Shown here in pieces: positions 1 through 64,000 of a stretch of 64,000 bases of DNA (its first letter is position 1; each line of letters starts with the position of its first letter). The stretch is from an uncultured Cohaesibacter sp. Its GTDB lineage: Bacteria > Pseudomonadota > Alphaproteobacteria > Rhizobiales > Cohaesibacteraceae. Under the pieces are notes generated by a model, which saw nothing but the letters and a program-made list of their open reading frames with translations, ran no database searches and was not told the DNA's origin. The stretch is taken from the NCBI RefSeq assembly GCF_963667045.1, contig NZ_OY762934.1, positions 1,233,501 to 1,297,500 on the forward strand. The letters are read 5' to 3'. Position numbers and translations under genes: made by a program.

Positions 1-448
1 TCAGACAATATATACCATCCAGCGGTTGGTAACATTGGCAAGTTCTAGTTTCCATTGCTTCCAGTTAACATATGATAAACGACGGAAATTATACATTTTT
101 ATAGGATACCCCTCCCGAATTCGGCCCTCTGCCGCATGGCTGCCACCCGAGCAACCAACATCCGCCCCCCAACAAATCAATGCGGATTATCTTTGATAAT
201 TTCCATTCAATTAATGCATTATGACAAGCATGACTTCGGCAAATAGTATTTGCATACAATTTATACAAATATACTCAAAATAAGCATTCCATAGCTGCAC
301 GAGAAAATCCCGGGTAGTCACTGGCCTGATCAACTATCCCCTTTGAGGCCAATCACCTTTGAACTGACTTGGTTTTTCGTCTACACTCCCCCCTCCGGCC
401 CTGTCAGGTTTGCCCTGAAGCGCCTTTCCATGCATCGGGATTTCAGCC
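1..448. other. Non-coding upstream region
   Basis: AT-rich stretch upstream of the first gene. I see no convincing coding sequence on either strand. It has a loose inverted element around 249-276 (GTATTTG, later CAAATATAC), too imperfect to call an operator. The promoter of the following hydrolase should lie here, but no clear -35/-10 pair stands out. Confidence 0.5.
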
Positions 449-1369
449 ATGGCCGTGCTACAATTTGACCGCGATTTCACCCCCCATTATGGCGAGGCTA
501 TCGCGCTGGCGGACAATGTCAGGCGTGTGACCTGCAACAACCCCAGCCCCTTCACCTTTTACGGCACCAACAGCTATATCGTCGGCCAAGGGACCGTGGC
601 GATCATCGATCCCGGCCCAGCGGACCCCGACCATATCGATGCCCTGCTCCGTGCGACTTCAAGGGAGACCATCAGCCACATCCTGATCACCCACACTCAT
701 GCGGATCACTCTCCGGGCGCCAGCCTGCTGAAAGCGCGATGCGGCGCTCCGGTCTTTGCTGAAGGACCACATCGTCCGACCCGCACCCTGCACGCGCAGG
801 AGATCAATGCTCTTGATGCGGAAGGCGATGTTGCGCTGGATATAGATCGCTTCCTCAGGGATGGCGACCTCATCGAGGGAGACAGCTGGGCTCTGAAGGT
901 GGTGCACACTCCAGGGCACACGGTCAACCATCTGGCCTTTGCCTTTGCCGATGGCAGCGGCCTTTTTTGCGGCGATCATGTCATGGCATGGTCAACCAGC
1001 ATCGTGGCACCTCCGGACGGCTCCATGGCTGCCTACATGGCCAGTCTCGACCGGCTCATGCAGCGCAACGACCGTGTCTACTGGCCTGGGCACGGCGGTG
1101 CTATCAGCGCCCCGAAGCCGTTTCTTGCCGGGCTTAAGACGCATAGGGAGAGCCGCGAACAAGCGCTCGTTGCCCATCTTGAAGCCGGACACGAAACAAT
1201 TGCCGATATGGTCGCATCGATTTATCGGGACGTCGATCCATCCCTGCACAGCGCGGCAGCCCTATCGATGTTTGCTCAAATGGAATATCTGGTGGCGCGG
1301 GGTGTTGTCCGCTGTCTTGACGCTGAACCGACGCTCAACGCCCACTATCGCCTCACCGGACAGGGCTGA
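449..1369 (+). CDS. MBL-fold metallo-hydrolase
   Basis: Metallo-beta-lactamase-fold hydrolase of 306 residues, probably cytoplasmic since there is no signal peptide. The metal-binding motif HTHADH is at residues 82-87. Further family histidines and an aspartate follow in the segments HTPGHT, CGDH and WPGHGG, so both metal sites of a dinuclear enzyme look complete. The C-terminal ~75 residues are helical and resemble the winged-helix extension of the LACTB2/glyoxalase II-like branch. That branch contains RNA endonucleases and thioester hydrolases, so the substrate cannot be named. The ATG follows a weak GGGA about eight bases upstream. It is convergent with the next gene, with 22 bases between stop codons. 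Confidence 0.85.
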   Translation: MAVLQFDRDFTPHYGEAIALADNVRRVTCNNPSPFTFYGTNSYIVGQGTVAIIDPGPADPDHIDALLRATSRETISHILITHTHADHSPGASLLKARCGAPVFAEGPHRPTRTLHAQEINALDAEGDVALDIDRFLRDGDLIEGDSWALKVVHTPGHTVNHLAFAFADGSGLFCGDHVMAWSTSIVAPPDGSMAAYMASLDRLMQRNDRVYWPGHGGAISAPKPFLAGLKTHRESREQALVAHLEAGHETIADMVASIYRDVDPSLHSAAALSMFAQMEYLVARGVVRCLDAEPTLNAHYRLTGQG

Positions 1370-1391
1370 TCAGGCGCGCCACGGGGGCGCA

Positions 1392-2273
1392 TTACCCCAC
1401 GGCCGGGCCACCCAGATTCTTTGGTTTGGGTTTGGGCAATGGCCCCATCTGAAGGCGACGCAAGCGCTCGATTTCTTCCAGCTGCAATTCGTAGCGCTGG
1501 ACGTTGGAACTCATGCGCTCGTTGATCCCCTCGACAAACCCTTCGATCCGGCGGGCATTCATCCCGAAATCATGGGCCCCCCAAAGCGAGGCGGACCGCA
1601 TGTCGAGCGTTGTTTCCTCTTCACCGGTCGGGCTCAGCCGAATGACGACAACATAGCGCAAGCCGGTGATGATCGAGCGCGTGTAGGCCTCATAATAGGC
1701 GTTGTCCCCATCAGCCTTCTGTTCCTCACTTCGCAGGATCTGCCATTTGCTTTTCTGCAGCTCATCGGTCAGAGCCAGCTGCATGAGAGCAATCGGCTGA
1801 TCATAAACCTGGCTCTTGAGCGCCGGATAGGCCAGCGTCTGGGCTTCTCGGGTCTCGAGCGACGCGATCGCGAGACTGTTGTCTGAATCTGTTCGCATCT
1901 GCCAGGACGCAACGAATTCCGGTGGGTCAATCGGATTGGTGGACAGATCGGAAAAGGGTGGCAAGGAGAAGTAGAAGAAGGCTGCTACTGCAGCAGGCAG
2001 CAACACGACCATGGAGCGCACAAAGGCCCCCCACAGCCATTTCCCCCCCTGATAGCCTTCAAACCAGATGGCATGAAAAGCCGCCCAGCTCGTCAGAATG
2101 GACAGCGCGGCGAGCAGAACCGACACAGCAAAGCAATAGAGCGCAATAGACGGGTGCAATCCGCCAAAGCGCATCAGCAGGAAAGACAGGATGGCGACCG
2201 GGATGCAAAGCCGGGCGAACCAGAGCGCCCATGGAGCCAGACGGGAAGTTTTGAATTTGTAAATTCCTGACAT
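1392..2273 (-). CDS. DUF1499 family membrane protein
   Basis: Protein of 293 residues with three or four hydrophobic segments in the first ~110 residues, then a soluble domain. That domain opens with the DUF1499 signature (PPFSDLSTNPIDPPEF) and carries the family's conserved tyrosine-rich core (YEAYTRS, then a TGLRYVVVIRL strand). DUF1499 has no established biochemical function. The topology suggests a membrane-anchored soluble domain. The C-terminus is a charged helix followed by a proline/lysine-rich tail. It is probably a single-gene transcript. The next minus-strand gene upstream has its own terminator. Confidence 0.8.
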   Translation of the reverse strand: MSGIYKFKTSRLAPWALWFARLCIPVAILSFLLMRFGGLHPSIALYCFAVSVLLAALSILTSWAAFHAIWFEGYQGGKWLWGAFVRSMVVLLPAAVAAFFYFSLPPFSDLSTNPIDPPEFVASWQMRTDSDNSLAIASLETREAQTLAYPALKSQVYDQPIALMQLALTDELQKSKWQILRSEEQKADGDNAYYEAYTRSIITGLRYVVVIRLSPTGEEETTLDMRSASLWGAHDFGMNARRIEGFVEGINERMSSNVQRYELQLEEIERLRRLQMGPLPKPKPKNLGGPAVG

Positions 2274-2462
2274 TGCCCACTTTCACTCACTGCATTCGAG
2301 ACCGGGCCGTCAGAACGGGGTGAAAGAATGTCAGATCGAACCATTCTCGAGGCTGAAAATTCATCAGCCAGTCCCCATCAGTATTTATGCCAAGTCAAAC
2401 TCTGGTACCGCAGCTTAGAGCCGATCGCGTGCAATCTCAATTGCTCCGGTTGTCATGCGCAC

Positions 2463-2492
2463 AAAAAAGCAGAGAGCCATGCGGCCCTCTGC
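2463..2492 (-). terminator. Rho-independent terminator of the flavodoxin gene
   Basis: Stem arms 2469-2478 and 2483-2492 (ten pairs, one mismatch) with a four-base loop. On the minus strand they are followed by six U (the A run at 2463-2468). It lies 46 bases after the stop codon of the flavodoxin-like gene. Confidence 0.85.
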
Positions 2493-2537
2493 CTGAATTT
2501 CTCTATTGTTTCAGACCCGCTGCGGGAAGAAACAGTC

Positions 2538-3125
2538 TTAACCGATGTTGTTCCAGCGCTTTGCAGCTTCAGCGATACGGGCGCCGAAGAGTTCTGCGGT
2601 ACGGTGATCGGTTGCCGGAGGCGCCACGTCGGCACCCTGGTCAGCATTGGCTTGAGCCATCAGGCCGAGGGTCGAGCCAAGACGGTTGACGTCTTCTACG
2701 GAGCCCTGGGAATTGTTGTTGCCAGGCAAGGTGCCGGTGGAAACCCACTGCATGCCATGCTGCGCGGCAAAGACGGACAGCTGGATCAGGGTGTTGAGCT
2801 TGTCACCGGACTGGGAAGCCGACACGGTGAAGCCACCGGCGAGCTTGTCTTTCCAGCCCATGGCAGCCCATACCTTGGAGCTGGCATCCATGAAGCCTTT
2901 GAACTGGGCAGATACGGAACCCATGTAGGTCGGGCTACCGAAGACGATCGCATCGGCTGCGGCCAGGCTTTCCCAGTCGAGGTCTTCGCTGTCAGCCTTG
3001 ATCTGCGTTACGGTCACGTTGCCAACAGACTCGGCACCCTTAGCAACGGATTTGGCGATGGCCTCTGTGTGGCCGTATCCACTGTGATACAGGACGACAA
3101 CGGACGCTGCGCGGACATCAGTCAT
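2538..3125 (-). CDS. Flavodoxin-family FMN protein (WrbA/NADPH-dependent FMN reductase type)
   Basis: Flavodoxin-fold protein of 195 residues. The FMN-phosphate loop is visible near residues 14-20 (SGYGHTE), and the second flavin-contacting segment near 63-80 (GSPTYMGSVSAQFKGFMD). Both are typical of WrbA-like quinone reductases and related NAD(P)H-dependent flavoproteins. A likely role is two-electron reduction of quinones or redox maintenance in the cytoplasm; the substrate is inferred only from the family. It is transcribed divergently from a LysR regulator 147 bases away, which is the usual layout for a redox gene with its own activator. It has its own terminator downstream, so it is monocistronic. 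Confidence 0.85.
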   Translation of the reverse strand: MTDVRAASVVVLYHSGYGHTEAIAKSVAKGAESVGNVTVTQIKADSEDLDWESLAAADAIVFGSPTYMGSVSAQFKGFMDASSKVWAAMGWKDKLAGGFTVSASQSGDKLNTLIQLSVFAAQHGMQWVSTGTLPGNNNSQGSVEDVNRLGSTLGLMAQANADQGADVAPPATDHRTAELFGARIAEAAKRWNNIG

Positions 3126-3272
3126 TTATTCTTCCTTTATTTTGGACCCTTCAAGGAAGGGCAAGGTCTTCAAATTGCTCACCACGAGAAAAATTTGACG
3201 CTTGGATTTTGTACATGCATGCGTGAAGATAGGAATTGATAAAATGAATTCAAATGCATTATATTAATAGCT
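3126..3272. promoter_or_regulatory. Divergent flavodoxin/LysR promoter region
   Basis: Shared upstream region of the flavodoxin-like gene and the LysR gene. It contains the perfect palindrome TGAATTCA at 3245-3252, inside an AT-rich stretch, 21 bases before the regulator start. This is a candidate LysR site, judged by position and symmetry only. Confidence 0.35.
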
Positions 3273-4316
3273 ATGATGAAAAATATCGATTACCTCTCGC
3301 TGGACGGACGTTCGCTCTACATGATCAAATTGATCCACGAGCACCGTTCTGTCACGGAAGCCGCAAGATTGCTGGGTGTCACACAATCCTCTGTCAGCCA
3401 TTCGCTGGACAGACTGCGCGGCATGCTGGGTGACCCACTGTTTCTCAAGGTCGGTCGCTCCATGGTACCCACCGAACGGGTTGAAACCATGATGGGCGAC
3501 ATCGATGTGGTTCTCAAGGGAATCGAAAGCCTCTACAGTCAGGCTGTTTTCGACCCGCTCAACTCGCGGGATCGTTTCTCCATCGTCTGCAACGATTATG
3601 AGCACGATCTTCTGGTCCCTGCAATTTTCGAGCGTCTGAAACAGGAAGCACCGCATTGTTCGCTGAAGACCTATCAGCTCAATCTGGCCGCACCGGATCC
3701 GCTTGAGCGCGGCTTTACCGATCTTGAGCTTTGCCCCTACGCGCCGCAGGATTCAACGGACCTTGTCGTCAGCAAGATCGGCGGCGACCGCATGATCACC
3801 TATTATGATCCGACAGTGCGAGAGGCTCCAGTCAGTCTCGATGATTACACAAGTGCCGACCATGCCATCCTGTCATGGGACACCAACGAAAGCACCTCGG
3901 TCGACAAGGCGCTTGCCGAACTGGGCCGTTCGCGCAATGTCTCCTATCTCGGGCCAACATTCTCGTCGGTTGCCATGGTCGTGCGCGGCACCAACATGCT
4001 GGCTACCGCCCCATCCCGCCTTGCGGATTCCATCTTCCGTGAACTGGCCTGGATCGAGCCACCACTCGAGCTGGAAGCCAGCGAGTTTTTTATGGTCTGG
4101 CACATACGCAACCGCCATTCACCGCGCCACAAATGGTTTCGTGAGCTGATCAAATCGGTTGCACGGGATCTGCCGGTGACGAGCGATGTCTGCAAGAAGG
4201 TTCAGGAGCGGCAGGCCAGGGCCTCTAAGAAACAGTCTGTCGTGAATGATGCCGCCATCGCCCATTCAGGTGACCATGGGCCGACAAATGCAGAGGCAGC
4301 CAATGCCCTTGCCTGA
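3273..4316 (+). CDS. LysR-family transcriptional regulator
   Basis: LysR-type regulator of 347 residues. The N-terminal winged helix-turn-helix is clear (about residues 18-77, with the recognition segment TEAARLLGVTQSSVSHSLDRLR). A periplasmic-binding-like effector domain follows, of the NodD/LinR-like branch. The C-terminus carries an extra ~45 residues, charged then Ala-rich, beyond the usual ~300-residue family length; this tail is probably disordered. It is divergent from the flavodoxin-like gene, so regulation of that gene is the simplest inference. Two adjacent ATG codons (3273, 3276) could serve as start. Confidence 0.88.
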   Translation: MMKNIDYLSLDGRSLYMIKLIHEHRSVTEAARLLGVTQSSVSHSLDRLRGMLGDPLFLKVGRSMVPTERVETMMGDIDVVLKGIESLYSQAVFDPLNSRDRFSIVCNDYEHDLLVPAIFERLKQEAPHCSLKTYQLNLAAPDPLERGFTDLELCPYAPQDSTDLVVSKIGGDRMITYYDPTVREAPVSLDDYTSADHAILSWDTNESTSVDKALAELGRSRNVSYLGPTFSSVAMVVRGTNMLATAPSRLADSIFRELAWIEPPLELEASEFFMVWHIRNRHSPRHKWFRELIKSVARDLPVTSDVCKKVQERQARASKKQSVVNDAAIAHSGDHGPTNAEAANALA

Positions 4317-4413
4317 TCAGCTAAAGCGCCATGATCGCCTTGATACCCACGCATAAACGCATCGGAATGCGAGGCTCAAAGCCTGCATCCGGCACCGACA
4401 TCAGGTTCGACCG

Positions 4414-4923
4414 ATGCTCCCGCCCTATCTGATCCGCCCCGCAATTCGTTCAGACTTCACAGCCATTGCCCATTTGCAGGCGGATAGCTGGGCCGCGAGC
4501 TATCGCACTGTTCTGCCGCCCTATTATGTGCGGGAGCGGTTGCACGACGATATCCGGGATGAATGGACACACCGCAAGATCGGCAAGCGCGATGTTGTTC
4601 TCATCGCCGAGGACGAACAAGGCAAACAGCTTCTTGGTTTCATTTCCGTCTGGTGCCGTCCCCTGCCCTTCATCGACAATCTGCACTGTGATCCGACCCT
4701 CACAGGGCATGGAATCGGAGCTCGCCTGCTTCAGGCAGCCTTTAGAACGCTGCAAGGGCAGGGAGAAACCACCGCTTCGCTAACCGTTCTTGCAATCAAT
4801 GAAGGCGCCCGACGCTTTTATCAGAAGCACGGAGCAACTGTGCAAAGCCGACAGCAAGCCTCTCTGGCTGGATATTCTGTGGAAGTTGACATGATGCATT
4901 GGTCGCATCTTGGAAATTGCTGA
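4414..4923 (+). CDS. GNAT-family N-acetyltransferase
   Basis: GNAT acyltransferase of 169 residues, expected to transfer an acetyl group from acetyl-CoA to an amine. Motif A, which holds the pyrophosphate of CoA, reads LTGHGIGARLL near residues 94-104. The C-terminal motif B signature NEGARRFYQKHGA is near 128-140. The N-terminal segment LQADSWAASYRTVLP is typical of uncharacterised RimI-like members. The acceptor is unknown. The gene stands alone, about 100 bases after the LysR gene and followed by a long AT-rich gap. Confidence 0.85.
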   Translation: MLPPYLIRPAIRSDFTAIAHLQADSWAASYRTVLPPYYVRERLHDDIRDEWTHRKIGKRDVVLIAEDEQGKQLLGFISVWCRPLPFIDNLHCDPTLTGHGIGARLLQAAFRTLQGQGETTASLTVLAINEGARRFYQKHGATVQSRQQASLAGYSVEVDMMHWSHLGNC

Positions 4924-5329
4924 AATTGGCAATATTGCATGTCTTTTTTGATAACATCCCTAACAATCCATTAAAGAAAATGAATTGTCCAGCCAATACG
5001 CTGTTAAATATGAGAAATAATTCCAATTTTCTAACCATGAATAGTTTAGTCGCCATCTCCGTGACTTGTTATTTTTGACAATTTATATGAAAGAAAAATC
5101 AGAACCATCTCATGGGGTTGCCGATATATGTTATTTGGCAATTGCAACTTAAATTATTATTTACTTGTGACATTGTTTAATTATCCAGACCAAGACAACC
5201 ACAAGACTGCAATAATTAAAACAGAAATTGAGCCAAACAAGCCGCTATAAACTTGGATCGCAGTCTCAAATCAGGCACCGAACTCCTAAAGATCCAGACC
5301 AAAAGCAAGAAAACGTTGGGAAATAACTC
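4924..5329. other. AT-rich intergenic region upstream of the c-di-GMP gene
   Basis: About 400 bases, markedly more AT-rich than the flanking genes. I find no plausible coding sequence and no strong hairpin with a T-run. A short interrupted repeat (GTTGCC at about 5117, GGCAATTGCAAC at about 5138) is present. The promoter of the GGDEF-EAL gene must lie here. Confidence 0.5.
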
Positions 5330-7396
5330 ATGACGCGAGTCCCCCCGGAACGAAGCGACAAGAAATTTTTTAGTGAATCGGACCTGATGACTTTATCCAT
5401 GCCTCTGTGGGTAATGGACCTGGATCGTTCCCGCCTGGTGTGGGCGAATGAATCCGCAAGGAGCCTGTGGCAGGCCGAAACGCTTGAAGAGCTCTACTCC
5501 CGGAATTTTCAAGCCGACATCAGTAACACGGTGGCCTCCCGCCTGGAACACTATCGTGCGGCATCCCATGATACCGGCCAGAGCTTCAAGGAACTGTGGA
5601 CCCTCTATCCTGACGGCAAACCCTGCACCTATCAGGTTCAGATTTCCGGTCATACCTTGCCAGACGGACGGACCGGTCTGCGATTTGAGGCCAATCCGGA
5701 TAGTAATCGTTTACCCGAGCAGATCAGAAGCGCCGAGGCGCTCAATCATATTCCGATTTGCATCTCCCTTTATGACATGGACGGCGAGCCGCTCTACAAG
5801 AACCCGGCCGCGCTGGAAACCTATGGCGATGCCATGCTCCCTCTGCGCGGCCGGTTCACCAAACGATCCGACTATGACAAGTTTGCCCGGGGCATCAGAA
5901 AAGGTCGCTCGGTTACAAAGATCTGCGAAGTGCGGACAAGCAAGGGAAAACGCTGGCATGAGATCACCGGGCGCCGCTGCTTTGATGGCCCAACCGGTCA
6001 GGCAGCCTGCATTCTGACGGAATCCGATGTTACGGAACTGAAGGAAAAGGAAAATCGCGTCCGCTATCTCGCTCACTATGACATGTTGACCGGGCTGCAT
6101 AACCGCAACTATGTCAACTCTCATTATCCCGAAATGATCGAGCTGGCTTTCCGCGGCAATGAGCGCCTGGTGTTCATGGTGGTCGGTCTCGACCACTTCA
6201 AGTCGATCAACGAAACGCTCGGGCACCCAACCGGCGACGCCCTGCTCAAGCATGTGGCCTCACTGTTACAGCTCAGCCTTGGTGAAGATGAGCATATTGC
6301 CCATCTGGGAGGTGACGAGTTCGTGATCGTTCGCTCCTTCCGGTCTACTGCCGAGCTGGATATCTGTTGCCAGTCCCTGCTCGCAGCGATCAATTCGGAA
6401 TGCTGCGTCGGTGACCATATTCTGAGCGCCAATGCCAGCATCGGGCTGGTTCTGTTCCCGGAACATGGCAGCGATCTGCCGACCTTGCTGCGCCATTGCG
6501 ATCTGGCCTTGCATGATGCCAAGGACAGCGGCCGCAACACCTATCGCTTCTACCGGCCTGCATTGCAGCAGGCAGCGCTCGCCAAGCGTTCGCTGGAAAA
6601 GGATCTGGCACGGGCCGTCGAAAACAATGAATTCGTGCTCTACTATCAGCCAAGAGTCGATTGCCAGACCCAGAAGATGGTAAGTGCAGAGGCGCTGATG
6701 CGCTGGCAGCATCCGGAGCGCGGGTTGGTTTTCCCGGGTGAATTCATTGGAGTTCTGGAGGACACCGGTCTCATTCACAAGGTTGGCGACTGGATTGTCG
6801 ATCGGGCTGGACGCGATCAACGTTTGTTGTCCCGCAACGGGCACGACATCCCTGTTTCCATCAACATTTCGCCCAAACAGTTCGAACGCAGCGACTTCGT
6901 CAGCCGGCTGAAGGTTGGTCTGGCAAAAACCGGGTGCCCGGCAAGTTGCATCGAGATCGAAATCACCGAAAGCATGTTGATGGGCGAAACCTTTGACGCC
7001 AAGTCCGTGTTGATGGATCTGTGCCGTGCCGGTTTCTCGATTGCTGTCGATGACTTCGGCACCGGCTATTCGAACCTTGCCTATATTCAGGAATACCCGA
7101 TCACCAGCCTCAAGGTGGACCGTTCTTTCGTCAACATGATCGAGGAACAAAGCTCCGTCATCAATCTCATTCTGTCGCTTTGTCGACTGATCGGGATTTC
7201 TGCTGTTGCCGAGGGCGTGGAAACGATCGATCAGCTGGCCTGGTTACGAATGAACCACTGTGATCAATATCAGGGCTTCCTCTATTCGCGTCCGGTTCCA
7301 CTGGAGAAGCTGCAGGAAATGATGACATCAAGCCATCAGCACGTGATGAAGTCACGCCTGCCTACAACACTCGATGCGGAAGTCATCTGGGCCTAA
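5330..7396 (+). CDS. PAS-GGDEF-EAL cyclic-di-GMP signalling protein
   Basis: Soluble 688-residue protein with no transmembrane segment. It has two PAS-like sensory domains (about 15-120 and 135-235), then a GGDEF diguanylate cyclase domain with an intact GGDEF at 327-331, then an EAL phosphodiesterase domain from about 430. The phosphodiesterase residues look complete: EAL-type glutamate at 454, NIS, ITES, VDDFGTG at about 573-578, LKVDRSF, EGVET and the final QGF glutamine. The RxxD product-inhibition site that normally precedes GGDEF is replaced (GEDE). Synthesis, degradation or both are possible; the PAS domains would tune the balance. It lies directly upstream of the quorum-sensing genes. 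Confidence 0.9.
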   Translation: MTRVPPERSDKKFFSESDLMTLSMPLWVMDLDRSRLVWANESARSLWQAETLEELYSRNFQADISNTVASRLEHYRAASHDTGQSFKELWTLYPDGKPCTYQVQISGHTLPDGRTGLRFEANPDSNRLPEQIRSAEALNHIPICISLYDMDGEPLYKNPAALETYGDAMLPLRGRFTKRSDYDKFARGIRKGRSVTKICEVRTSKGKRWHEITGRRCFDGPTGQAACILTESDVTELKEKENRVRYLAHYDMLTGLHNRNYVNSHYPEMIELAFRGNERLVFMVVGLDHFKSINETLGHPTGDALLKHVASLLQLSLGEDEHIAHLGGDEFVIVRSFRSTAELDICCQSLLAAINSECCVGDHILSANASIGLVLFPEHGSDLPTLLRHCDLALHDAKDSGRNTYRFYRPALQQAALAKRSLEKDLARAVENNEFVLYYQPRVDCQTQKMVSAEALMRWQHPERGLVFPGEFIGVLEDTGLIHKVGDWIVDRAGRDQRLLSRNGHDIPVSINISPKQFERSDFVSRLKVGLAKTGCPASCIEIEITESMLMGETFDAKSVLMDLCRAGFSIAVDDFGTGYSNLAYIQEYPITSLKVDRSFVNMIEEQSSVINLILSLCRLIGISAVAEGVETIDQLAWLRMNHCDQYQGFLYSRPVPLEKLQEMMTSSHQHVMKSRLPTTLDAEVIWA

Positions 7397-7426
7397 GGTG
7401 CCCACCTGAAAGCCTATCCTGCTTCT

Positions 7427-7449
7427 GAACGGCGTTGGCTACGCCGTTC
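7427..7449 (+). terminator. Stem-loop after the GGDEF-EAL gene
   Basis: Perfect nine-base stem (7427-7435 with 7441-7449, loop TGGCT), 30 bases past the stop codon. It lacks a U-run, so it is either a weak terminator or a 3'-end stabiliser. Confidence 0.5.
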
Positions 7450-7868
7450 CTCCCGCCCCCTTTGCCCCTATCCATCGGGATGGCAACGTCGGCCAGATCG
7501 AGGCAGGTCGGCGCTGGAAGGCTTTTGCACAGGGATTTATCAGGCGGCATCATGCCATTTTCCGCTCGCAAAACCCGGGCGCGCACCACTCTTCGGCATT
7601 TTCAGCCCCCAAATCAGGTACCTTGTTACATCGGATGCTTGACACGAACGGCATCAGCCGTCGTTGGATGCCTGCGTTTCGGTTGGCGGGAATCGCTATC
7701 ATTGCCGTCCATGGGTTTGCAGATCCGCCATTTCGGTAAAAACCCGCACCAACTTCCACCATTAAATGGTCTTGCCCAACAAATAAAACCGTTGGTTTTA
7801 TACTGAAGTCAACAAAACATTTTAATCCCCTATATTAATGGTATCCCAAAAACCTGATAATTCTAGCA
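7450..7868. other. Intergenic region upstream of luxR
   Basis: About 420 bases with no convincing gene; the one longer open frame on the plus strand has no family resemblance and poor composition. It holds a second hairpin near 7649-7663 (ACGGC-atca-GCCGT). It also holds a perfect eight-base inverted repeat with a three-base loop at 7783-7801 (ATAAAACC/GGTTTTAT). Confidence 0.45.
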
Positions 7869-7899
7869 TTGACATACCTCCCTCGCACATATGTACGAG
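7869..7899 (+). promoter_or_regulatory. Putative luxR promoter with lux-box-like palindrome
   Basis: A consensus-like -35 TTGACA lies at 7869-7874. The 18-bp near-palindrome CTCGCACATATGTACGAG at 7882-7899 has eight of nine pairs matching and sits in the spacer/-10 zone, 59 bases before luxR. Its size and symmetry match LuxR-family operators. Its position overlapping the core promoter, rather than upstream of -35, would favour repression or autoregulation. Confidence 0.55.
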
Positions 7900-7958
7900 A
7901 AGACTTGCACAATCTCGTTCATTTTGCGATTAGTTAGATTGGTAAGAGTAAGTATCAC

Positions 7959-8696
7959 ATGGGCGACATGACAGACCGATTCAGTCTGCTGCAAGAAACT
8001 ATTTTCCGGGAAATCCAGAATGCTGAAAATGTCGAGAAGGCAGTTTTCACATTGCGGGATGGCTATAGCCTTGGACATGTGACCTATCATCTGGCCCAGA
8101 CAATCAAGGGCGATCTGCATATCGACTCGCCATTTGTGAGAACGACCTACCCGCCGGAATGGATCGCCATCTACCTGACGCGCAGCTATGTTACCGTTGA
8201 TCCGGTGGTCAAGGAGGGCATGCGCCGCAGCCTGCCGTTTGACTGGTCCGAGTTGGAACCCACTGAAGAAGCCATGAAGATGATGGTTGAGTTCCACGCT
8301 CAAGGAATGGGAGAATTCGGCTATTCCATCCCGATCACGGACAAGGTGGGACGTCGCGCCCTGTTGTCGGTCAACTCCAAACCAGGCGAACGCAACTGGC
8401 CCAAGGTGGTCCAGTCTTTCCGACCGGACTGGATGGATCTGGCGCATGTGCTGCACAAGAAGGCAATCGTCGAACTGTTTGGCGAAGAGGATCCGGTGCC
8501 GATTCTCAGCCCGCGCGAACTTGAAACGCTACTCTGGTCTGCCCAGGGCAAGGACTACAAGGAAATCAGCGCCATCATAGGCATTTCCGAGCACACGGTG
8601 CGCACCTACATGCGCTCAGCCCGTTACAAGCTGAATTGCTCAAACATGTCCCAAGCCGTCGCCAAGGCCCTGAAGCTCAATCTTATCGACCTCTAG
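7959..8696 (+). CDS. luxR: LuxR-family acyl-homoserine-lactone-responsive regulator
   Basis: Regulator of 245 residues. The N-terminal autoinducer-binding domain has W68, Y72, D81 and W96, at exactly the spacing of the TraR ligand-pocket residues W57, Y61, D70 and W85. The C-terminal LuxR-type helix-turn-helix covers about 183-240 (LSPRELETLLWSAQGKDYKEIS, then ISEHTVRTYMRSARYKLN). It should bind the signal made by the adjacent LuxI protein and control genes through a lux-box-like site. The synthase gene follows on the same strand, 141 bases downstream. The start at 7959 is adopted; ATG 7968 is an alternative. Ribosome binding is weak for both. Confidence 0.92.
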   Translation: MGDMTDRFSLLQETIFREIQNAENVEKAVFTLRDGYSLGHVTYHLAQTIKGDLHIDSPFVRTTYPPEWIAIYLTRSYVTVDPVVKEGMRRSLPFDWSELEPTEEAMKMMVEFHAQGMGEFGYSIPITDKVGRRALLSVNSKPGERNWPKVVQSFRPDWMDLAHVLHKKAIVELFGEEDPVPILSPRELETLLWSAQGKDYKEISAIIGISEHTVRTYMRSARYKLNCSNMSQAVAKALKLNLIDL

Positions 8697-8730
8697 TCCC
8701 TCCCTTGCACGCCCTTGGCACAAGCCTCTT

Positions 8731-8775
8731 TTCGCACAGCGCGTTACCACATTTGTGCGAACCCATTTATGCGAA
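8731..8775 (+). promoter_or_regulatory. Half-site array upstream of luxI
   Basis: TTCGCACA at 8731-8738 faces its exact reverse complement TGTGCGAA at 8754-8761. A near copy, TATGCGAA, follows at 8768-8775. The last two are part of a 12-base direct repeat (CATTTGTGCGAA/CATTTATGCGAA) spaced by 14. The half-site resembles the arm of the palindrome upstream of luxR (CTCGCACA). It is a plausible LuxR target controlling the synthase; there is no direct proof. Confidence 0.45.
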
Positions 8776-8837
8776 TTTTCAATCCGGATTTTATGAAACA
8801 TTGTGACTTCATCAGTTTTACCGATGGAGCAAAAAAG

Positions 8838-9491
8838 ATGTTTGTGACACTGCAAGCCCATGAATATCACAAATGTCCAGTTTTGATGGATCGCATGTTC
8901 AGACTCCGCAAGGAGGTTTTCGCCGACCAGCTCGAGTGGGATGTGTCCGTTGAAAATGGCTGTGAACGCGATTTCTATGACGAGAAGATGCCCGTCTATC
9001 TGGTGTGGTGCAACGAAGAGCGGACGGTACTTTATGGCTCGATGCGGCTGATGCCGACGACCGGCCCGACCTTGCTTTATGACGTCTTCCGCCGGACTTT
9101 CCCAGTCGAGCTTTCTCTGTCCGCACCGGGCATCTGGGAAGGCACCCGGATGTGTATCGATCAGGATGCGCTTGCTCGCGACTATCCTAGCATTGACCCC
9201 GGTCGTGCCTTCAGCCTGATGTTTCTGGCGCTGTGCGAATGTGCGCTCGACCATGGCATTCACACCATGATCTCCAACTATGAGCCGCAGATGAAGCTGA
9301 TCTATCGTCGTGCTGGCGTTGATGTCCATGAACTGGGCCGCGCGGATGGCTATGGCAAACGCCCGGTCTGCTGCGGCATGTTCGAGGTCTCCGACGCAGT
9401 TCTGAACCGGATGCAAACCAAGCTTGGCATCTCATCTACGCTTTATCACAAAAACGGGCGCCATCCGGACCCTGTTGAACTTGCAGCTTGA
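8838..9491 (+). CDS. luxI: LuxI-family acyl-homoserine-lactone synthase
   Basis: Autoinducer synthase of 217 residues. It makes N-acyl-homoserine lactone from S-adenosylmethionine and an acyl-ACP or acyl-CoA donor in the cytoplasm. Starting at ATG 8838, all the invariant LuxI positions fall on canonical numbering: R24, F28, W34, D45, D48, R70, F84, E101 and R104. That fixes the start even though the frame is open further upstream to 8715. GGAG at 8826-8829 gives a good ribosome site eight bases before the ATG. The acyl chain cannot be read from the sequence. It is adjacent to its cognate LuxR, with candidate operator half-sites in between. Confidence 0.94.
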   Translation: MFVTLQAHEYHKCPVLMDRMFRLRKEVFADQLEWDVSVENGCERDFYDEKMPVYLVWCNEERTVLYGSMRLMPTTGPTLLYDVFRRTFPVELSLSAPGIWEGTRMCIDQDALARDYPSIDPGRAFSLMFLALCECALDHGIHTMISNYEPQMKLIYRRAGVDVHELGRADGYGKRPVCCGMFEVSDAVLNRMQTKLGISSTLYHKNGRHPDPVELAA

Positions 9492-9738
9492 TGCCGGGAA
9501 CTCTGTTTAATCACAGATTTTCGGACCCGAATGACGGACTGAAACCCGGTTTCGAAAACACACACGAAGGAAGGGCATGAGACAGAGACAATTGCAGACA
9601 GCCATTTCTGGCCGCCCCAACCATGCAGCTCCTGTCCGGTAGCCCACATAGACAGACAATAACCTGAGGACAGCTCAGTAAAAGCAATTAAAAGAGCCAG
9701 CAGCGATGTGAAGAGGTCAAGGCCTTTTCCATAATAGC
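9492..9738. other. Intergenic region after luxI
   Basis: No gene is supported. An open frame on the minus strand (9446-9787) has no family features and overlaps the luxI end. I see no terminator directly after luxI; the first strong one is at 9839-9870. Confidence 0.45.
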
Positions 9739-9750
9739 TATAATAACAAG

Positions 9751-9870
9751 AGCATAGGTCTTTGAAATAAACAAAACTGAATGCCAACGTCCCCAGGCTT
9801 TCACAATTTTCATGTAGCTCGGTGCTACTGACAACTTGAAGCGTCGCTGTTCTCAGTGACGCTTTTTTTT
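9751..9870 (+). ncRNA. Candidate small RNA downstream of luxI
   Basis: A TATAAT box at 9739-9744 would start a transcript near 9751. It is followed by an A/U-rich 5' part, a small hairpin (GTAGC 9814-9818 with GCTAC 9824-9828), a single-stranded stretch, then the strong terminator at 9839-9870. This order of hairpin, A/U-rich linker and U-tailed terminator is typical of Hfq-dependent small RNAs. The -35 is poor, so the element could instead be the 3' end of a luxI transcript. Confidence 0.35.
9839..9870 (+). terminator. Strong Rho-independent terminator
   Basis: Eleven-pair stem (9839-9849 with 9854-9864, one G-U pair), loop TTCT, then an unbroken T-run to 9870. It ends whatever transcript comes from luxI or from the putative small RNA. 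Confidence 0.9.
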
Positions 9871-10286
9871 ATCTTTTCTCATAGAGGGCAAATTGCACCT
9901 GTCACGCAATGCTCCATCTTTGCGGCAGCAAGGCCTTCCGTATCTGGCCAGCTCTTCCCCAGCGGGGCCATTGCAGAAAAGCGAAGGTGCAGGCTACCAA
10001 TCGCCTTCAATTGCTCGGTTAGGGACGATTTTGGCCAGACTAGCCAGTCAGTCATGGACAGAATCGTAGATTTTCACGGCTCGGAAATTACAGGTTCATC
10101 CATGTTCATCAGCCGTATCTTTTGTATAATATTATCAAGAATTTGAATAAGGGCTGAAGCCTTGTCTCACAGCCCGGTCCGAGGAAGTGTATGGCGGGTG
10201 TTGCATTCCCGGTGATTGAATTCCGGTCACTTGCGAGCGTGCACTCAAGGAGAGGACAGTCTGATTGCCTATCGGGAGGATTGGGC
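9871..10286. other. Intergenic region upstream of the sugar-binding protein
   Basis: About 415 bases without a supported gene. It contains TATAAT at 10125-10130 overlapping the palindrome ATAATATTAT (10126-10135), a possible promoter for the downstream binding protein, with no convincing -35. Confidence 0.4.
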
Positions 10287-10349
10287 ATGACTGCCGGTTT
10301 CGCGCCATCCAAAAGACAAAGAATTCCAATTCGTTCGCGCTGGCAGTAA
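10287..10349 (+). CDS. Possible 20-codon upstream ORF
   Basis: ATG at 10287 is preceded, seven bases away, by the very strong Shine-Dalgarno GGGAGG (10274-10279). It opens a 20-codon frame ending TAA at 10347, rich in Arg and Lys (beginning MTAGFAPSKRQR). It sits 66 bases before the binding-protein GTG start. It may be a translated leader or may be chance. There is no family match. Confidence 0.25.
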   Translation: MTAGFAPSKRQRIPIRSRWQ

Positions 10350-10415
10350 CCTATCCGGTTTGACCGTTTGCCGGCGCGCCAAATACATCTGACTGTTTAC
10401 CCAAGGGAGGGTCCT

Positions 10416-11699
10416 GTGAAATTCAAGATGACGATTTTGGCCGCGCTTATGGCCGCCACCAGTCTTTCTGTTGCCAATGCCGCAGATCTGCGCATGTCCT
10501 GGTGGGGTGGCAACAGCCGCCACGAAGCAACCCAGAAGGCCCTGACCTTCTGCGGTGACAAGCTTGGCCACACCATCGCACCGGAATTCACATCCTGGAA
10601 CGGGCACTTGACCAAGGTAACCACCCAGTTGGCTGGTGGCACCGAAGCCGACATCATGCAGATCAACTGGCCATGGCTGCCGCTGTTCTCCAAGGACGGC
10701 AACGGCTTTGCCGATCTCAACACTTTCAAGGACATCATCGACCTTACCCAGTGGTCCGACAATGAACTGGCCTCGACCACCGTCGACGGAAAGCTTCAGG
10801 GCCTGCCGCTTTCCATCACCGGTCGCGTGCCATGGTTCAATGCGACCACCTACGAGAAGGCCGGGGTTGCCTTGCCAACAAGCTGGGATGAACTGGAAGC
10901 TGCAGCGAAAGTCTTCAAGGAAAAGCTCGGCGACGACTACTATCCTTATGAAGCCACGGGGCTTGAGTCAAAGGGCCTGGATGCGCGGGGCCTGATCATG
11001 GCCTATCTGACGCAGAAGACTGGCAAGACCATGATCGACCCGGAAACTCTCGCCCTCAACTATTCCGTTGAGGACTTCAAGGCAGGTCTCGAAATGTATG
11101 GCCGCTTTGCAGATAACGGCGTGATCGTACCGTGGAAGACCGTTGCAGCTGCTGGCGGCAACATGCCGCTGCACGAAAACCCGAAGTGGGCTGATGGTCA
11201 TATCGCTGGCACCTATCAGTGGGATACCACCTATCACAAGATCGCTGATCCCCTGAAGGAAGGCCAGGAACTGGTTCCGACCCCAATCCTGAAGAATGCC
11301 GATGCGACCAATGACGGTGTGTTCCGCAAGCCCTCCATGCTGTTCTCCATCTCCAGGCACTCCAAAAACCCGAAGGCTGCGGCTGAAGTCATGAACTGCC
11401 TGCTCAACGATACCGGAGCAGCCGAGATCCTTGGCACGACCCGCGGCATTCCGGCCTCCAAGGCTGCACTCAACTATCTGATGGAAAAAGGCGCTATCGA
11501 ACCGGTTCTGCTGAAGGCCCACAAGCTTGTTCTGGATTCCACCGGCCCGGCCATTTCCGCCTTCTTTGATCATCCGAAGATCATTGAAGTCTATGGCGAT
11601 GCGCTTGAAATGTTCGCTTATGGCGAACTGACTGCTGAAGAAGCCGCCGTTGAAATCCATGACGGCATGGCTGAAATTCTGGAAGACCTGAAGAAATAA
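10416..11699 (+). CDS. Extracellular sugar-binding protein (family 1, TogB-like)
   Basis: Periplasmic solute-binding protein of 427 residues of a carbohydrate ABC importer. The GTG start at 10416 has AAGGGAGG five bases upstream and gives a clean Sec signal peptide (KFKMTILAALMAATSLSVANA). The mature start DLRMSWWGG and the segment GGTEADIMQINWPWLPLF recall oligogalacturonide-binding TogB proteins; that assignment is from memory of the family and is tentative. No permease or ATPase gene flanks it, so it is an orphan binding protein that may serve a remote transporter or a chemoreceptor. A strong terminator follows. Confidence 0.85.
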   Translation: MKFKMTILAALMAATSLSVANAADLRMSWWGGNSRHEATQKALTFCGDKLGHTIAPEFTSWNGHLTKVTTQLAGGTEADIMQINWPWLPLFSKDGNGFADLNTFKDIIDLTQWSDNELASTTVDGKLQGLPLSITGRVPWFNATTYEKAGVALPTSWDELEAAAKVFKEKLGDDYYPYEATGLESKGLDARGLIMAYLTQKTGKTMIDPETLALNYSVEDFKAGLEMYGRFADNGVIVPWKTVAAAGGNMPLHENPKWADGHIAGTYQWDTTYHKIADPLKEGQELVPTPILKNADATNDGVFRKPSMLFSISRHSKNPKAAAEVMNCLLNDTGAAEILGTTRGIPASKAALNYLMEKGAIEPVLLKAHKLVLDSTGPAISAFFDHPKIIEVYGDALEMFAYGELTAEEAAVEIHDGMAEILEDLKK

Positions 11700-11744
11700 T
11701 GCGCCTCCGGGGAGCCCCTCCCCTGAACGCAACACAGAAACAGC

Positions 11745-11782
11745 CAAGGCCCGGCAGTCATCCTGCCGGGCCTTGTCCCATT
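11745..11782 (+). terminator. Rho-independent terminator after the sugar-binding protein
   Basis: Perfect 13-base stem (11745-11757 with 11763-11775), loop TCATC, then TCCCATTTT. The U-run is interrupted, but the stem is very strong. It lies 46 bases after the stop and may also serve the convergent minus-strand gene. Confidence 0.8.
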
Positions 11783-11810
11783 TTAATGATTGGCCAGCTC
11801 ACCGATCGGA

Positions 11811-12695
11811 TCAATCGATAAACAGCTTTCTGGCGCTGCGGGTGAGCGACTTCAACCGGTCGGGATTCTGGCTTTGCGGATAGAGCAGCTTGTAGTCCTG
11901 CTTCTGCATATATTCGATGCTTGAGGTCAGGAGACTGCGGGAAATCTTCCCCACCGCGCGGAAGTCGGCAATGGTGCGCATGATCGGTTTCAAGGTCTGG
12001 CGGGTTGCCAGCGCTTCAAAGAAGCTCTCGTCTTCGCTCTTCTGCATGGCACTGAAGAGATTGATGTCGCGTGGCCGGTGGGCATCGGAGCCAAAGCTGC
12101 GCCCTACCCCGGCGGGAACCAGCGCTTCCGGGAAGCGGGCGGTCTTTTCCAGTTGAACCTTGAACTTCGTTCTCGGCAGCGCATCCAGAGGCACTTCAAG
12201 AAACGAGCCGTTCGACATTTCGATATAGTCGAAATGGGGCAACAGGGCGCAGGTCTTTTCCAGCCCCAAACCGGTGACAATGCCTGTGGTGCTCGGCGAG
12301 AAGGGATGCGGCAGGATGGTGATGCACTCGTCGGACTGCAAGGTAATCGCGTCATGGATGGACCACGAGAAGGCGGGAAACTCTTCCAGAACATGCACCA
12401 GCGCCTGACGGCTCGGACACAACTGGATCACTTCGACCCCTTCCCGCGAGATATTCTCGACACCCGGCACCACATGCAGCGACAGGTCATGATGGCGGAC
12501 CATGTCGCACAGGAAGTCATAGGCCTCCAACGGCTTCTTGTAGGCATGTTCGGTCGAACACAGGCCATGGAGATGCCTCACTCGCTGGGCAAGATGGATT
12601 GCGATCCGCCTGCGTCGTGCATGATTGCGCCGAAAGACATTGGCATGAAAATGCGTGTCGATCACAACAGAGCTGTCCGGCTCACAAACGCCCAT
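11811..12695 (-). CDS. PHP-domain metal-dependent phosphoesterase
   Basis: PHP-superfamily protein of 294 residues. The metal-ligand motifs appear in order: DTHFHAN near residues 13-19, STEHA near 47-51, PGVEN near 77-81, a central HPFSP, and FGSDAHRPRD near 223-232. They are consistent with a trinuclear metal centre and phosphoester or nucleotide hydrolysis in the cytoplasm. The exact substrate is unknown. The upstream sequence has an AGGAG-type ribosome site before ATG 12695. The phosphatidyltransferase gene lies 203 bases upstream on the same strand; co-transcription is possible but not clear. Confidence 0.8.
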   Translation of the reverse strand: MGVCEPDSSVVIDTHFHANVFRRNHARRRRIAIHLAQRVRHLHGLCSTEHAYKKPLEAYDFLCDMVRHHDLSLHVVPGVENISREGVEVIQLCPSRQALVHVLEEFPAFSWSIHDAITLQSDECITILPHPFSPSTTGIVTGLGLEKTCALLPHFDYIEMSNGSFLEVPLDALPRTKFKVQLEKTARFPEALVPAGVGRSFGSDAHRPRDINLFSAMQKSEDESFFEALATRQTLKPIMRTIADFRAVGKISRSLLTSSIEYMQKQDYKLLYPQSQNPDRLKSLTRSARKLFID

Positions 12696-12898
12696 TCAAG
12701 GCGGCTCCTCTCCTCATGGCATGCCCTCACTACGGTGTCAGCCTTGCAGAAGGCATCGGTCTTGCCAGCAGATCGTGCGGCTGCGCGATTGCTCTGCCGC
12801 GACCTCGCCGCCTGACTGCTTCGTTGGGCAATTCTAGCAATAGCACTCGTTGGACACCAGACTTTTCGCATGACATGCAGCGGCGCGCCCCCTCTTCG

Positions 12899-13492
12899 TC
12901 ATCGCATGCCTTTGAAGACCAGCCGGAAAAGGGCGAAGAAATAGACCAGATAATAGGCCAGAAACAACAAGGCAAAGGCGTTGATCAGGAGGCTGTTCTG
13001 AACGTAGAGCGCCACGATATAGATGATGAAGTAGAGATATTTGACCCTCAGGATAAAGGGCATTCGCACCCCGACAAGATTGCAAATGACCATCAGATAG
13101 ACGGTGTGACCGTAAAAGAAGGCAAACAGAATGTTGGCCAGTATGTCTGCATCGAGCCAAAAGATGGCCCCGAGAGCCACGAGCACCACGCCAAACTGGT
13201 CGGTGAAAATGTCAACCAGCGATCCGCCCGCACTGTCTTCCCGGTTCAGCCGGGCCAGAGGCCCATCAAGCCCGTCCATAAGGACGTAGAGCACGAACCC
13301 TGCCGCAGCCAGGTTCCAATAGTCGGCGGGCATGATGACCGCAAAGGTCGCAAACAGGCCGCCAACGAAACTGAGCATCGTCGGGGTCACACCTTTGGCG
13401 GCAAGAAAGCGCACGAGCGGCCGAAAGAGCAGATCTCTTTTCGCCGCAAAAGCGGCCTGCTTCTCGCCCTCTCCCTTATTGAAATAATCCAA
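12899..13492 (-). CDS. CDP-alcohol phosphatidyltransferase family protein
   Basis: Integral membrane enzyme of 197 residues that joins a CDP-activated lipid or alcohol to an alcohol acceptor with release of CMP. The full catalytic signature is present: D73-x2-D76-G77-x2-A80-R81-x8-G90-x3-D94-x3-D98. About five or six hydrophobic segments surround it. This family includes phosphatidylglycerophosphate, phosphatidylserine and phosphatidylinositol-type synthases; the acceptor cannot be told here. It has a long non-coding leader of about 430 bases shared with the divergent DUF2062 gene. Confidence 0.85.
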   Translation of the reverse strand: MDYFNKGEGEKQAAFAAKRDLLFRPLVRFLAAKGVTPTMLSFVGGLFATFAVIMPADYWNLAAAGFVLYVLMDGLDGPLARLNREDSAGGSLVDIFTDQFGVVLVALGAIFWLDADILANILFAFFYGHTVYLMVICNLVGVRMPFILRVKYLYFIIYIVALYVQNSLLINAFALLFLAYYLVYFFALFRLVFKGMR

Positions 13493-13920
13493 ACTGTTTC
13501 CACCTGATCTTGTGTGTTGTCACTTATAACAGAAACTGAAATCTCATGCTTCGATTACCTGCCTTTTAACCTTTTCGGCCGGTGATAACAGAAACAATGC
13601 AGAAATATTCACCATTTGACCCAGTCTCCCGGAAAAGAGATTGCAAGCATTCCAAATGGGGCTTAAACCCTAAGTCGGAGGACTTCCAAGGTGCTGGCCT
13701 TGAAATGGCCCTTTTCTGGAGAGACAATTGGTTCTATATCGTTTGATATAGTGTGTCCCTTCTTGGAACCGAGACATAAAAAGCAAAATTATTTTTTGTC
13801 TTTTAAAGGAAAATAGTGACTTTCTGTGCTATGCAGAAACGCGCCTCACGGGTCGTGAGGAACAGCTCCATAGCCAGTGGCACTTCGGTTTTGTAAACAA
13901 GAAGAAAGAGACGAGAAACC
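13493..13920. other. Divergent intergenic region with two hairpins
   Basis: About 430 bases between divergent membrane-protein genes, with no coding sequence seen. It contains two perfect seven-base inverted repeats: CTATATC/GATATAG with loop GTTT at 13734-13751, and CCTCACG/CGTGAGG with loop GGT at 13844-13860. The second lies 60 bases before the DUF2062 start, within its probable leader. Confidence 0.5.
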
Positions 13921-14529
13921 GTGATTTTTGGTCGGAAGAACAAACCCAAACTTGCTGAACGTGTCCGTATTTTCCTTTGGCCACGTCGAAGTTGGAAGCG
14001 CTCGGGTGTGTATTATATCAAGCGTGTTCTGCGCCTGACCGGCTCTCCCTATGCCATCGCGGCCGGGGTTGCCTCAGGGGTGTTTGCCTCCTTCACGCCA
14101 TTCCTCGGATTTCATTTTATCATCGCTTGGGCTATTGCCTTCGCCATCGGCGGCAATCTATTGGCTGCTGCGGTTGGAACGGCCGTAGGCAATCCGCTTT
14201 CGTTCCCCTTCATCTGGAGTGCCACCTACTCCACTGGCTGCATGATCCTTGGTCAGCCAATCCTGCACCATAAGCTCCATGCCCTGAAGCACGGCCTGCT
14301 GTCGCAGTCGCTTTCGGCCATTCTGCCGACCATCAAGATCATGGCAGTTGGCGCGATCCCTGTGGGCATCGCCGTTTCCCTGCTCTTCTATTATCTGACC
14401 CGTCAGGCCGCCCGCTCCTACCAGCATCGGCGGAAGGCCCATCTGGCAGAGAAAGCTTACGAGGCCGGGCGCTGGCGTCAGGAACTGGCAGAGCATTCGG
14501 ACATGACCTCCAAGGCCACCAGCAACTAG
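13921..14529 (+). CDS. DUF2062 domain membrane protein
   Basis: Protein of 202 residues with the DUF2062 core (GSPYAIAAGVASGVFASFTP, then a glycine-rich hydrophobic hairpin and AVGNPLSFPFIW). Three hydrophobic segments lie at roughly 45-65, 68-90 and 135-160, followed by a charged cytoplasmic-type C-terminus. DUF2062 proteins are small inner-membrane proteins, often beside lipid or glycosyl-transfer genes; their biochemical role is not established. The start is GTG at 13921, preceded by a purine-rich AGAAAGAGACGAGAAA. It is divergent from the CDP-alcohol phosphatidyltransferase, which supports a loose envelope-lipid context. Confidence 0.82.
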   Translation: MIFGRKNKPKLAERVRIFLWPRRSWKRSGVYYIKRVLRLTGSPYAIAAGVASGVFASFTPFLGFHFIIAWAIAFAIGGNLLAAAVGTAVGNPLSFPFIWSATYSTGCMILGQPILHHKLHALKHGLLSQSLSAILPTIKIMAVGAIPVGIAVSLLFYYLTRQAARSYQHRRKAHLAEKAYEAGRWRQELAEHSDMTSKATSN

Positions 14530-14677
14530 CTTTCACCATTTTATCCGGTTGGCAAAACACGCCTGCACGCGGACGCGCTGCCTTGTCGTGGCCGTTCGGC
14601 CTTTTCGGCAGAAAAATGCGAGCTGACGACCATCAGCCCGCATGGCTTTTCCTTGAAAGGGGAAAGAATGCCGGGGA

Positions 14678-15667
14678 TCACTTTGCCTTGTGCGGGCCAG
14701 TCCCTGCATCGACCATGGTTGCCTTGATGAAGGCAATCGACTCATCGAGCTTTGTGCTCTCCCAGTCATTCAGCACAACCGGCACCTGTTTGATGATGCC
14801 TTCCCGGCCGATGATGCACGGCATGCTCAGCGCAACATCGCCGTCGTGGCCGTACTGGCCGCGCAGCGTCGTGCAAGCCGGATAGATGCTGCGCTCGTCG
14901 AGCAGCACTGCCTTGGCCATGGTGATGGCTGCCTGAGCCACACCGGCGTTGGTCCAGCCCTTGCCGTTCAGCACCTCATAGGCCGCAGAGACAATGCTGG
15001 TCTTGACCAGTTCGGGGCTGGAGATGTCCTTGCTGGCGGAAAGATAATCATCCAACTCGGCAAACGGGATGCCACCAACGCTGACATGGCTGAGCACCGG
15101 AAAGGCCGTGCTGCCATGCTCGCCCATCATGTAACCGGAGACCGACTTGGGGTCGATAGCGTAGGTATCGGCGATCAGCTTACGCAGCCGTGCGGAATCC
15201 AGCATTGTGCCCGTGCCAAAGACCCGACCCTTCGGGTAACCGAACTCGTTTTCCGCGATATAGACCATGGTGTCGAGCGGGTTGGTGATGAGGATGACGA
15301 TGGCCTCTTTGGTATATTGGGTAATCCCCGTCATCACCTGCCGGATGACCTCGCAGTTGGACTTGGTCAGCAGGGTGCGATCCGGTTCGGCCTTGGGATT
15401 GTCCGGATCAGGCAGAACGCTGCCGCCAGCGGCGATGACAATCACGTCAGCATCGGCGCACTGTTCATAGCCGCCAGCCTTGACGTCGACATTGTTCATG
15501 TAGGTCAGGGCCGTCGCCTGGGCCTGATCCAGCGCCTCGCCATAGGCGACGTTCTGCAGAATATCAATGACGCCGATTTCGGCAAACAATCCCGTCTTCA
15601 TGGCATCCGCCAGCACGTAGGACCCCACGTGGCCGACGCCAACAACAACCAGTTTATTCTTGTTCAT
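14678..15667 (-). CDS. L-lactate/2-hydroxyacid dehydrogenase (LDH/MDH family, HicDH-like)
   Basis: NAD-dependent L-2-hydroxyacid dehydrogenase of 329 residues that interconverts a 2-oxoacid and an L-2-hydroxyacid. It shows the Rossmann motif GVGHVGS (10-16), the catalytic-loop arginine R97, D157 and the substrate-carboxylate R160 in GTGTMLDSARLR, and the proton-acceptor H184 in GEHGS. The long substrate loop (SVLPDPDNPKAEPDR) and the VLNGKGWT segment resemble L-2-hydroxyisocaproate dehydrogenases more than classical LDH, so a branched or bulky 2-oxoacid is possible. ATG 15667 is chosen because the family N-terminus begins MNKNKLVVVG and an AAGAGAAAG site precedes it. Confidence 0.88.
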   Translation of the reverse strand: MNKNKLVVVGVGHVGSYVLADAMKTGLFAEIGVIDILQNVAYGEALDQAQATALTYMNNVDVKAGGYEQCADADVIVIAAGGSVLPDPDNPKAEPDRTLLTKSNCEVIRQVMTGITQYTKEAIVILITNPLDTMVYIAENEFGYPKGRVFGTGTMLDSARLRKLIADTYAIDPKSVSGYMMGEHGSTAFPVLSHVSVGGIPFAELDDYLSASKDISSPELVKTSIVSAAYEVLNGKGWTNAGVAQAAITMAKAVLLDERSIYPACTTLRGQYGHDGDVALSMPCIIGREGIIKQVPVVLNDWESTKLDESIAFIKATMVDAGTGPHKAK

Positions 15668-16052
15668 GTCTTTCTCTTCATTCTGATCCACTCGTCCGAA
15701 GGGGCGGGCAAGGGCAAATGAACATCTCCCATGAGCGTGGCCTTGTGACCGATCCGGGGATTGGCAACACAATAACGGTCAAACATCCGATGATCCGGGC
15801 CTGAGCCGAGCGCTCTCCAAAAGGGAAACGAACCGTCAGAAAGACCCGCAGAGGCAGGAAGACACGCCAGCGAGGGAGGCATTCAAGTCAATTTGATCAA
15901 GAATGAGCATAGACTATTCTGCCGCCGGTCTCCAACCTTTCGATCATGGGCAATGCTGCATGGCGGGATTGCAGGAAATGACCAGCGAAAGGCAGACCTG
16001 CCCGCCGGTTGCAGGCGTTCCCTGTCCTTGCGACCGAGGAGGAGCGCGCAGC
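15668..16052. other. Intergenic region upstream of the dehydrogenase
   Basis: About 385 bases between two minus-strand genes. I see no supported gene, hairpin-plus-T terminator or repeat. It separates the dehydrogenase from the nucleoside operon, so the dehydrogenase probably has its own promoter here. Confidence 0.4.
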
Positions 16053-16934
16053 TCAGAGCGCACCAACCTCGCGCAACACGGCGGCGATTTCTGCGCGGGC
16101 ATTTTCGCCCAGAGGCGTTTGCGGGGCAACCGGGTTGCCAACCTTGAAGCCCTGCAGATCGAGCGCGGCCTTGATGCAGCCGGCAATGGAATATTTGGCA
16201 AAGATCTCGTTGATCCGCCAGAGCGGCCGCTGCAGGTCCATGGCCTTTTCCCAGTCGCCCTTCTGGGCGGCTTCATAAAGAGCGATGCTCTGCTTGGGCA
16301 CGATGCAGGCCGGGCCAGCCATCCAGCCAACACCGCCAATCATCATCACACAGGCCGGAATATGGGCGGAGGCGGAGAAAACCTCCATGCGGCCACGAGT
16401 GCGCTCGATGATGGAGAGCAACCGACCGGTGTTGGTGGAGGCGTCCTTGATGTAACGGATATTCTCGATATGGCTCAGCCGTTCGATGACCGGCAGCGTC
16501 AGATCAGACCGCTGGAACTGCGGGTTTGTATAGAGTACCACCGGCTTGCCGTCGGCGGCCTTGGCGATTTCGGTAAAATAGCTCTCGACACCCGCTTCGC
16601 TCACCGGGAAATAGGCTTCCAGAATGGCGAGGATGCCATCCGCTCCGGCGTTGATCATATGGCGGGTCTGGGCGACGGCGTCGGCCGTCGAGGTCGAGGC
16701 GACCCCGGCGATGACAGGCACCCTGCCCCTTGCCGCCTTGATGACGGTATCAACCACCGCGTTGCGCTGGTCCTGCGAGAGATAGGCGAACTCTCCGGTG
16801 CTGCCGAGCGGGGTCAACCCATGCACCCCGGCATCAATCAGATGGTCCACCAGATCAGTCAGAACGCCCTTCATCACCACGCCGTCAGGGGTGACCGGTG
16901 AGACGAGATAGGGAAAGACACCGCGAAAAGACAT
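16053..16934 (-). CDS. Dihydrodipicolinate synthase/N-acetylneuraminate lyase family protein
   Basis: Class I pyruvate-type aldolase or lyase of 293 residues with a DapA-like barrel. It has the GSTGE motif at 44-48, the conserved tyrosine Y135 (LYTNP) and the Schiff-base lysine K163 (YIKDAS). It is the last gene of the nucleoside operon, 62 bases after ribokinase. Because its neighbours are catabolic, a role in cleaving or making a 2-oxo sugar acid seems likelier than lysine synthesis, but this is inference. ATG 16934 is preceded by GAGGAG at good spacing; an in-frame ATG 24 bases upstream is less likely. Confidence 0.85.
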
Positions 16935-16996
16935 GATCGAACTCCTCTCAAAGGGCATGACCGAACCCGATGCACAGATCGGGTCCGCATCACCCT

Positions 16997-17881
16997 CTAT
17001 TCAATTTCTGATGCAAGCGGGATGGACGGTTGGGCGCCATTCTTGCAACAGGCCAGACTTGCAGCCTTCACCGCCATTTTGGTTGCAGCGACAGGATCGG
17101 CACCACCGGCCAGCATCTTGCAGAAATAGCCGCAGAAGGTGTCGCCTGCGCCGGTCGTGTCGACAACGGTCTCCAGCTTCTGCGACGGCACGACCACAGG
17201 CTCCCTGCCCGGCTCGACCACCATGGCCCCGTCGGCCCCAAGGGTGACGATCAGCAGGCGGTTGTTCTCATCGGCAAAGGCTCTGGCTCTCTCTGCCCTC
17301 GGGCCTGTGCCCGGCATCAGGGCGTCAAACTCGGTTTCATTCGAGATGACCACATCCACCTTGCTGGCAAGGGCAATATAGTCGGTCTGGAACGGCGCGG
17401 TATTGAGCACGCTTTTCGCCCCGGCGCTTTTGGCCAGATCAATGGCCTTGTCGATGGCTGCAAGGGGAATTTCCTGCTGCAGCAGCAGGATGTCGCCTTT
17501 GGACAGGTCGGCCAGTGTCGCCTCGGCGGTTGCAACCGAAACCTCACCATTGGCTCCCTTGACGATGGCGATGGTGTTCTCGCCACTGTCCTCGACCTGA
17601 ATGAAGGCAAGGCCGGTGCTTTCGCTGCAAACCCCGGTGCGGGACAGATCCACCCCGGCGTCCTTCAGAAGCGCCAGCGCCAGATCGGCGTGGCTGTCGG
17701 CCCCGGTGAGGCCAACCATGCGCACATCCCCTCCGGCACGCCGCACGGCAAGGGCCTGATTGGCGCCCTTGCCACCGGCAGACATGGCAAAGCCCTTGGT
17801 GGGGATGGTCTCGCCGGGGCGCGGGAAGTCTGCAACCCGGATCACCATGTCGAGATTTATGGATCCGAAAACCGTAATCAT
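16997..17881 (-). CDS. rbsK: Ribokinase
   Basis: PfkB-family sugar kinase of 294 residues, best read as ribokinase (ribose + ATP to ribose 5-phosphate). It shows the N-terminal [11 protein letters not shown] strand, the ribose-binding GGKGANQA motif at about 36-43, and the anion-hole/catalytic-base motif DTTGAGDTF near 241-249. It follows the DppF-type ATPase gene by 24 bases. With two nucleoside hydrolases upstream in the same operon, it would trap the ribose released from nucleosides. It is one to two percent shorter than typical RbsK, with no missing motif. Confidence 0.9.
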
Positions 17882-17905
17882 CTGCGATGTTCCCTTTCTT
17901 CCGCC

Positions 17906-18946
17906 TCAGCCCTTGTCATTGAGATGGCAGGCGGACATGTGCCCGGACGCAATCTCCTTGAGCGGAGGCCTTGCCTGCTTGCATATGTCCATAGCATGCG
18001 GGCAACGGGGATGGAAATGACATCCGGACGGCGGCTTCAGTGGTGAGGGAATTTCACCCTTGATGGTGTGGAACGACGAGTGCCGCCGCTTGAGGCTCGG
18101 CACCTGCCCCAGCAGCGCCTGGGTGTAGGGATGGTTTGGTTTGGCAAACAGGTCTGCCGTCGCGCCCTGCTCGACAATCCGGCCCAGATACATCACCACG
18201 ACCCGGTCGGAGATATGCCGGACCACGCCGATGTCATGGCTGACAAACAGATAGGCCAGATCATATTCATCGCGCAAGTCCATGAACAGGTTGATGATCT
18301 GCGCCTGAATGGAGACGTCGAGCGAGGCCACGGCCTCATCGCAGACAACCAGCTCGGGCCGCACGGCAAGGGCACGGGCGATGCCGATCCGCTGGCGCTG
18401 ACCACCGGAGAACTGGTGCGGGAAGCGGTTCTGGGTGGTCGGATCGACGCCGCACTGAAGCAGCACCTTCTCGATATGGGCTGTCATTTCCGCTTCCGGA
18501 ACGACCTTGTGGTAGCGGGCAGCTTCCGAAACGGCCTTGCCGATACGATAGCGCGGGTTGAGAGAATCCAGCGGATCCTGAAAGATCATCTGGATCTTGA
18601 GCTGAAAGCGTCTGGCTTCTTCCGACGAGACGTGAGCCACATCATCTCCGTTGTAGAGGATGCGGCCTTCGGTCGGGTTGTCGATACCGGCAACGATCCG
18701 GCCAAGAGTGGACTTGCCACAGCCGGATTCCCCCACGAGCCCCACCACTTCACGGCGATGGATGGCAAAGGACGCATCGTCCACCGCATGCACGGTGCGG
18801 CGGTTGATCGGTGCACCAAGGCGAGCGGCCAGTTTGGCGGCAAAGTCGGGCTTGCGCTCGAAGCGCCGGGTGACATGGTCGATTTCCAGCAAGGGAGCCC
18901 GCGGCTCGTCTGCGGTTGCCAGTTGGGTCTGGGAATTGGAGATCAT
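17906..18946 (-). CDS. Peptide-type ABC transporter ATP-binding protein (DppF/OppF-like)
   Basis: ABC ATPase of 346 residues energising the importer encoded just upstream. Walker A (GESGCGKST), the ABC signature (FSGGQRQR), Walker B (LVVCDEAVASLD) and the H-loop (FVSHDIG) are intact. The C-terminal oligopeptide-type extension has the cysteine cluster (CHFHPRCPHAMDIC) seen in DppF/OppF, where it may bind an Fe-S cluster. An unusual N-terminal insert (KPDFAAKLAARLGAP) is shared with the second system's DppF at 46.1 kb. The start at 18946 overlaps the preceding stop as ATGA, indicating translational coupling. Confidence 0.9.
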   Translation of the reverse strand: MISNSQTQLATADEPRAPLLEIDHVTRRFERKPDFAAKLAARLGAPINRRTVHAVDDASFAIHRREVVGLVGESGCGKSTLGRIVAGIDNPTEGRILYNGDDVAHVSSEEARRFQLKIQMIFQDPLDSLNPRYRIGKAVSEAARYHKVVPEAEMTAHIEKVLLQCGVDPTTQNRFPHQFSGGQRQRIGIARALAVRPELVVCDEAVASLDVSIQAQIINLFMDLRDEYDLAYLFVSHDIGVVRHISDRVVVMYLGRIVEQGATADLFAKPNHPYTQALLGQVPSLKRRHSSFHTIKGEIPSPLKPPSGCHFHPRCPHAMDICKQARPPLKEIASGHMSACHLNDKG

Positions 18947-19950
18947 GAGATTTGTTCTCCCTGACTGATCGGGTGCACACAACGGACATGACGACCTGTG
19001 CCCTGCTCGACCAGATCAACGTCATTGAGACAGTCAAGTTGAACATAGGGGCAGCGCGGATGGAACCGGCATCCCTTCGGCATGCGGTCGATGGGGGGCG
19101 TCATACCTGGAATCTGGAACAGGCGGGCACCGGGCTCGTTGTCCGATGGAATGGAGCGGATGAGCCCCTGCGTGTAGGGATGGAGCGGTCGGTCCAGAAT
19201 GTCATCCAGCGGCCCCTCTTCTACGACGGAGCCAGCATACATCACATAGACACGCTGGGTCAGTTCGGCGACTACGGTGAGATCGTGGGTGATCCAGATG
19301 AGCGCCGTGCCGCGTCCCTTGCAGAGTTTCTGCATCTCGGCAATGATCTGGGCCTGAATGGTCACGTCGAGCGCCGTGGTGGGTTCGTCGGCGATGATCA
19401 GGTCCGGGTTGTTGAGCATTGCAATGGCAATGGCCACGCGCTGGCGCATGCCGCCGGAGAACTGATGCGGATAGGCATGGAGCCGTTCTTCGGGGTCGGG
19501 AATGCCGACCATGCCGAGGGCGTCGCGGCAGCGGTTGCGGGCAATGGTCTTGTCGATCTTGGGATCATGGGCGGTGATGGCCTCCATCATCTGCGTGCTG
19601 ATCTTGAGCACCGGATTGAGGGTCATCATCGGGTCCTGGAAGATCATCGCCATACGGTCACCGCGCAGTGCCCTGAGACGCTTGGCGGGCACCTTGCGCA
19701 GATCTTCGCCATTGAGCAGGATCTCGCCTTTCGAGACCCGGCCCGGCCGATCGATGAGGCCCATGATGGACAGGCCTGTCACCGATTTGCCGGAGCCGGA
19801 TTCGCCCACCAAACCTACGATTTCACCCGGCTTGATCGCCAGATTGACATTGCGGACAGCCGCGATGGCACCCTTGTCGCCGTCAAATACGGTCTCCAGA
19901 CCGCGCAATTCAAGGGTATAGTCTGATCTGCCATTCATGCTTGTCATCAT
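18943..19950 (-). CDS. Peptide-type ABC transporter ATP-binding protein (DppD/OppD-like)
   Basis: Second ATPase of the heterodimeric nucleotide-binding unit, 335 residues. Walker A ([10 protein letters not shown]), the signature FSGGMRQR, Walker B ([13 protein letters not shown]), the H-loop (ITHDL) and the C-terminal [14 protein letters not shown] extension are all present. ATG 19950 is four bases past the permease stop codon, with AAGGA upstream; ATGs at 19947 and 19938 are in-frame alternatives. It overlaps the next ATPase gene by four bases. Confidence 0.9.
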
Positions 19951-19954
19951 GGGT

Positions 19955-20920
19955 CTAGTCCTTGAACTTCGGATTGAGCACATCGCGCAGACGGTCGCCG
20001 ACGAGATTGATGCCAACGATCAGCAAGAGCAGGGCAACGCCGGGGAATACCGAGATCCACCAGTCGCCGGACAGCATGTATTTGTTGCCGTTCGAGATCA
20101 GCAGCCCAAGGGACGGCTCGGTCACCGGCAGGCCGATGCCAAGAAAGGACAGTGTCGCTTCCAGACTGACGGCATAGGCGACGCGCATGGTTGCCACAAC
20201 GATCAACGGCGGCAGGCAGTTGGGCAGGATGTGGTTGAGGGTCACCATGCGGGAGGGCAGTGCCAGACAGCGAGCCGCATCCACATAGGTTCGTCCGCGT
20301 TCCACCAGAGCAGCCCCTCGCACGGTCCGGGCGTAATAGGCCCATTGGGTGACAACCAGCGCCACGATGATCTTGTCAACGCCCTGCCCCAGAATGGCCA
20401 GCAGGATGAGGGCAACCAGAATGGGCGGGAAGCTCAGCTGGATGTCAACCAGACGCATGACCAGCGTGTCGATGCGGCCGCCGAAATAGGCGCTGACAAG
20501 GCCCATGACAGAGCCGATGACCAGCGCGATGCCCGCCGAGGCGATGCCGACGAAGATACTGGTTCTGAGGCCATAGAGGATGGCGCTGAAGAGGTCGCGC
20601 CCCTGATCGTCCGTACCCAACAGGTAGGTCATGCCGGAAAAGCTCTCCGACCCCGGCGGCAGACGGTTGTCCATGATGTCGAGCACCGCAAGGTCATAGG
20701 GGTTTTGCGGCGCGATCCAGTGAGCGAACAGGGCTGCGAGCAGCAACAGCACGACAATCAGTGTGCCGACAAGGCCCAGCGGATCGGTCAGCACGCGCTT
20801 GATGGCGCGACGGACAGGACGCGCTGGCGGCTCGGGTGGAAAGCTGTTGGCAGCCGCGATCTCGGCGGCGAGTTCGGGCGGAATGGTGCCTTTGCTCATT
20901 TCGGTGGTCAGATCGGTCAT
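19955..20920 (-). CDS. Peptide-type ABC transporter permease (DppC/OppC-like)
   Basis: Inner-membrane permease of 321 residues. It has a cytoplasmic N-terminal extension (~50 residues), one N-terminal membrane helix, the OppC-type segment (APQNPYD, then LLGTDDQGRDLFS), and five further helices with an EAA loop (EAARCLALPSRMVTLNHILPN) that contacts the ATPases. Its ATG overlaps the DppB stop (ATGA). It is closely similar in sequence style to the paralogue at 44.2 kb. Confidence 0.9.
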   Translation of the reverse strand: MTDLTTEMSKGTIPPELAAEIAAANSFPPEPPARPVRRAIKRVLTDPLGLVGTLIVVLLLLAALFAHWIAPQNPYDLAVLDIMDNRLPPGSESFSGMTYLLGTDDQGRDLFSAILYGLRTSIFVGIASAGIALVIGSVMGLVSAYFGGRIDTLVMRLVDIQLSFPPILVALILLAILGQGVDKIIVALVVTQWAYYARTVRGAALVERGRTYVDAARCLALPSRMVTLNHILPNCLPPLIVVATMRVAYAVSLEATLSFLGIGLPVTEPSLGLLISNGNKYMLSGDWWISVFPGVALLLLIVGINLVGDRLRDVLNPKFKD

Positions 20921-21894
20921 TCGGATCCCCCGTCGATTTTAACGCGTGGGTCAACAAGCGTGTAAGCCAGATCCACAATCAGGTTGATCACTGTGAACAT
21001 CAGCACCGTGACCATCAGATAGGCAAGGATGACTGGACGGTCGAGCGTCGTGATGGCATCGATGATCAGCTTGCCCATGCCCGGCCAGGAGAAGATGGTT
21101 TCGGTGACAACGGCAAAGGCGATCAGCGCCCCCAGTTCCAGTCCGACCACGGTAATCAGCGGGATCAGGGTGTTTTTCAGCACATGCAGGAAGACGACGC
21201 GCCATTCGCTGATGCCCTTGGCGCGGGCAAAGCGTACATATTCGGACTGCAGCGCTTCGGAGACGCCAGCGCGGGTCAGACGGATAACCAGCGAAATCTT
21301 GAACAGCGCCAGATTGAGCGCCGGCAGGAAGATGTGGGACAGGCCGTCAAGGGTGAGGAAGCTCACCGGCACGCCCAGCACATCAACGGTTTCCCCCCGG
21401 CCCGAGGCAGGCAGGATGTCGAGCTTGACGGCGAACAGCAGGATCATCATCAGGCCGACCCAGAAGGTGGGCAGCGAGAAACCGAGAATCGAGAAGGCCA
21501 TGATGCCGCGCGATTCCGGCCGGGATGGTCTGAGACCGGCAACGACGCCAAGGGGAATGCCGACGACCAGCCCCATGAACAAGGCGCTGAAGGCCAGTTC
21601 CAGCGTTGCGGGCATGCGTTCGAAAATCAACCCCAGCGCCGGGCGGTTATAAAGAAAGGAGTTCCCCAGATCGCCGGACAAAGCTCCCTTGAGGAAGTGC
21701 CAATATTGAACCCAGACCGGCTGATCGAGCCCCATGCGCATGATCAGATCGGCGCGCTCCTGCGGCGTTGCGGTGGCAGAGATCATGACATCGACCGGGT
21801 TGCCAACCAGATAGACGCCAACGAAGACCAGAATTGACATCACCAGCAAGGTGAGAATGGTCTGTCCTCCACGGCGAAGAAGATAGGCAGTCAT
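20917..21894 (-). CDS. Peptide-type ABC transporter permease (DppB/OppB-like)
   Basis: Inner-membrane permease of 325 residues with the usual six helices. The OppB N-terminus (YLLRRGGQTILTLLVMSILVF) and the coupling EAA loop (YVRFARAKGISEWRVVFLHVLKN) are clear. It forms the translocation pore with the DppC-type subunit. Its start overlaps the stop of the upstream nucleoside hydrolase by four bases, so the enzyme and importer are translationally linked. Confidence 0.9.
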   Translation of the reverse strand: MTAYLLRRGGQTILTLLVMSILVFVGVYLVGNPVDVMISATATPQERADLIMRMGLDQPVWVQYWHFLKGALSGDLGNSFLYNRPALGLIFERMPATLELAFSALFMGLVVGIPLGVVAGLRPSRPESRGIMAFSILGFSLPTFWVGLMMILLFAVKLDILPASGRGETVDVLGVPVSFLTLDGLSHIFLPALNLALFKISLVIRLTRAGVSEALQSEYVRFARAKGISEWRVVFLHVLKNTLIPLITVVGLELGALIAFAVVTETIFSWPGMGKLIIDAITTLDRPVILAYLMVTVLMFTVINLIVDLAYTLVDPRVKIDGGSE

Positions 21895-22943
21895 TGCAGG
21901 TCTTCCTCCCTGTTTGTTGTTGTTTGAATTTGGTCGGAATTGTTGCCGTCGACCGCTCGGGAGAGCGTTTTAAGACGTTCAAGGAATAGCGCGCGGACGG
22001 CATCGCTTTCCACGGCATCGGCGATGCAATGGGGTAGTTTGCCCCCCGCCTTGTCGCCTTGCTTCACCTTGGGCAACTGGCGGCTGGTGTGACCGGCAAG
22101 CTCATGACCGGTGGCGACGGATACCCGCGCCCGGCGCAGGATGAACAGCTCCGGAGCAACCAGCCAGATGACGGTCAACAGGTCATGCACCGGGCCGCCG
22201 GGGCCACCGTAAAGCGCCGGGTTCTCCCGGTCACTGGCACGGAACAGCCGCACAAAGATCTGACCGATGAGGCCCGCTTCGCGCTCGATGCAGTCCAGAT
22301 CCTGCTCAGTGAGGCGGCATTGCCATGTCACATCCAGCGGGAACAGCACCAGCGGCAGGCCGCTTTCGGCCACCATGCGGGCCGCGTGCGGATCGCTCAA
22401 CATATTCATTTCGGCATAGGGTGCCCGATTGCCGAGTGCCTTGAAGGCCCCACCCATGGCAACGGTGGTGGCGATCCCGTCCGCTGCGGCTTTCGTCCCG
22501 GCAAGCCGGATGGCCAGTGCCACGTCGGTCATCGGACCGGTAGCGACAAGGGTCAGCCGTCGCTTGGTTGCAGCAGCCTCGGTGATGGCATGGGCCATGG
22601 CGACGGCCGCCGTCTGCGCCGGAGCAACGGCGATGGAGCGGGCCTTGGGCAAGCTGTCTTCCAGATCCGCCAGATGATCCCGGAAGGCCCCCAGCGCCTT
22701 GTGTGCACCAAAGATCTGGTCGCGCAACAAAGGCCCGTTTGAACCGGCATGACAAGGCGTTGCCGCAGCGCCTGCCAGATCGCAGGTAAAGCGGGCATTT
22801 GCCCAGGCTGTTTCGACGGATACGTTGCCTGCAACGGCACCAACGCCCAGCAATTCGATATCCCGGTCTGCCAATGCAAAAAGAATGGCGGCCATGTCAT
22901 CGATGCCGGGGTCGCAAGAGAGGAATATCCGTTTGCTCATCAT
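21891..22943 (-). CDS. Nucleoside hydrolase (second of two)
   Basis: Nucleoside hydrolase of about 350 residues that cleaves the N-glycosidic bond of ribonucleosides to base and ribose. The calcium-binding DxDxxxDD motif appears as SCDPGIDD near residues 9-16 of the adopted start, then a GNVS segment, and ATGPMTDVALAI. FNMLSDP is replaced by the related EMNMLSDPHAAR. The histidine motif GGPVHD is near the C-terminus. Two adjacent ATGs (22943, 22940) just after the preceding stop are possible starts. It differs clearly from the neighbouring hydrolase, suggesting different nucleoside preferences. Its C-terminal tail is about 20 residues longer. Confidence 0.87.
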   Translation of the reverse strand: MMSKRIFLSCDPGIDDMAAILFALADRDIELLGVGAVAGNVSVETAWANARFTCDLAGAAATPCHAGSNGPLLRDQIFGAHKALGAFRDHLADLEDSLPKARSIAVAPAQTAAVAMAHAITEAAATKRRLTLVATGPMTDVALAIRLAGTKAAADGIATTVAMGGAFKALGNRAPYAEMNMLSDPHAARMVAESGLPLVLFPLDVTWQCRLTEQDLDCIEREAGLIGQIFVRLFRASDRENPALYGGPGGPVHDLLTVIWLVAPELFILRRARVSVATGHELAGHTSRQLPKVKQGDKAGGKLPHCIADAVESDAVRALFLERLKTLSRAVDGNNSDQIQTTTNREEDLQ

Positions 22944-22944
22944 G

Positions 22945-23922
22945 TCACCCTGATTGGGACAGCGAGCGAATCCGCTCACTCAAAATCGAAAAGACGCCGT
23001 CTGCGTCAACCTTCTGCACGATCTGTGCATTGGGCACTTCACCGGACTGTTCGTACCAGTCAGCCACAGTCTGGCCATAGCACAGTTTGCTGTCGCATTC
23101 GACAAACACGCGGGCCAGCTCGCTCTGGAACAGCTGCGGTGCAACCAGGTAGATGGTCACCAGCGGATCGTGCATGGGGCCACCGTCCGAGCCGTAGCGC
23201 TTGGGATCGTTGCGCGCCCAGCCGCTCAACAGTTCATGGGTCGCGGCCAGTGGAGAGCCGGGCTCGCCCCCCTTGAACCACGCTACGCGTTCAGGGGATG
23301 TCATCGCCTGATGGGTCGCATCCAGTGGCAGGGCCACATAGTTGAGACCGGCGGAGTAGACGATACTGGCCGCGTGCGGGTCCGCCAGCATGTTGAATTC
23401 GGATGTCAGGGTGCGGTTGCCAGCAATCCGGTAGGCACCGCCCATAGAGACGACCCTGTCAATGGCTGACAACAGATCCGGATAGAGCTTGATCAGCACG
23501 GCCAGATTGGTCATCGGCCCAAGGGTGCAGATGGTCAGCGTCGTCTGGTCGGCTTTTGCTGCCCTGAGCAGCTCTGCCATTTTCTCGACGGCATGCAGCG
23601 TCTGCGGTTTGGTGACAGGGGCGGGCAGGACGAGCCTTCCCAGTCCTCCGGCACCGTGAAACTTGCCAAAGATCGGTTCGCCGATCATCGGGCGATCACA
23701 GCCGGGATGAACCGGTATATCGGTGCGGCCAGCCAGTTCCAACACCTTGAGTGCATTCTTCGTGCACACTTCGAGCGGCACATTGCCACAAACAGTGGTG
23801 ATCGCCTTGACGTCCAGTTCAGGAGAACCAAGCGCAAAGAGGATGGCCAGAGTGTCGTCCACGCCGGGGTCGCAATCGATGATAACTGGTTTGGGATTGG
23901 TCGGAGATGCCGCTGCGGTCAT
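22945..23922 (-). CDS. Nucleoside hydrolase (first of two)
   Basis: Inosine-uridine-preferring-type nucleoside hydrolase of 325 residues. Motifs: IIDCDPGVDD near 14-23 (calcium and ribose binding), TVCGNV, CTLGPMTNLA, EFNMLADPHAA and GGPMHDP with the catalytic-site histidine. It is the second gene of the operon. It follows the binding-protein gene after a strong intercistronic stem-loop and abuts the second hydrolase. Together they would split imported nucleosides so that ribokinase can take the ribose. Confidence 0.9.
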   Translation of the reverse strand: MTAAASPTNPKPVIIDCDPGVDDTLAILFALGSPELDVKAITTVCGNVPLEVCTKNALKVLELAGRTDIPVHPGCDRPMIGEPIFGKFHGAGGLGRLVLPAPVTKPQTLHAVEKMAELLRAAKADQTTLTICTLGPMTNLAVLIKLYPDLLSAIDRVVSMGGAYRIAGNRTLTSEFNMLADPHAASIVYSAGLNYVALPLDATHQAMTSPERVAWFKGGEPGSPLAATHELLSGWARNDPKRYGSDGGPMHDPLVTIYLVAPQLFQSELARVFVECDSKLCYGQTVADWYEQSGEVPNAQIVQKVDADGVFSILSERIRSLSQSG

Positions 23923-23941
23923 GGCACAATCTTTCTGTTAA

Positions 23942-23974
23942 GGCGAAGCGGTGACTGGGAGTCATCGCTTCGCC
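23942..23974 (-). terminator. Intercistronic stem-loop after the binding-protein gene
   Basis: Fifteen-pair stem (23942-23956 with 23960-23974, one non-Watson-Crick pair) with a three-base loop, between the binding-protein stop and the first nucleoside hydrolase. On the minus strand it has no U-run, so partial termination or protection of the upstream message is likelier than full termination. Confidence 0.75.
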
Positions 23975-24018
23975 TTTTGGCTCTTGGTAGTGGTCTGCGG
24001 GGTCTTGCTTGTATGCTG

Positions 24019-25584
24019 CTAGTTTGCAGCGTGAACGTTTTCGGCCAACGTGTATCCGTCGGTCCGACCGTTGTAGGTGAGGCCGTCTTTCAGGCCCCAG
24101 GTGTGTGCCAGGAAGAAGACCGGGATCACACCTTCATCCTTCATCGCGATAGTCATGGCTTCCTGAAGTGCCTTGTTACGGGCATTCACATCCAGAAGCG
24201 TACGGCCGCGCTGAAGGGCTTCGTCAAAGGCAGCGGAGCTGTAACGGCCACGGTTACCGGCACCGGAGTTGGCGCTGTAGGTTTCCAGAAGCGGCCCAAG
24301 CACACCGGATGCCTCGCCGGTTTCAACCGCTGCACCACCCATGATGAAGCTGAATTCCAGCTTGGATGCACGGGAGAAATAAACGCTCTTTGGCAGGGTG
24401 ACGATCTTGGTGTTGATACCGGCGCGGGTGAACATCTGGCCGATGGCCTGAGCCACGAGGCTGTCGTTCGGGTAGCGATCGTTGGAAGCATGGAACGTCA
24501 GGTCGAAGCCGTTCGGATAGCCAGCTTCGGCAAACAGTTCCTTGGCCTTCTTGGGATCATAGGGATCCGGTTTCAGGCTTTCGACATAACCGGCATAGCC
24601 ATCCGGCACCAGCTGACCGGCCGGAACGCCCTGCTTGTCCATGATGCGATCGATGATCGCCTGACGGTTGATGGCGAGGGAAAGACCATGGCGGACGCGC
24701 ACGTCCTTGAGCGGGTTCTCGCCGTTCGGGCCCTTGGCAAAGGGCGACACATCCCGATCCTGGTCCATGTGCAGATACATGACGCGGTTCGAGCTGTTGG
24801 TGACAATGGTTGTACCCTTGTTGGTTTCCAGCGTACCGATGTTTGCTGGTGGAACCTGCTCGATCATGTCGACATCGCCGGAAAGCAGGGATGCAACACG
24901 GGCAGAGCTGTCGGCAAAGACCTTGAAGGTGACATTGTCCCACTCGGGGGCCTTGCCCCAGTAGCTGTCATTGCGGCTCAGCTCGATGGTGCTGTCGGGA
25001 ATCCAGCTGACGAACTTGTATGGACCGGTACCGACAACGCCTTTGCCGGCATTGAGTTCAGTGCTGGGGGTCTTGCCCTCTTCCGATGGCAGGATGGCGA
25101 TGCGGGAAAGGTTGTTGGGTAGCAGCGGCATGGCGGTTTCGGTCTTGAACTCGACCGTCATCGGGTCGATTGCCGTAACCGAGGTGATGCCCTTGACATA
25201 AGGCATGAAAGAGCTGGGGCTGTTTTCAGACGCAAGCTTGACGCGTTCGATGGAGGCAACGACATCTGCCGCATCCAAGTCGGAACCATCGTGGAACTTC
25301 ACACCCTCGCGCAGTTTGAACTGCCAGGTGGTGTCGTCAACGGCCTTCCATTCGATTGCCAGCGCAGGCTGCAACTGCTGACGGTCGTCCTGATTGACCA
25401 ACCCGTCAAAGATATTGCGGGCCATGGCACTGTTGGGGCCAATCACATAGAATTGCGGGTCCATTGACGTCGGAGAGCCTGCAATACCGATTTTCAGATC
25501 GGCAGCAAAGGCTGCAGGGGCCGCAAGACAGGTTGACAGCAGGCCTGCGGCAAGCGTCATCGCGACGGATGATTTCGATATCAT
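24019..25584 (-). CDS. ABC transporter substrate-binding protein (SBP family 5, DppA-like)
   Basis: Periplasmic binding protein of 521 residues with a Sec signal peptide (KSSVAMTLAAGLLSTCLAAPAAFA, cleavage near residue 28). The family-5 core includes SMDPQFYV, LREGVKFHDGSDLDAADVV and NRQAIIDRIM. Family-5 proteins bind peptides but also other compounds, including nucleoside-like antibiotics and glycosides. Given the operon, a nucleoside or nucleoside conjugate is the leading guess. It is the promoter-proximal gene and is divergent from a LysR regulator. Confidence 0.9.
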   Translation of the reverse strand: MISKSSVAMTLAAGLLSTCLAAPAAFAADLKIGIAGSPTSMDPQFYVIGPNSAMARNIFDGLVNQDDRQQLQPALAIEWKAVDDTTWQFKLREGVKFHDGSDLDAADVVASIERVKLASENSPSSFMPYVKGITSVTAIDPMTVEFKTETAMPLLPNNLSRIAILPSEEGKTPSTELNAGKGVVGTGPYKFVSWIPDSTIELSRNDSYWGKAPEWDNVTFKVFADSSARVASLLSGDVDMIEQVPPANIGTLETNKGTTIVTNSSNRVMYLHMDQDRDVSPFAKGPNGENPLKDVRVRHGLSLAINRQAIIDRIMDKQGVPAGQLVPDGYAGYVESLKPDPYDPKKAKELFAEAGYPNGFDLTFHASNDRYPNDSLVAQAIGQMFTRAGINTKIVTLPKSVYFSRASKLEFSFIMGGAAVETGEASGVLGPLLETYSANSGAGNRGRYSSAAFDEALQRGRTLLDVNARNKALQEAMTIAMKDEGVIPVFFLAHTWGLKDGLTYNGRTDGYTLAENVHAAN

Positions 25585-25720
25585 AGAATTTCCTCCCAGT
25601 TCTGGTCTTGTTTAATGCGCGTCTCAGTTTCCAGGTCGTGATACCCTAGCGCTGCGAAAGATCAGAACACAATTCAAATTTTCTTGCCGTCCTATGCTGA
25701 AATGTTATATTCTACTTTCT

Positions 25721-26650
25721 ATGCATCACCTTCAGCAACGCCAGATAGAAGCCTTTCGGGCCGTCATGATTGCCGGTTCAATCAGTGCTGCGGCCGCCAA
25801 CCTCAACATCACCCAACCTGCCGTCAGTCGCCTGATCAGGGATCTGGAGACGGAAATCGGCTTTGCGCTGTTTGACAGGGTCAGGGGGCGCCTCGTGCCA
25901 CGGGTACAGGCGTCACAGCTATTTCACGAGGTGGAACGGGTTTTCGTCGGCCTTGATCACATCTCCCGCGTGGCACAAGACATCAATGCCGCCACAGAAG
26001 GTTTCATCCGGCTGGGAACGGTCAGTTCACTCAACAAGGTTTGCGCGGCGACAGTCGTCCCCGAGGTTCTGGCGGCTCACCCGCGACTCAGCATCATATT
26101 CGATACCGAAAGCACCGAGCGCGTGCTCGATCTGGTCAGCCTCAGACACTATGATTTCGGCCTGATTTGCAGCGAGTATGACCCCACAAGTCTCGACAGC
26201 GTTCTGCTCGGGCGGGGCAATGCCGTTGCGGTGGTTGCCACCGACCACCCGTTGGCTGACCAGCAAAGCGTCAATCTGGAGCAATTGGCCGGACAACGCC
26301 TTATCCTGCCAGGCCGAACCTCCCCCCTGCGCCTGTCTCTCGACAAGGAGATCACCGCGGCCAATCTCGCCATCAACAACCCGATAGAAGCATCGCTGGC
26401 CAATGGTTGCACGCTGGCGGCGTCCGGCCTTGGAGTTGCGATCACGGATCCGCTTGCGGCCCGAACGACCTCGGTCAGGGCCAGAATTCTGGCCCTCGAA
26501 CCGGCAATCGAGGTGTCCTATCATCTGGTCCGGCTGGCCAAGGAGAAAACATCGGGACCGCTGGCGCTGTTCGAGGAAAGCCTGAAGAGAGCGGTCGACG
26601 CCCTGCTGGCTCCGGAGGACGGAGATGGCGGCTCGTCGCAGGTCTATTGA
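25721..26650 (+). CDS. LysR-family regulator of the nucleoside operon
   Basis: LysR-type regulator of about 309 residues. The helix-turn-helix is at about 1-60 (QRQIEAFRAVMIAGSISAAAANLNITQPAVSRLIRDLE), followed by the effector domain with TVSSLNKVCAA and ASGLGVAITDP. It is divergent from the binding-protein operon, 136 bases away, so control of nucleoside uptake is the simplest inference. ATG 25721 fits the family N-terminus; ATG 25694 is in frame but would add nine unusual residues. Neither has a good ribosome site. Its 3' end overlaps the convergent secreted-protein gene by seven bases. Confidence 0.87.
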   Translation: MHHLQQRQIEAFRAVMIAGSISAAAANLNITQPAVSRLIRDLETEIGFALFDRVRGRLVPRVQASQLFHEVERVFVGLDHISRVAQDINAATEGFIRLGTVSSLNKVCAATVVPEVLAAHPRLSIIFDTESTERVLDLVSLRHYDFGLICSEYDPTSLDSVLLGRGNAVAVVATDHPLADQQSVNLEQLAGQRLILPGRTSPLRLSLDKEITAANLAINNPIEASLANGCTLAASGLGVAITDPLAARTTSVRARILALEPAIEVSYHLVRLAKEKTSGPLALFEESLKRAVDALLAPEDGDGGSSQVY

Positions 26651-27435
26651 TAGTCGTTGCAGTTTGAATTGTCGCTATTGCCCGGATTGTCTTCCCTGGC
26701 CTCGACAATTGCCCCATTGTCCCAGCAGAGACGGCGGAAGGAATAGGCGATGATCTGCCCTCTGGTCAGTTCGAATGTGGTGGAGTTGGTGCCGCTCCCC
26801 CCCACCTGACCACTAACATTGATCTTTGGCACAGTCGCCGCCGCGTTGATGGTGCCGTTGACACTGGTGATGCTTTTGATTTTCAGGCTCGTTGCATAGA
26901 CAACGCTATCCACGACCCTGAACTTGGGGTCCTGAAAGCGATGTTTCTTGCCTGCGTCTCCAGACTGATATTCATCGGAAAGCTTGCGGTACATCTCTTC
27001 CCAGTCACCGGGGCGGATGATGATGACCGCATAATCTTCGTCCTTGTCGATTTTCGTATCGCCCTTGACGCCGCCCGAAAAATCGACATTGGAGATATCT
27101 CCGGATGCATTGGCATCGACAGAGGCCTGAAGGATGAATTTGCCTTTTGACTTGGCGGCTCTGGTTTCAAGGCTGGAGAGCCCATCAAGCATGCCATTGG
27201 ACTTGAAGCCATTGATGACGAACGCACCCAGCGGCCCCTTTCCGGTCACGCGCCCGTAGCTGCCAAGCCCCTTGACCTCCTCGGCTCCACGGATGCGGAA
27301 ATAGGTCTTGTCGAACTTGAAATAGGCTCCGAGTGGGAATTTGATCGTGTTGTTGACATAGGTTGCTGCTTGTTGCGCTTGGGCAACAGCAAGTCCTCCT
27401 GTCAGATAGACAACAGCTGAAAATAGCAGACGCAT
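26644..27435 (-). CDS. Secreted protein of unknown function
   Basis: Protein of 263 residues with a signal peptide (LLFSAVVYLTGGLAVAQA, probable cleavage after AQA). I do not recognise the family. The mature part is rich in Gly, Lys and Asp, with beta-rich patches, a charged DKDEDYAVIIIRPGDWEEMYRKL segment and a late cysteine pair (C234 region and the C-terminal NSNCNDYQ). It is expected to be periplasmic or exported. It is convergent with the LysR gene with a seven-base tail overlap. Its neighbour upstream on the same strand is a LacI-type regulator, 155 bases away, with no evident functional link. Confidence 0.6.
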   Translation of the reverse strand: MRLLFSAVVYLTGGLAVAQAQQAATYVNNTIKFPLGAYFKFDKTYFRIRGAEEVKGLGSYGRVTGKGPLGAFVINGFKSNGMLDGLSSLETRAAKSKGKFILQASVDANASGDISNVDFSGGVKGDTKIDKDEDYAVIIIRPGDWEEMYRKLSDEYQSGDAGKKHRFQDPKFRVVDSVVYATSLKIKSITSVNGTINAAATVPKINVSGQVGGSGTNSTTFELTRGQIIAYSFRRLCWDNGAIVEAREDNPGNSDNSNCNDYQ

Positions 27436-27590
27436 GGTTCCCTTCCCCCGTCAGAAGCCAGCCTGTGCGGCTGCGCAACAGAGCAAAACCGCAACACCAA
27501 TTCAGGGAACATGCTATCACAAACAATCCATGGTTGCCATGTTGTCTATCGTACCATTGTGCCCCCAGCCTCTGAGCACAGGTTGATCAA

Positions 27591-28625
27591 TCAACCAGGT
27601 CTCCGCGTCGAGTCGCGCACAACAAGCTCAAAACCAGTATCGATGTTGCGGCGCTTGACGCTACGGGGTTCCTCGATTTCGGCCAGAAGCATGTCAATCG
27701 CCATCTTGCCGATCTGAAAACGCGGGGTGGCGATGGCCGTAAGGGCAGGATACATGTGCTGTGTCATTTCCATATCGTGAAAACTGCAGATTCCGAGCTG
27801 CTCCGGCACGGAAATGAGACGGCGCTGAGCCTCCATCAAGGTCCCGATGCCGAGGTCATCATTGTTGCAGAAGACGGCGTCCACGCTCTGGTCACGGGAC
27901 AGCAGCTCTTCCAGCAGATGGCGGCCAAGACCGACCGAGGAGGACTGTGGCGTTATCACCATCCGGCGTTCATCCCACAGACCAACCTCCTGACAAGCCT
28001 TGCGGAAGCCGTCCAGACGGCGCCGGGAGCGGGAATCAAGCCGCGCGCCCACAGCCCCCGGCGCGCGATAGCCGCACTCGATCAAATGACGCGCTGCTGC
28101 ATGGCCTGCCGCTTCATGATCGAACCCGACAGCCATGTCGATGGGAGGTTCGCCGAAATCCATGATCTGGACTATGGGGCAATGGGCGGCTGCCAACATG
28201 CCACGCGCCTTTTCCGTCTGCTCAAAGCCTGTCACAATCAAACCGGCGGGCTTCTGCCTGAGGAAAGTGCCGATCAGGGCTTCCTCCTTGAGAGCGCTGT
28301 AGCGTGTATCACCGATCTGGATGAAGAAGCGGGTGTCTTCGCTGCCCAGATAGATGCCTTCCAGAACATCCTCGAACACTGTGTTGGTCAGGGAAGGCAG
28401 CAGCAATCCGATGTTGTAGGTCACCTTGGAGGCGAGCGCAGACGCGGCCGGGTCCGGGCTATACCCCAGCTTCTCGATTGCCTCCTCCACCTTGACGCGC
28501 ATCTGTGGCGACACAAGCTCCGGCGAACGGATGGTTCGCGAAACAGTGATTGCACTAACATTTGCCGCTTTTGCGACATCAACAAGCGTTGGCTTCCGGG
28601 ATGATGATGATCGTCTTTTTGCCAT
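27591..28625 (-). CDS. LacI/GalR-family repressor (GntR-gluconate type)
   Basis: LacI-family regulator of 344 residues. The N-terminal helix-turn-helix with hinge covers about 12-60 (TLVDVAKAANVSAITVSRTIRSPELVSPQMRVKVEEAIEKLGYSPDPAA), followed by a sugar-binding-type effector core. The branch resembles the gluconate repressor GntR. It is divergent from the TRAP importer for which it is the likely repressor, and a perfect 18-bp palindrome lies in the gap. The stop codon overlaps the arm of a small palindrome (27581-27596), a possible weak 3' hairpin. Confidence 0.9.
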   Translation of the reverse strand: MAKRRSSSSRKPTLVDVAKAANVSAITVSRTIRSPELVSPQMRVKVEEAIEKLGYSPDPAASALASKVTYNIGLLLPSLTNTVFEDVLEGIYLGSEDTRFFIQIGDTRYSALKEEALIGTFLRQKPAGLIVTGFEQTEKARGMLAAAHCPIVQIMDFGEPPIDMAVGFDHEAAGHAAARHLIECGYRAPGAVGARLDSRSRRRLDGFRKACQEVGLWDERRMVITPQSSSVGLGRHLLEELLSRDQSVDAVFCNNDDLGIGTLMEAQRRLISVPEQLGICSFHDMEMTQHMYPALTAIATPRFQIGKMAIDMLLAEIEEPRSVKRRNIDTGFELVVRDSTRRPG

Positions 28626-28679
28626 GCCGTATAATAACTTATAAAATTTCTCTGTCTATAGCCATTTAGCTCATTGACG

Positions 28680-28697
28680 AATGATTGCGCAATCATT
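28680..28697. promoter_or_regulatory. LacI-family operator
   Basis: The sequence AATGATTGCGCAATCATT is a perfect 18-bp palindrome with a central CG step, the hallmark of LacI/GalR operators. It lies 54 bases upstream of the repressor start and 109 bases upstream of dctP, so it could control both directions. Confidence 0.75.
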
Positions 28698-28806
28698 TAT
28701 CACTATGAGCACGGCAGCACTCATCCCCTTTGGAGGAAGGGGAGGATCTGCCCGCCCATCATTGATGGGAAAGCCTAGTTATGGATTCACGGGAGGAAAT
28801 CATACT

Positions 28807-29832
28807 ATGAAGCTTGTCACTATCCGCGCGCTGGCCCTCGGCGCCGTCTCCATCGTGGCGTTGGCCTCGGGCGCATTCGCTCAGGACTATGCCTTGCGCT
28901 TCCAGTCGTCAGACCCGGCAGGCAACCCCAACTTCGGGCTGCAGCAAGACTGGACCAAAATGGTCGCCGAAAAGACCGGTGGTCGGGTAACCATCGAAAT
29001 GATGCCGGTTGAAACCATCGTTGCACACAGTGAAACCCAGGATGCGGTTGCCGCGGGCATCATCGACGGTCACTTCACCGACACGTCCTATTTTGCTGGC
29101 AAGGAACCTGCTCTTGGCCTGATCGCCAACCCGGTTGGGGCATGGTCCGACCCGCAGCAGATGCTCGATTTCGTCTATAACGGTGGTGGCAAGGAACTCA
29201 TGAACGAGATCCTCGAACCATATGGCCTGCATTTCATCGGCCCAACCACTCCGGGTCTGGAAGCCTTCGTTTCCAAGGTGCCACTGGATGGTGTCGGCGA
29301 CCTCAAGGGCCTGAAGCTGCGCGCGCCGGAAGGCATGGTACAGAAGGTCTTTGCCGCAGCAGGCGCCGCTCCGGTGAACCTGCCCGGCTCGGAAGTCTTC
29401 ACCTCGCTCGACAAGGGCGTGATTGATGCTGCCGACTACAACACCTTCTCGACCAACCAGTCGCAGGGTCTGCATGACATCGCCAAGCATCCGGTCTATC
29501 CGGGCTTCCACTCCCTGCCGCTGATCGAGGTCAGCATCAACAAGGCAACATGGGATTCCATGCCAGCCGACGTGCAGGAGCAAGTCACCGAGGCAACCAA
29601 GGACTTTGCCCAGTATCAGATTGGCAAACTGAATGAACGCGACAAGGAAGCCGTTGCCAATGCTCCGGCCGATCTGGTCATCCATAACTGGTCAGCAGAG
29701 GAACGCGCCAAGTTCCGCTCCATCGCCAAGAAGCAGTGGGCCGAGGCTGCCAAAGCCTCGCCATACTCTCAGAAGGTCTATGACACCCTGATCGCCTATC
29801 TGGAAAGCAAGGGCCTCATGGGAGCCGACTAG
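28807..29832 (+). CDS. dctP: TRAP transporter substrate-binding protein (DctP family)
   Basis: Periplasmic binding protein of 341 residues of a TRAP importer. It has a signal peptide (KLVTIRALALGAVSIVALASGAFA) followed by the DctP fold. The carboxylate-gripping arginine typical of DctP is visible in KGLKLRAPEGM. The large family motif GVIDAADYNTF is present. With a sugar-acid dehydratase and KDPG aldolase downstream, a sugar acid (aldonate or similar) is the likely cargo. ATG 28807 has GGAGG about ten bases upstream; frames open further upstream are not used. Confidence 0.92.
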   Translation: MKLVTIRALALGAVSIVALASGAFAQDYALRFQSSDPAGNPNFGLQQDWTKMVAEKTGGRVTIEMMPVETIVAHSETQDAVAAGIIDGHFTDTSYFAGKEPALGLIANPVGAWSDPQQMLDFVYNGGGKELMNEILEPYGLHFIGPTTPGLEAFVSKVPLDGVGDLKGLKLRAPEGMVQKVFAAAGAAPVNLPGSEVFTSLDKGVIDAADYNTFSTNQSQGLHDIAKHPVYPGFHSLPLIEVSINKATWDSMPADVQEQVTEATKDFAQYQIGKLNERDKEAVANAPADLVIHNWSAEERAKFRSIAKKQWAEAAKASPYSQKVYDTLIAYLESKGLMGAD

Positions 29833-29840
29833 AAGCGCCG

Positions 29841-29977
29841 GGCGGGAAATCCTTTCCTGCCGAGAGATGCGTTGACCTGACGTCATCTTGATGTGCGCCA
29901 CCCCGGCGCGCAGGACGCTCCGATCGTTATGTCTCGTCCGACGAGACGTCGGTTCCGGCCAGAAGCGGCCGGAACCG
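29841..29977 (+). other. Two intercistronic stem-loops between dctP and dctQ
   Basis: The first hairpin pairs 29841-29849 with 29853-29861 (one mismatch). The second pairs 29950-29960 with 29967-29977, eleven perfect pairs around AGAAGC. Neither has a U-run. They sit after the binding-protein stop codon and would protect its message from 3' decay. Confidence 0.65.
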
Positions 29978-30007
29978 CTACCCCCACTGGCAACCCACAG
30001 GTGTCAA

Positions 30008-30583
30008 ATGTCCGGAGCAGAAAAATCCAACGACCAAGCCAGCATTGCTGAGCACAAGAAACCGCCTCGGGCCTGCGCTGAAGCAGGGCTGTTCGGCAGG
30101 ATCATCAACAGGATGGGCATTGTCTTCTCTGTTGCGATCCTGATCTCGGCGGGCATTCTCTTCTTCGAAGTCTGCATGCGCTACATCTTCAACAGCCCAA
30201 CGACCTGGGCCCATGAAACCGTGGTGTTTCTCAACGCATGCGCCTTCATCTTCGGCGGCCTCTATGTCGCCGCCCACAACAAGCACATTCGCGTCGTGCT
30301 GCTTTACAGCATGATCCCGGAAGGCCCACGCCGCTATCTTGACGCAGCCATTTCCTTTGTCTGCATGGTCTCGACCGGCTTCTTTGCCTTTGCGTCATGG
30401 TCAAGCATTCAGCGGGCCATCTGGACCCCGCAGGGCAAATTCCATCTGGAAACCAGCGGCTCCGCCTGGAACCCGCCCTTCCCGGGCACTCTCAAGGTGT
30501 TCCTGTTTGTCATCATGATTGCGCTGACCATCCAGTTTCTGATCTACACGATCAAGTTTGCCCAGAAAGCGGGAGCTAAATGA
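30008..30583 (+). CDS. dctQ: TRAP transporter small permease (DctQ)
   Basis: Small membrane subunit of 191 residues with four hydrophobic helices (about 33-55, 70-88, 110-132 and 155-178). The DctQ signature is present (FEVCMRYIFNSPTTWAHETVVFL). It pairs with the large permease to form the sodium-driven TRAP importer. The ATG at 30008 fits the length of the family; the frame is open upstream, but that extension has no membrane or family character. Its stop overlaps the dctM start as ATGA. Confidence 0.9.
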   Translation: MSGAEKSNDQASIAEHKKPPRACAEAGLFGRIINRMGIVFSVAILISAGILFFEVCMRYIFNSPTTWAHETVVFLNACAFIFGGLYVAAHNKHIRVVLLYSMIPEGPRRYLDAAISFVCMVSTGFFAFASWSSIQRAIWTPQGKFHLETSGSAWNPPFPGTLKVFLFVIMIALTIQFLIYTIKFAQKAGAK

Positions 30584-31899
30584 TGGACTTCCTATTGAAT
30601 TTGAAGGCGCTGGGCATCGAGGGTGCCACATTCGCCATGTTCGTCACGCTCGTGGGTCTGTTGTTGACCGGCATGCCGCTGGCTTTCGTCACCCTGCTGG
30701 TTGCGCTGATCTTCGCGCTTGGCTGGATGGGCCCGATGGTCCTGCCGCTGATTTCGAGCCGCATCTTCAGCTTCGTCAACTCCTTCGTCTTCGTCTCGGT
30801 GCCGATGTTCGTGCTGATGGCCGCCATTCTGGACCGATCGGGCATAGCGAGGGACCTGTTCGACGCCATGAAGCTGCTGGCCGGTCGCATCCGTGGCGGT
30901 GTTGCCCTGCAAACCCTGCTGGTCGCCGTCATTCTGGCTGCCATGTCGGGCATCGTCGGCGGCGAGGTTATCCTGCTTGGCATGCTGGCCCTGCCGCAGA
31001 TGCTGCGCCTTGGCTATGACCGAAAACTGGCAATCGGCGTCTGCTGTGCTGGTGGCGCACTGGGTACCATGGTGCCGCCATCCATCGTGCTGATCATCTA
31101 TGGCCTGACGGCCAACGTCTCCATCGGCGACCTGTTTACGGCCTCCTTTGTTCCCGGCTTCATGCTGGCCAGCTTCTATGCGGTCTACATCCTGTTCCGG
31201 GCCTATACCAACCCCAAGCTCGCCCCCATTGCCGAACCCGAAGACATGACCCGCGAGGAAAAAGTCCGCCTGCTGAAGGCCCTGTTCCTTCCGGTCATGG
31301 TCGTCATCTTCGTGCTTGGTTCGATCTATGGCGGCATTGCCTCGGTGACCGAAGCCTCGGCAGTTGGCGTGGTCGGCGTGTTGTTATCTACCGTCATTCG
31401 TGGCGAGTTCAACAAGGCCCTGCTGCTCGGCGCGATCCGGCAGACCCTGTCCACGGTCGGCATGATCGTCTGGATCGGCATCGGTGCTTCGGCTCTGGTC
31501 GGCGTCTTCAACCTGATGGGCGGCACACGCTTCGTGTCCCAGCTGATTCAGGGCGTTTCGGACGAACCGATGGTGATCATCCTGTTCATGATGGGCATCC
31601 TGTTCCTGCTCGGCATGTTCCTTGACTGGGTTGGCATTGCCCTTCTGTGCATGCCGATTTTCGTGCCGATCGTGAAGAGCCTTGGCTATGATCCGGTCTG
31701 GTTCGGCGTGGTCTTTGCCATGAACATGCAGGTCAGCTTCCTGTCTCCGCCATTCGGTCCGGCCGCGTTCTATTTGAAATCCGTGACCCCACCGGATATC
31801 TCTCTGGGTGAAATCTTCAAATCGCTCTTCCCCTTCATCTGTCTCCAGATTCTGGCCGTCGCCACCTTGCTCATCTTCCCCGGCATCACCGGCCGCTAG
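30580..31899 (+). CDS. dctM: TRAP transporter large permease (DctM)
   Basis: Large membrane subunit of 439 residues with about 12 hydrophobic segments, typical of DctM. Recognisable family stretches are SVPMFVLMAAILDRSGIARDLFDA, GGALGTMVPPSIVLIIYG and the C-terminal MQVSFLSPPFGPAAFYLK. It carries the transport pathway for the substrate delivered by DctP. It is translationally coupled to dctQ and followed 29 bases later by the dehydratase, so transport and first catabolic step share a transcript. Confidence 0.93.
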   Translation: MMDFLLNLKALGIEGATFAMFVTLVGLLLTGMPLAFVTLLVALIFALGWMGPMVLPLISSRIFSFVNSFVFVSVPMFVLMAAILDRSGIARDLFDAMKLLAGRIRGGVALQTLLVAVILAAMSGIVGGEVILLGMLALPQMLRLGYDRKLAIGVCCAGGALGTMVPPSIVLIIYGLTANVSIGDLFTASFVPGFMLASFYAVYILFRAYTNPKLAPIAEPEDMTREEKVRLLKALFLPVMVVIFVLGSIYGGIASVTEASAVGVVGVLLSTVIRGEFNKALLLGAIRQTLSTVGMIVWIGIGASALVGVFNLMGGTRFVSQLIQGVSDEPMVIILFMMGILFLLGMFLDWVGIALLCMPIFVPIVKSLGYDPVWFGVVFAMNMQVSFLSPPFGPAAFYLKSVTPPDISLGEIFKSLFPFICLQILAVATLLIFPGITGR

Positions 31900-31928
31900 A
31901 CAGTTGAAGAGCCAATAAGGAAATCCCT

Positions 31929-33728
31929 ATGTCCAGCAACAACAAACGCCGCCCGCTCCGCTCGGAACTCTGGTTCAACGACCTCTCCAATCCCGAGATG
32001 ACGGCGATCTATATCGAACGCTACCTCAACTATGGCATGACCCTTGAGGAACTGCAGTCGGGCAAGCCGATCATCGGCATCGCCCAGACCGGCTCGGACC
32101 TTTCGCCCTGCAACCGGCATCATCTGGAACTGACCAAGCGGGTGCGCGACGGCATCCGCACCGCAGGCGGCATCCCGATGGAGATCCCGGTGCATCCGAT
32201 CCAGGAGACCGGCAAGCGACCAACCGCCATGCTCGACCGCAATCTGGCCTATCTCGGGCTGGTCGAGGCCCTGCATGGCTATCCGATCGACGCCGTGGTG
32301 CTGAACATCGGCTGCGACAAGACCACCCCTGCCCTGCTGATGGCAGCGGCAACGGTGAACATTCCGGCCATCGCCCTTTCCGTCGGCCCGATGCTGAACG
32401 GCTGGTACAAAGGGCAACGGTCCGGTTCCGGGTCGATCATCTGGGAAGCCCGCCAGCAGTTCGCCGCGGGGGCCATCGACGCCAAGCAGTTCCTGCAGAT
32501 GGCAGCCTCCTCGGCGCCCTCCGTCGGCTATTGCAACACCATGGGCACCGCCTCGACCATGAACAGTCTGGCCGAAGCCCTTGGCATGCAGTTGCCCGGC
32601 TCGGCCTCCATTCCGGCGCCTTACCGGGAACGCTCGCAGATCTCCTATGAAGTGGGCGAGCGCATCGTCGACATGGTGTTCGAGGATCTCAAACCGGCTG
32701 ACATCATGACGCGCGAGGCCTTCGAGAACGCCATCGTCATCAACTCGGCCATTGGCGGCTCGACCAACGCGCCCATTCACCTCAACGCCGTCGCCCGCCA
32801 CCTTGGCGTCGAGCTGACCAACGAAGACTGGGACAGCATCGGCTATGACATTCCGCTGCTATCCAACGTGCAGCCTGCCGGGGACTATCTCGGCGAGGAC
32901 TTCTACCGGGCAGGCGGACTGCCAGCAGTGATCGGCGAGCTGCTGCGCGCAGGTCTCATCCCGCATCCTGACGTTATCACCGTCACGGGCAAGCCCTTCA
33001 GGGAACTCTATCAGGATTGCCAGATCGAGGAACAGGAAGTCATCCGTCCGGTCAGTGCCCCCCTCACCGCCAAGGCCGGGTTCCTCAATCTGAGCGGCAA
33101 CCTGTTCGATACCGCCATCATGAAAACCTCGGTGATTGATGACGAATTCCGCAACCGCTATCTGTCCAACCCGGAGGATCCCAACGCTTTTGAAGGTCCG
33201 GCCTTCGTGTTCGACGGTCCGGAAGACTTCCACAAGCGGATCGATGACCCCGAGCTCGGCATTACAGCCCACAGCATCCTGGTCATGCGCGGCGCAGGCC
33301 CGATCGGCTACCCCGGTGGTGCCGAAGTGGTCAACATGCGTCCACCGTCCTATCTGATCAAGCAGGACGTCCACGCCATGCCATGCATCGGCGACGGCAG
33401 ACAGTCGGGCACCTCCGGGTCCGCCTCGATCCTCAATGTCTCGCCGGAAGCGGCAGCCGGTGGCAACCTTGCCATCATCAGGGACGGTGATCGCCTGCGC
33501 GTTGATCTCAACAAGCGAACGGTCATGCTTCAGGTCTCTGACGAGGAAATCGCCAAGCGGCGCGAAGCGCTGCTCGCAAGCGGCGGCCCGGTCGTGCCGG
33601 AAAGCCAGACCCCGTGGCAGGCGCTGTTCCGTCAACATGTCCGTCCCTTCTCCGAGGGCATGATCATGGAAGGTGCAGACAGCTTTCGGAACATTGGCAA
33701 CACCAAGATTCCACGCCACAGCCACTAA
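31929..33728 (+). CDS. IlvD/Edd-family sugar-acid dehydratase (D-xylonate dehydratase-like)
   Basis: Iron-sulfur dehydratase of 599 residues, expected to convert an aldonate to a 2-keto-3-deoxy sugar acid. Cluster cysteines are C61 (SPCNRHH), C129 (IGCDKTTP) and C202 (GYCNTMGT). The N-terminal text ([26 protein letters not shown]) and C-terminal IPRHSH closely resemble the Caulobacter-type xylonate dehydratase. The neighbouring kinase and KDPG aldolase instead suggest a hexonate, giving KDG and then KDPG. Specificity between pentonate and hexonate is therefore uncertain. A strong terminator follows the stop by 14 bases. Confidence 0.88.
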
Positions 33729-33742
33729 CCCCCACAAGACGG

Positions 33743-33784
33743 TTGCCGGAGCGCCTCATTTCGCGTTCCGGCAATTGTTTTTTC
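33743..33784 (+). terminator. Rho-independent terminator between dehydratase and kinase
   Basis: Twelve-pair stem (33743-33754 with 33763-33774, one G-U), eight-base loop, then a T-run at 33778-33783. It would end or attenuate the TRAP-dehydratase transcript before the kinase and aldolase genes. Confidence 0.82.
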
Positions 33785-33856
33785 TCCCGCTCGGGTCCAT
33801 CCTCTCTTGGCAACCACCCGATCGCGGCAGCCTTTCTGATTTGCCGGAGCCCCCAC

Positions 33857-34786
33857 ATGACGCCCAAGTCCCAAAAGCCCATCCTCTTCGTCGGCGCCCT
33901 GACTGAAGACAGCATTTTCCGAGTGAGCGGCTTTGCCCGCGGGTCTGGCAAGTTTCTGGCCGAGGTGGCAACACGCAATGCGGCCGGCATGGCCTCAAGT
34001 GCCGCAACGGCAGCCGCCCGCGTCGGGGGCAAGACCGCCCTCTGGGCAAGCGTTGGCGATGATGCCGTCGGCAAGGAGTTGATCCGGGACCTTCTGGCAG
34101 AAGGGGTCGACTGCGGTTTTGTTCGGACAGTTGAAGGGGGCAAGAGCGCCCGGGCGATCATCATCGTCGATGAAACCGGCGAGCGCTGGATCGTCGTCGA
34201 TTATGACCCGGTGACCCAATCCCCGCCCTCAAGTCTGCCAACAAGCGATTTCTCCCAATTCCAGGCGGTTATGTGCGATGTGCGCTGGCCCGGCGCGGCA
34301 GCACTGGCGCTTGATGCCGCCCGTGCGGCAGGGGCCATGGCGATCCTTGATGCCGACGTGGCCCCAAGGGATGTGCTGCTGGATCTGGCCGGACGTGCCA
34401 CCCATCTCATCGCGTCCGAGCCCGGCGCCTCGATCCTTTGCGACCAGCCGATCACGCCAAAGGAAGCCGTCACCGCGCTCAATGACAAATATGGCGTCGT
34501 GGTCTGCGTCACGGCAGGCAGCGATGGCACCTACTGGTGCCCGGCAGAAGGGGGCGCGGTGCGCCATGTATCCGGCCCCAAGGTCAAGGTGGTCGACACG
34601 CTGGCCGCTGGTGATGTCTTCCACGGCACCATTGCACAAGCCCTGTGCGAAGGGCAGCCGATGGAAGACGCCATCCGCTTTGCCAGCGCTGCCGCAGCCC
34701 TCAAATGCACCGTCTTCGGCGGACGCCTCGGCGCACCGGGACGCGAAGAAACCATCAAGCTGATGAAGGAAACCTATCATGGATGA
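33857..34786 (+). CDS. PfkB-family sugar kinase (probable 2-keto-3-deoxy sugar-acid kinase)
   Basis: PfkB kinase of 309 residues. The N-terminal strand is PILFVGALTEDSIF. The active-site motif reads DTLAAGDVFHG near 246-256, carrying Ala in place of the common first Gly of GAGD, as in some ketose and KDG kinase branches. From context it should phosphorylate 2-keto-3-deoxygluconate or a relative, between the dehydratase and the KDPG aldolase. ATG 33857 has GGAG seven bases upstream; the frame is open to 33614, but that part overlaps the dehydratase and is not protein-like. It overlaps the aldolase by eight bases. Confidence 0.85.
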   Translation: MTPKSQKPILFVGALTEDSIFRVSGFARGSGKFLAEVATRNAAGMASSAATAAARVGGKTALWASVGDDAVGKELIRDLLAEGVDCGFVRTVEGGKSARAIIIVDETGERWIVVDYDPVTQSPPSSLPTSDFSQFQAVMCDVRWPGAAALALDAARAAGAMAILDADVAPRDVLLDLAGRATHLIASEPGASILCDQPITPKEAVTALNDKYGVVVCVTAGSDGTYWCPAEGGAVRHVSGPKVKVVDTLAAGDVFHGTIAQALCEGQPMEDAIRFASAAAALKCTVFGGRLGAPGREETIKLMKETYHG

Positions 34787-35414
34787 GCAAGCCCTGATTG
34801 CCAAACTGAAGACCGGCCCCGTCGTTCCCGTGATCAACCCGCCATCCGTCGAGGCGTGTCTGGCGGCCACCGACGCGCTGGTCGCCGGTGGCGCCATCGC
34901 CATCGAGATCACCCTGCGCTCGGCCATCGCCCCCAAGGCGCTGGAAGCCTGTCGCAAGGCCCACCCGGATATCGTGATCGGTGCTGGCAGCGTGATGGAC
35001 GTTGAACGCTATGATCAGGCCGAAGCGCTGGGCGCCGATTTCACCATCGCACCGGGGCGGTGTTTGCAGGTCGAGGAACGGGCCAAGGGGCGGTCGCTGG
35101 TGCATGTGCCGGGGATCGTGACCCCGTCGGAGATCATTCAGGCCCGTCTCGACGGCTTCAAGCTTTTGAAATTCTATCCTTCCGAAGCGGCTGGCGGCGC
35201 AAAGACCCTCAAGGATTTCGGGCACATCTTCCCGGACATTACGCTGATGCCGTCCGGCGGCATCACCTTCGACACCCTGCCCGGCTATGCGGCCATTCCC
35301 ATTGTCCTGTCGGTTGGCGGCTCCTGGATGTATGCCAAGGGTGGCGCCTATCGCACGCCAGAGGACATGGCAGAGCAGATGCGCCTGTCGCTCAAGGCCA
35401 TGCTGCCCGGTTAG
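34779..35414 (+). CDS. eda: 2-dehydro-3-deoxy-6-phosphogluconate (KDPG) aldolase
   Basis: Class I aldolase of 211 residues that splits KDPG, or the 6-phosphogalactonate analogue, to pyruvate and glyceraldehyde 3-phosphate. The catalytic glutamate is in IEITLRS and the Schiff-base lysine in LKFYPSE. PSGGI and the phosphate-binding end VGGSWM are present. AAGGA lies eight bases before the ATG, which sits inside the kinase reading frame, so the two are translationally coupled. It closes the Entner-Doudoroff-like route begun by the TRAP importer. Confidence 0.9.
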   Translation: MDEQALIAKLKTGPVVPVINPPSVEACLAATDALVAGGAIAIEITLRSAIAPKALEACRKAHPDIVIGAGSVMDVERYDQAEALGADFTIAPGRCLQVEERAKGRSLVHVPGIVTPSEIIQARLDGFKLLKFYPSEAAGGAKTLKDFGHIFPDITLMPSGGITFDTLPGYAAIPIVLSVGGSWMYAKGGAYRTPEDMAEQMRLSLKAMLPG

Positions 35415-35448
35415 GACCAGAGGCCTCTGACGACGTGCGTTTTGGATG

Positions 35449-35480
35449 GCTGGAAGCCTCGCTTCCGGCCGTTTTCTTTC
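35449..35480 (+). terminator. Terminator of the sugar-acid operon
   Basis: Nine-pair stem (35449-35457 with 35463-35471, one G-U), loop CCTCG, followed by GTTTTCTTT. It lies 35 bases after the aldolase stop. Confidence 0.78.
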
Positions 35481-35606
35481 CCCGCCAAATGAGCGTGATA
35501 GGGTTGAATGTGCTTGAAACCGGCCGGTGGCATTTCTATCATGAGGTTCAAGAAGTTGGCTGGCAATCCGATTGCTGCGCCGTAACGTCTATTGGGGGGC
35601 AAACAC

Positions 35607-36092
35607 TTGAACAAGTTGACTGAACTGAACGACACCGAACTGCTGGCCGCCATTTCCGCGCATGAGGACAGTCTTCGTTTTGACGACTTTTCGATTGCCA
35701 TCGCGCACAAGCTGGGGAACCGGCTGGTGCAGCTGGCAGCGGAGCGTTCGCTACCCATCGCAGTGGACATCAGCTGCGCCGGGCACTGCCTGTTCCACAT
35801 GGCGACCGAGGGCGCAACGCCAGACAACGCCGAATGGATCGCCCGCAAGAACCGGGTCGTCAACCGCTTCCATCACAGCTCCCTCTATATGGGTGTATCT
35901 TGCCGGATAGCTGGCCGCAGCCTTGAGGAACGCTATATCCTGCCGCCGCATCAGTATGCAGCGCACGGCGGTGCCTTTCCGCTCCGGCTCAAGAGCGGGG
36001 TCGTGATTGGTACCATAACCGTATCGGGCCTGCCGCAGCTCGATGACCACGCGTTGGTGATCGAGGTTCTGCGTGAACATCTCGAACAGTAG
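35607..36092 (+). CDS. UPF0303 / HbpS-GlcG-like family protein
   Basis: Small soluble protein of about 161 residues of the UPF0303 (heme-degrading-domain-like, HbpS/GlcG fold) family. Conserved parts include FDDFSIAIAHKLGNRLV, the central NRVVNRFHHSSLYMG and AAHGGAFPLRL. The family has no assured function. The start is probably TTG 35607, with a G-rich site seven bases upstream; TTG 35592 is an alternative. It is convergent with the racemase gene, 27 bases apart, so it is not part of that operon. Confidence 0.75.
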   Translation: MNKLTELNDTELLAAISAHEDSLRFDDFSIAIAHKLGNRLVQLAAERSLPIAVDISCAGHCLFHMATEGATPDNAEWIARKNRVVNRFHHSSLYMGVSCRIAGRSLEERYILPPHQYAAHGGAFPLRLKSGVVIGTITVSGLPQLDDHALVIEVLREHLEQ

Positions 36093-36119
36093 GGCAAGAA
36101 CAGCTTTCCATTGAGAGCT

Positions 36120-36866
36120 TCAGGACCCGGCAAGAGTAGCGGGTGAAAAGCTCGAGAGCATGCCGGTGAAGGGTTTGGTGACCGGGGCGGCATAGGCCCC
36201 CTGCTTGGAAGTGGAAAGCCCGAGCGCAATGAGCCCTTCGGCCTGCTTGACGGCCGCGGCTACCCCATCGATGACAGGCAAGCCGAATTCGGTTCTGAGG
36301 CTCGACGCCAGCTCGGCCATGCCCGCACAGCCCAGGACGATGGCTTCCGTCCGGTCTTCGAGCAGCGAGGTGGCGATTTCGCTGCGTAGCCGGTCGCGCG
36401 CATTGGAGTTGGGATCCTCCAGCGACAGGACCGATATGTCCGCCGCCCGAACATTGCAGCGCTCGGCGTGACCATAGCGCCGCACCAGCTCGGTGATGGG
36501 AATGCGGGAGCGCTCCATGGTGGTGATCACCGTGTAGCGCTGGGCGATGAAGGCAGCCGAAGCAAGGGCCGCCTGACAGATGCCGAGCACCGGGATGTTC
36601 ACCAGAGCCCGCGCCGCATCGAGGCCCGTGTCGTCAAAGCAGGCGATGATAGCGGCCTCTGCCCCCTGTTTCTCAGCCCTTGCCAACTCCATCAACAGCC
36701 CGGGCACCGCCAGCGCCTCGTCATAATAGCCCTCGATGGAGACCGGCCCGGTGGAGGCCGTGGCGGCGACAATCTCCGTTGCCGGTGCCGCGACGCCTCT
36801 GGCAGCGTCGGCAATGGTCGCCGTCATGGAACTGGTCGTGTTGGGGTTGATCACGCAAATCTTCAT
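36120..36866 (-). CDS. Hydantoin/Asp-Glu racemase family protein
   Basis: Cofactor-independent racemase of 248 residues. The two catalytic cysteines sit at C76 (IIACFDD) and C180 (VLGCAGM), the positions expected for hydantoin-racemase-type enzymes. The N-terminus MKICVINPNTTSSM is typical. It would invert a hydantoin, allantoin or amino-acid-like substrate. It is the last gene of the polyamine-type ABC operon, 11 bases after the second permease, which links it to the imported compound. No hydantoinase or carbamoylase is present nearby. Confidence 0.85.
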   Translation of the reverse strand: MKICVINPNTTSSMTATIADAARGVAAPATEIVAATASTGPVSIEGYYDEALAVPGLLMELARAEKQGAEAAIIACFDDTGLDAARALVNIPVLGICQAALASAAFIAQRYTVITTMERSRIPITELVRRYGHAERCNVRAADISVLSLEDPNSNARDRLRSEIATSLLEDRTEAIVLGCAGMAELASSLRTEFGLPVIDGVAAAVKQAEGLIALGLSTSKQGAYAAPVTKPFTGMLSSFSPATLAGS

Positions 36867-36877
36867 CGATCCGGTTC

Positions 36878-37696
36878 CTACTTGCGCTTGCGACGGCGGT
36901 TCATGGAGAGAATGAAGCCGATCGACGTGCCGATGATCAACAGGGAGAACAGCGTGGTGACCGTGCCCAGCGCGTAGAGCACCGGCGTGGTCACGTTGGT
37001 GGTCATGCCGAAAATCTCAAGCGGCAGGGTGTTGTAGGTACCGGAGGTCATCAGGGTGCGGGCAAATTCGTCATAGGACAGGGTGAAGCCGAACAGCCCG
37101 ACACCGATCAGGCTTGGTGCGATCATCGGCAGCAGCACATGGACGAAGCTCTGCCAGGCACTGGCCCCCAGATCCCGCGCCGCCTCTTCATAGGAGGGCG
37201 AAAAGCGGTTGAAGACAGCGAACATGATCAATACGCCGAACGGCAGGGTCCAGGTCAGATGAGCACCGAAGGCCGAGCTGTACCAAGCGGGTTGAAAGCC
37301 AAATTGCTGGAACAGCACACCGATGCCGAGGGAAATGATGATCGAGGGAACCACCAGACTGGCAATGGCAAGGTAGAACAGCGCCGTTGCGCCACGGAAC
37401 TTGCGGCGGAAGGCAAGCCCGGCCAGAAGCGAGACGACAACGGTGACCACCATTACCATCAGCCCCAGCGTGAAGGAACGGAAGAAAGATCCGCCGAAGT
37501 CACCCACGGCCTGGGTTTCGAACAGGTTGGCAAACCAGTGCAGCGACACCCCGTTGAGCGGGAAGGTCAGTCCGCCGTTCGGCCCCTGAAAGGACAGGAT
37601 GAAGACCGCCGACAAGGGGCCATAGAGGAACAGCACGAACAGGCCGAAGAAGGCTGCCAGAATATAGAACTCGCGACCGCGTTTTTCGCTTACCAT
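36878..37696 (-). CDS. ABC transporter permease (PotC-like)
   Basis: Inner-membrane permease of 272 residues with six helices. The EAA coupling loop reads EEAARDLGASAWQSFVHVLLPMIAPS. It is the second permease of a spermidine/putrescine-type importer and starts one base after the first permease ends. The C-terminus is short and basic (SMNRRRKRK). Confidence 0.88.
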   Translation of the reverse strand: MVSEKRGREFYILAAFFGLFVLFLYGPLSAVFILSFQGPNGGLTFPLNGVSLHWFANLFETQAVGDFGGSFFRSFTLGLMVMVVTVVVSLLAGLAFRRKFRGATALFYLAIASLVVPSIIISLGIGVLFQQFGFQPAWYSSAFGAHLTWTLPFGVLIMFAVFNRFSPSYEEAARDLGASAWQSFVHVLLPMIAPSLIGVGLFGFTLSYDEFARTLMTSGTYNTLPLEIFGMTTNVTTPVLYALGTVTTLFSLLIIGTSIGFILSMNRRRKRK

Positions 37697-37697
37697 C

Positions 37698-38600
37698 TCA
37701 GAGCTCCTTGCGAATGTCGACGATGCGCAGGATACCTGCGACCATGATCAGGACCAGCGTCAGCAGAATGATGGCATTGGCGGCGGCTGCGGGATATTGC
37801 AGCAGCGACATCTCGTTCTTCATCATCAGTGCCACCGAGGCGCTCTGGCCGCCGGACATCACCTGCACGGTGATGAAATCGGCCATGACGAGGGTCACGA
37901 CGAAAATCGTGCCGATGGCCATGCCGGGCTTGGCCAGTGGAATAATGACATTGGTCAGGATCTGCCAGCCTGATGCGCCTGCGTCCCGCGCCGCCTCGAC
38001 CAGCGAGCGGTCGATGCGCATCAGCGTGTTGAAGATCGGCGTCACCATGAACAGGCTGTAGAGATGGACCATGGCCAGAACCACCGCGAAATCGGAATAG
38101 AGCAGCCATTCGACCGGCGCGGGCACGATGCCCATGTTGACCAGCCCCGTGTTGACCAACCCGTTGCGCCCGAGCACCGGGATCCATGAAATCATCCGGA
38201 TGATGTTGGATGTGAGGAAAGGCACCGTGCAGACGAGGAACATCAGGGTCTGCATGGTGGCAGTCCTGATATGGAATGCCAGAAAATAGGCCACCCAGAA
38301 GCCGATGACCAGCGTGATCGCCCAGACGATGACGGCATATTTGAGGGTGTTGAGATAGGTCTTCCAGGTCACCCAGGAACCAAGCGTTTCGCCATAGTTG
38401 AAGGTGACAAAATCGGGATACATGCTGGCGAAGTCATAATCCCAGAAGCTGACCACCACGATCATGATGATCGGCAACAGCAGAAAGGCTCCCAGAATGA
38501 TCGCCAGCGGCAGCGCCTGCAGATAGGCAGACACAGAGGCGATCGAAAAGGATCGGGCGGAGAAAAGGGCTTTGGGTGCGTTGGCTTCTGCGTCACTCAT
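37698..38600 (-). CDS. ABC transporter permease (PotB-like)
   Basis: Inner-membrane permease of 300 residues. It has an N-terminal helix (LAIILGAFLLLPIIMIVVVSF), five more helices and an EAA loop (VEAARDAGASGWQILTNVIIPLAKPG). ATG 38600 is taken as start because AGGAAG lies upstream and the family N-terminus begins near there. The frame extends to 38705 but crosses the intercistronic hairpin. It pairs with the PotC-like subunit. Confidence 0.88.
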   Translation of the reverse strand: MSDAEANAPKALFSARSFSIASVSAYLQALPLAIILGAFLLLPIIMIVVVSFWDYDFASMYPDFVTFNYGETLGSWVTWKTYLNTLKYAVIVWAITLVIGFWVAYFLAFHIRTATMQTLMFLVCTVPFLTSNIIRMISWIPVLGRNGLVNTGLVNMGIVPAPVEWLLYSDFAVVLAMVHLYSLFMVTPIFNTLMRIDRSLVEAARDAGASGWQILTNVIIPLAKPGMAIGTIFVVTLVMADFITVQVMSGGQSASVALMMKNEMSLLQYPAAAANAIILLTLVLIMVAGILRIVDIRKEL

Positions 38601-38644
38601 CTGTGCCGACTTCCTGTTGCTGCGTCTCGTTCTGTCACCAACTT

Positions 38645-38667
38645 CCCCCCGGTGCGGGACCGGGGGG
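38645..38667 (-). other. Intercistronic stem-loop after the binding-protein gene
   Basis: Nine perfect pairs (38645-38653 with 38659-38667), loop GCGGG, extended by a wobble outside. It lies in the 113-base gap between the binding-protein stop and the first permease. There is no U-run, so message protection is likelier than termination. Confidence 0.65.
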
Positions 38668-38713
38668 AGGCCTATTGGGCCGTTGAGGGATTTTCGGCCA
38701 TCCATCCCGCCGA

Positions 38714-40002
38714 TCAGGACGCGATGAATTCGTTCCAGCGGCGCACCATGTAGCGGTCTTCGTCCATCACGGAGTTCCAGCAGGCAACATGGCCCATGCG
38801 CTCAAGGAACGAGCCGCCATCACGGATGGCTCCGGCCTTCTCCATGATCTTGCCTTCCGGTGAGAGAATGTCGCCCTGCGCGGCCTTGCCTTCGATCCAG
38901 TAGCCCCACTCGTCTTCGGACATATACTGCTTGGCAGTGTCCATGCAGGCGGAATAGTAGCCCTGACGGTTGAGGTAGCCGCCAACCCAGCCGGAGGTGT
39001 ACCAGTTGATATATTCGTAGGCGGCGTCAAGCTGCGCACCACTGAGGTGAGCGGCAAGACCGAGACCACCACCCCAGGACCGATAACCTTCCTTCAGCGG
39101 CTGATATTTGCAGGCGATGCCCTTGGAACGGACAGCAGCCACGGCCGGAGACCACATGGACTGGATGACCACTTCGCCAGAGGCCATCAGGTTGACCGAT
39201 TCGTCAAAGCTCTTCCAGAAGGCGCGGAACTGGCCGTCCTGCTTGACCTTGATCATGAAGTCGATGGTCTTGTCGATCTCGGCCTTGGTCATGTTGCCCT
39301 TGTCGGCATATTTGATTTCCCCCGCGGCTTCCATGATCATCGCTGCATCATGATGCCGATGGACGGGATGTTGAGAATGGAAGTCTTGCCCTTGAAGGCC
39401 GGATCGAGAATGTCGGCCCAGGTGGTGATGTCACGGCCGACGAGGTCCGGACGGATGCCCAGCGTGTCGGCGTTGTAGATGGTCGGGACCATGGTGAACC
39501 ATTCGGTCTCGCTCTTGGCAAAGGTCTTGGCATCCTTGCTTTCCACATAACCAACGGTGTGCGGCGCGGTACCTTGTGCGATGACGCTGTCCGGGGTCAG
39601 TTTGCCGGTCTTGAACAGGGGCACGATCTTGTCATAATAGGTCAGTTTCTTGGTATCCATCGGCTGGATGACGCCTGCCGGGAAGACCTTCTTCAGGATC
39701 CAGTATTCGATATCGGCGATATCGTAGGAGTTGGGCTGGGTCACGGCGCGCTGGGCGGCTGAGTCGGAATCCAGAGCCGTCATTTCCAGCGTGATGCCGA
39801 GATCTTCCTTACATTTCTGAGCGATGGCGTTGATGTTGGAAACGCCGGTACCGATCTGGCGAAGCGTGATCGGGTTCTGCGCCCAGATGGTCGGGAAGCC
39901 GGTGATGGCGCCCGAACCGAGGGCTGCACCAGCGGCAGCTGCGCCGGTTTTCAGAAGGCTGCGGCGGCTGATGCCGGATGGTTTGTTAGTCTTCTCAGAC
40001 AT
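38714..40002 (-). pseudogene. Frameshifted polyamine-type ABC substrate-binding protein
   Basis: One binding-protein gene split into two frames. The 5' part runs 40002 to 39337 (221 codons to TGA). It has a twin-arginine signal (ISRRSLLKTG) and an extracellular solute-binding family 1 (PotD-like) fold, and ends IPSIGIM-MQR. The 3' part continues in another frame from about 39352 to 38714, where the reading D-A-A-M-I-M-E-A joins smoothly onto IPSIGIM. Adding one C on the plus strand near 39349 restores a ~429-residue protein. All other operon genes are intact, so sequence error, a recent mutation or frameshifting are all possible. GGGAG precedes ATG 40002. Confidence 0.85.
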
Positions 40003-40039
40003 GGTGTAACTCCCGTTTGGATCCCTGTGAGGTGTTTGT

Positions 40040-41131
40040 TTATGATGCATTGACTTCGCCGAGGACGACTGTGTCTGTTTCCGCCCACGAAAGATGAACC
40101 GCGTCACCGGTCCTGACCGGCTTTGCGAAATAGTCTGCGTCCCTGAGGACGATGGTGAAGGTCTCGATTCCGGCGCCCTGCACCGAAAGCTTGACCGTTG
40201 CGCCAAGGTCTTCGACATTGGTCACAAAGCCGGAAAAACCGAAGCCGGGGGTTGCTTCGTCAGCCAGCCGCACGTGATCGGTGCGGATGGCGATGGAGGC
40301 GGTTTCCACCGCTTCTGCCTTGGCACCGATCCCGATGAAATGGCTGCCGCCCGCCGTTTCCAGCGTGATGCGTTCACCTTCGCGGGCGGAGATGCGGCCA
40401 GAGATCACATTGTGATTGCCCATGAAGCGGGCGACGAACGGTGTCGCCGGTTTCTCGAAAATCTGCCGCGGCGAGGCTGCCTGTTCGATCCGCCCGTCAT
40501 TCATCACCACGATCAGATCGGCCAGAGCCATGGCCTCTTCCTGAGAATGGGTGACATGGACAAAGGTCATCCCAAGCGATGCCTGCAGGCTTTTCAGCTC
40601 GGCACGCATCTGGATCTTGAGGAAAGGATCGAGCGCCGAGAGCGGCTCGTCCAGCAACAGCGCCTGCGGCTTGGTGATCAGTGCGCGCGCCAGTGCCACG
40701 CGTTGCTGCTGGCCACCGGAAAGCTGCTCGGGCCGCCGATCCGCATAGGCTTCAAGCTGCATGCGCGAGAGCATTTCCAATGCCTCGGCCCGGCGCTTGG
40801 TCTTGTCCACACCCTTCATCTTGAGGCTGAAGGCAACATTGTCGACCAGATCGAGATGAGGAAACAGGGCATAGGACTGGAACATCATGGCCGTTCCGCG
40901 CTTGGCCGGAGGCAGATCATTGACCACCTTGTTGGCGAACACGATGTCACCATCGCTGATGGCCTCGTGCCCGGCAATCATGCGCAGGGTGGTCGACTTG
41001 CCACAGCCGGAAGGACCGAGCAGGCAGGAATAGGTTCCGGCGGCAATCTTGAGGCTGATCCGGTCAACCGCAACGGTGGTGCCGTACTGTTTGGTCACAG
41101 ACGCAAGTTCGATTTCAGCTGCGTTGCTCAT
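40040..41131 (-). CDS. ABC transporter ATP-binding protein (PotA-like)
   Basis: ABC ATPase of 363 residues, first gene of the operon. Walker A (GPSGCGKST), Q-loop (MMFQSYALFPHL), signature (LSGGQQQR), Walker B (ALLLDEPLSALD) and H-loop (HVTHSQEEA) are intact. A C-terminal TOBE-type regulatory domain follows (about 240-363). The start at ATG 41131 has GGGAG five bases upstream; the GTG two codons earlier overlaps that site and is unlikely. It powers uptake of a polyamine-like or hydantoin-like substrate. Confidence 0.9.
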   Translation of the reverse strand: MSNAAEIELASVTKQYGTTVAVDRISLKIAAGTYSCLLGPSGCGKSTTLRMIAGHEAISDGDIVFANKVVNDLPPAKRGTAMMFQSYALFPHLDLVDNVAFSLKMKGVDKTKRRAEALEMLSRMQLEAYADRRPEQLSGGQQQRVALARALITKPQALLLDEPLSALDPFLKIQMRAELKSLQASLGMTFVHVTHSQEEAMALADLIVVMNDGRIEQAASPRQIFEKPATPFVARFMGNHNVISGRISAREGERITLETAGGSHFIGIGAKAEAVETASIAIRTDHVRLADEATPGFGFSGFVTNVEDLGATVKLSVQGAGIETFTIVLRDADYFAKPVRTGDAVHLSWAETDTVVLGEVNAS

Positions 41132-41451
41132 GGCCACTCCCTTTTGTGAACTCCCAAAAGAGGTAGCAATTGCCGTGCCAAAGTCAGGAAAAAAGTTAAC
41201 AGAATGAAATCATTTTACTTTTCGATCAGGGGGCAAATTTGGCCAAAATCGTAGTTTTCCGTATGCTCAAATTTCGCGCAAGTGAATGCACAAAATTGAT
41301 GCGATTGAATTCTATTTAAACCGAGATCGTATACAATATTATTGTCAATTTGTGTTCTATCCTAAATAGTCCTATAACAACCATAGAGCACTCTATTGCA
41401 TGGAGCGCGGATTAGCGGCATAAACGAGAAAACGCAAAACAGAATGTGGCT
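41132..41451. promoter_or_regulatory. Divergent region with candidate GntR/FCD operator
   Basis: Region between the ABC operon and its divergent GntR-type regulator, AT-rich, with no coding sequence. The near-palindrome ATCGTATACAAT at 41326-41337 (one mismatched pair) matches the GTATAC-centred sites used by many FCD-type GntR regulators. It lies about 115 bases before the regulator. Confidence 0.5.
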
Positions 41452-42159
41452 ATGAAAAACCTCAAGACTTCCAACCAGCATGCGGATCAGGAGGACCGGG
41501 CCAAGGTCATTCGCGATTCCTTGCGCGACGCGATCGTTGATCGTCGGCTATCCCCGGGTGCCAAGCTGTCCGAGGCAGAAGTCGGCGCGCTTTATGATGT
41601 CAGCCGCACTGTCGCACGCTCTGCCTTGCAGATGCTGACCTTTGAAGGGCTGGTAACGAGCGAGCGCAACAAGGGGGCCTTTGTATCCAATCCATCTCCG
41701 GAGGAAGCCCGCCAGATCTTTACCACCCGTCGCCTCATCGAAACCGGCATCATTCAGTCGGCAGCCGAGCGGATGACATCAGAGGATTTTGCCGCGTTCC
41801 GGCAGCAGCTGGAAAAGGAAACCCTGCTGAAGGCGAACCGGGGCGCGCAGGCGCGTCGAGAGGAGATCAAGGCGTCCGGCGATTTCCATCTGATGCTGGC
41901 CGATGTCGCTGGCAACAAGATCCTGAGGAAATTCATGGACGAGCTGATTGCCCGTTCGTCTCTGGTGATCGCCCTCTATGGCCGCACCGGCACCTCCAGC
42001 TGTGGCAATGACGATCATTCCGACATTCTGGACGCACTGGAAGCCGGGGACATCCTGCGCGCCACCGAGCTGACCCTGCACCATATCGATCACATCGAGG
42101 CCGACCTCGATCTGCGCTCCACCGACTCTCTTTCCCTCAAAGAGGCCTTGCTGCGCTAA
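41452..42159 (+). CDS. GntR-family (FCD) transcriptional regulator
   Basis: Regulator of 235 residues. The winged helix-turn-helix covers about 18-80 (LRDAIVDRRLSPGAKLSEAEVGALYDVSRTVARSALQMLTFEGLV). The FCD all-helical effector domain has metal-ligand-type residues (SGDFHLMLADVAGN, later ELTLHHIDHIEADL). FCD regulators usually repress carboxylate or amino-acid catabolic genes. Divergent orientation points to the racemase/ABC operon. ATG 41452 is chosen; GTG 41446 is two codons upstream. The ribosome site is weak in either case. Confidence 0.88.
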   Translation: MKNLKTSNQHADQEDRAKVIRDSLRDAIVDRRLSPGAKLSEAEVGALYDVSRTVARSALQMLTFEGLVTSERNKGAFVSNPSPEEARQIFTTRRLIETGIIQSAAERMTSEDFAAFRQQLEKETLLKANRGAQARREEIKASGDFHLMLADVAGNKILRKFMDELIARSSLVIALYGRTGTSSCGNDDHSDILDALEAGDILRATELTLHHIDHIEADLDLRSTDSLSLKEALLR

Positions 42160-42213
42160 ACCGCATGACTTCTTTCCCCTTCGGAGAGGCTGGACAGCTC
42201 TGCGCCGAACAGA

Positions 42214-43119
42214 TCATCTGTCTGCCTGCAACAGCTCCTTGAAGCGGATATCGCACAGATCCATGAAGCTCTGGGCGGCGTTGGAGATCGGCGTCTTTTC
42301 GTTGACCGCGAAGGCAAAGCGGTGGGGCAGTTCCGGCTTGACGGGTCGGAAGGTCACTGAGAGATGGTCATAATCCTTGGCCATCAGTTCATTGACCAGC
42401 GTCACCCCCAACCCACTGGCCGCGAGAGAACAGGCACTCATCACCGAGTGGGCTTCCACCCGAATATTCGGTACAAGCCCGGCCTGCCAGAAGGTTTCAT
42501 CAACTTCCCGACGCGGCATCCTCCGCCGCCCCAAAAGGATCAGCGGCACATCCTTGAGGTCCTCGAAGCTGATATGGGGTTTCTCGGCCAACGGGTGATC
42601 CTTGCGCATGACACAGACCGTTCGGGCGGTGATGATCGGTGTCACCTTCAACCCCTGCATGAGAACCGGGATGCGCAGAAAGCCGATTTCCGCTCTGCCG
42701 TCGGCGAGCATCCGCTCGATGGAATCATAGGGCCCGGTGAGCAACTCCATCCTGACCCGGTCGTGGATTTCGAGATATTCATTGAGGATGCGGGGTATGA
42801 TCGACAAGGTGAGGCTGGCCGGAACGGCAATGCGCAGAGTGATTTCGGTCGAGTTTCCCTGCCGCAGCTCACGGGCCAGTTCGGAAAGTTGATTGCCCTT
42901 GTCGGCGATGCCGAAAATCTCGTTTTTCAGCAGCAGACACTCTTTCGTGGGTGCCAACCTGCCCCGGTCCCGAACAAACAGGGAGAGGCCAAGTTCCTCT
43001 TCCAGCTGGGCAATCCGACGTGACACCGCCGACTGGGTAACATGCAGCTCCTTGGCTGCGCTGAGAGTCGAGCCTGTTTCCATGACGGCCTTGAAGGTTT
43101 GCAAAAGCTTGATCTGCAA
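42214..43119 (-). CDS. LysR-family transcriptional regulator
   Basis: LysR-type regulator of 301 residues. The helix-turn-helix covers 1-58 (KLLQTFKAVMETGSTLSAAKELHVTQSAVSRRIAQLEEELG), followed by an effector domain ending in AASGLGVTLVNE. It is divergent from the second Dpp-type operon, 145 bases away, and is probably its regulator. It converges with the GntR gene. The gap contains AT-rich stretches but no site I would call with confidence. Confidence 0.88.
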   Translation of the reverse strand: MQIKLLQTFKAVMETGSTLSAAKELHVTQSAVSRRIAQLEEELGLSLFVRDRGRLAPTKECLLLKNEIFGIADKGNQLSELARELRQGNSTEITLRIAVPASLTLSIIPRILNEYLEIHDRVRMELLTGPYDSIERMLADGRAEIGFLRIPVLMQGLKVTPIITARTVCVMRKDHPLAEKPHISFEDLKDVPLILLGRRRMPRREVDETFWQAGLVPNIRVEAHSVMSACSLAASGLGVTLVNELMAKDYDHLSVTFRPVKPELPHRFAFAVNEKTPISNAAQSFMDLCDIRFKELLQADR

Positions 43120-43264
43120 GTGTATTCCTCTTTCGCATAGGAGGGTGATATTTTTTCATAATATTGCATACATCCGCCTTTTGCCACATGCTTTGCAAAA
43201 CAACATAACGAATGACACCTTTCATGATGAACCTATCTTCTCTTCGCCTCTCCGAGGTCGGAGC

Positions 43265-44236
43265 ATGAGCGTATTTATTCTTCGACGTCTCATGCAGGCC
43301 GTGCTCGTGCTGGCCATCACCTCTGTCGTGGTTTTCATCGGCGTCTATGCCATCGGCGATCCGCTGGAAATTCTGCTGCCCGCCGATGCGACAATGGCTG
43401 AACGGGCCCAGGTTGCTGCCTCGCTGCATCTCAACGACCCGCTGCCCGTGCAATACTGGAATTTTCTTCAGGCAGCGCTGCAGGGGGACTTCGGTCGCAG
43501 CTTCGTCTTCAACCGCCCTGCCCTGCAGGTGATTTTCGAACGTCTGCCAGCAACCCTTGAACTGGTCACGACCTCCCTCATCCTGTCTTTGCTGATCGGC
43601 ATTCCGCTCGGTCTCTGGGCGGGCGTCAAACCGGCTTCGCGCACGGACGAGACCATCATGACCGGGTCCATCCTCGGCTTCTCGCTCCCCAACTTCTGGC
43701 AGGGCATGATGCTGGTGATGATCTTTTCGGTCTGGCTTGGTCTGTTGCCATCCACCGGGCGCGGTCAGACCGGCACCATTCTGGGCATCCGGACAAGCTA
43801 TGCAACATGGGACGGATTTGTGCATCTGTTGCTGCCAGCCTTCAATCTGGCCTTTGCCCAGATTGCACTGGTCATCCGCCTGACGCGCACCGGCGTGCAG
43901 GAAACCATGCCGCTTGATTTCGTCAAATATGCCCGCGCCCGCGGCATCAGCGAAAAGCGCATCCTGTTCGTGCACATTCTCAAGACGATCCTCATTCCCA
44001 TCGTGACCGTCATCGGTGTGGAGTTTGGGTCGCTGGTGGCCTTTGCGGTTGTCACCGAAACCATTTTCGCCTGGCCCGGGGTTGGCAAGCTGATCATCGA
44101 TTCCATCAACATGCTCGATCGACCGATCGTCGTTGCCTACATCATCGTGATCGTCACCATGTTCATCGTCATCAATCTGATTGTCGACATTCTCTATTCG
44201 GCACTCGACCCTCGCATCCGGAGCATAAAGAAATGA
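43265..44236 (+). CDS. Peptide-type ABC transporter permease (DppB-like)
   Basis: Inner-membrane permease of 323 residues. The OppB N-terminus is clear (MSVFILRRLMQAVLVLAITSVVVF), as is the EAA loop (FVKYARARGISEKRILFVHILKT). ATG 43265 is supported by GAGG seven bases upstream; the frame is open far upstream, but through the LysR gene region and without protein character. It is the first gene of a six-gene operon, each junction overlapping or nearly so. It is a paralogue of the permease at 20.9-21.9 kb. Confidence 0.9.
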   Translation: MSVFILRRLMQAVLVLAITSVVVFIGVYAIGDPLEILLPADATMAERAQVAASLHLNDPLPVQYWNFLQAALQGDFGRSFVFNRPALQVIFERLPATLELVTTSLILSLLIGIPLGLWAGVKPASRTDETIMTGSILGFSLPNFWQGMMLVMIFSVWLGLLPSTGRGQTGTILGIRTSYATWDGFVHLLLPAFNLAFAQIALVIRLTRTGVQETMPLDFVKYARARGISEKRILFVHILKTILIPIVTVIGVEFGSLVAFAVVTETIFAWPGVGKLIIDSINMLDRPIVVAYIIVIVTMFIVINLIVDILYSALDPRIRSIKK

Positions 44237-45126
44237 AGCTTTCTTTTCTCAGTGACGAAGGCATTGCCGCGCGCATCTTCAAGGGGCTGTTCAGCAGCCG
44301 CAAGGCGACCATTGCCGCCATCGTTTGCACCATTCTCATCCTGTCTGCCCTGCTGGCGCCCTTCATCGCCCCGCAAAACCCCTATGATCTAGGCCAGATC
44401 GACTTTTTCGATGCCAAACTGCCGCCGATGACGGACGGCTATTCGGGCATGCTTTACCTACTCGGCACAGATGGTCAGGGCCGCGACATGCTCTCGGCCA
44501 TGCTTTACGGCCTGCGCACTTCGCTGGCGGTCGGTGTCACCTCCGGCCTGATGGCCATGGCGCTCGGTACGGCCCTTGGCCTGACGGCCGCCTATCGGGG
44601 TGGACTGGTCGATGCCTTCATCATGCGCTTTGTCGACCTGATGCTAGGCTTTCCCACCATTCTGGTTGCCCTGATGATCCTAGTGATCTTCGGACAGGGG
44701 GTCAGCAAGGTCATTCTGGCGCTGATTTTCGTCCAGTGGGCCTATTTCGCCCGCGCCGTTCGCGCCACGGCCATGGTGGAAACCGGCAAGGAATATGTCG
44801 AAGCCGCCCGCTGCCTCGATATCCCCTCATGGCGGATCATGGCGGGGCATATCCTGCCCAACTGCCTGCCTCCACTGATCGTCATTGGCACCATCCAGAT
44901 CGCCCACGCCATTGCCGCCGAGGCAACCCTGAGCTTCCTAGGGATCGGCTTGCCGATCACCCATCCCTCGCTCGGTCTTCTGATCGCCAACGGCTATCAG
45001 GTGATGCTCGCCGGTCTTTACTGGATGAGCGTCTATCCCGGCCTGCTGCTTCTGGTGCTGGTCTTCTCAGTCAATATCGTGGGAGACCGCCTGCGTGAAA
45101 TCCTGAACCCGAGGCTGGCATCATGA
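44233..45126 (+). CDS. Peptide-type ABC transporter permease (DppC-like)
   Basis: Inner-membrane permease of 297 residues with the OppC signature APQNPYD and LLGTDGQGRDMLS, and an EAA loop (EAARCLDIPSWRIMAGHILPN). The start overlaps the DppB stop by four bases. Against its paralogue at 20 kb, the N-terminal cytoplasmic extension is much shorter. Confidence 0.9.
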   Translation: MKLSFLSDEGIAARIFKGLFSSRKATIAAIVCTILILSALLAPFIAPQNPYDLGQIDFFDAKLPPMTDGYSGMLYLLGTDGQGRDMLSAMLYGLRTSLAVGVTSGLMAMALGTALGLTAAYRGGLVDAFIMRFVDLMLGFPTILVALMILVIFGQGVSKVILALIFVQWAYFARAVRATAMVETGKEYVEAARCLDIPSWRIMAGHILPNCLPPLIVIGTIQIAHAIAAEATLSFLGIGLPITHPSLGLLIANGYQVMLAGLYWMSVYPGLLLLVLVFSVNIVGDRLREILNPRLAS

Positions 45127-46108
45127 CCGACGACAGCAACCACCTCATGAAGGTGCGCGGCTTGCGCACCTGGTTCGATACGCCCAAGGGCATGGTGAAA
45201 GCCGTCGATGGGGTCGACCTGACGCTGGATCGGGGCGAAATCCTCGGTCTGGTGGGTGAAAGCGGCTCCGGCAAGTCGATCACCGGCTTCTCTCTGCTGG
45301 GCTTGATCGATGCTCCCGGCAAGGTGCGCGAAGGCAGCATCCATTTTATGGGCGAAGACCTTCGGGCCGCCTCCCCCAAGCGCCTCAGAGACCTGCGCGG
45401 CAACCGGATCGCCATGATCTTCCAGGACCCGATGATGACGCTCAATCCGGTGCTCAAGATCAGCACGCAGATGATCGAGACGGTTCTCGCCCATGCCAGT
45501 GTCTCGAAAGCCGAGGCCCGCACCAGAGCCATCGAAGTTCTGGCCATGGTCGGCATTCCCTCGCCTGAGGAGCGCATCGACAGCTATCCGCACGAATTCT
45601 CCGGCGGCATGCGCCAGCGCGTCGCCATTGCAATTGCCCTGCTGCACAAGCCGGACATGATCATCGCCGACGAGCCGACAACAGCGCTCGACGTGACCAT
45701 CCAGAGCCAGATCCTGTCGGAAGTGCAGAAGTTGACCCGCGAACTCGGCATGGGGCTGATCTGGATCACCCATGATCTGGGGGTCGTCGCCAGCCTGTCC
45801 CAGAAGATCGCCGTGATGTATGCCGGTCGGATCGTTGAACGGGGCACCGTCAACGAGGTTCTCGACACGCCACGCCACCCCTACACCCGCGGCCTGATCG
45901 ACAGCCTGCCCGGCAACAACAGCAAGGACCAGCCCCTGCAGCAGATTCCCGGCAATGCGCCGCCGCCGCTTGATCGCCCGGTTGGCTGTCCGTTCCGGCC
46001 CCGCTGCAGCTTTGCGACCGAGGCCTGCCTTGAGGAACCGCCAGAGAGCGGCGACGACAACAGGTCATGGCGTTGCTTCAATCCCCTTCCGGTCAAGGAG
46101 ATGGCCCG

Positions 46109-46112
<4 letters not shown>
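45123..46112 (+). CDS. Peptide-type ABC transporter ATP-binding protein (DppD-like)
   Basis: ATPase of 329 residues with Walker A ([10 protein letters not shown]), signature (FSGGMRQR), Walker B ([13 protein letters not shown]), H-loop (ITHDLG) and the C-terminal cysteine-containing extension ([14 protein letters not shown]). It is coupled at both ends by ATGA overlaps. Confidence 0.9.
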
Positions 46113-47131
<1,019 letters not shown>

Positions 47132-47203
47132 AATGCCGAAAACAAGCAAGACAAATCACCAAAGCAAAAAGCAAACGAACGCAATCACATAACGGAGACA
47201 ATC

Positions 47204-48778
47204 ATGTCCTTTCTCAAATCTGCGGCGATTGCCGCGCTGTTGACATCCAGCTGGATGGTTCCGGCCTGGGCGGTTGACCTGACCATCGGTCGCGCTTCCG
47301 AGCAGAGCTCCATCGACCCGCAATTCTCGCGAACCGGCAACAACCAGATGTCTTCGCAGATGTTCTTTGATCGTCTGGTCGACTTCAGCTCGAACCTTCA
47401 GGTTCGTCCCGGGCTTGCCGCCAGTTGGGATCATGCCGGAGACAATGAATGGACAATCCACCTGCGACCGGGTGTAACGTTCCATGACGGCTCGGCCTTC
47501 ACCGCCGACGACGTGATCTTCTCGCTCAATCGCGCTGACAAGGTGCCCAACTCGCCTGCTCCCTACACGGACATGGTCAGCAGCATCGCCTCGATCGAAA
47601 AGACCGACGACCTGTCCCTCAAGATCACCACCAAGGCGCCCAATCCGGCGCTGATGGAAGACATCGGTCGCGTCTTCATCATTTCCAAGAAGGCCGCCGA
47701 GGGCAAGACGACCGAGGACTTCAACACCGGTGCTGCCACCATCGGCACCGGCCCCTATGTCTTTGAAGGCTGGAAGCCGGCCGAGAGCCTGACCATGAAG
47801 GCCTACGACAATTACTGGGGCAAGAAGCCCGAGTTCAAGGACGTCGAGATCAAATATATCTCTAACGCCGCCGCCCGCGTTGCCGCTCTGCTCTCCGGCG
47901 CAGTCGATGTGATTGATGCGGTGCCGCCGCAGGATGTCTCCAAGCTGGAAGCATCCGACAATGTGCATGTCTTCTCAGCCGCATCAGGACGCCTCATCTA
48001 TCTGGGCCTTTCCATGCGGTTTGATCAGGCTCCCGGCGTAACCGACCTCAATGGCAACCCGCTCGACAAGAACCCGTTCAAGGATGTGCGCGTGCGCAAG
48101 GCGATCTCCCTGATGCTTGACCGCGACCTGATCATCGACCGCATTCTGGGCGGTTCGGGCATTCCTGCCGGTCAGTTGGTGCCGGAAGTTCTTGGCGGTT
48201 ACAACCCCGAAATCGGCTATGACAAGGCCGACCCGGCCAAGGCCAGGGCGCTGCTCGCCGAGGCAGGATATCCGGATGGCTTCGGCATCACGCTCAATAG
48301 CTCCAACGACCGCTTCCCCGGCGACGCCGATCTGGTGCAGGCTCTGGGCCAGATGCTGACCCGTGGCGGGCTCAAGGTCAACGAAGTCAAGGCTCTGCCT
48401 TATGCTGTCTATTCCAAGGCTGCCTCTGCGGGTGATTACGGGGCGTTCGTCTTCTCTCTCGGCTCTTCCACGCCAAGCTCTGCGCCCAACCTGCAGGCCC
48501 TGCTCCACACCTATGACAAGGCAGCCCGCAAGGGGGCCTTCAACCGTGTCCGCTTTTCCTATCCGGCGTTCGACAAGGCTCTGGCCGCTGCAACCCAGGA
48601 ATTTGATGCCGACAAGCGCATGGCCAACCTGTCTGACATAACCGCCATGGTCTTCGAACAGCAGCCGATCGTGCCGCTCTATTGGCAGAAGGTGCATTGG
48701 GCCATGAAAAATGGCCTGAAGATCGACGCGGGCCTTTCCGAATATACATTGCCACAAAATGTGAGCTCAGCAGAATGA
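47204..48778 (+). CDS. ABC transporter substrate-binding protein (SBP family 5, DppA-like)
   Basis: Periplasmic binding protein of 524 residues with a signal peptide (SFLKSAAIAALLTSSWMVPAWA) and the family-5 core (SIDPQFSRTGNNQ, LRPGVTFHDGSAFTADDVIFSLNR, LMLDRDLIIDRIL). CGGAGAC sits ahead of the ATG. Unlike the other binding proteins here, it comes after the ATPases. Its stop overlaps the hydrolase start by four bases, with no stem-loop between. The substrate is unknown; coupling to a hydrolase suggests an acylated or ester-linked amino compound. Confidence 0.9.
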   Translation: MSFLKSAAIAALLTSSWMVPAWAVDLTIGRASEQSSIDPQFSRTGNNQMSSQMFFDRLVDFSSNLQVRPGLAASWDHAGDNEWTIHLRPGVTFHDGSAFTADDVIFSLNRADKVPNSPAPYTDMVSSIASIEKTDDLSLKITTKAPNPALMEDIGRVFIISKKAAEGKTTEDFNTGAATIGTGPYVFEGWKPAESLTMKAYDNYWGKKPEFKDVEIKYISNAAARVAALLSGAVDVIDAVPPQDVSKLEASDNVHVFSAASGRLIYLGLSMRFDQAPGVTDLNGNPLDKNPFKDVRVRKAISLMLDRDLIIDRILGGSGIPAGQLVPEVLGGYNPEIGYDKADPAKARALLAEAGYPDGFGITLNSSNDRFPGDADLVQALGQMLTRGGLKVNEVKALPYAVYSKAASAGDYGAFVFSLGSSTPSSAPNLQALLHTYDKAARKGAFNRVRFSYPAFDKALAAATQEFDADKRMANLSDITAMVFEQQPIVPLYWQKVHWAMKNGLKIDAGLSEYTLPQNVSSAE

Positions 48779-50697
48779 AAACCGAATACCCGCACCGGAA
48801 CTCCGGTTCCGGCGTTGAATTGACTCAGACTGAAACAATCACTCCCGGTGTCGTCGTACACCGGGACGTGATGGTTCCGATGCGTGACGGCATCCATCTG
48901 GCGACGGATGTCTATCGCCCCGCCGGACCGGACGGCCAGCCTGTCGCGTCGCCGCTGCCGGTCATTTTTGAACGCACGCCCTACAACAAGTCCGGCACGC
49001 CACGCACCGAACTGACGCTGGCCGATCCCAAGGCCATCAGCCGTGCCGAACTGGCCATCCGGCTTGTCCGCGAAGGCTATGTGGTGATCTGGCAGGATTG
49101 CCGCGGGCGCTACCAGTCCGAGGGCAGCTTCACCAAATATCTCAACGAGGCCGACGACGGCTACGACAGCATGGTCTGGATCCATCAGCAGCCCTTTAGC
49201 AACGGCAAAGTCGGCACGATGGGGCTGAGCTATGACGCCCATGTACAGATGGCTCTTGCCTGCCTCAATCCGCCGGGTCTTTCCTGCATGGCGGTGGATT
49301 CTGGCGGCTTCTCCAATGCCTTCACCTGCGGCATCCGTCAGGGCGGGGCGCTGGAAATGAAGCAGGCCACCTGGGCCTACAACCGGGCGATGGAAGCCCC
49401 GCTTGCGGCCAGCGATCCCGATATCCTGCGCGCCATCGAGGCCGAGAACCTTTCCGACTGGATGACCCGCACCCCATGGACGAAGGGACGCTCACCGGTG
49501 CGCTGGGATCCCGATTACGAGCAGTATCTGCTCGATCAATGGCAGCACGGCACCTTTGATGACTTCTGGAAGAAGACGGGCATCTGGGCTGCTGGATATT
49601 ATGACACCTTCCCCAAACTGCCGATCATCTTCATGTCCAGCTGGTATGATGCCTATGTCCGCACGACGCTTGAGAATTTTGTCGGCCTGAAAGGGGATCC
49701 TGACCGGCCACTGACGCTGATCATGGGGCCGTGGACCCATGGCAACCGGTCGCGCACTGTCTTTGGCGATGTGGATTTCGGCAAAGCCGCCACCTTCGAC
49801 GGTCAGCTTGACAGCGACTGGATGACCTTCCGCTCGAAATTCTTTGCCAAATGGCTGAAAACGGAGGCCAACGGCCTGCCCGAGAGCCGCATTCATCTTT
49901 TCATCATGGGCGGAGGCAGTGGCCGGAAAACGGCCGAGGGCCATCTCGACCACGGTGGCCACTGGATCGAGACAACCGACTGGCCAGTTCAGGAAGCCAG
50001 GCCCCTTGTGCTTTATCCTTGCGCCGACATGTCCCTGCGGACAGAGCCGGACGCGGCTGACAGCTCCCTGTGTTATGGCTATGATCCGTCCGATCCGGTG
50101 CCCACGATCGGCGGTTCACTGACGTCCGGTGAGCCGATTTTCACCGGTGGAGCCTTCAATCAGGTCGAGGATGCGCAATTCTTCGGCTGCAAGAACCCGG
50201 GTTTGCCGCTCACCGCGCGCCGGGACATCCTCAGCTTCGAGACCGCGCCGCTGGAGCAGGACCTCATCATCGCAGGCCCGGTCACCATCCGTCTCAACGT
50301 CGAGACAGATGCGCCGGACACGGACTTCACCGCCAAGCTGGTCGATGTGTATCCACCGTCTGAGGACTATCCGGGCGGCTATGCGATGAACATCACTGAC
50401 GGCATCTTCCGGGTTCGCTATCGCGACGGTTTCGACAAACCGCGTCTGGTGGAGGCCGATGAAGGGGCGTTTGAGATTGTCATCGAACCGTTCGCGACGG
50501 CCAACCTGTTTGCCAGGGGACACCGTTTGCGGCTGGACATCTCCTCGTCCAACTTCCCCAAATATGACATCAACACCAACAGCGGAGAGCCGGAAGGCAC
50601 CGCCCGTTGCATGCGGGTGGCCAAGAACACGGTGCATCTGGGCAAGATCAGCCGTCTTGAGCTGCAGGCCTTGCCCGGTGGTCCCGGCAGCCTGTAG
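48775..50697 (+). CDS. CocE/NonD-family alpha/beta-hydrolase
   Basis: Hydrolase of 640 residues of the X-Pro dipeptidyl-peptidase S15/CocE family, acting on acyl esters or amides. The probable triad is S152 (GLSYDA), D292 (SSWYDAY) and H322 (GPWTHGN). The usual small residue after the nucleophile elbow is Ala rather than Gly. The C-terminal jelly-roll domain (from about 460: LEQDLIIAGPVTIRLNVETDAPDTDF) is complete. There is no signal peptide, so it is probably cytoplasmic and acts on the imported substrate. ATG 48775 overlaps the binding-protein stop as ATGA. Cocaine-esterase-like and glutaryl-7-ACA-acylase-like activities occur in the family; the true substrate is unknown. Confidence 0.87.
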   Translation: MKTEYPHRNSGSGVELTQTETITPGVVVHRDVMVPMRDGIHLATDVYRPAGPDGQPVASPLPVIFERTPYNKSGTPRTELTLADPKAISRAELAIRLVREGYVVIWQDCRGRYQSEGSFTKYLNEADDGYDSMVWIHQQPFSNGKVGTMGLSYDAHVQMALACLNPPGLSCMAVDSGGFSNAFTCGIRQGGALEMKQATWAYNRAMEAPLAASDPDILRAIEAENLSDWMTRTPWTKGRSPVRWDPDYEQYLLDQWQHGTFDDFWKKTGIWAAGYYDTFPKLPIIFMSSWYDAYVRTTLENFVGLKGDPDRPLTLIMGPWTHGNRSRTVFGDVDFGKAATFDGQLDSDWMTFRSKFFAKWLKTEANGLPESRIHLFIMGGGSGRKTAEGHLDHGGHWIETTDWPVQEARPLVLYPCADMSLRTEPDAADSSLCYGYDPSDPVPTIGGSLTSGEPIFTGGAFNQVEDAQFFGCKNPGLPLTARRDILSFETAPLEQDLIIAGPVTIRLNVETDAPDTDFTAKLVDVYPPSEDYPGGYAMNITDGIFRVRYRDGFDKPRLVEADEGAFEIVIEPFATANLFARGHRLRLDISSSNFPKYDINTNSGEPEGTARCMRVAKNTVHLGKISRLELQALPGGPGSL

Positions 50698-50737
50698 CGG
50701 CCCAAATGCGCATCAGCTCTCTGAGGCAACGAGAAAG

Positions 50738-50766
50738 AAAGGGGATGCTTTAACATTCCCCTTTTT
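50738..50766. terminator. Bidirectional terminator between convergent operons
   Basis: Stem AAAGGGGATG (50738-50747) pairs with 50754-50764, with one bulged base, followed by TTTTT on the plus strand. On the minus strand the stem is followed by a U-rich tail too. It serves the hydrolase operon and the oppositely oriented HisD-like operon. Confidence 0.8.
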
Positions 50767-50804
50767 CATGTCCTCAAGCCCCCTGCTGATCATTGCCCCC
50801 AGAT

Positions 50805-52109
50805 CTAGCCGTCCGGCCGGATGCTGTCGAAGAAGTCCGAGATCAGATCCGATCCTTCAAGTGGTCGCGATGCTGCACTGAGGGCGACCGCCAGACCGAT
50901 GGCTGACGATACCGGATTGTGCAGGTCGGCCCCCTCACCAGCATTGAGATTCATCACCAGTGTTGGCGAAAGGAACAGGCCGATGCGTATCACATCTTCC
51001 CAATCATCGGGCAGCATGCCCTCGTTCTTGAGATGCTGAAGCCATGGCTTCCAGAAATGCTCGGCCTTGGCCTTCAGCAGCGCCTTTCGGAGGCTTGAAG
51101 GCTGCCAGTCCGTGTCGATATGAAGCTCGCCATCTTCAAACCGGGCGGAGGCCGCATAGCGCTCCGACACGATGGAGGCACTGTAGAGCCAGAGTGGATG
51201 GGCAAAGATATTGTGAAAGGTCGGCTTGACCTCGGCCAGCAGCGAGGGCACGTCGCTGCCTGCGAAGGCTGGATCGAAGAAGCAGAGACGGTCCTTGTCG
51301 CTGCCTCGTTCATACCAGACATTGGCATTGTGCGCGTCACCATGGGCAACCACGCCGCCGGCATCGGCCAGCGCTTCGGGTTGATAGCGCTGGTGGGCAA
51401 GCGCGAAAATCTCCTCAAGGGTGCGCTGATAGGCAAGGCCATTGATAACCGGCCGGGCATGGGCAATCTCGTCCCACGTCAGGGTCAGCCCGCCGGGGAG
51501 CAGAAAGCGCTTGCCGACATAGAAGCGCTTGTAGCGCCCGCCGGGGAAAGTGCCAGTTTCAGGATCGATCAGCCGTTCATGAAACAGGCGATGGATCGGC
51601 TCTACCCGTGACTGGGCGGGCGTGATCGGGTGCAGGCTGTTGATGGCCACAGCAAGCAGGTGGTCGTTGAGGTCCGCTTCGGCTTCGACCGCCCTTGCCA
51701 GTGAGACCGGGTCATCGGCAAAATCCAGCTCGTAGAGCAGGTCCGAAAAGCGCGGATCCGAGCGGCGGGCATAGACCAGCACCTGCTCACCGGGCAGGGT
51801 CGACATATGCACCGGCTGGTCCACCGGCAGCCCGGCGTGGGCCAGAATGTCAGCGCGGTAATATTCGCCACGCATCGCCTCTTCGCCCTCTTCCTGATGG
51901 AACTTGAAGAAATAGTCCTTCCCCTCGGAGGAGAAGAAGCCATTGAGGGAATTGAGGGAATATTTGTCGAGGTTGATCCTGAGGGCCTCGATGGGCAGGG
52001 AAAACAGCTCGTTGAGCAGCGCCGTGAGCTGGCCCTCTGCCGCCTTGATGTCATCAAGTGCCAGAGCACGGATCATGGCTGTCCGGGAAGCGGAGGTAGA
52101 GGTGGTCAT
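50805..52109 (-). CDS. APH/choline-kinase-like phosphotransferase
   Basis: Kinase-fold protein of 434 residues in the aminoglycoside-phosphotransferase superfamily. The catalytic Brenner-type motif HGDAHNAN is at 256-263, the metal-binding aspartate in FFDPAFAG at 279, and a candidate ATP lysine at K69 (YFFKF). It would phosphorylate a small hydroxyl or amino-alcohol substrate. It is longer than typical APH enzymes because of a C-terminal helical extension. It is the last gene of the HisD-like operon, two bases after the zinc dehydrogenase, so it probably acts on an intermediate of that pathway; an antibiotic-resistance role is unlikely. Confidence 0.75.
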   Translation of the reverse strand: MTTSTSASRTAMIRALALDDIKAAEGQLTALLNELFSLPIEALRINLDKYSLNSLNGFFSSEGKDYFFKFHQEEGEEAMRGEYYRADILAHAGLPVDQPVHMSTLPGEQVLVYARRSDPRFSDLLYELDFADDPVSLARAVEAEADLNDHLLAVAINSLHPITPAQSRVEPIHRLFHERLIDPETGTFPGGRYKRFYVGKRFLLPGGLTLTWDEIAHARPVINGLAYQRTLEEIFALAHQRYQPEALADAGGVVAHGDAHNANVWYERGSDKDRLCFFDPAFAGSDVPSLLAEVKPTFHNIFAHPLWLYSASIVSERYAASARFEDGELHIDTDWQPSSLRKALLKAKAEHFWKPWLQHLKNEGMLPDDWEDVIRIGLFLSPTLVMNLNAGEGADLHNPVSSAIGLAVALSAASRPLEGSDLISDFFDSIRPDG

Positions 52110-52111
52110 GG

Positions 52112-53119
52112 TTAAGTCACTGCTCCCTGACAGCGGATGAGGGTCTTGAGGCCAGAGACCTCACCGGCCAGATTGCGCTCATAGGCTGTGGGCACCTCAT
52201 CAAGCGACACGATAGAAGCAATTGCCTGATCGAGCACCGGCGTCAGGGCGGGCAGCACGTCGGCGATGCTACGAAGCTCGCTGTCGCCAAAGCAATGGAC
52301 GCCGACCAGCGCGATTTCCTTTTCCACCAGCGTCACCGGATTGACCGTCAGATCGCCATGGCCGATGCCGACCATCGCTAGAGCTCCGCCGGGGGCGAGT
52401 TTGGCAACGAGGCTGGCGATGACCTGTGGTGCGCCGGTGGAATCGACACCATAGCGCGGCGGCTCGCTGCCCCAGTCGCCATCCAGTGCCATGATGCGGG
52501 CGTCCGTCATGGCGGCGACGCCTTCGGCGCGGGCCCTGTTGCGGTCCACCACGATCAGCGGATGGCCCTTCTGGGCGGCCAGCAACGCCACAAGGCCACC
52601 GATCGGACCACAGCCGGTGATCACGATCTCGGCCCCGTCCGGTGCCCTCAGCTTGTTGAGCACATGCAGGGCCACAGCCAGCGGCTCGGCCAGCGCCAGA
52701 TGCTCGTCCGGCACGCCATCGGGCGCCTTGAGCACGTTGCGTGCTGGAATAGTGACCGCTTCGGCAAAGCCGCCGTCAATCACCTCGCCGAGAAAGCCAA
52801 GGTTTTCGCAGACCTGTCTGAGGCCGTCGCGGCAATTGCGGCAGGTGCCGCAGATGTGGCGGCTATCGACAATCACCCTATCCCCAACGGCAACATGGTT
52901 GACGCCTTCGCCAATGGCCGTGATGGTTCCGGCAAATTCGTGCCCTGCCACCGACGGGGCGCGGGTGATCCATTCCCCGGTGCGGAAATTGTGCAGGTCA
53001 GAGCCACAGATGCCTGCAAAGCTGACCTTGAGGGTCACGTCGCCCTCGTTCGGCGAAGCGGGAAGCGCGATATCCTCTACCCGCAGATCCTTGACGCCAT
53101 AGAGTCGTACCGACTTCAT
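52112..53119 (-). CDS. Zinc-dependent alcohol dehydrogenase (MDR superfamily)
   Basis: Medium-chain dehydrogenase of 335 residues of the sorbitol/L-idonate/threonine dehydrogenase branch, oxidising a secondary alcohol with NAD(P). The catalytic zinc ligands are C38 and H60-E61, the structural zinc cysteines C90, C93, C96 and C104, and the Rossmann motif GCGPIGG is near 165-171. It lies 16 bases after the HisD-like gene. A role in oxidising a polyol-type substrate is inferred from the neighbours. Confidence 0.88.
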   Translation of the reverse strand: MKSVRLYGVKDLRVEDIALPASPNEGDVTLKVSFAGICGSDLHNFRTGEWITRAPSVAGHEFAGTITAIGEGVNHVAVGDRVIVDSRHICGTCRNCRDGLRQVCENLGFLGEVIDGGFAEAVTIPARNVLKAPDGVPDEHLALAEPLAVALHVLNKLRAPDGAEIVITGCGPIGGLVALLAAQKGHPLIVVDRNRARAEGVAAMTDARIMALDGDWGSEPPRYGVDSTGAPQVIASLVAKLAPGGALAMVGIGHGDLTVNPVTLVEKEIALVGVHCFGDSELRSIADVLPALTPVLDQAIASIVSLDEVPTAYERNLAGEVSGLKTLIRCQGAVT

Positions 53120-53135
53120 CGCTTCGCCCTTTCTT

Positions 53136-54461
53136 CTAGTCTTGCAGATATTGCTTGCGCAGCTCGCTCACGGCATTGGCGTGCGACGAGAAGCCCTCAT
53201 AGTCGGCCAGAATCTTGGCGTTTCTGGCAAGGTCGGGATAGCCCTTCGGCGTGACATAGCCGATGGAGCTGCGGCGCATGAAGTCCTGTACCGACAGCGG
53301 CCCCCAGGTCTTGGCTCCAGCCGAGGTCGGCAACACGGCGTTCGGCCCAAGGGCGAAGTTGGCAATCGAGACCGGCGTATGGGTGCCAAGCAGAATTTCG
53401 GCAGCATTGGTGATGGAGCCGAGATATTCGAAGGCCTTGGTGGAGAGGATCTCCAGATGCTCGGGCGCATATTCGTTGACGAAGGCGCAGGCGTCATCCA
53501 TGTCGCGGGCGACCACGATGCCGCCGGACTTGCCGGTGAGCACGGTACGGGAGAATTCAACGCGCAGTTCGGTCATGTTGGCCCAATGCCCCGGAAGGGC
53601 TTCAAGCGCCTCTTTGGCCACCCGCTCGGAGGAGGTCACCAGCCAGGCCGAGCTGTCTGGCCCATGTTCGGCCTCGATCAGCAGATCCATGGCGGCCAGA
53701 CCCCCGCTGACAGTGTCATCGGCAAGGATCATCACTTCGGATGGCCCTGCTGGCAGGCCCGGATCGATCACGCCGGAGAGCAGACGCTTGGCGGCGACCA
53801 CCCACGGGCTGCCGGGACCGACGATTTTCTGGGCCGGTTTGACGGTTTCTGTGCCGAAGGCAGCTGCGGCGACAGCCTGAGCGCCGCCAACCTTGTAGAC
53901 GGTGCTGACACCGGCGAGACGGGCGGCAACCAGTGTTGCGGCATCGACCTTGCCGTCCGGTCCCGGAGGGGTGAAGATGGCCAGGTTCGGCACCTTGGCA
54001 ACAACGGCAGGGCCGGTGGTCATCATGGTGACAGAAGGGAACGAACCCTTGCCGCGCGGCACATAGAGCGCGACGGATTCAATCGGTGTGAAGCGGTCAC
54101 CGGCAAAGGCGCCGGGGATCACTTCCTTCAGCCACATCGGCTCGGGAGCCTGTTCTTCATGGAAGGTGCGGATATTGGCAATGCCGAAGCGGATCGCCTC
54201 GATCACCTCTTCCTCAACCAGCGTGAAGGCTTCCTCGAACTCTTCCTCGGAGGCCTTGAGATTGTCGAGCGTCAGGCCCTTGGCCTTGTCAAGCTCGGTG
54301 CCAAAGCGCACCAGAGCGGCGTCGCCCTCGGTCTTCACGGCCTCGATGATCGGGCCAACCTTCTCGATGAAGAAGGACAGGTCCGTTTCAGAGCGCTTTA
54401 CCAGATCAGCGCGCTCTTCTGGCGACAGATCGGCCAGAACCTTGTAGGTCACGTCAGTCAT
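53136..54461 (-). CDS. HisD-like dehydrogenase, probably not histidinol dehydrogenase
   Basis: NAD-dependent dehydrogenase of 441 residues with the histidinol dehydrogenase fold. The catalytic pair E334-H335 (EYAPEHL) is kept. The zinc ligands of E. coli HisD, Q259, H262, D360 and H419, correspond here to E263, H266, N368 and H427. The histidinol-contacting H367 is A375 (GPNAVLPT). It sits among importer, SDR and alcohol dehydrogenase genes, not histidine genes. HpsN-type enzymes, which oxidise 2,3-dihydroxypropane-1-sulfonate to sulfolactate, are HisD paralogues found with two other dehydrogenases, so this is the best named candidate. No sulfolactate-lyase gene is in the window. Confidence 0.85.
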   Translation of the reverse strand: MTDVTYKVLADLSPEERADLVKRSETDLSFFIEKVGPIIEAVKTEGDAALVRFGTELDKAKGLTLDNLKASEEEFEEAFTLVEEEVIEAIRFGIANIRTFHEEQAPEPMWLKEVIPGAFAGDRFTPIESVALYVPRGKGSFPSVTMMTTGPAVVAKVPNLAIFTPPGPDGKVDAATLVAARLAGVSTVYKVGGAQAVAAAAFGTETVKPAQKIVGPGSPWVVAAKRLLSGVIDPGLPAGPSEVMILADDTVSGGLAAMDLLIEAEHGPDSSAWLVTSSERVAKEALEALPGHWANMTELRVEFSRTVLTGKSGGIVVARDMDDACAFVNEYAPEHLEILSTKAFEYLGSITNAAEILLGTHTPVSIANFALGPNAVLPTSAGAKTWGPLSVQDFMRRSSIGYVTPKGYPDLARNAKILADYEGFSSHANAVSELRKQYLQD

Positions 54462-54507
54462 TCGACTTTCCTTTCATGGGCAGTGAAGTGCCTCCCCACC
54501 CCTCTGA

Positions 54508-55305
54508 TCATTTTGATTTGAGAAAGATTTCAAGCCCCACCAACCGGTCGAGCAGCCAGACCGCGATGAGCGCGATCACCACGAAGACCACTGAAATGGC
54601 CGCCAGATCCGGCGTGATGATGGAGCGGATGTTGTTGTAGATCTGCACCGGCAGCGTCACGGTGCGCGCGTCGGTCAGCAGCAGGGATACCAGAAACTCG
54701 GTCATCGCCAGCACGAACATCAACAGCCCGCCGGTGATGACACCGGGCATGACGGCTGGCAGGGTCACGTACCAGAAGGTCTCCATGCGCCCTGCCCCGC
54801 AGTTTTCCGCGGCCAGTTCCAGATCGCGGTCAAGCACCGCCGCCGACGAGGACACCGACCAGATGACGAAGGGCAGGTTGATGACCGCGCAGGCAACACC
54901 CACCGGCCAGACATTGCCCAGAATGCCCCATTCGCCAAACACCAGCATCATGCCGATGCCCGACCCGATCAGCGGCACGGTGAAGGGCAGCAGCAAGTAG
55001 ATATTGATAAGATTGACGAACTTCAGCCTGTAGCGCGTCAGGGCAATCCCGGCGACCGTGCCGATGGGCAGCGAGACGATGACGCAGACCGTGGAGACAA
55101 TGAGCGAGCGCCAGAGCGCCAGTCGCAGCTCCCGCGCCATGGCGATCTTCTCGTACCATTTGAGGGAGAAGCCATCGGGCGGAAAGGCGATGATATTGCC
55201 CGAGGTCACCGAGGCACCAAGCACGATGATGGTCGGCATCGACAGGGTTATGATGCTGATGCCAACGAGCGTCCAGAAAATGAGCTTCTGCGATGAGCTG
55301 GTCAT
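54508..55305 (-). CDS. ABC transporter permease (PotC-like)
   Basis: Inner-membrane permease of 265 residues with six helices and an EAA-type loop (ELAAENCGAGRMETFWYVTLPAVMPG). It is the second permease of the importer, coupled to the first by an ATGA overlap. The HisD-like gene follows after 46 bases. Confidence 0.88.
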   Translation of the reverse strand: MTSSSQKLIFWTLVGISIITLSMPTIIVLGASVTSGNIIAFPPDGFSLKWYEKIAMARELRLALWRSLIVSTVCVIVSLPIGTVAGIALTRYRLKFVNLINIYLLLPFTVPLIGSGIGMMLVFGEWGILGNVWPVGVACAVINLPFVIWSVSSSAAVLDRDLELAAENCGAGRMETFWYVTLPAVMPGVITGGLLMFVLAMTEFLVSLLLTDARTVTLPVQIYNNIRSIITPDLAAISVVFVVIALIAVWLLDRLVGLEIFLKSK

Positions 55306-56258
55306 TTCTTTGCCCCCATGCCAAGGGTGCCTGCACCGAAGATCATGAAGACCAGCCCGACAATCAGCGAGCCGATGGCCACCAGCACCAGTGCCAGTGC
55401 CGAGCCCAGCCCCTGATTGGCCGTTCGGAAAAACTGGTCATAGATGGCATTGGCGATGAAATCCTGAGAGCCGCCGCCCAGCATGGCGGGCATGGCAAAG
55501 TCGGTGAGCGACAGGGTCGCCACCACAAGCCCCGCACCAATGAGACCCGGCTTGGCCATGGGCAACACCACATACCACAGGGATTGCAGCCAGTTGGCCC
55601 CCAGCGAACCGGCGGCGGTTTCGATCTCCTGCGGAATGGCGGTCAGGGCCGGTGCCAACAGCAGCACGGCAAAGGGCAACATATATTGCACGAGGCCGAA
55701 GATGACGGCCGGATAATTGAACAGCAGGCGGATCGGCTCCACACCCACCAGCCCCAGAACCTCGTTGACGGCACCGGAATTGCCCAGAATGATCAGCCAG
55801 CCATAGGCGCGCACCACCTGACCGATGAAGAAGGGCAGAAACAGGATGACCAGCAGCGCCTTACGCACAAGGGCGCTCGATGTCCGCACCAGAATATAGG
55901 CATAGGGAAAGGCGAGCAGCAGCGTGAAGACCACGGTCAGCGCAGCACCCAGCAGGGAACGCCAGAGAATGCGCAGATAGGTGGCGCTTTCAACAATCGT
56001 CAGATAGTTTTCGCCCGTGTAGTTTTCGGAAGGCAGATAGGTCGAAGTGTCGAGCGTATGCAGTGAGCTCTCGGCGATCTGGACAAGGCCGAGCACCAGA
56101 ATGCCAACCAGCAGCAAGGCCGGAGCCAGCAGCAGCCAGCCGGTATGACGGCTCAGCGACCGGGGCCAGATGAGGCTGGCACCTTCCTCAAGACTGTCCA
56201 TGACCCGCCAACGCAGAGGATAGCGGAACCGGGTACGGTCGACTGTGGGATTGTTCAT
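55302..56258 (-). CDS. ABC transporter permease (PotB-like)
   Basis: Inner-membrane permease of 318 residues. After a hydrophilic N-terminus come six helices, and the EAA loop reads IETAAGSLGANWLQSLWYVVLPMAKPG. ATG 56258 is preceded by AAGGAAG; the frame extends to 56405, but that part lies in the hairpin region after the binding-protein gene and overlaps that gene's end. It forms the pore with the PotC-like partner. Confidence 0.87.
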   Translation of the reverse strand: MNNPTVDRTRFRYPLRWRVMDSLEEGASLIWPRSLSRHTGWLLLAPALLLVGILVLGLVQIAESSLHTLDTSTYLPSENYTGENYLTIVESATYLRILWRSLLGAALTVVFTLLLAFPYAYILVRTSSALVRKALLVILFLPFFIGQVVRAYGWLIILGNSGAVNEVLGLVGVEPIRLLFNYPAVIFGLVQYMLPFAVLLLAPALTAIPQEIETAAGSLGANWLQSLWYVVLPMAKPGLIGAGLVVATLSLTDFAMPAMLGGGSQDFIANAIYDQFFRTANQGLGSALALVLVAIGSLIVGLVFMIFGAGTLGMGAKK

Positions 56259-56294
56259 CGGTGCGCTTCTTCCTTCGACTTTCCAGCCTGCCAA

Positions 56295-56363
56295 GGCCCG
56301 GGCTGACGTCCGGGCCGGGTGCTTGCAGGTGATTGCCGAGGCTGCACCGGAGCGCAGCCTCGG
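56295..56363 (-). other. Two intercistronic stem-loops after the binding-protein gene
   Basis: Ten perfect pairs (56336-56345 with 56354-56363, eight-base loop) begin six bases after the binding-protein stop. A second stem pairs 56295-56301 with 56310-56316. Neither has a U-run. They are expected to raise binding-protein message stability over the permeases. Confidence 0.7.
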
Positions 56364-56368
56364 GGCTG

Positions 56369-57475
56369 TTAGCCCTGCATGATTTCCTTGAACTTGCCGA
56401 ACCATTCGCTCTCGTTCTCGACCTGAACCTTGTTGGAGATACGGATCAGATGTTCGAAATCTTCCGGTTTGACAGGATAGGACGGATCACCGACAAGGTC
56501 GGCAGGAGGCGTCAGACCCGGCACGACGCCCGGCAGGCCAAGGCCGTTGCACCAGATCTGCTGGGCATCCTTGGTGATGGCGAAATTGACATACTGCTTG
56601 GCCCAGTAAAGCTCGTTTTCCGGCAGGCCCTTGGGAATCCAGAGACCATCGGTATCGAACTTGCAGCCCTCTTCCGGCACGGTCCATGCAATGCTCACAC
56701 CGTTTTTCTTGGCAGCAAGCGCATTGGTGGAAATGGTACAGGCCAGATCGATCTCGTTGTTCTGGAACCAGTTGGTGAAGTCCGGGTCTTCGCCGAGCAG
56801 CGGCTCCTGAGCCTTGACCTCTTCGATGAACTTCCAGCAGGCATCCATGTTGCCCGGAATGTCTTCAAGCTTGCCACCGCCAGCGACCTGTGCCGGGAAG
56901 TGGAAACCGATGCCGTCGTTATAGAGCGCAATGCGGCCCTTGAACTTGGGATCGAGCAGCGCCTTCCAGGAGGTCGGGGCGCCATCCGGGAAGGCTTCCG
57001 GGCGGTAGGCCAGCACATAGACATAGCCATAGGTGTTGACGATCGGGTAGCCGTCAAGCCCTACCGGCTTGGCCAGATCCAGCGTGTTCTTGAGGTTGGA
57101 AAGATCAGACAGATCCTCGGTGACGCCGCGCAGCGCAGACTTGGTCGCGTTGGTGGTGGTATCCCAGTTCACATGGATCGGCGGTATGCGCTTCTGGGCA
57201 ACGGCGGCCCAGAGTTTCGGCTGAATCTCGTTGTCTTCGGTCAGGTCGTGACGCACGGCGATGCCGGTCATCTTGGTAAACGGATCGGAGACACCGGCCT
57301 TCAACGCCTCAACCCATTCGCCACCCCAGGCGCGAACGATGATCTCGGCAGGCTTGTCCGGCTCGGCAGCCAGCAACCGAGTTCCCGGCAGCGTGCTCAA
57401 AAGAGCCGCGCCACTCCCTGCAACACCGGCGCGCAACACCGAGCGCCGTGATAGTCCATTCTTGAAATTCGCCAT
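56369..57475 (-). CDS. Polyamine-type ABC substrate-binding protein (Tat signal)
   Basis: Periplasmic binding protein of 368 residues in the extracellular solute-binding family 1/PotD group. The N-terminus has a twin-arginine signal (LSRRSVLRAGVAGSGAALL), so it is probably exported folded. The mature part begins PAEIIVRAWGGEWVEAL. It includes ALLDPKFKGRIALYND, typical of the family. The ligand is unknown; the operon's dehydrogenases point to a small hydroxylated compound. It follows the ATPase gene by 52 bases. Confidence 0.88.
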   Translation of the reverse strand: MANFKNGLSRRSVLRAGVAGSGAALLSTLPGTRLLAAEPDKPAEIIVRAWGGEWVEALKAGVSDPFTKMTGIAVRHDLTEDNEIQPKLWAAVAQKRIPPIHVNWDTTTNATKSALRGVTEDLSDLSNLKNTLDLAKPVGLDGYPIVNTYGYVYVLAYRPEAFPDGAPTSWKALLDPKFKGRIALYNDGIGFHFPAQVAGGGKLEDIPGNMDACWKFIEEVKAQEPLLGEDPDFTNWFQNNEIDLACTISTNALAAKKNGVSIAWTVPEEGCKFDTDGLWIPKGLPENELYWAKQYVNFAITKDAQQIWCNGLGLPGVVPGLTPPADLVGDPSYPVKPEDFEHLIRISNKVQVENESEWFGKFKEIMQG

Positions 57476-57527
57476 GTTCCCTTCTCCTATGGAAATGATA
57501 AATAGGTGCCCCTGTTTCTTGCTATTG

Positions 57528-58655
57528 TCAGGCGTCGTGATTGAAAATCTTCAGATCCTTGCCGTGCCAGCCGATCCTGACCGGCGAGCCGATTTCGAAA
57601 ATGTCGAAGCCATGGGGATCGTGATGGTAGATCTGGAACTTGATGTCAGGCGCACGCTGACAGGCAACGACATAGATCAGCCGCTCGCCCTCGAAGATCA
57701 CATCCTCGACCTTACCTTCCATCTCGATCTCGCACCCGGCCAATGGTTCGGACCCGGCGCTGATGCGCAACTGTTCGGCACGCACGGCCCCACGAGCCGA
57801 AGCACCGAGGGTTGCCTCTGGCGTGGCAGAGCCGGGTAGCAACAGATCGCCGACCTTCAGGCCATCGGCCGTCAGAATACCATCGATGAAGGTGGAAACA
57901 CCGATGAAGCTGGCAACAAACAGGTTGTTGGGGGAGCGGTAAAGCCCGACCGGCCTGTCGTGCTGCTGGATCAGCCCCTGATCCATGACAATGATGTCGT
58001 CCGAGACCACCAGAGCCTCGCGCTGATCATGGGTGACGTTGATGGTGGTCACCCCCAGTTCCTTCTGGATCCGGCGGAATTCGAGCTGCATCTCCTCGCG
58101 CAACTTGCGATCAAGGGCGGCCAGCGGCTCGTCAAGCAGCAGCAGCTCCGGCTCGAACACCAGGGCTCGGGCAATGGCGACACGCTGCTGCTGACCGCCG
58201 GACAATTCGTGCGGGCGCCGCTCGGCATAGCCATCAAGCTTCACCAGATTGAGGAATTTCTCGACCTTGCCGGAAATCTCTGCCGGATTGGTGCGGCGCA
58301 TCTTGAGCGGGAAGGCAACATTCTCGGCCGCCGTCATGTGGGGAAACAGAGCGAGCTTCTGGAATACCATACCAATAGAGCGACGGTTGGGCGGATCGGC
58401 ATCAACGGGCTTTCCGGCAATGGTTATGGTGCCGTGCGTCGGCTTCTGGAACCCGGCAATCATGCGCAGCAGTGTCGTCTTGCCAGAACCGGATGGGCCG
58501 AGGATGGTCAGGAAGGACCCGGTCTCGACATCAAATGACGCATCTTTCACCGCCAGACTGCCCGACCCGAAATCCATGGTCACACCACGGACGCTGACCG
58601 CTACGGAGCGTTCAGACCGGGAAGCGCTATCCAGCTGCAAATCACTCATAAACAT
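57528..58655 (-). CDS. ABC transporter ATP-binding protein (PotA-like)
   Basis: ABC ATPase of 375 residues with Walker A (GPSGSGKTT), Q-loop (MVFQKLALFPHM), signature (LSGGQQQR), Walker B (LLLLDEPLAALD), H-loop (NVTHDQREAL) and a C-terminal TOBE domain (about 285-375). Two starts are possible, ATG 58655 and ATG 58649, with AGGA and AAGG respectively at useful distances. It is the second gene of the operon, 111 bases after the SDR. Confidence 0.9.
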   Translation of the reverse strand: MFMSDLQLDSASRSERSVAVSVRGVTMDFGSGSLAVKDASFDVETGSFLTILGPSGSGKTTLLRMIAGFQKPTHGTITIAGKPVDADPPNRRSIGMVFQKLALFPHMTAAENVAFPLKMRRTNPAEISGKVEKFLNLVKLDGYAERRPHELSGGQQQRVAIARALVFEPELLLLDEPLAALDRKLREEMQLEFRRIQKELGVTTINVTHDQREALVVSDDIIVMDQGLIQQHDRPVGLYRSPNNLFVASFIGVSTFIDGILTADGLKVGDLLLPGSATPEATLGASARGAVRAEQLRISAGSEPLAGCEIEMEGKVEDVIFEGERLIYVVACQRAPDIKFQIYHHDPHGFDIFEIGSPVRIGWHGKDLKIFNHDA

Positions 58656-58766
58656 ACCTTTTTCCTGATCGCAATCCTTGGTTGCCGCTCGTTATGTGGC
58701 GACCTATGCCCAATATGTATAAATGTTTTTCAAGCCTTTCGAAATTGCCGCACGGCTTGGGAATGC

Positions 58767-59537
58767 TCAAATTGCGGCCAAATAGCCGCCGTCAATGCCC
58801 AAAATTTGCCCTGTGATATATTTTGAGGCATCCGAGGCCAGAAAGACAACCGAGCCGATCAGATCGTCAAGCTCCCCGAAGCGTCCCAGAGGGATCTTCG
58901 ACTGCATCGCTTCGACCCATTCTCCATTCTCGTAGAAGACTGCCGTCATGTCGGTGCGGAAGTAACCCGGCGCAATGGCATTGACCCGGATCCCCTCACC
59001 GGCCCATTCGGTTGCCAGCGCGCGCGTCAGGCCTGCGATGCCCGACTTGGAGGAGCCATAGGGCACCGCCGTGGGCACACCAACAAAGGTGGTCAGCGAC
59101 GCCAGATTGATGATCGCGCCCCCTTTTGCCATGGTCTTTGCCACAGCCTGGGAGGTAAAGAAGGCTCCCTTGAGGTTGGTATCGATGATCTTGTCCCAGA
59201 GCGCTTCCTCGATATCCTTGGCAGGACAGACATCCTCGACACCGGCGTTGTTGACCAGAATGTCGACCGGCCCGATGGCACCGATGGTCCCACGGATCTG
59301 TTCCACGTCCCGCTGGTCGCAGGCGACGCACTGGACGGAGCGCCCCGTGGCTGCAATCCGGTCTGCGGTTTCCTTCAGGCTTGCCTGCTGCCGTGCGGTG
59401 ATCACCAGATCCGCGCCAGCCTCTGCCAACCCGACGGCAAGTGCCTGACCGATACCGCGGCTGGCGCCGGTGACAATGGCCTTTCGCCCGGCAAGCGAAA
59501 AACGTCCAAAGAACGGTGGGGTGGTAGCATCAGTCAT
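58767..59537 (-). CDS. Short-chain dehydrogenase/reductase
   Basis: Classical SDR of 256 residues. It has the cofactor motif TGASRGIGQ, the NNAG motif, catalytic Ser in NLASLTT, and YGSSK as the Tyr-x3-Lys pair. The C-terminal DGGYLA is typical of the FabG-like and sugar-alcohol dehydrogenase branch. ATG 59537 has GGAG six bases upstream; a TTG five codons earlier overlaps that site. It is the first gene of the HisD-like operon, so three dehydrogenases of different folds are encoded together. Confidence 0.9.
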   Translation of the reverse strand: MTDATTPPFFGRFSLAGRKAIVTGASRGIGQALAVGLAEAGADLVITARQQASLKETADRIAATGRSVQCVACDQRDVEQIRGTIGAIGPVDILVNNAGVEDVCPAKDIEEALWDKIIDTNLKGAFFTSQAVAKTMAKGGAIINLASLTTFVGVPTAVPYGSSKSGIAGLTRALATEWAGEGIRVNAIAPGYFRTDMTAVFYENGEWVEAMQSKIPLGRFGELDDLIGSVVFLASDASKYITGQILGIDGGYLAAI

Positions 59538-59594
59538 CGGCGTCTCCTTCAATCAGGCCTGAACGAACCCGATCGACCTTGCAAATTTCAGCAG

Positions 59595-59641
59595 GATGCC
59601 GCGATGAGAAACGGCCTCCCGAAGGGACTTCTCATGGCATC
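59595..59641 (-). promoter_or_regulatory. Large inverted repeat in the leader of the HisD-like operon
   Basis: Arms GATGCC-gcg-ATGAGAA (59595-59610) and TTCTCAT-GGCATC (59629-59641) pair over 13 bases with a three-base bulge. A nested TCCC/GGGA hairpin lies at the centre. It starts 57 bases before the SDR start codon, so it could be an operator, a leader structure or a regulatory RNA element. No regulator gene adjoins this operon. Confidence 0.45.
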
Positions 59642-60093
59642 GGAGACTTCATACTAAGGACGGAGTTTCAGACTCTCAAGCGTCTCCATGCCGGTTTCGG
59701 CATGAACCGTTCCATTGAAAAGCCACAGATTGCGGGGTGAGCCAAGCCTGTTGGCCCGCTCGTCCGGCAGAGAGTCACAATACCGTTCATTATGATCAGA
59801 CATACGTTTCAATAGACCGGACATAACCGATCAATGCGCAGACATAACCTGCCATTCGGAACCGAAAGAACACGGTAATGATGGCGCGTCTCTTACACCT
59901 GCCCTTGCAGTGATTCCCGATATTAGATGTGGAAGGATGGCGCGGATGACAGGACGCACGCTAGAACAGGCGTCACAAGAAGCCAGCGGCAGCTCGCTGC
60001 CGAATGCATGCCCCTCTGCCGCGCGCATGGCACCAGGCCATCCTGACGGGGTGCGAACCCATCTGATGTCTGGTGGCAGTGCCGGATTGCGGA
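59642..60093. other. Intergenic region without a supported gene
   Basis: About 450 bases upstream of the HisD-like operon. A 120-codon open frame on the minus strand (59831-60193) runs through a terminator and has no protein-like features, so I do not call it. The promoter of the operon should lie here. Confidence 0.4.
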
Positions 60094-60125
60094 CAAAAAA
60101 ATAGCCGAACAAGAGTTCGGCTATT
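60094..60125 (-). terminator. Rho-independent terminator (minus strand)
   Basis: Eleven perfect pairs (60100-60110 with 60115-60125), loop of four, followed on the minus strand by seven U (the A-run at 60095-60101). Confidence 0.88.
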
Positions 60126-60225
60126 AAGTATAGACTGCGCAAAAGCGCAGTGCAATCACCTTCCAGAGGGGAACAGCTGATGGCACTTGTCATCGCAGGA
60201 ATAAAGCCTGCACTGAAAAACTGCC
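60094..60225 (-). ncRNA. Candidate structured small RNA
   Basis: Reading the minus strand there are four consecutive hairpins: GCAGG/CCTGC (60211-60195); a two-part hairpin ATCA-TTCC/GGAA-TGAT (60181-60155); a seven-pair ACTGCGC/GCGCAGT with loop TTTT (60151-60134); and an 11-pair terminator with a U-run (60125-60094). A possible AT-rich promoter lies near 60240-60275. The dense structure and lack of coding potential suggest a small RNA of roughly 130 bases. It could be the 3' UTR of the sulfotransferase gene. Confidence 0.4.
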
Positions 60226-60493
60226 TTCAACTTAAGCACATGATGCATAATTTTTAATCAAACTTCAACGCACAAAAGTGAATAGCAGGTGCCCACGAAG
60301 AGATATCTACAACGTAGTCCCGACTTCCCCTGGTGTTCGCAATTTGAGAGCACCGGCATTGGGACATTTGTATGTGTCAGGCGGTCTGCTTGCCCCTTTT
60401 TCCGTGACTCAGAGAAGCCCTGGCGTCCCTCTTGAGCGCATGCAAGAACCGCTTATGTGGTCAACTGCGGGATGAGTCGTCAGACCCCGCACA
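60226..60493. other. Non-coding gap after the sulfotransferase gene
   Basis: About 270 bases between the split sulfotransferase gene and the small-RNA candidate. I see no gene in it; its AT-rich part near 60240-60275 could hold a promoter for the small RNA. Confidence 0.35.
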
Positions 60494-62455
60494 CTATTGT
60501 CCGAGCGGTTCAAAGGCCCCCGCGAGAAAGGGCTCGAACTTGCGCCACTGGCCGGAGCTGCCCTTGTAGACGCCCTTGCGGACCTGCTGCTGGGACGCGG
60601 TGCGGGCAATACGACCGTTATCCTGAGGCGACAGCATAGCGTCTTGCCAGTCCAGCCCGACATGGGCGGCCAGCTTTCTGGTCTCCGTTTCCTGATCACG
60701 GACCAGCCGCTCGTAATCCAGACGGTAGATCCTGTCCGGATATTGACCGAACCAGAAATCCATCAGTTCACGGTAAAGAGCATAATAGGCAACAATCTCC
60801 TCAAGACCATAGCAATAGCCCAGGTCGTTGGTGACGAAATTCTGCTTGTAGTTGGACCAGCAAGTGGCAAACGGGTCCCGCTCCACGTGGATGATCCGGG
60901 CTTCGGGGAAGATCCTTGTGATCAGGTTGATATAGCGGAAATTCTGCGGCAACTTGTCGGTGATGAAAGCGCCGCCTCCGGTCCGGTCATGAAGGGTCGA
61001 TTTGTACATCGCCCGGAAGTCGCGGATGGTCTGGCTGGAAAGGTGGCTCTGTTCGCGAGTGATGGCTGTGCCAAGCTGGCTCATCAGTTCCACTTCGCCT
61101 GCCGCCTTGATGCTCGCGTGCGAGGACAGGATCTGCTCGACAAGCGTCGTGCCCGAGCGCGGCATGCCGACGATGAAGATGGGAACAGGCTCACCGGCAG
61201 GGTTTCTGTCGGAGGCTGGCACCTCAGCCGGGTTTACCTCCAGCAGCGCGTGATATTTGTAGATATTGGCAAACAGCTCCCTGTCCTGCGCAGCGTCATA
61301 ACCGAGCAACCTTGAGCGCAGGGCATTGGCCTCCTTGAGATGGCGGAAGGATTTGTCCAGCGCCTAGACATCCTCATAGGCCTTGGCGAGGGCGAATGAC
61401 AGGCGGCTGCGGAGACTGTCCGAGAGTGCCTTGCCCGTTAGCAGGGTTTCCATCGCATCGATTTGCGGGTCCCCCTCCGTAAAACGCTTGATCGCGGCCA
61501 ATTGGCAATGGGTACCAACATCCTCGGGATCAAGCCGGAGTGCCTCGGTAAAGCAGTGACGGGCCGCCACCAGATCACCGGCATCCTCAAGGGCCGCGCC
61601 CAGATAGTAGTGCACCCGGGCGGACGTCGGATTGATTGCGAGAGCTGCGCGGAAGCACTCGACGGCCTTATCATGGCGGTTGAGCCGGGCGAAGGCGGTT
61701 CCCTCGATATTGAGAAGAACAATCGATTTCGGGAAGCTCTGGCGCAGGGTCGCTGCGGCCTGCTGAGCCTCGCCGAACTGACCGTTTTCAATGAGCGCCG
61801 TCAACGCGGTGAGGCTGTCTGCTGGTGGATCAACATTCCCGGCCGCATTGGCGTTGGCGTTGGCGTTGGCGTTGACCGTAACGCCAAGTTCGGCCAGCCC
61901 ATCCAGCGCCCGTTTGTTCTTCGGATAGATGGCAAGGATTGCCGAATAGATGCGGATGGCCTCTTGGCGAGCGCCGCTTTTGGCTTTCCTGCTGGCCAGT
62001 TTCAACTGTCTGTTCAGTTGCGCATTGTTGAGGGTGTGCCCCCCACCCGGGTGCCTCGTAGTCTCTCGCTCCCCCGGCTCCTTGCCCTGCCCCTTGTCCG
62101 TATCGGATAGGCGAGCCTCGAACGGGGCGAACTGCTTGGCGTCGATGCCAAACCGACCGGCGGTGTCCATGGCCCTGCGCGCCTCGTTGATCATGTCGAG
62201 CTGCAACAGGGTATCGACATAGCTCAACCAGTGGCGGGCGTTTTGCGGATCAGCCTTGAGGGCTGCGCCAAAGAATGGCAGCGCCTCAGTCGGCTTTGCC
62301 ACGGCGATCGCCAGTGATCCCATGCAATGATTGGCTTCGGGGTGGTCCGGGTGGGTTTTCAGCACCTGAGACAGAAGCCGTTCCGCTTCCTGCAATTCTC
62401 CGTTTTGCTGCGCCAGCCTTGCCGCTGCAAGGGCTTCGTCAATGGTAAGCATCAT
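60494..62455 (-). pseudogene. TPR-sulfotransferase interrupted by an in-frame amber codon
   Basis: One 653-codon reading frame broken only by TAG at 61364-61366. The N-terminal half (to residue 363) has tetratricopeptide repeats (EAERLLSQVLKTHPDHPEANH; KAVECFRAALAINPTSARVHYYLGAAL). The rest is a sulfotransferase with the 5'-PAPS loop PRSGTTLVEQ and the RDPFATCWSNY 3'-phosphate segment. Across the stop the text runs AKAYEDV-stop-ALDKSFRHLKEANALR, as in intact TPR-sulfotransferases. If the TAG is real, only a TPR fragment is made, although the C-terminal part could start internally at 61309. The start is uncertain (62455, 62452 or 62467). Family members transfer sulfate to sugars, lipids or proteins. 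Confidence 0.8.
61847..61876. repeat. Hexanucleotide repeat in the TPR gene
   Basis: ATTGGC, three copies of GTTGGC, then GTTGAC, in phase. Read on the minus strand it encodes alternating Asn-Ala in a linker between two TPR blocks. It has few units but is of the type that can slip. Confidence 0.7.
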
Positions 62456-62621
62456 CCCCGGCCCCATTTGTGACAATCGGGCAGAATCGTGCCCACTCCT
62501 GAAGATCAGCCCAGTGTGCAAAAGTCCAATGGCGATGGCAAATCCTTTTGCCCCGCCGTGGGACGAATGGTTCGGGCAGGCTTTGGCGGCGCGGTGACCG
62601 CCCCTTCGCGAGGTAGCCCGC

Positions 62622-63332
62622 CTAGCTGCGGACAGGAGCCAGCACGATTTCATGCACGGCAACGGTCTTTGGCATGTTGGCGACATAGAGCGCGGTCTGG
62701 GCCATGTCTTCGGGCTGGATCATGGTTGCCAGCAGGCTCTTGTCGAGATAAGGCCGTTTGGCCAGCAGCGGCGTTGCCACTTCGGCGGGACAAAGCGCTG
62801 TCGAGCGGATGCCGTTCTTGCCTTCCTCATCATTGAGGCTGGCGGAGATATCGGAGAGCGCGTGCTTGGATGCCCCATAAGCCACTCCACCGACCGAATA
62901 GTGGTGTCGGCCAGCCCAGCTTGATGTCTGGATCATCACGCCGTCCTTCTGGGCTCGCATGATCGGCAAACAGGCGGCGATGACGTTGAGGGCCCCGGTG
63001 ATGTTGACTTCCAGTACCCGGTCCCAGCTTGGCCAATCGAGGTCCGCCCAGCTGCGCTTGGTGACATTCATGCCCGCATTGTTGCACAGGACATGCAGTC
63101 CGTTGCCCCAGTCGGCAATGGTTCGGGCAGCCTCGGCCATGCCTTCACGATCGGTGATATCGCCCGGCAGGACGAGATACTCAGCGCCTTCCGGCAGAGA
63201 AGCGGCGACTTCCTCCAGAGCGTCACGGCTGCGGGCCGTCAAGGCGACCCGGTCACCTGCATTTGCAAATCCCCGTGCCATGGCGGCACCAATCCCGGAC
63301 CCGGCACCGGTAACCCACACTGTTCTAGACAT
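62622..63332 (-). CDS. Short-chain dehydrogenase/reductase
   Basis: Classical SDR of 236 residues with TGAGSGIGAAMA near 8-19, CNNAG, the catalytic serine in QTSSWAG, and YGASKHA as Tyr-x3-Lys. The C-terminus is short and lacks the usual GG tail (ends VLAPVRS), as in the YdfG/serine-dehydrogenase-like branch. ATG 63332 has AGGAAG at close range. The substrate is unknown. Its stop is 166 bases before the TPR gene start, so the two may be co-transcribed. Confidence 0.87.
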   Translation of the reverse strand: MSRTVWVTGAGSGIGAAMARGFANAGDRVALTARSRDALEEVAASLPEGAEYLVLPGDITDREGMAEAARTIADWGNGLHVLCNNAGMNVTKRSWADLDWPSWDRVLEVNITGALNVIAACLPIMRAQKDGVMIQTSSWAGRHHYSVGGVAYGASKHALSDISASLNDEEGKNGIRSTALCPAEVATPLLAKRPYLDKSLLATMIQPEDMAQTALYVANMPKTVAVHEIVLAPVRS

Positions 63333-63399
63333 AGCTTCCTGCTCGATCTTTTCAAAAGGCGTGATGGTCGCGAGACGAATGTCCGCGTCCTCTCACTCT

Positions 63400-63437
63400 A
63401 CAACAGTGGAGGCGCTTGACAACAGTGGAGGCGCTTG
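63400..63437. repeat. Perfect 19-bp tandem duplication
   Basis: The unit ACAACAGTGGAGGCGCTTG occurs twice head to tail (63400-63418 and 63419-63437), in the gap upstream of the SDR gene. It is either a replication duplication or a doubled protein-binding site. Confidence 0.85.
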
Positions 63438-63534
63438 GCAATTGCAGCAGGCAACTTTTGTTTTGGAGTTCACCTTCCAGGCGGAAGTGCTGTCGCGCCG
63501 GGGAAGGCATCCACAATGCAGCGCGGACAGGACA

Positions 63535-63566
63535 CAAAAAAAGCGGGCCTGAGCCCGCTTGTTTTT
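63535..63566. terminator. Bidirectional terminator
   Basis: Stem AAGCGGGC (63541-63548) with GCCCGCTT (63553-63560), loop CTGA, flanked by A-run and T-run, so it can act on both strands. It lies 108 bases after the stop of the small minus-strand gene. Confidence 0.88.
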
Positions 63567-63667
63567 GAGGAGTTCGATTTGAGACGGTTTATCTCCACCC
63601 GTCTTGGGATCTTCTCGGGTGACCAGAACGTATTTTCCAGTCGATCACCTGAGAAGCCTCGCGGCGA

Positions 63668-63802
63668 TTAGCCACGAGGATCAACAGTCAGGTCTACGGA
63701 AGCGTCAAGGCCATGAGCAGACATGTATTCGTTTACATAACGCTGGGCCTGTTCTTCACGAGCAGAGATAACTTTTTCGAATGCGCGGTTAAAGAAGTTC
63801 AT
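63668..63802 (-). CDS. Small protein of 44 residues, unknown function
   Basis: A short open frame starting ATG 63802 with AAGGA eight bases upstream and ending TAA at 63668. It encodes a 44-residue acidic-to-neutral protein that starts MNFFNRAFEKVISAREEQAQ, likely an amphipathic helix, and ends VDLTVDPRG. There is no signal peptide or membrane helix. A good ribosome site, a strong terminator downstream and alphaproteobacterial-style codons support it as a real gene. It resembles, but I cannot prove it is, one of the small conserved helical proteins of this class. Function unknown. Confidence 0.7.
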   Translation of the reverse strand: MNFFNRAFEKVISAREEQAQRYVNEYMSAHGLDASVDLTVDPRG

Positions 63803-64000
63803 AATTCAATTCCTTTATTCTGTTTGGTTGATTTTTTCTTCTTACGCAATGGACTATGCGCCAAATGCACAGACTTAGAAAGATACAAGAATACAGGATT
63901 GCTATGCAATTGACGCATGGCTATATTTTTTGATGGCCCACAAATGCATTTCCGCGTTTTCCGGCTTCACTCGTGCGGGCCAGAAAGGAAGACTGGCAAC
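63803..64000. other. Upstream region of the small gene
   Basis: AT-rich leader and promoter region of the 44-residue gene, up to the window end. No further gene is seen; short open frames on the plus strand here are antisense to the small gene. Confidence 0.4.

What the first reader, a model, noticed from the sequence alone, without database searches (positions are those of the whole stretch)
50805..59641. Eight-gene operon pairing three dehydrogenases of different folds, a kinase and a polyamine-type importer
An SDR, a HisD-like enzyme and a zinc alcohol dehydrogenase are co-transcribed with a PotABCD-type ABC importer and an APH-type kinase. HisD-like plus two other dehydrogenases recalls the 2,3-dihydroxypropane-1-sulfonate (HpsN/HpsO/HpsP) pathway. 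Here, however, the importer is a PotABCD-type ABC system, a kinase is added and no sulfolactate-processing gene is visible. It could be a variant sulfonate route or an undescribed polyol or amino-alcohol pathway.
Basis: partly seen in the sequence, partly recalled or inferred. Interest (0 to 1): 0.7.

Follow-up and report, generated by a model that had tools for sequence, protein, structure and literature searches.

The report
Unknown pathway feeding histidine breakdown
These eight bacterial genes look like an uncharacterised route that imports a small histidine-like alcohol and oxidises it so that it can enter the ordinary histidine-degradation pathway, using a third, previously unseparated kind of histidinol-dehydrogenase-type enzyme.

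Summary
The operon is real: eight co-directional genes (SDR, four ABC-importer genes, HisD-like, zinc ADH, APH-fold kinase) in a Cohaesibacter genome, with relatives in Rhizobiales and Rhodobacterales. The HisD-like protein is neither the genome's canonical HisD nor HpsN: it forms a third clade (support 1.000), with Glu/Asn at the zinc-ligand positions Gln259/Asp360 in 133 of 133 relatives and without HpsN's sulfonate-binding residues. In relatives the cluster is tied to histidine utilisation: HutC-type genes in 44 of 60 loci; HutC-type operators upstream of 53 of 94 clusters, against 0.3 in shuffles and about 3.5 at background rate; hutH in 63 of 66 genomes with the HisD-like gene, 147 of 331 without, and within 20 kb in at least 19 of 66. 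Many loci add an alpha-hydroxyacid oxidase or a HisC-like aminotransferase. Best reading: a C3 imidazole alcohol is imported, oxidised to imidazolelactate or histidine, and fed to Hut. The sulfonate reading is rejected as substrate, kept as analogy. Substrate and kinase role are unproven. In the window's own genome hut lies 2.26 Mb away, without HutC operator, LldD or cluster-type HisC at the operon.

The parts
58767..59537 (-). SDR-family dehydrogenase, first gene of the operon (256 aa, YGSSK motif)
   Evidence: 41% to the HpsO-type SDR of Leisingera; present in 59 of 60 full-length relative loci
57528..58655 (-). ABC importer ATPase, PotA-like, below the PotA cut-off
56369..57475 (-). periplasmic binding protein, SBP_bac_8; weak similarity to PotD and opine-binding proteins; 66-87% identical in the six relatives aligned
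55302..56258 (-). ABC permease 1
54508..55305 (-). ABC permease 2 (4-base overlap with permease 1)
53136..54461 (-). HisD-like dehydrogenase of a third clade: zinc-ligand positions Gln to Glu (263) and Asp to Asn (368), Phe141 at the position of HpsN His126; catalytic Glu334/His335 kept
52112..53119 (-). zinc-dependent alcohol dehydrogenase with zinc-binding cysteine motif
   Evidence: 60 of 60 full-length loci
50805..52109 (-). APH-superfamily small-molecule kinase with intact HGDxHNxN motif; substrate unknown

Best explanation
The operon encodes an upstream feeder pathway for histidine utilisation (Hut). The ABC importer takes up a small, polar imidazole compound with a C3 side chain carrying alcohol groups, for example 3-(imidazol-4-yl)propane-1,2-diol, imidazole acetol or a relative (inferred). 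The SDR and the zinc ADH oxidise or interconvert the alcohol isomers, as HpsO and HpsP each take one enantiomer of DHPS (inferred by analogy). The HisD-like enzyme oxidises the terminal CH2OH to a carboxylate in two NAD-dependent steps (chemistry inferred from the conserved catalytic Glu/His and zinc site), giving imidazolelactate, or histidine if the substrate carries an amine. In many relatives an FMN alpha-hydroxyacid oxidase and a HisC-like aminotransferase would carry imidazolelactate through imidazolepyruvate to histidine (inferred), and HutH and the rest of Hut degrade it, with HutC (urocanate-responsive) controlling the cluster. Shown: gene content, the separate enzyme clade, gene-level and genome-level association with hut, HutC-type operators in relatives. 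The kinase presumably phosphorylates an alcohol intermediate; its place is unresolved.
For: HisD-like clade separate from HisD and HpsN with a fixed residue signature (133 of 133 loci, 118 distinct sequences, at both swapped zinc-ligand positions). HutC-type genes in 44 of 60 full-length kinase loci, 36 of them just upstream of the kinase on its strand; 43 of the 44 could be translated whole and all 43 match the HutC model TIGR02018 at E below 1e-60; the three scored individually exceed its cut-off (276-281 against 220 bits). hutF/I/H or the full hut set beside the cluster in several loci (HutU, HutG, HutF by Pfam). HutH in 63 of 66 genomes with the HisD-like gene against 147 of 331 without, Fisher 2e-16; by genus 20 of 22 against 59 of 119, 3e-4; HutH within 20 kb in at least 19 of 66. 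HutC-type operator within one mismatch upstream of 53 of 94 clusters; 20 shuffles give mean 0.3, maximum 2; the rate over whole loci predicts about 3.5. Published operator TGTA-N2-TACA (PMC12977541 passages). S. meliloti cluster genes fall together with hutU, hutG, hutH in a tolC mutant (PMC2912261 passages). FMN oxidase directly after the kinase in 23 of 60 loci, replaced in one locus by a LutABC-type lactate-oxidation set. A DHPS operon has the same layout with an alpha-hydroxyacid oxidase. The window genome has a hut locus.
Against: In the window genome itself hut is 2.26 Mb away, no site closer than 3 mismatches to TGTATATACA (2 to the variant seen in relatives) lies upstream of the operon, and the best LldD and HisC relatives are only 39% and 31% identical to the cluster types. 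HisC and LldD are not universal and do not co-occur preferentially (p 0.59); 5 of 60 loci have the Pot-like importer and none of HisC, LldD, HutC, HutF. Three of 66 genomes with the HisD-like gene lack HutH at the threshold used, one of them only 74% complete. Genomes and loci are related, so the p-values overstate independence. In the tolC data many nitrogen genes fall too, so NtrC could explain the co-regulation. The cluster HisC has Lys in an IVKPW/IIKPW motif (45 of 49) where biosynthetic HisC has Arg, so its substrate may differ. Pot-like and Tau/Ssu-type importers alternate, which leaves the substrate open. No assay.
Confidence: 0.55

Rival explanations
1. Catabolic histidinol pathway: the HisD-like enzyme oxidises L-histidinol (or D-histidinol) directly to histidine, which enters Hut; the other dehydrogenases and the kinase extend it to related alcohols.
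For: In locus L153 the HisD-like gene follows a hutC-F-I-H-G-U set with no SDR, ADH or kinase found there, and small loci have HisD-like plus importer without SDR (L146) or with it (L150, L151, L152); then no hydroxyacid step is needed. The window genome lacks cluster-type LldD and HisC. Closest solved structures are histidinol dehydrogenases.
Against: The zinc-ligand swap and Phe141 are invariant in the 133 relatives and absent from the four HisD proteins compared; does not explain SDR, ADH, LldD or kinase.
Confidence: 0.25
2. The cluster degrades a non-imidazole polyol or amino-alcohol; HutC-like regulators and hut neighbours reflect shared regulation only, or HutC paralogues with other ligands.
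For: The window's own operon has no local hut link; importer types differ between loci; the kinase fold is generic.
Against: Hut enzymes, not only regulators, sit beside the cluster in several genera, and HutH co-occurs at genome level. A Firmicute clade member sits next to an imidazoleglycerol-phosphate dehydratase homologue.
Confidence: 0.15
3. Variant DHPS (sulfonate) pathway with an ABC importer and added kinase.
For: SDR 41%, ADH 31%, HisD-like 33% to the hps genes of Leisingera; shared module layout. Some loci carry an SsuA/TauA-type importer.
Against: His126 and Lys353 equivalents are Phe and Phe; separate clade; no xsc above cut-off in the genome; hut genes in the neighbourhoods read.
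Confidence: 0.03
4. A duplicated biosynthetic histidinol dehydrogenase with unrelated passenger genes.
For: TIGR00069 above cut-off (417 against 243.8).
Against: The genome has a separate canonical HisD with Gln/Asp; conserved gene order in many genera.
Confidence: 0.02

Closest known systems
DHPS degradation module HpsN/HpsO/HpsP with SlcD-type oxidase (Leisingera L181; PMC11131964, PMC11382572)
   Same: HisD-fold plus SDR plus zinc ADH in one operon with an importer and an alpha-hydroxyacid oxidase
   Different: HisD-like clade lacks the sulfonate-binding His and Lys and has a Glu/Asn zinc-ligand swap; ABC importer and kinase, with HutC-type regulators and hut neighbours in relatives, instead of TRAP and sulfonate genes
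Histidinol dehydrogenase HisD (E. coli, Azospirillum, Pseudochrobactrum, own second copy)
   Same: fold, catalytic Glu/His pair, two zinc-ligand His residues
   Different: separate clade, Gln259 to Glu, Asp360 to Asn, usually Tyr361 to Phe and His367 to Ala
Histidine utilisation (Hut) pathway with HutC
   Same: regulator family, operator and neighbouring enzymes in relatives
   Different: the cluster would add steps upstream of histidine or urocanate that standard Hut does not contain
APH / 5-methylthioribose kinase superfamily
   Same: fold type and HGDxHNxN catalytic motif
   Different: 9-15% identity to the 50 listed structural matches with low TM-scores, Pfam APH below cut-off, no NCBIfam match

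Membership tests
HpsN (DHPS-3-dehydrogenase) | G-R-Y-A/S-H motif with zinc/sulfonate-binding His126 (PMC11382572) | tested here: not met
   window has G-K-G-S-F; Phe in 133 of 133 HisD-like sequences; the Leisingera and Ruegeria HpsN-type proteins have the His
HpsN (DHPS-3-dehydrogenase) | Asp352-Lys353 pair | tested here: not met
   Asn-Phe in the window
HpsN (DHPS-3-dehydrogenase) | clusters with HpsN | tested here: not met
   separate clade; 8v35 159 bits and 8wwe 194 bits against 253 for the best HisD structure
DHPS pathway | sulfolyase route in genome (Xsc, SuyAB or CuyA) | tested here: inconclusive
   Xsc tested: none above cut-off; SuyAB and CuyA not searched
Biosynthetic HisD | Gln259 and Asp360 zinc ligands | tested here: not met
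   Glu and Asn in the window and in 133 of 133 relatives; own second HisD has Gln and Asp
Biosynthetic HisD | only hisD of the genome | tested here: not met
   two HisD-family genes
HisD superfamily (PF00815) | fold and catalytic Glu326/His327, His262, His419 | tested here: met
   446 bits; residues kept
Hut-linked cluster | HutC regulator or hut enzymes beside the cluster | tested here: inconclusive
   met in relatives (HutC-type gene in 44 of 60); not met in the window's own locus
PotABCD polyamine importer | scores above Pot model cut-offs | tested here: not met
APH-type kinase | HGDxHNxN, beta3-type Lys (FFKF), metal-binding Asp (DPA) | tested here: met
   92, 90 and 91 of 92 relatives; assignment of the Lys and Asp motifs is by eye
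Any imidazole-alcohol dehydrogenase | activity on an imidazole alcohol | not testable with these tools
   needs enzyme assay

The most novel reading that the evidence does not exclude
A previously undescribed catabolic pathway for imidazole polyols (imidazolyl-propanediol, imidazole acetol or imidazoleglycerol type), carried by rhizobia (also on symbiotic megaplasmids), roseobacters and some enterobacterial plasmids, built on a third functional class of the histidinol dehydrogenase superfamily whose zinc site has a reciprocal Glu/Asn exchange, and paralleling the DHPS pathway with imidazole in place of sulfonate.
Probability: 0.42. Interest if true: 0.78.

Novelty: new variant of a known kind. 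Interest (0 to 1): 0.62.

Why it matters
Public records annotate this gene as hisD or histidinol dehydrogenase (for example the plasmid records; hisD2 of S. meliloti). If the reading holds, it is a catabolic enzyme, and a route from unknown plant or marine imidazole compounds into histidine degradation becomes directly testable in a laboratory rhizobium. The invariant zinc-ligand swap also offers a natural experiment on how the HisD fold chooses its substrate.

Tried and rejected
Sulfonate pathway: rejected on residues, clade and genome context. Polyamine import: not supported by family cut-offs. Kinase plus HisC as a phosphate-dependent unit making imidazole-acetol phosphate: considered because HisC is in 36 of 60 kinase loci and 0 of 7 kinase-less loci that keep SDR, HisD and ADH with HutC (p 0.003; loci related), but the cluster HisC has Lys where HisC has Arg (45 of 49; that this Arg binds phosphate is recalled), so left open. 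HisC and LldD as one unit: no association (p 0.59). Structure of the binding protein: model failed (mean pLDDT 40), not used. Kinase fold search: only weak APH(9)/methylthioribose-kinase similarity from a model of mean pLDDT 81. Literature: the listings showed no description of the pathway; the library lacks most subscription papers, so this is not proof of absence.
Full report
What is there. The window lies in a 5.24 Mb single-contig genome of Cohaesibacter: two same-genus genomes with the locus match named contigs of C. haloalkalitolerans and C. celericrescens in contig length and identity. Eight genes on the minus strand, 59537 down to 50805, form one unit: SDR, ABC ATPase, binding protein, two permeases, HisD-like, zinc ADH, APH-type kinase. 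The block is conserved at 94-99.7% in two congeners and at 70-93% in a third, but the kinase is found in only 4 of the 18 same-genus genomes searched, own included, so it is an accessory unit.

The HisD-like enzyme is a third clade. The genome has a second, canonical HisD (37% identical). Against solved structures the HisD-like protein scores 253 bits with the best HisD, and 194 and 159 with DHPS dehydrogenases 8wwe and 8v35. The DHPS-dehydrogenase paper (PMC11382572; abstract and whole Results section) gives the residues: HpsN has G-R-Y-A/S-H (His126) and Asp352-Lys353; HisD has G-S-A-P-L; both keep Gln and Asp as zinc ligands. In HisD-like sequences from 133 fetched loci (118 distinct) all 133 have Phe at the His126 position, Glu for Gln259 and Asn for Asp360, and all keep the catalytic Glu/His pair and the two zinc-ligand His residues; Phe for Tyr361 in 130, Ala for His367 in 128 (E. 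coli HisD numbers are recalled and were mapped through conserved motifs). A FastTree tree with E. coli, Azospirillum, Pseudochrobactrum and own HisD, two HpsN-type proteins and two further paralogues separates the HisD-like proteins, with a Firmicute member at their base, with local support 1.000. The Leisingera yardstick behaves as HpsN: 784 bits to 8wwe, in an operon with TRAP importer, SDR, ADH, comDE and an alpha-hydroxyacid oxidase.

The link to histidine utilisation. Nine neighbourhoods of about 19 kb around the kinase showed hutC-, hutF-, hutI- or hutH-like genes in several. Family models support them: three HutC-like proteins 276-281 bits against 220, HutI, HutH and HutF of L018 above cut-off; the HutH-like protein of L019 is below (456 against 539). 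A scan of named genomes returned the best 80 of 217 kinase relatives, a sample biased to close ones. Among the 60 of these 80 loci longer than 20 kb, the HisD-like gene is in 60, ADH in 60, SDR in 59, a HutC-type gene in 44, a HisC-like gene in 36, an LldD-like oxidase in 23, HutF in 7, HutI in 3, HutH in 0 with the query used (with a second HutH query, labels one, L098); the Pot-like importer in 36, a Tau/Ssu-type importer in 22, never both, neither in 2. Of the 44 HutC-type genes 43 could be translated whole and all 43 match TIGR02018 at E below 1e-60. The HutC gene starts within 1 kb upstream of the kinase on its strand in 36 of 44, and the oxidase follows the kinase in all 23. Five of the 60 loci have the Pot-like importer and none of HisC, LldD, HutC or HutF.

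An anchor that does not use the kinase gives the same answer. Of 397 genomes of the order, 66 have the HisD-like gene at E below 1e-110 and 30 have the kinase, all 30 among the 66. HutH (E below 1e-100) is found in 63 of those 66 and in 147 of the other 331 (Fisher 2e-16); by genus, 20 of 22 against 59 of 119 (3e-4). HutH lies within 20 kb of the HisD-like gene in at least 19 of 66 (the HutH list was truncated); in the window genome it is 2.26 Mb away. The genomes are related, so the p-values overstate independence.

I fetched 17 further loci taken around the HisD-like gene, 15 of them without the kinase at that locus. They show a series: L153, HisD-like directly after a hutC-F-I-H-G-U set; L146, HisD-like with Tau-type importer and HutC gene; L150, L151, L152, with importer and SDR; L147 and L148, the same plus HutC gene; L149, SDR and ADH without importer found; L139-L145, SDR-HisD-ADH-HutC, with oxidase in 4 of 7, L142 adjoining hutF, U, G, H, I. 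Part of the listing was cut, so L147-L149 rest. The HisD-like enzyme is the constant part; the others look like additions.

Regulation. The published HutC operator is TGTA-N2-TACA (PMC12977541, passages). Within about 450 bases upstream of the SDR, 53 of 94 clusters (52 of 93 distinct sequences) have a site within one mismatch of TGTATATACA. Twenty dinucleotide shuffles give a mean of 0.3 and at most 2; the rate over the whole loci, real sites included, predicts about 3.5 of 94. The exact form TGTCTATACA or its reverse complement occurs in 46 of 94 and in none of the shuffles. Sites occur in 43 of 67 clusters with a HutC-type gene in the locus and 10 of 27 without. In S. meliloti the homologous pSymA genes appear to be SMa0387 (hisC3), SMa0391-0396, SMa0398 (hisD2) and SMa0402; I matched them by gene order and pSymA position, since the strain 2011 record carries no annotation. 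They are down 8- to 24-fold in a tolC mutant, with hutU, hutG and hutH down 8- to 12-fold (PMC2912261, passages); nitrogen-control genes fall too, so this is supportive only. SMa0392 is an AbcR1/2 sRNA target (PMC8844928, passages).

Chemistry. In the DHPS pathway HpsN, HpsO and HpsP oxidise the C3 alcohol, and SlcC, SlcD or ComC oxidise sulfolactate further (PMC11131964, abstract and one Results section). Here the same layout occurs with hut in place of sulfonate genes: SDR, ADH, HisD-like, and in 23 of 60 loci an FMN oxidase related to lactate dehydrogenase. In locus L154 that oxidase is absent and a LutA/B/C-type lactate-oxidation set directly follows the kinase (LutB 478 bits against 445); near the cluster of a Klebsiella plasmid lie an FMN oxidase and a GhrA-like protein. 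This points to an alpha-hydroxyacid intermediate, which with an imidazole ring would be imidazolelactate; a HisC-like aminotransferase would then give histidine. This route is inference. The direct alternative, histidinol to histidine, fits the smallest loci and is ranked second. The Firmicute member (Monoglobus, 45%, same signature) sits next to an IGPD homologue (PF00475, 105 bits) and a HAD hydrolase, again pointing to imidazole C3 compounds.

Limits. The window genome's hut locus (hutU, G, H, I, F and C with an amino-acid-type importer, at about 3.54 Mb, hutU, hutG and the importer named by eye from their translations) is far from the operon. The operon has no HutC-type operator (best 3 mismatches to TGTATATACA, 2 to the variant), and the genome has no cluster-type oxidase (39% best) or HisC (31% best). 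So for this genome the pathway is read by homology to its relatives. The kinase keeps the catalytic motifs and has a weak APH/methylthioribose-kinase fold match, but no assigned step.

Verdict. The sulfonate reading is rejected; 'undescribed pathway' stands, with the hut link as the new and testable content. None of the literature listings showed a description of it; the library is partial.

Noticed in passing
L182:6992-9922 (Monoglobus pectinilyticus record NZ_OY725736.1): A HisD-like gene with the same Glu/Asn signature is followed by a diverged imidazoleglycerol-phosphate dehydratase homologue and a HAD hydrolase; no other his genes are annotated in the 15 kb read.
   Followed up: partly
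L133:8000-14949 and L134:7982-14954: Enterobacterial plasmids (Klebsiella, Pantoea) carry a rearranged version with a Tau/Ssu-type importer, HisD-like, kinase, ADH, SDR; in the Klebsiella record read, IS elements lie on both sides.
   Followed up: partly
L154:14095-17065: A LutABC-type set directly follows the kinase where relatives have an FMN alpha-hydroxyacid oxidase: apparent non-orthologous replacement, one locus.
   Followed up: partly
window 36120-41131: A second Pot-type importer with an Asp/Glu racemase-like gene (named by eye) lies nearby on the same strand; in two congeners (L013, L014) it neighbours the kinase end of the operon, separated by one GntR-type gene.
   Followed up: no
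window 28807-35414: TRAP importer followed by a dehydratase-like gene of about 600 aa, a sugar-kinase-like and an aldolase-like gene, resembling sugar-acid catabolism (named by eye from translations).
   Followed up: no
L019:10833-13807: The kinase gene stands next to a HutH-like ammonia lyase (456 bits, below the HutH cut-off of 539) without the rest of the cluster; that genome's HisD-like gene is 172 kb away with a Tau-type importer and HutC-like gene (L146).
   Followed up: partly
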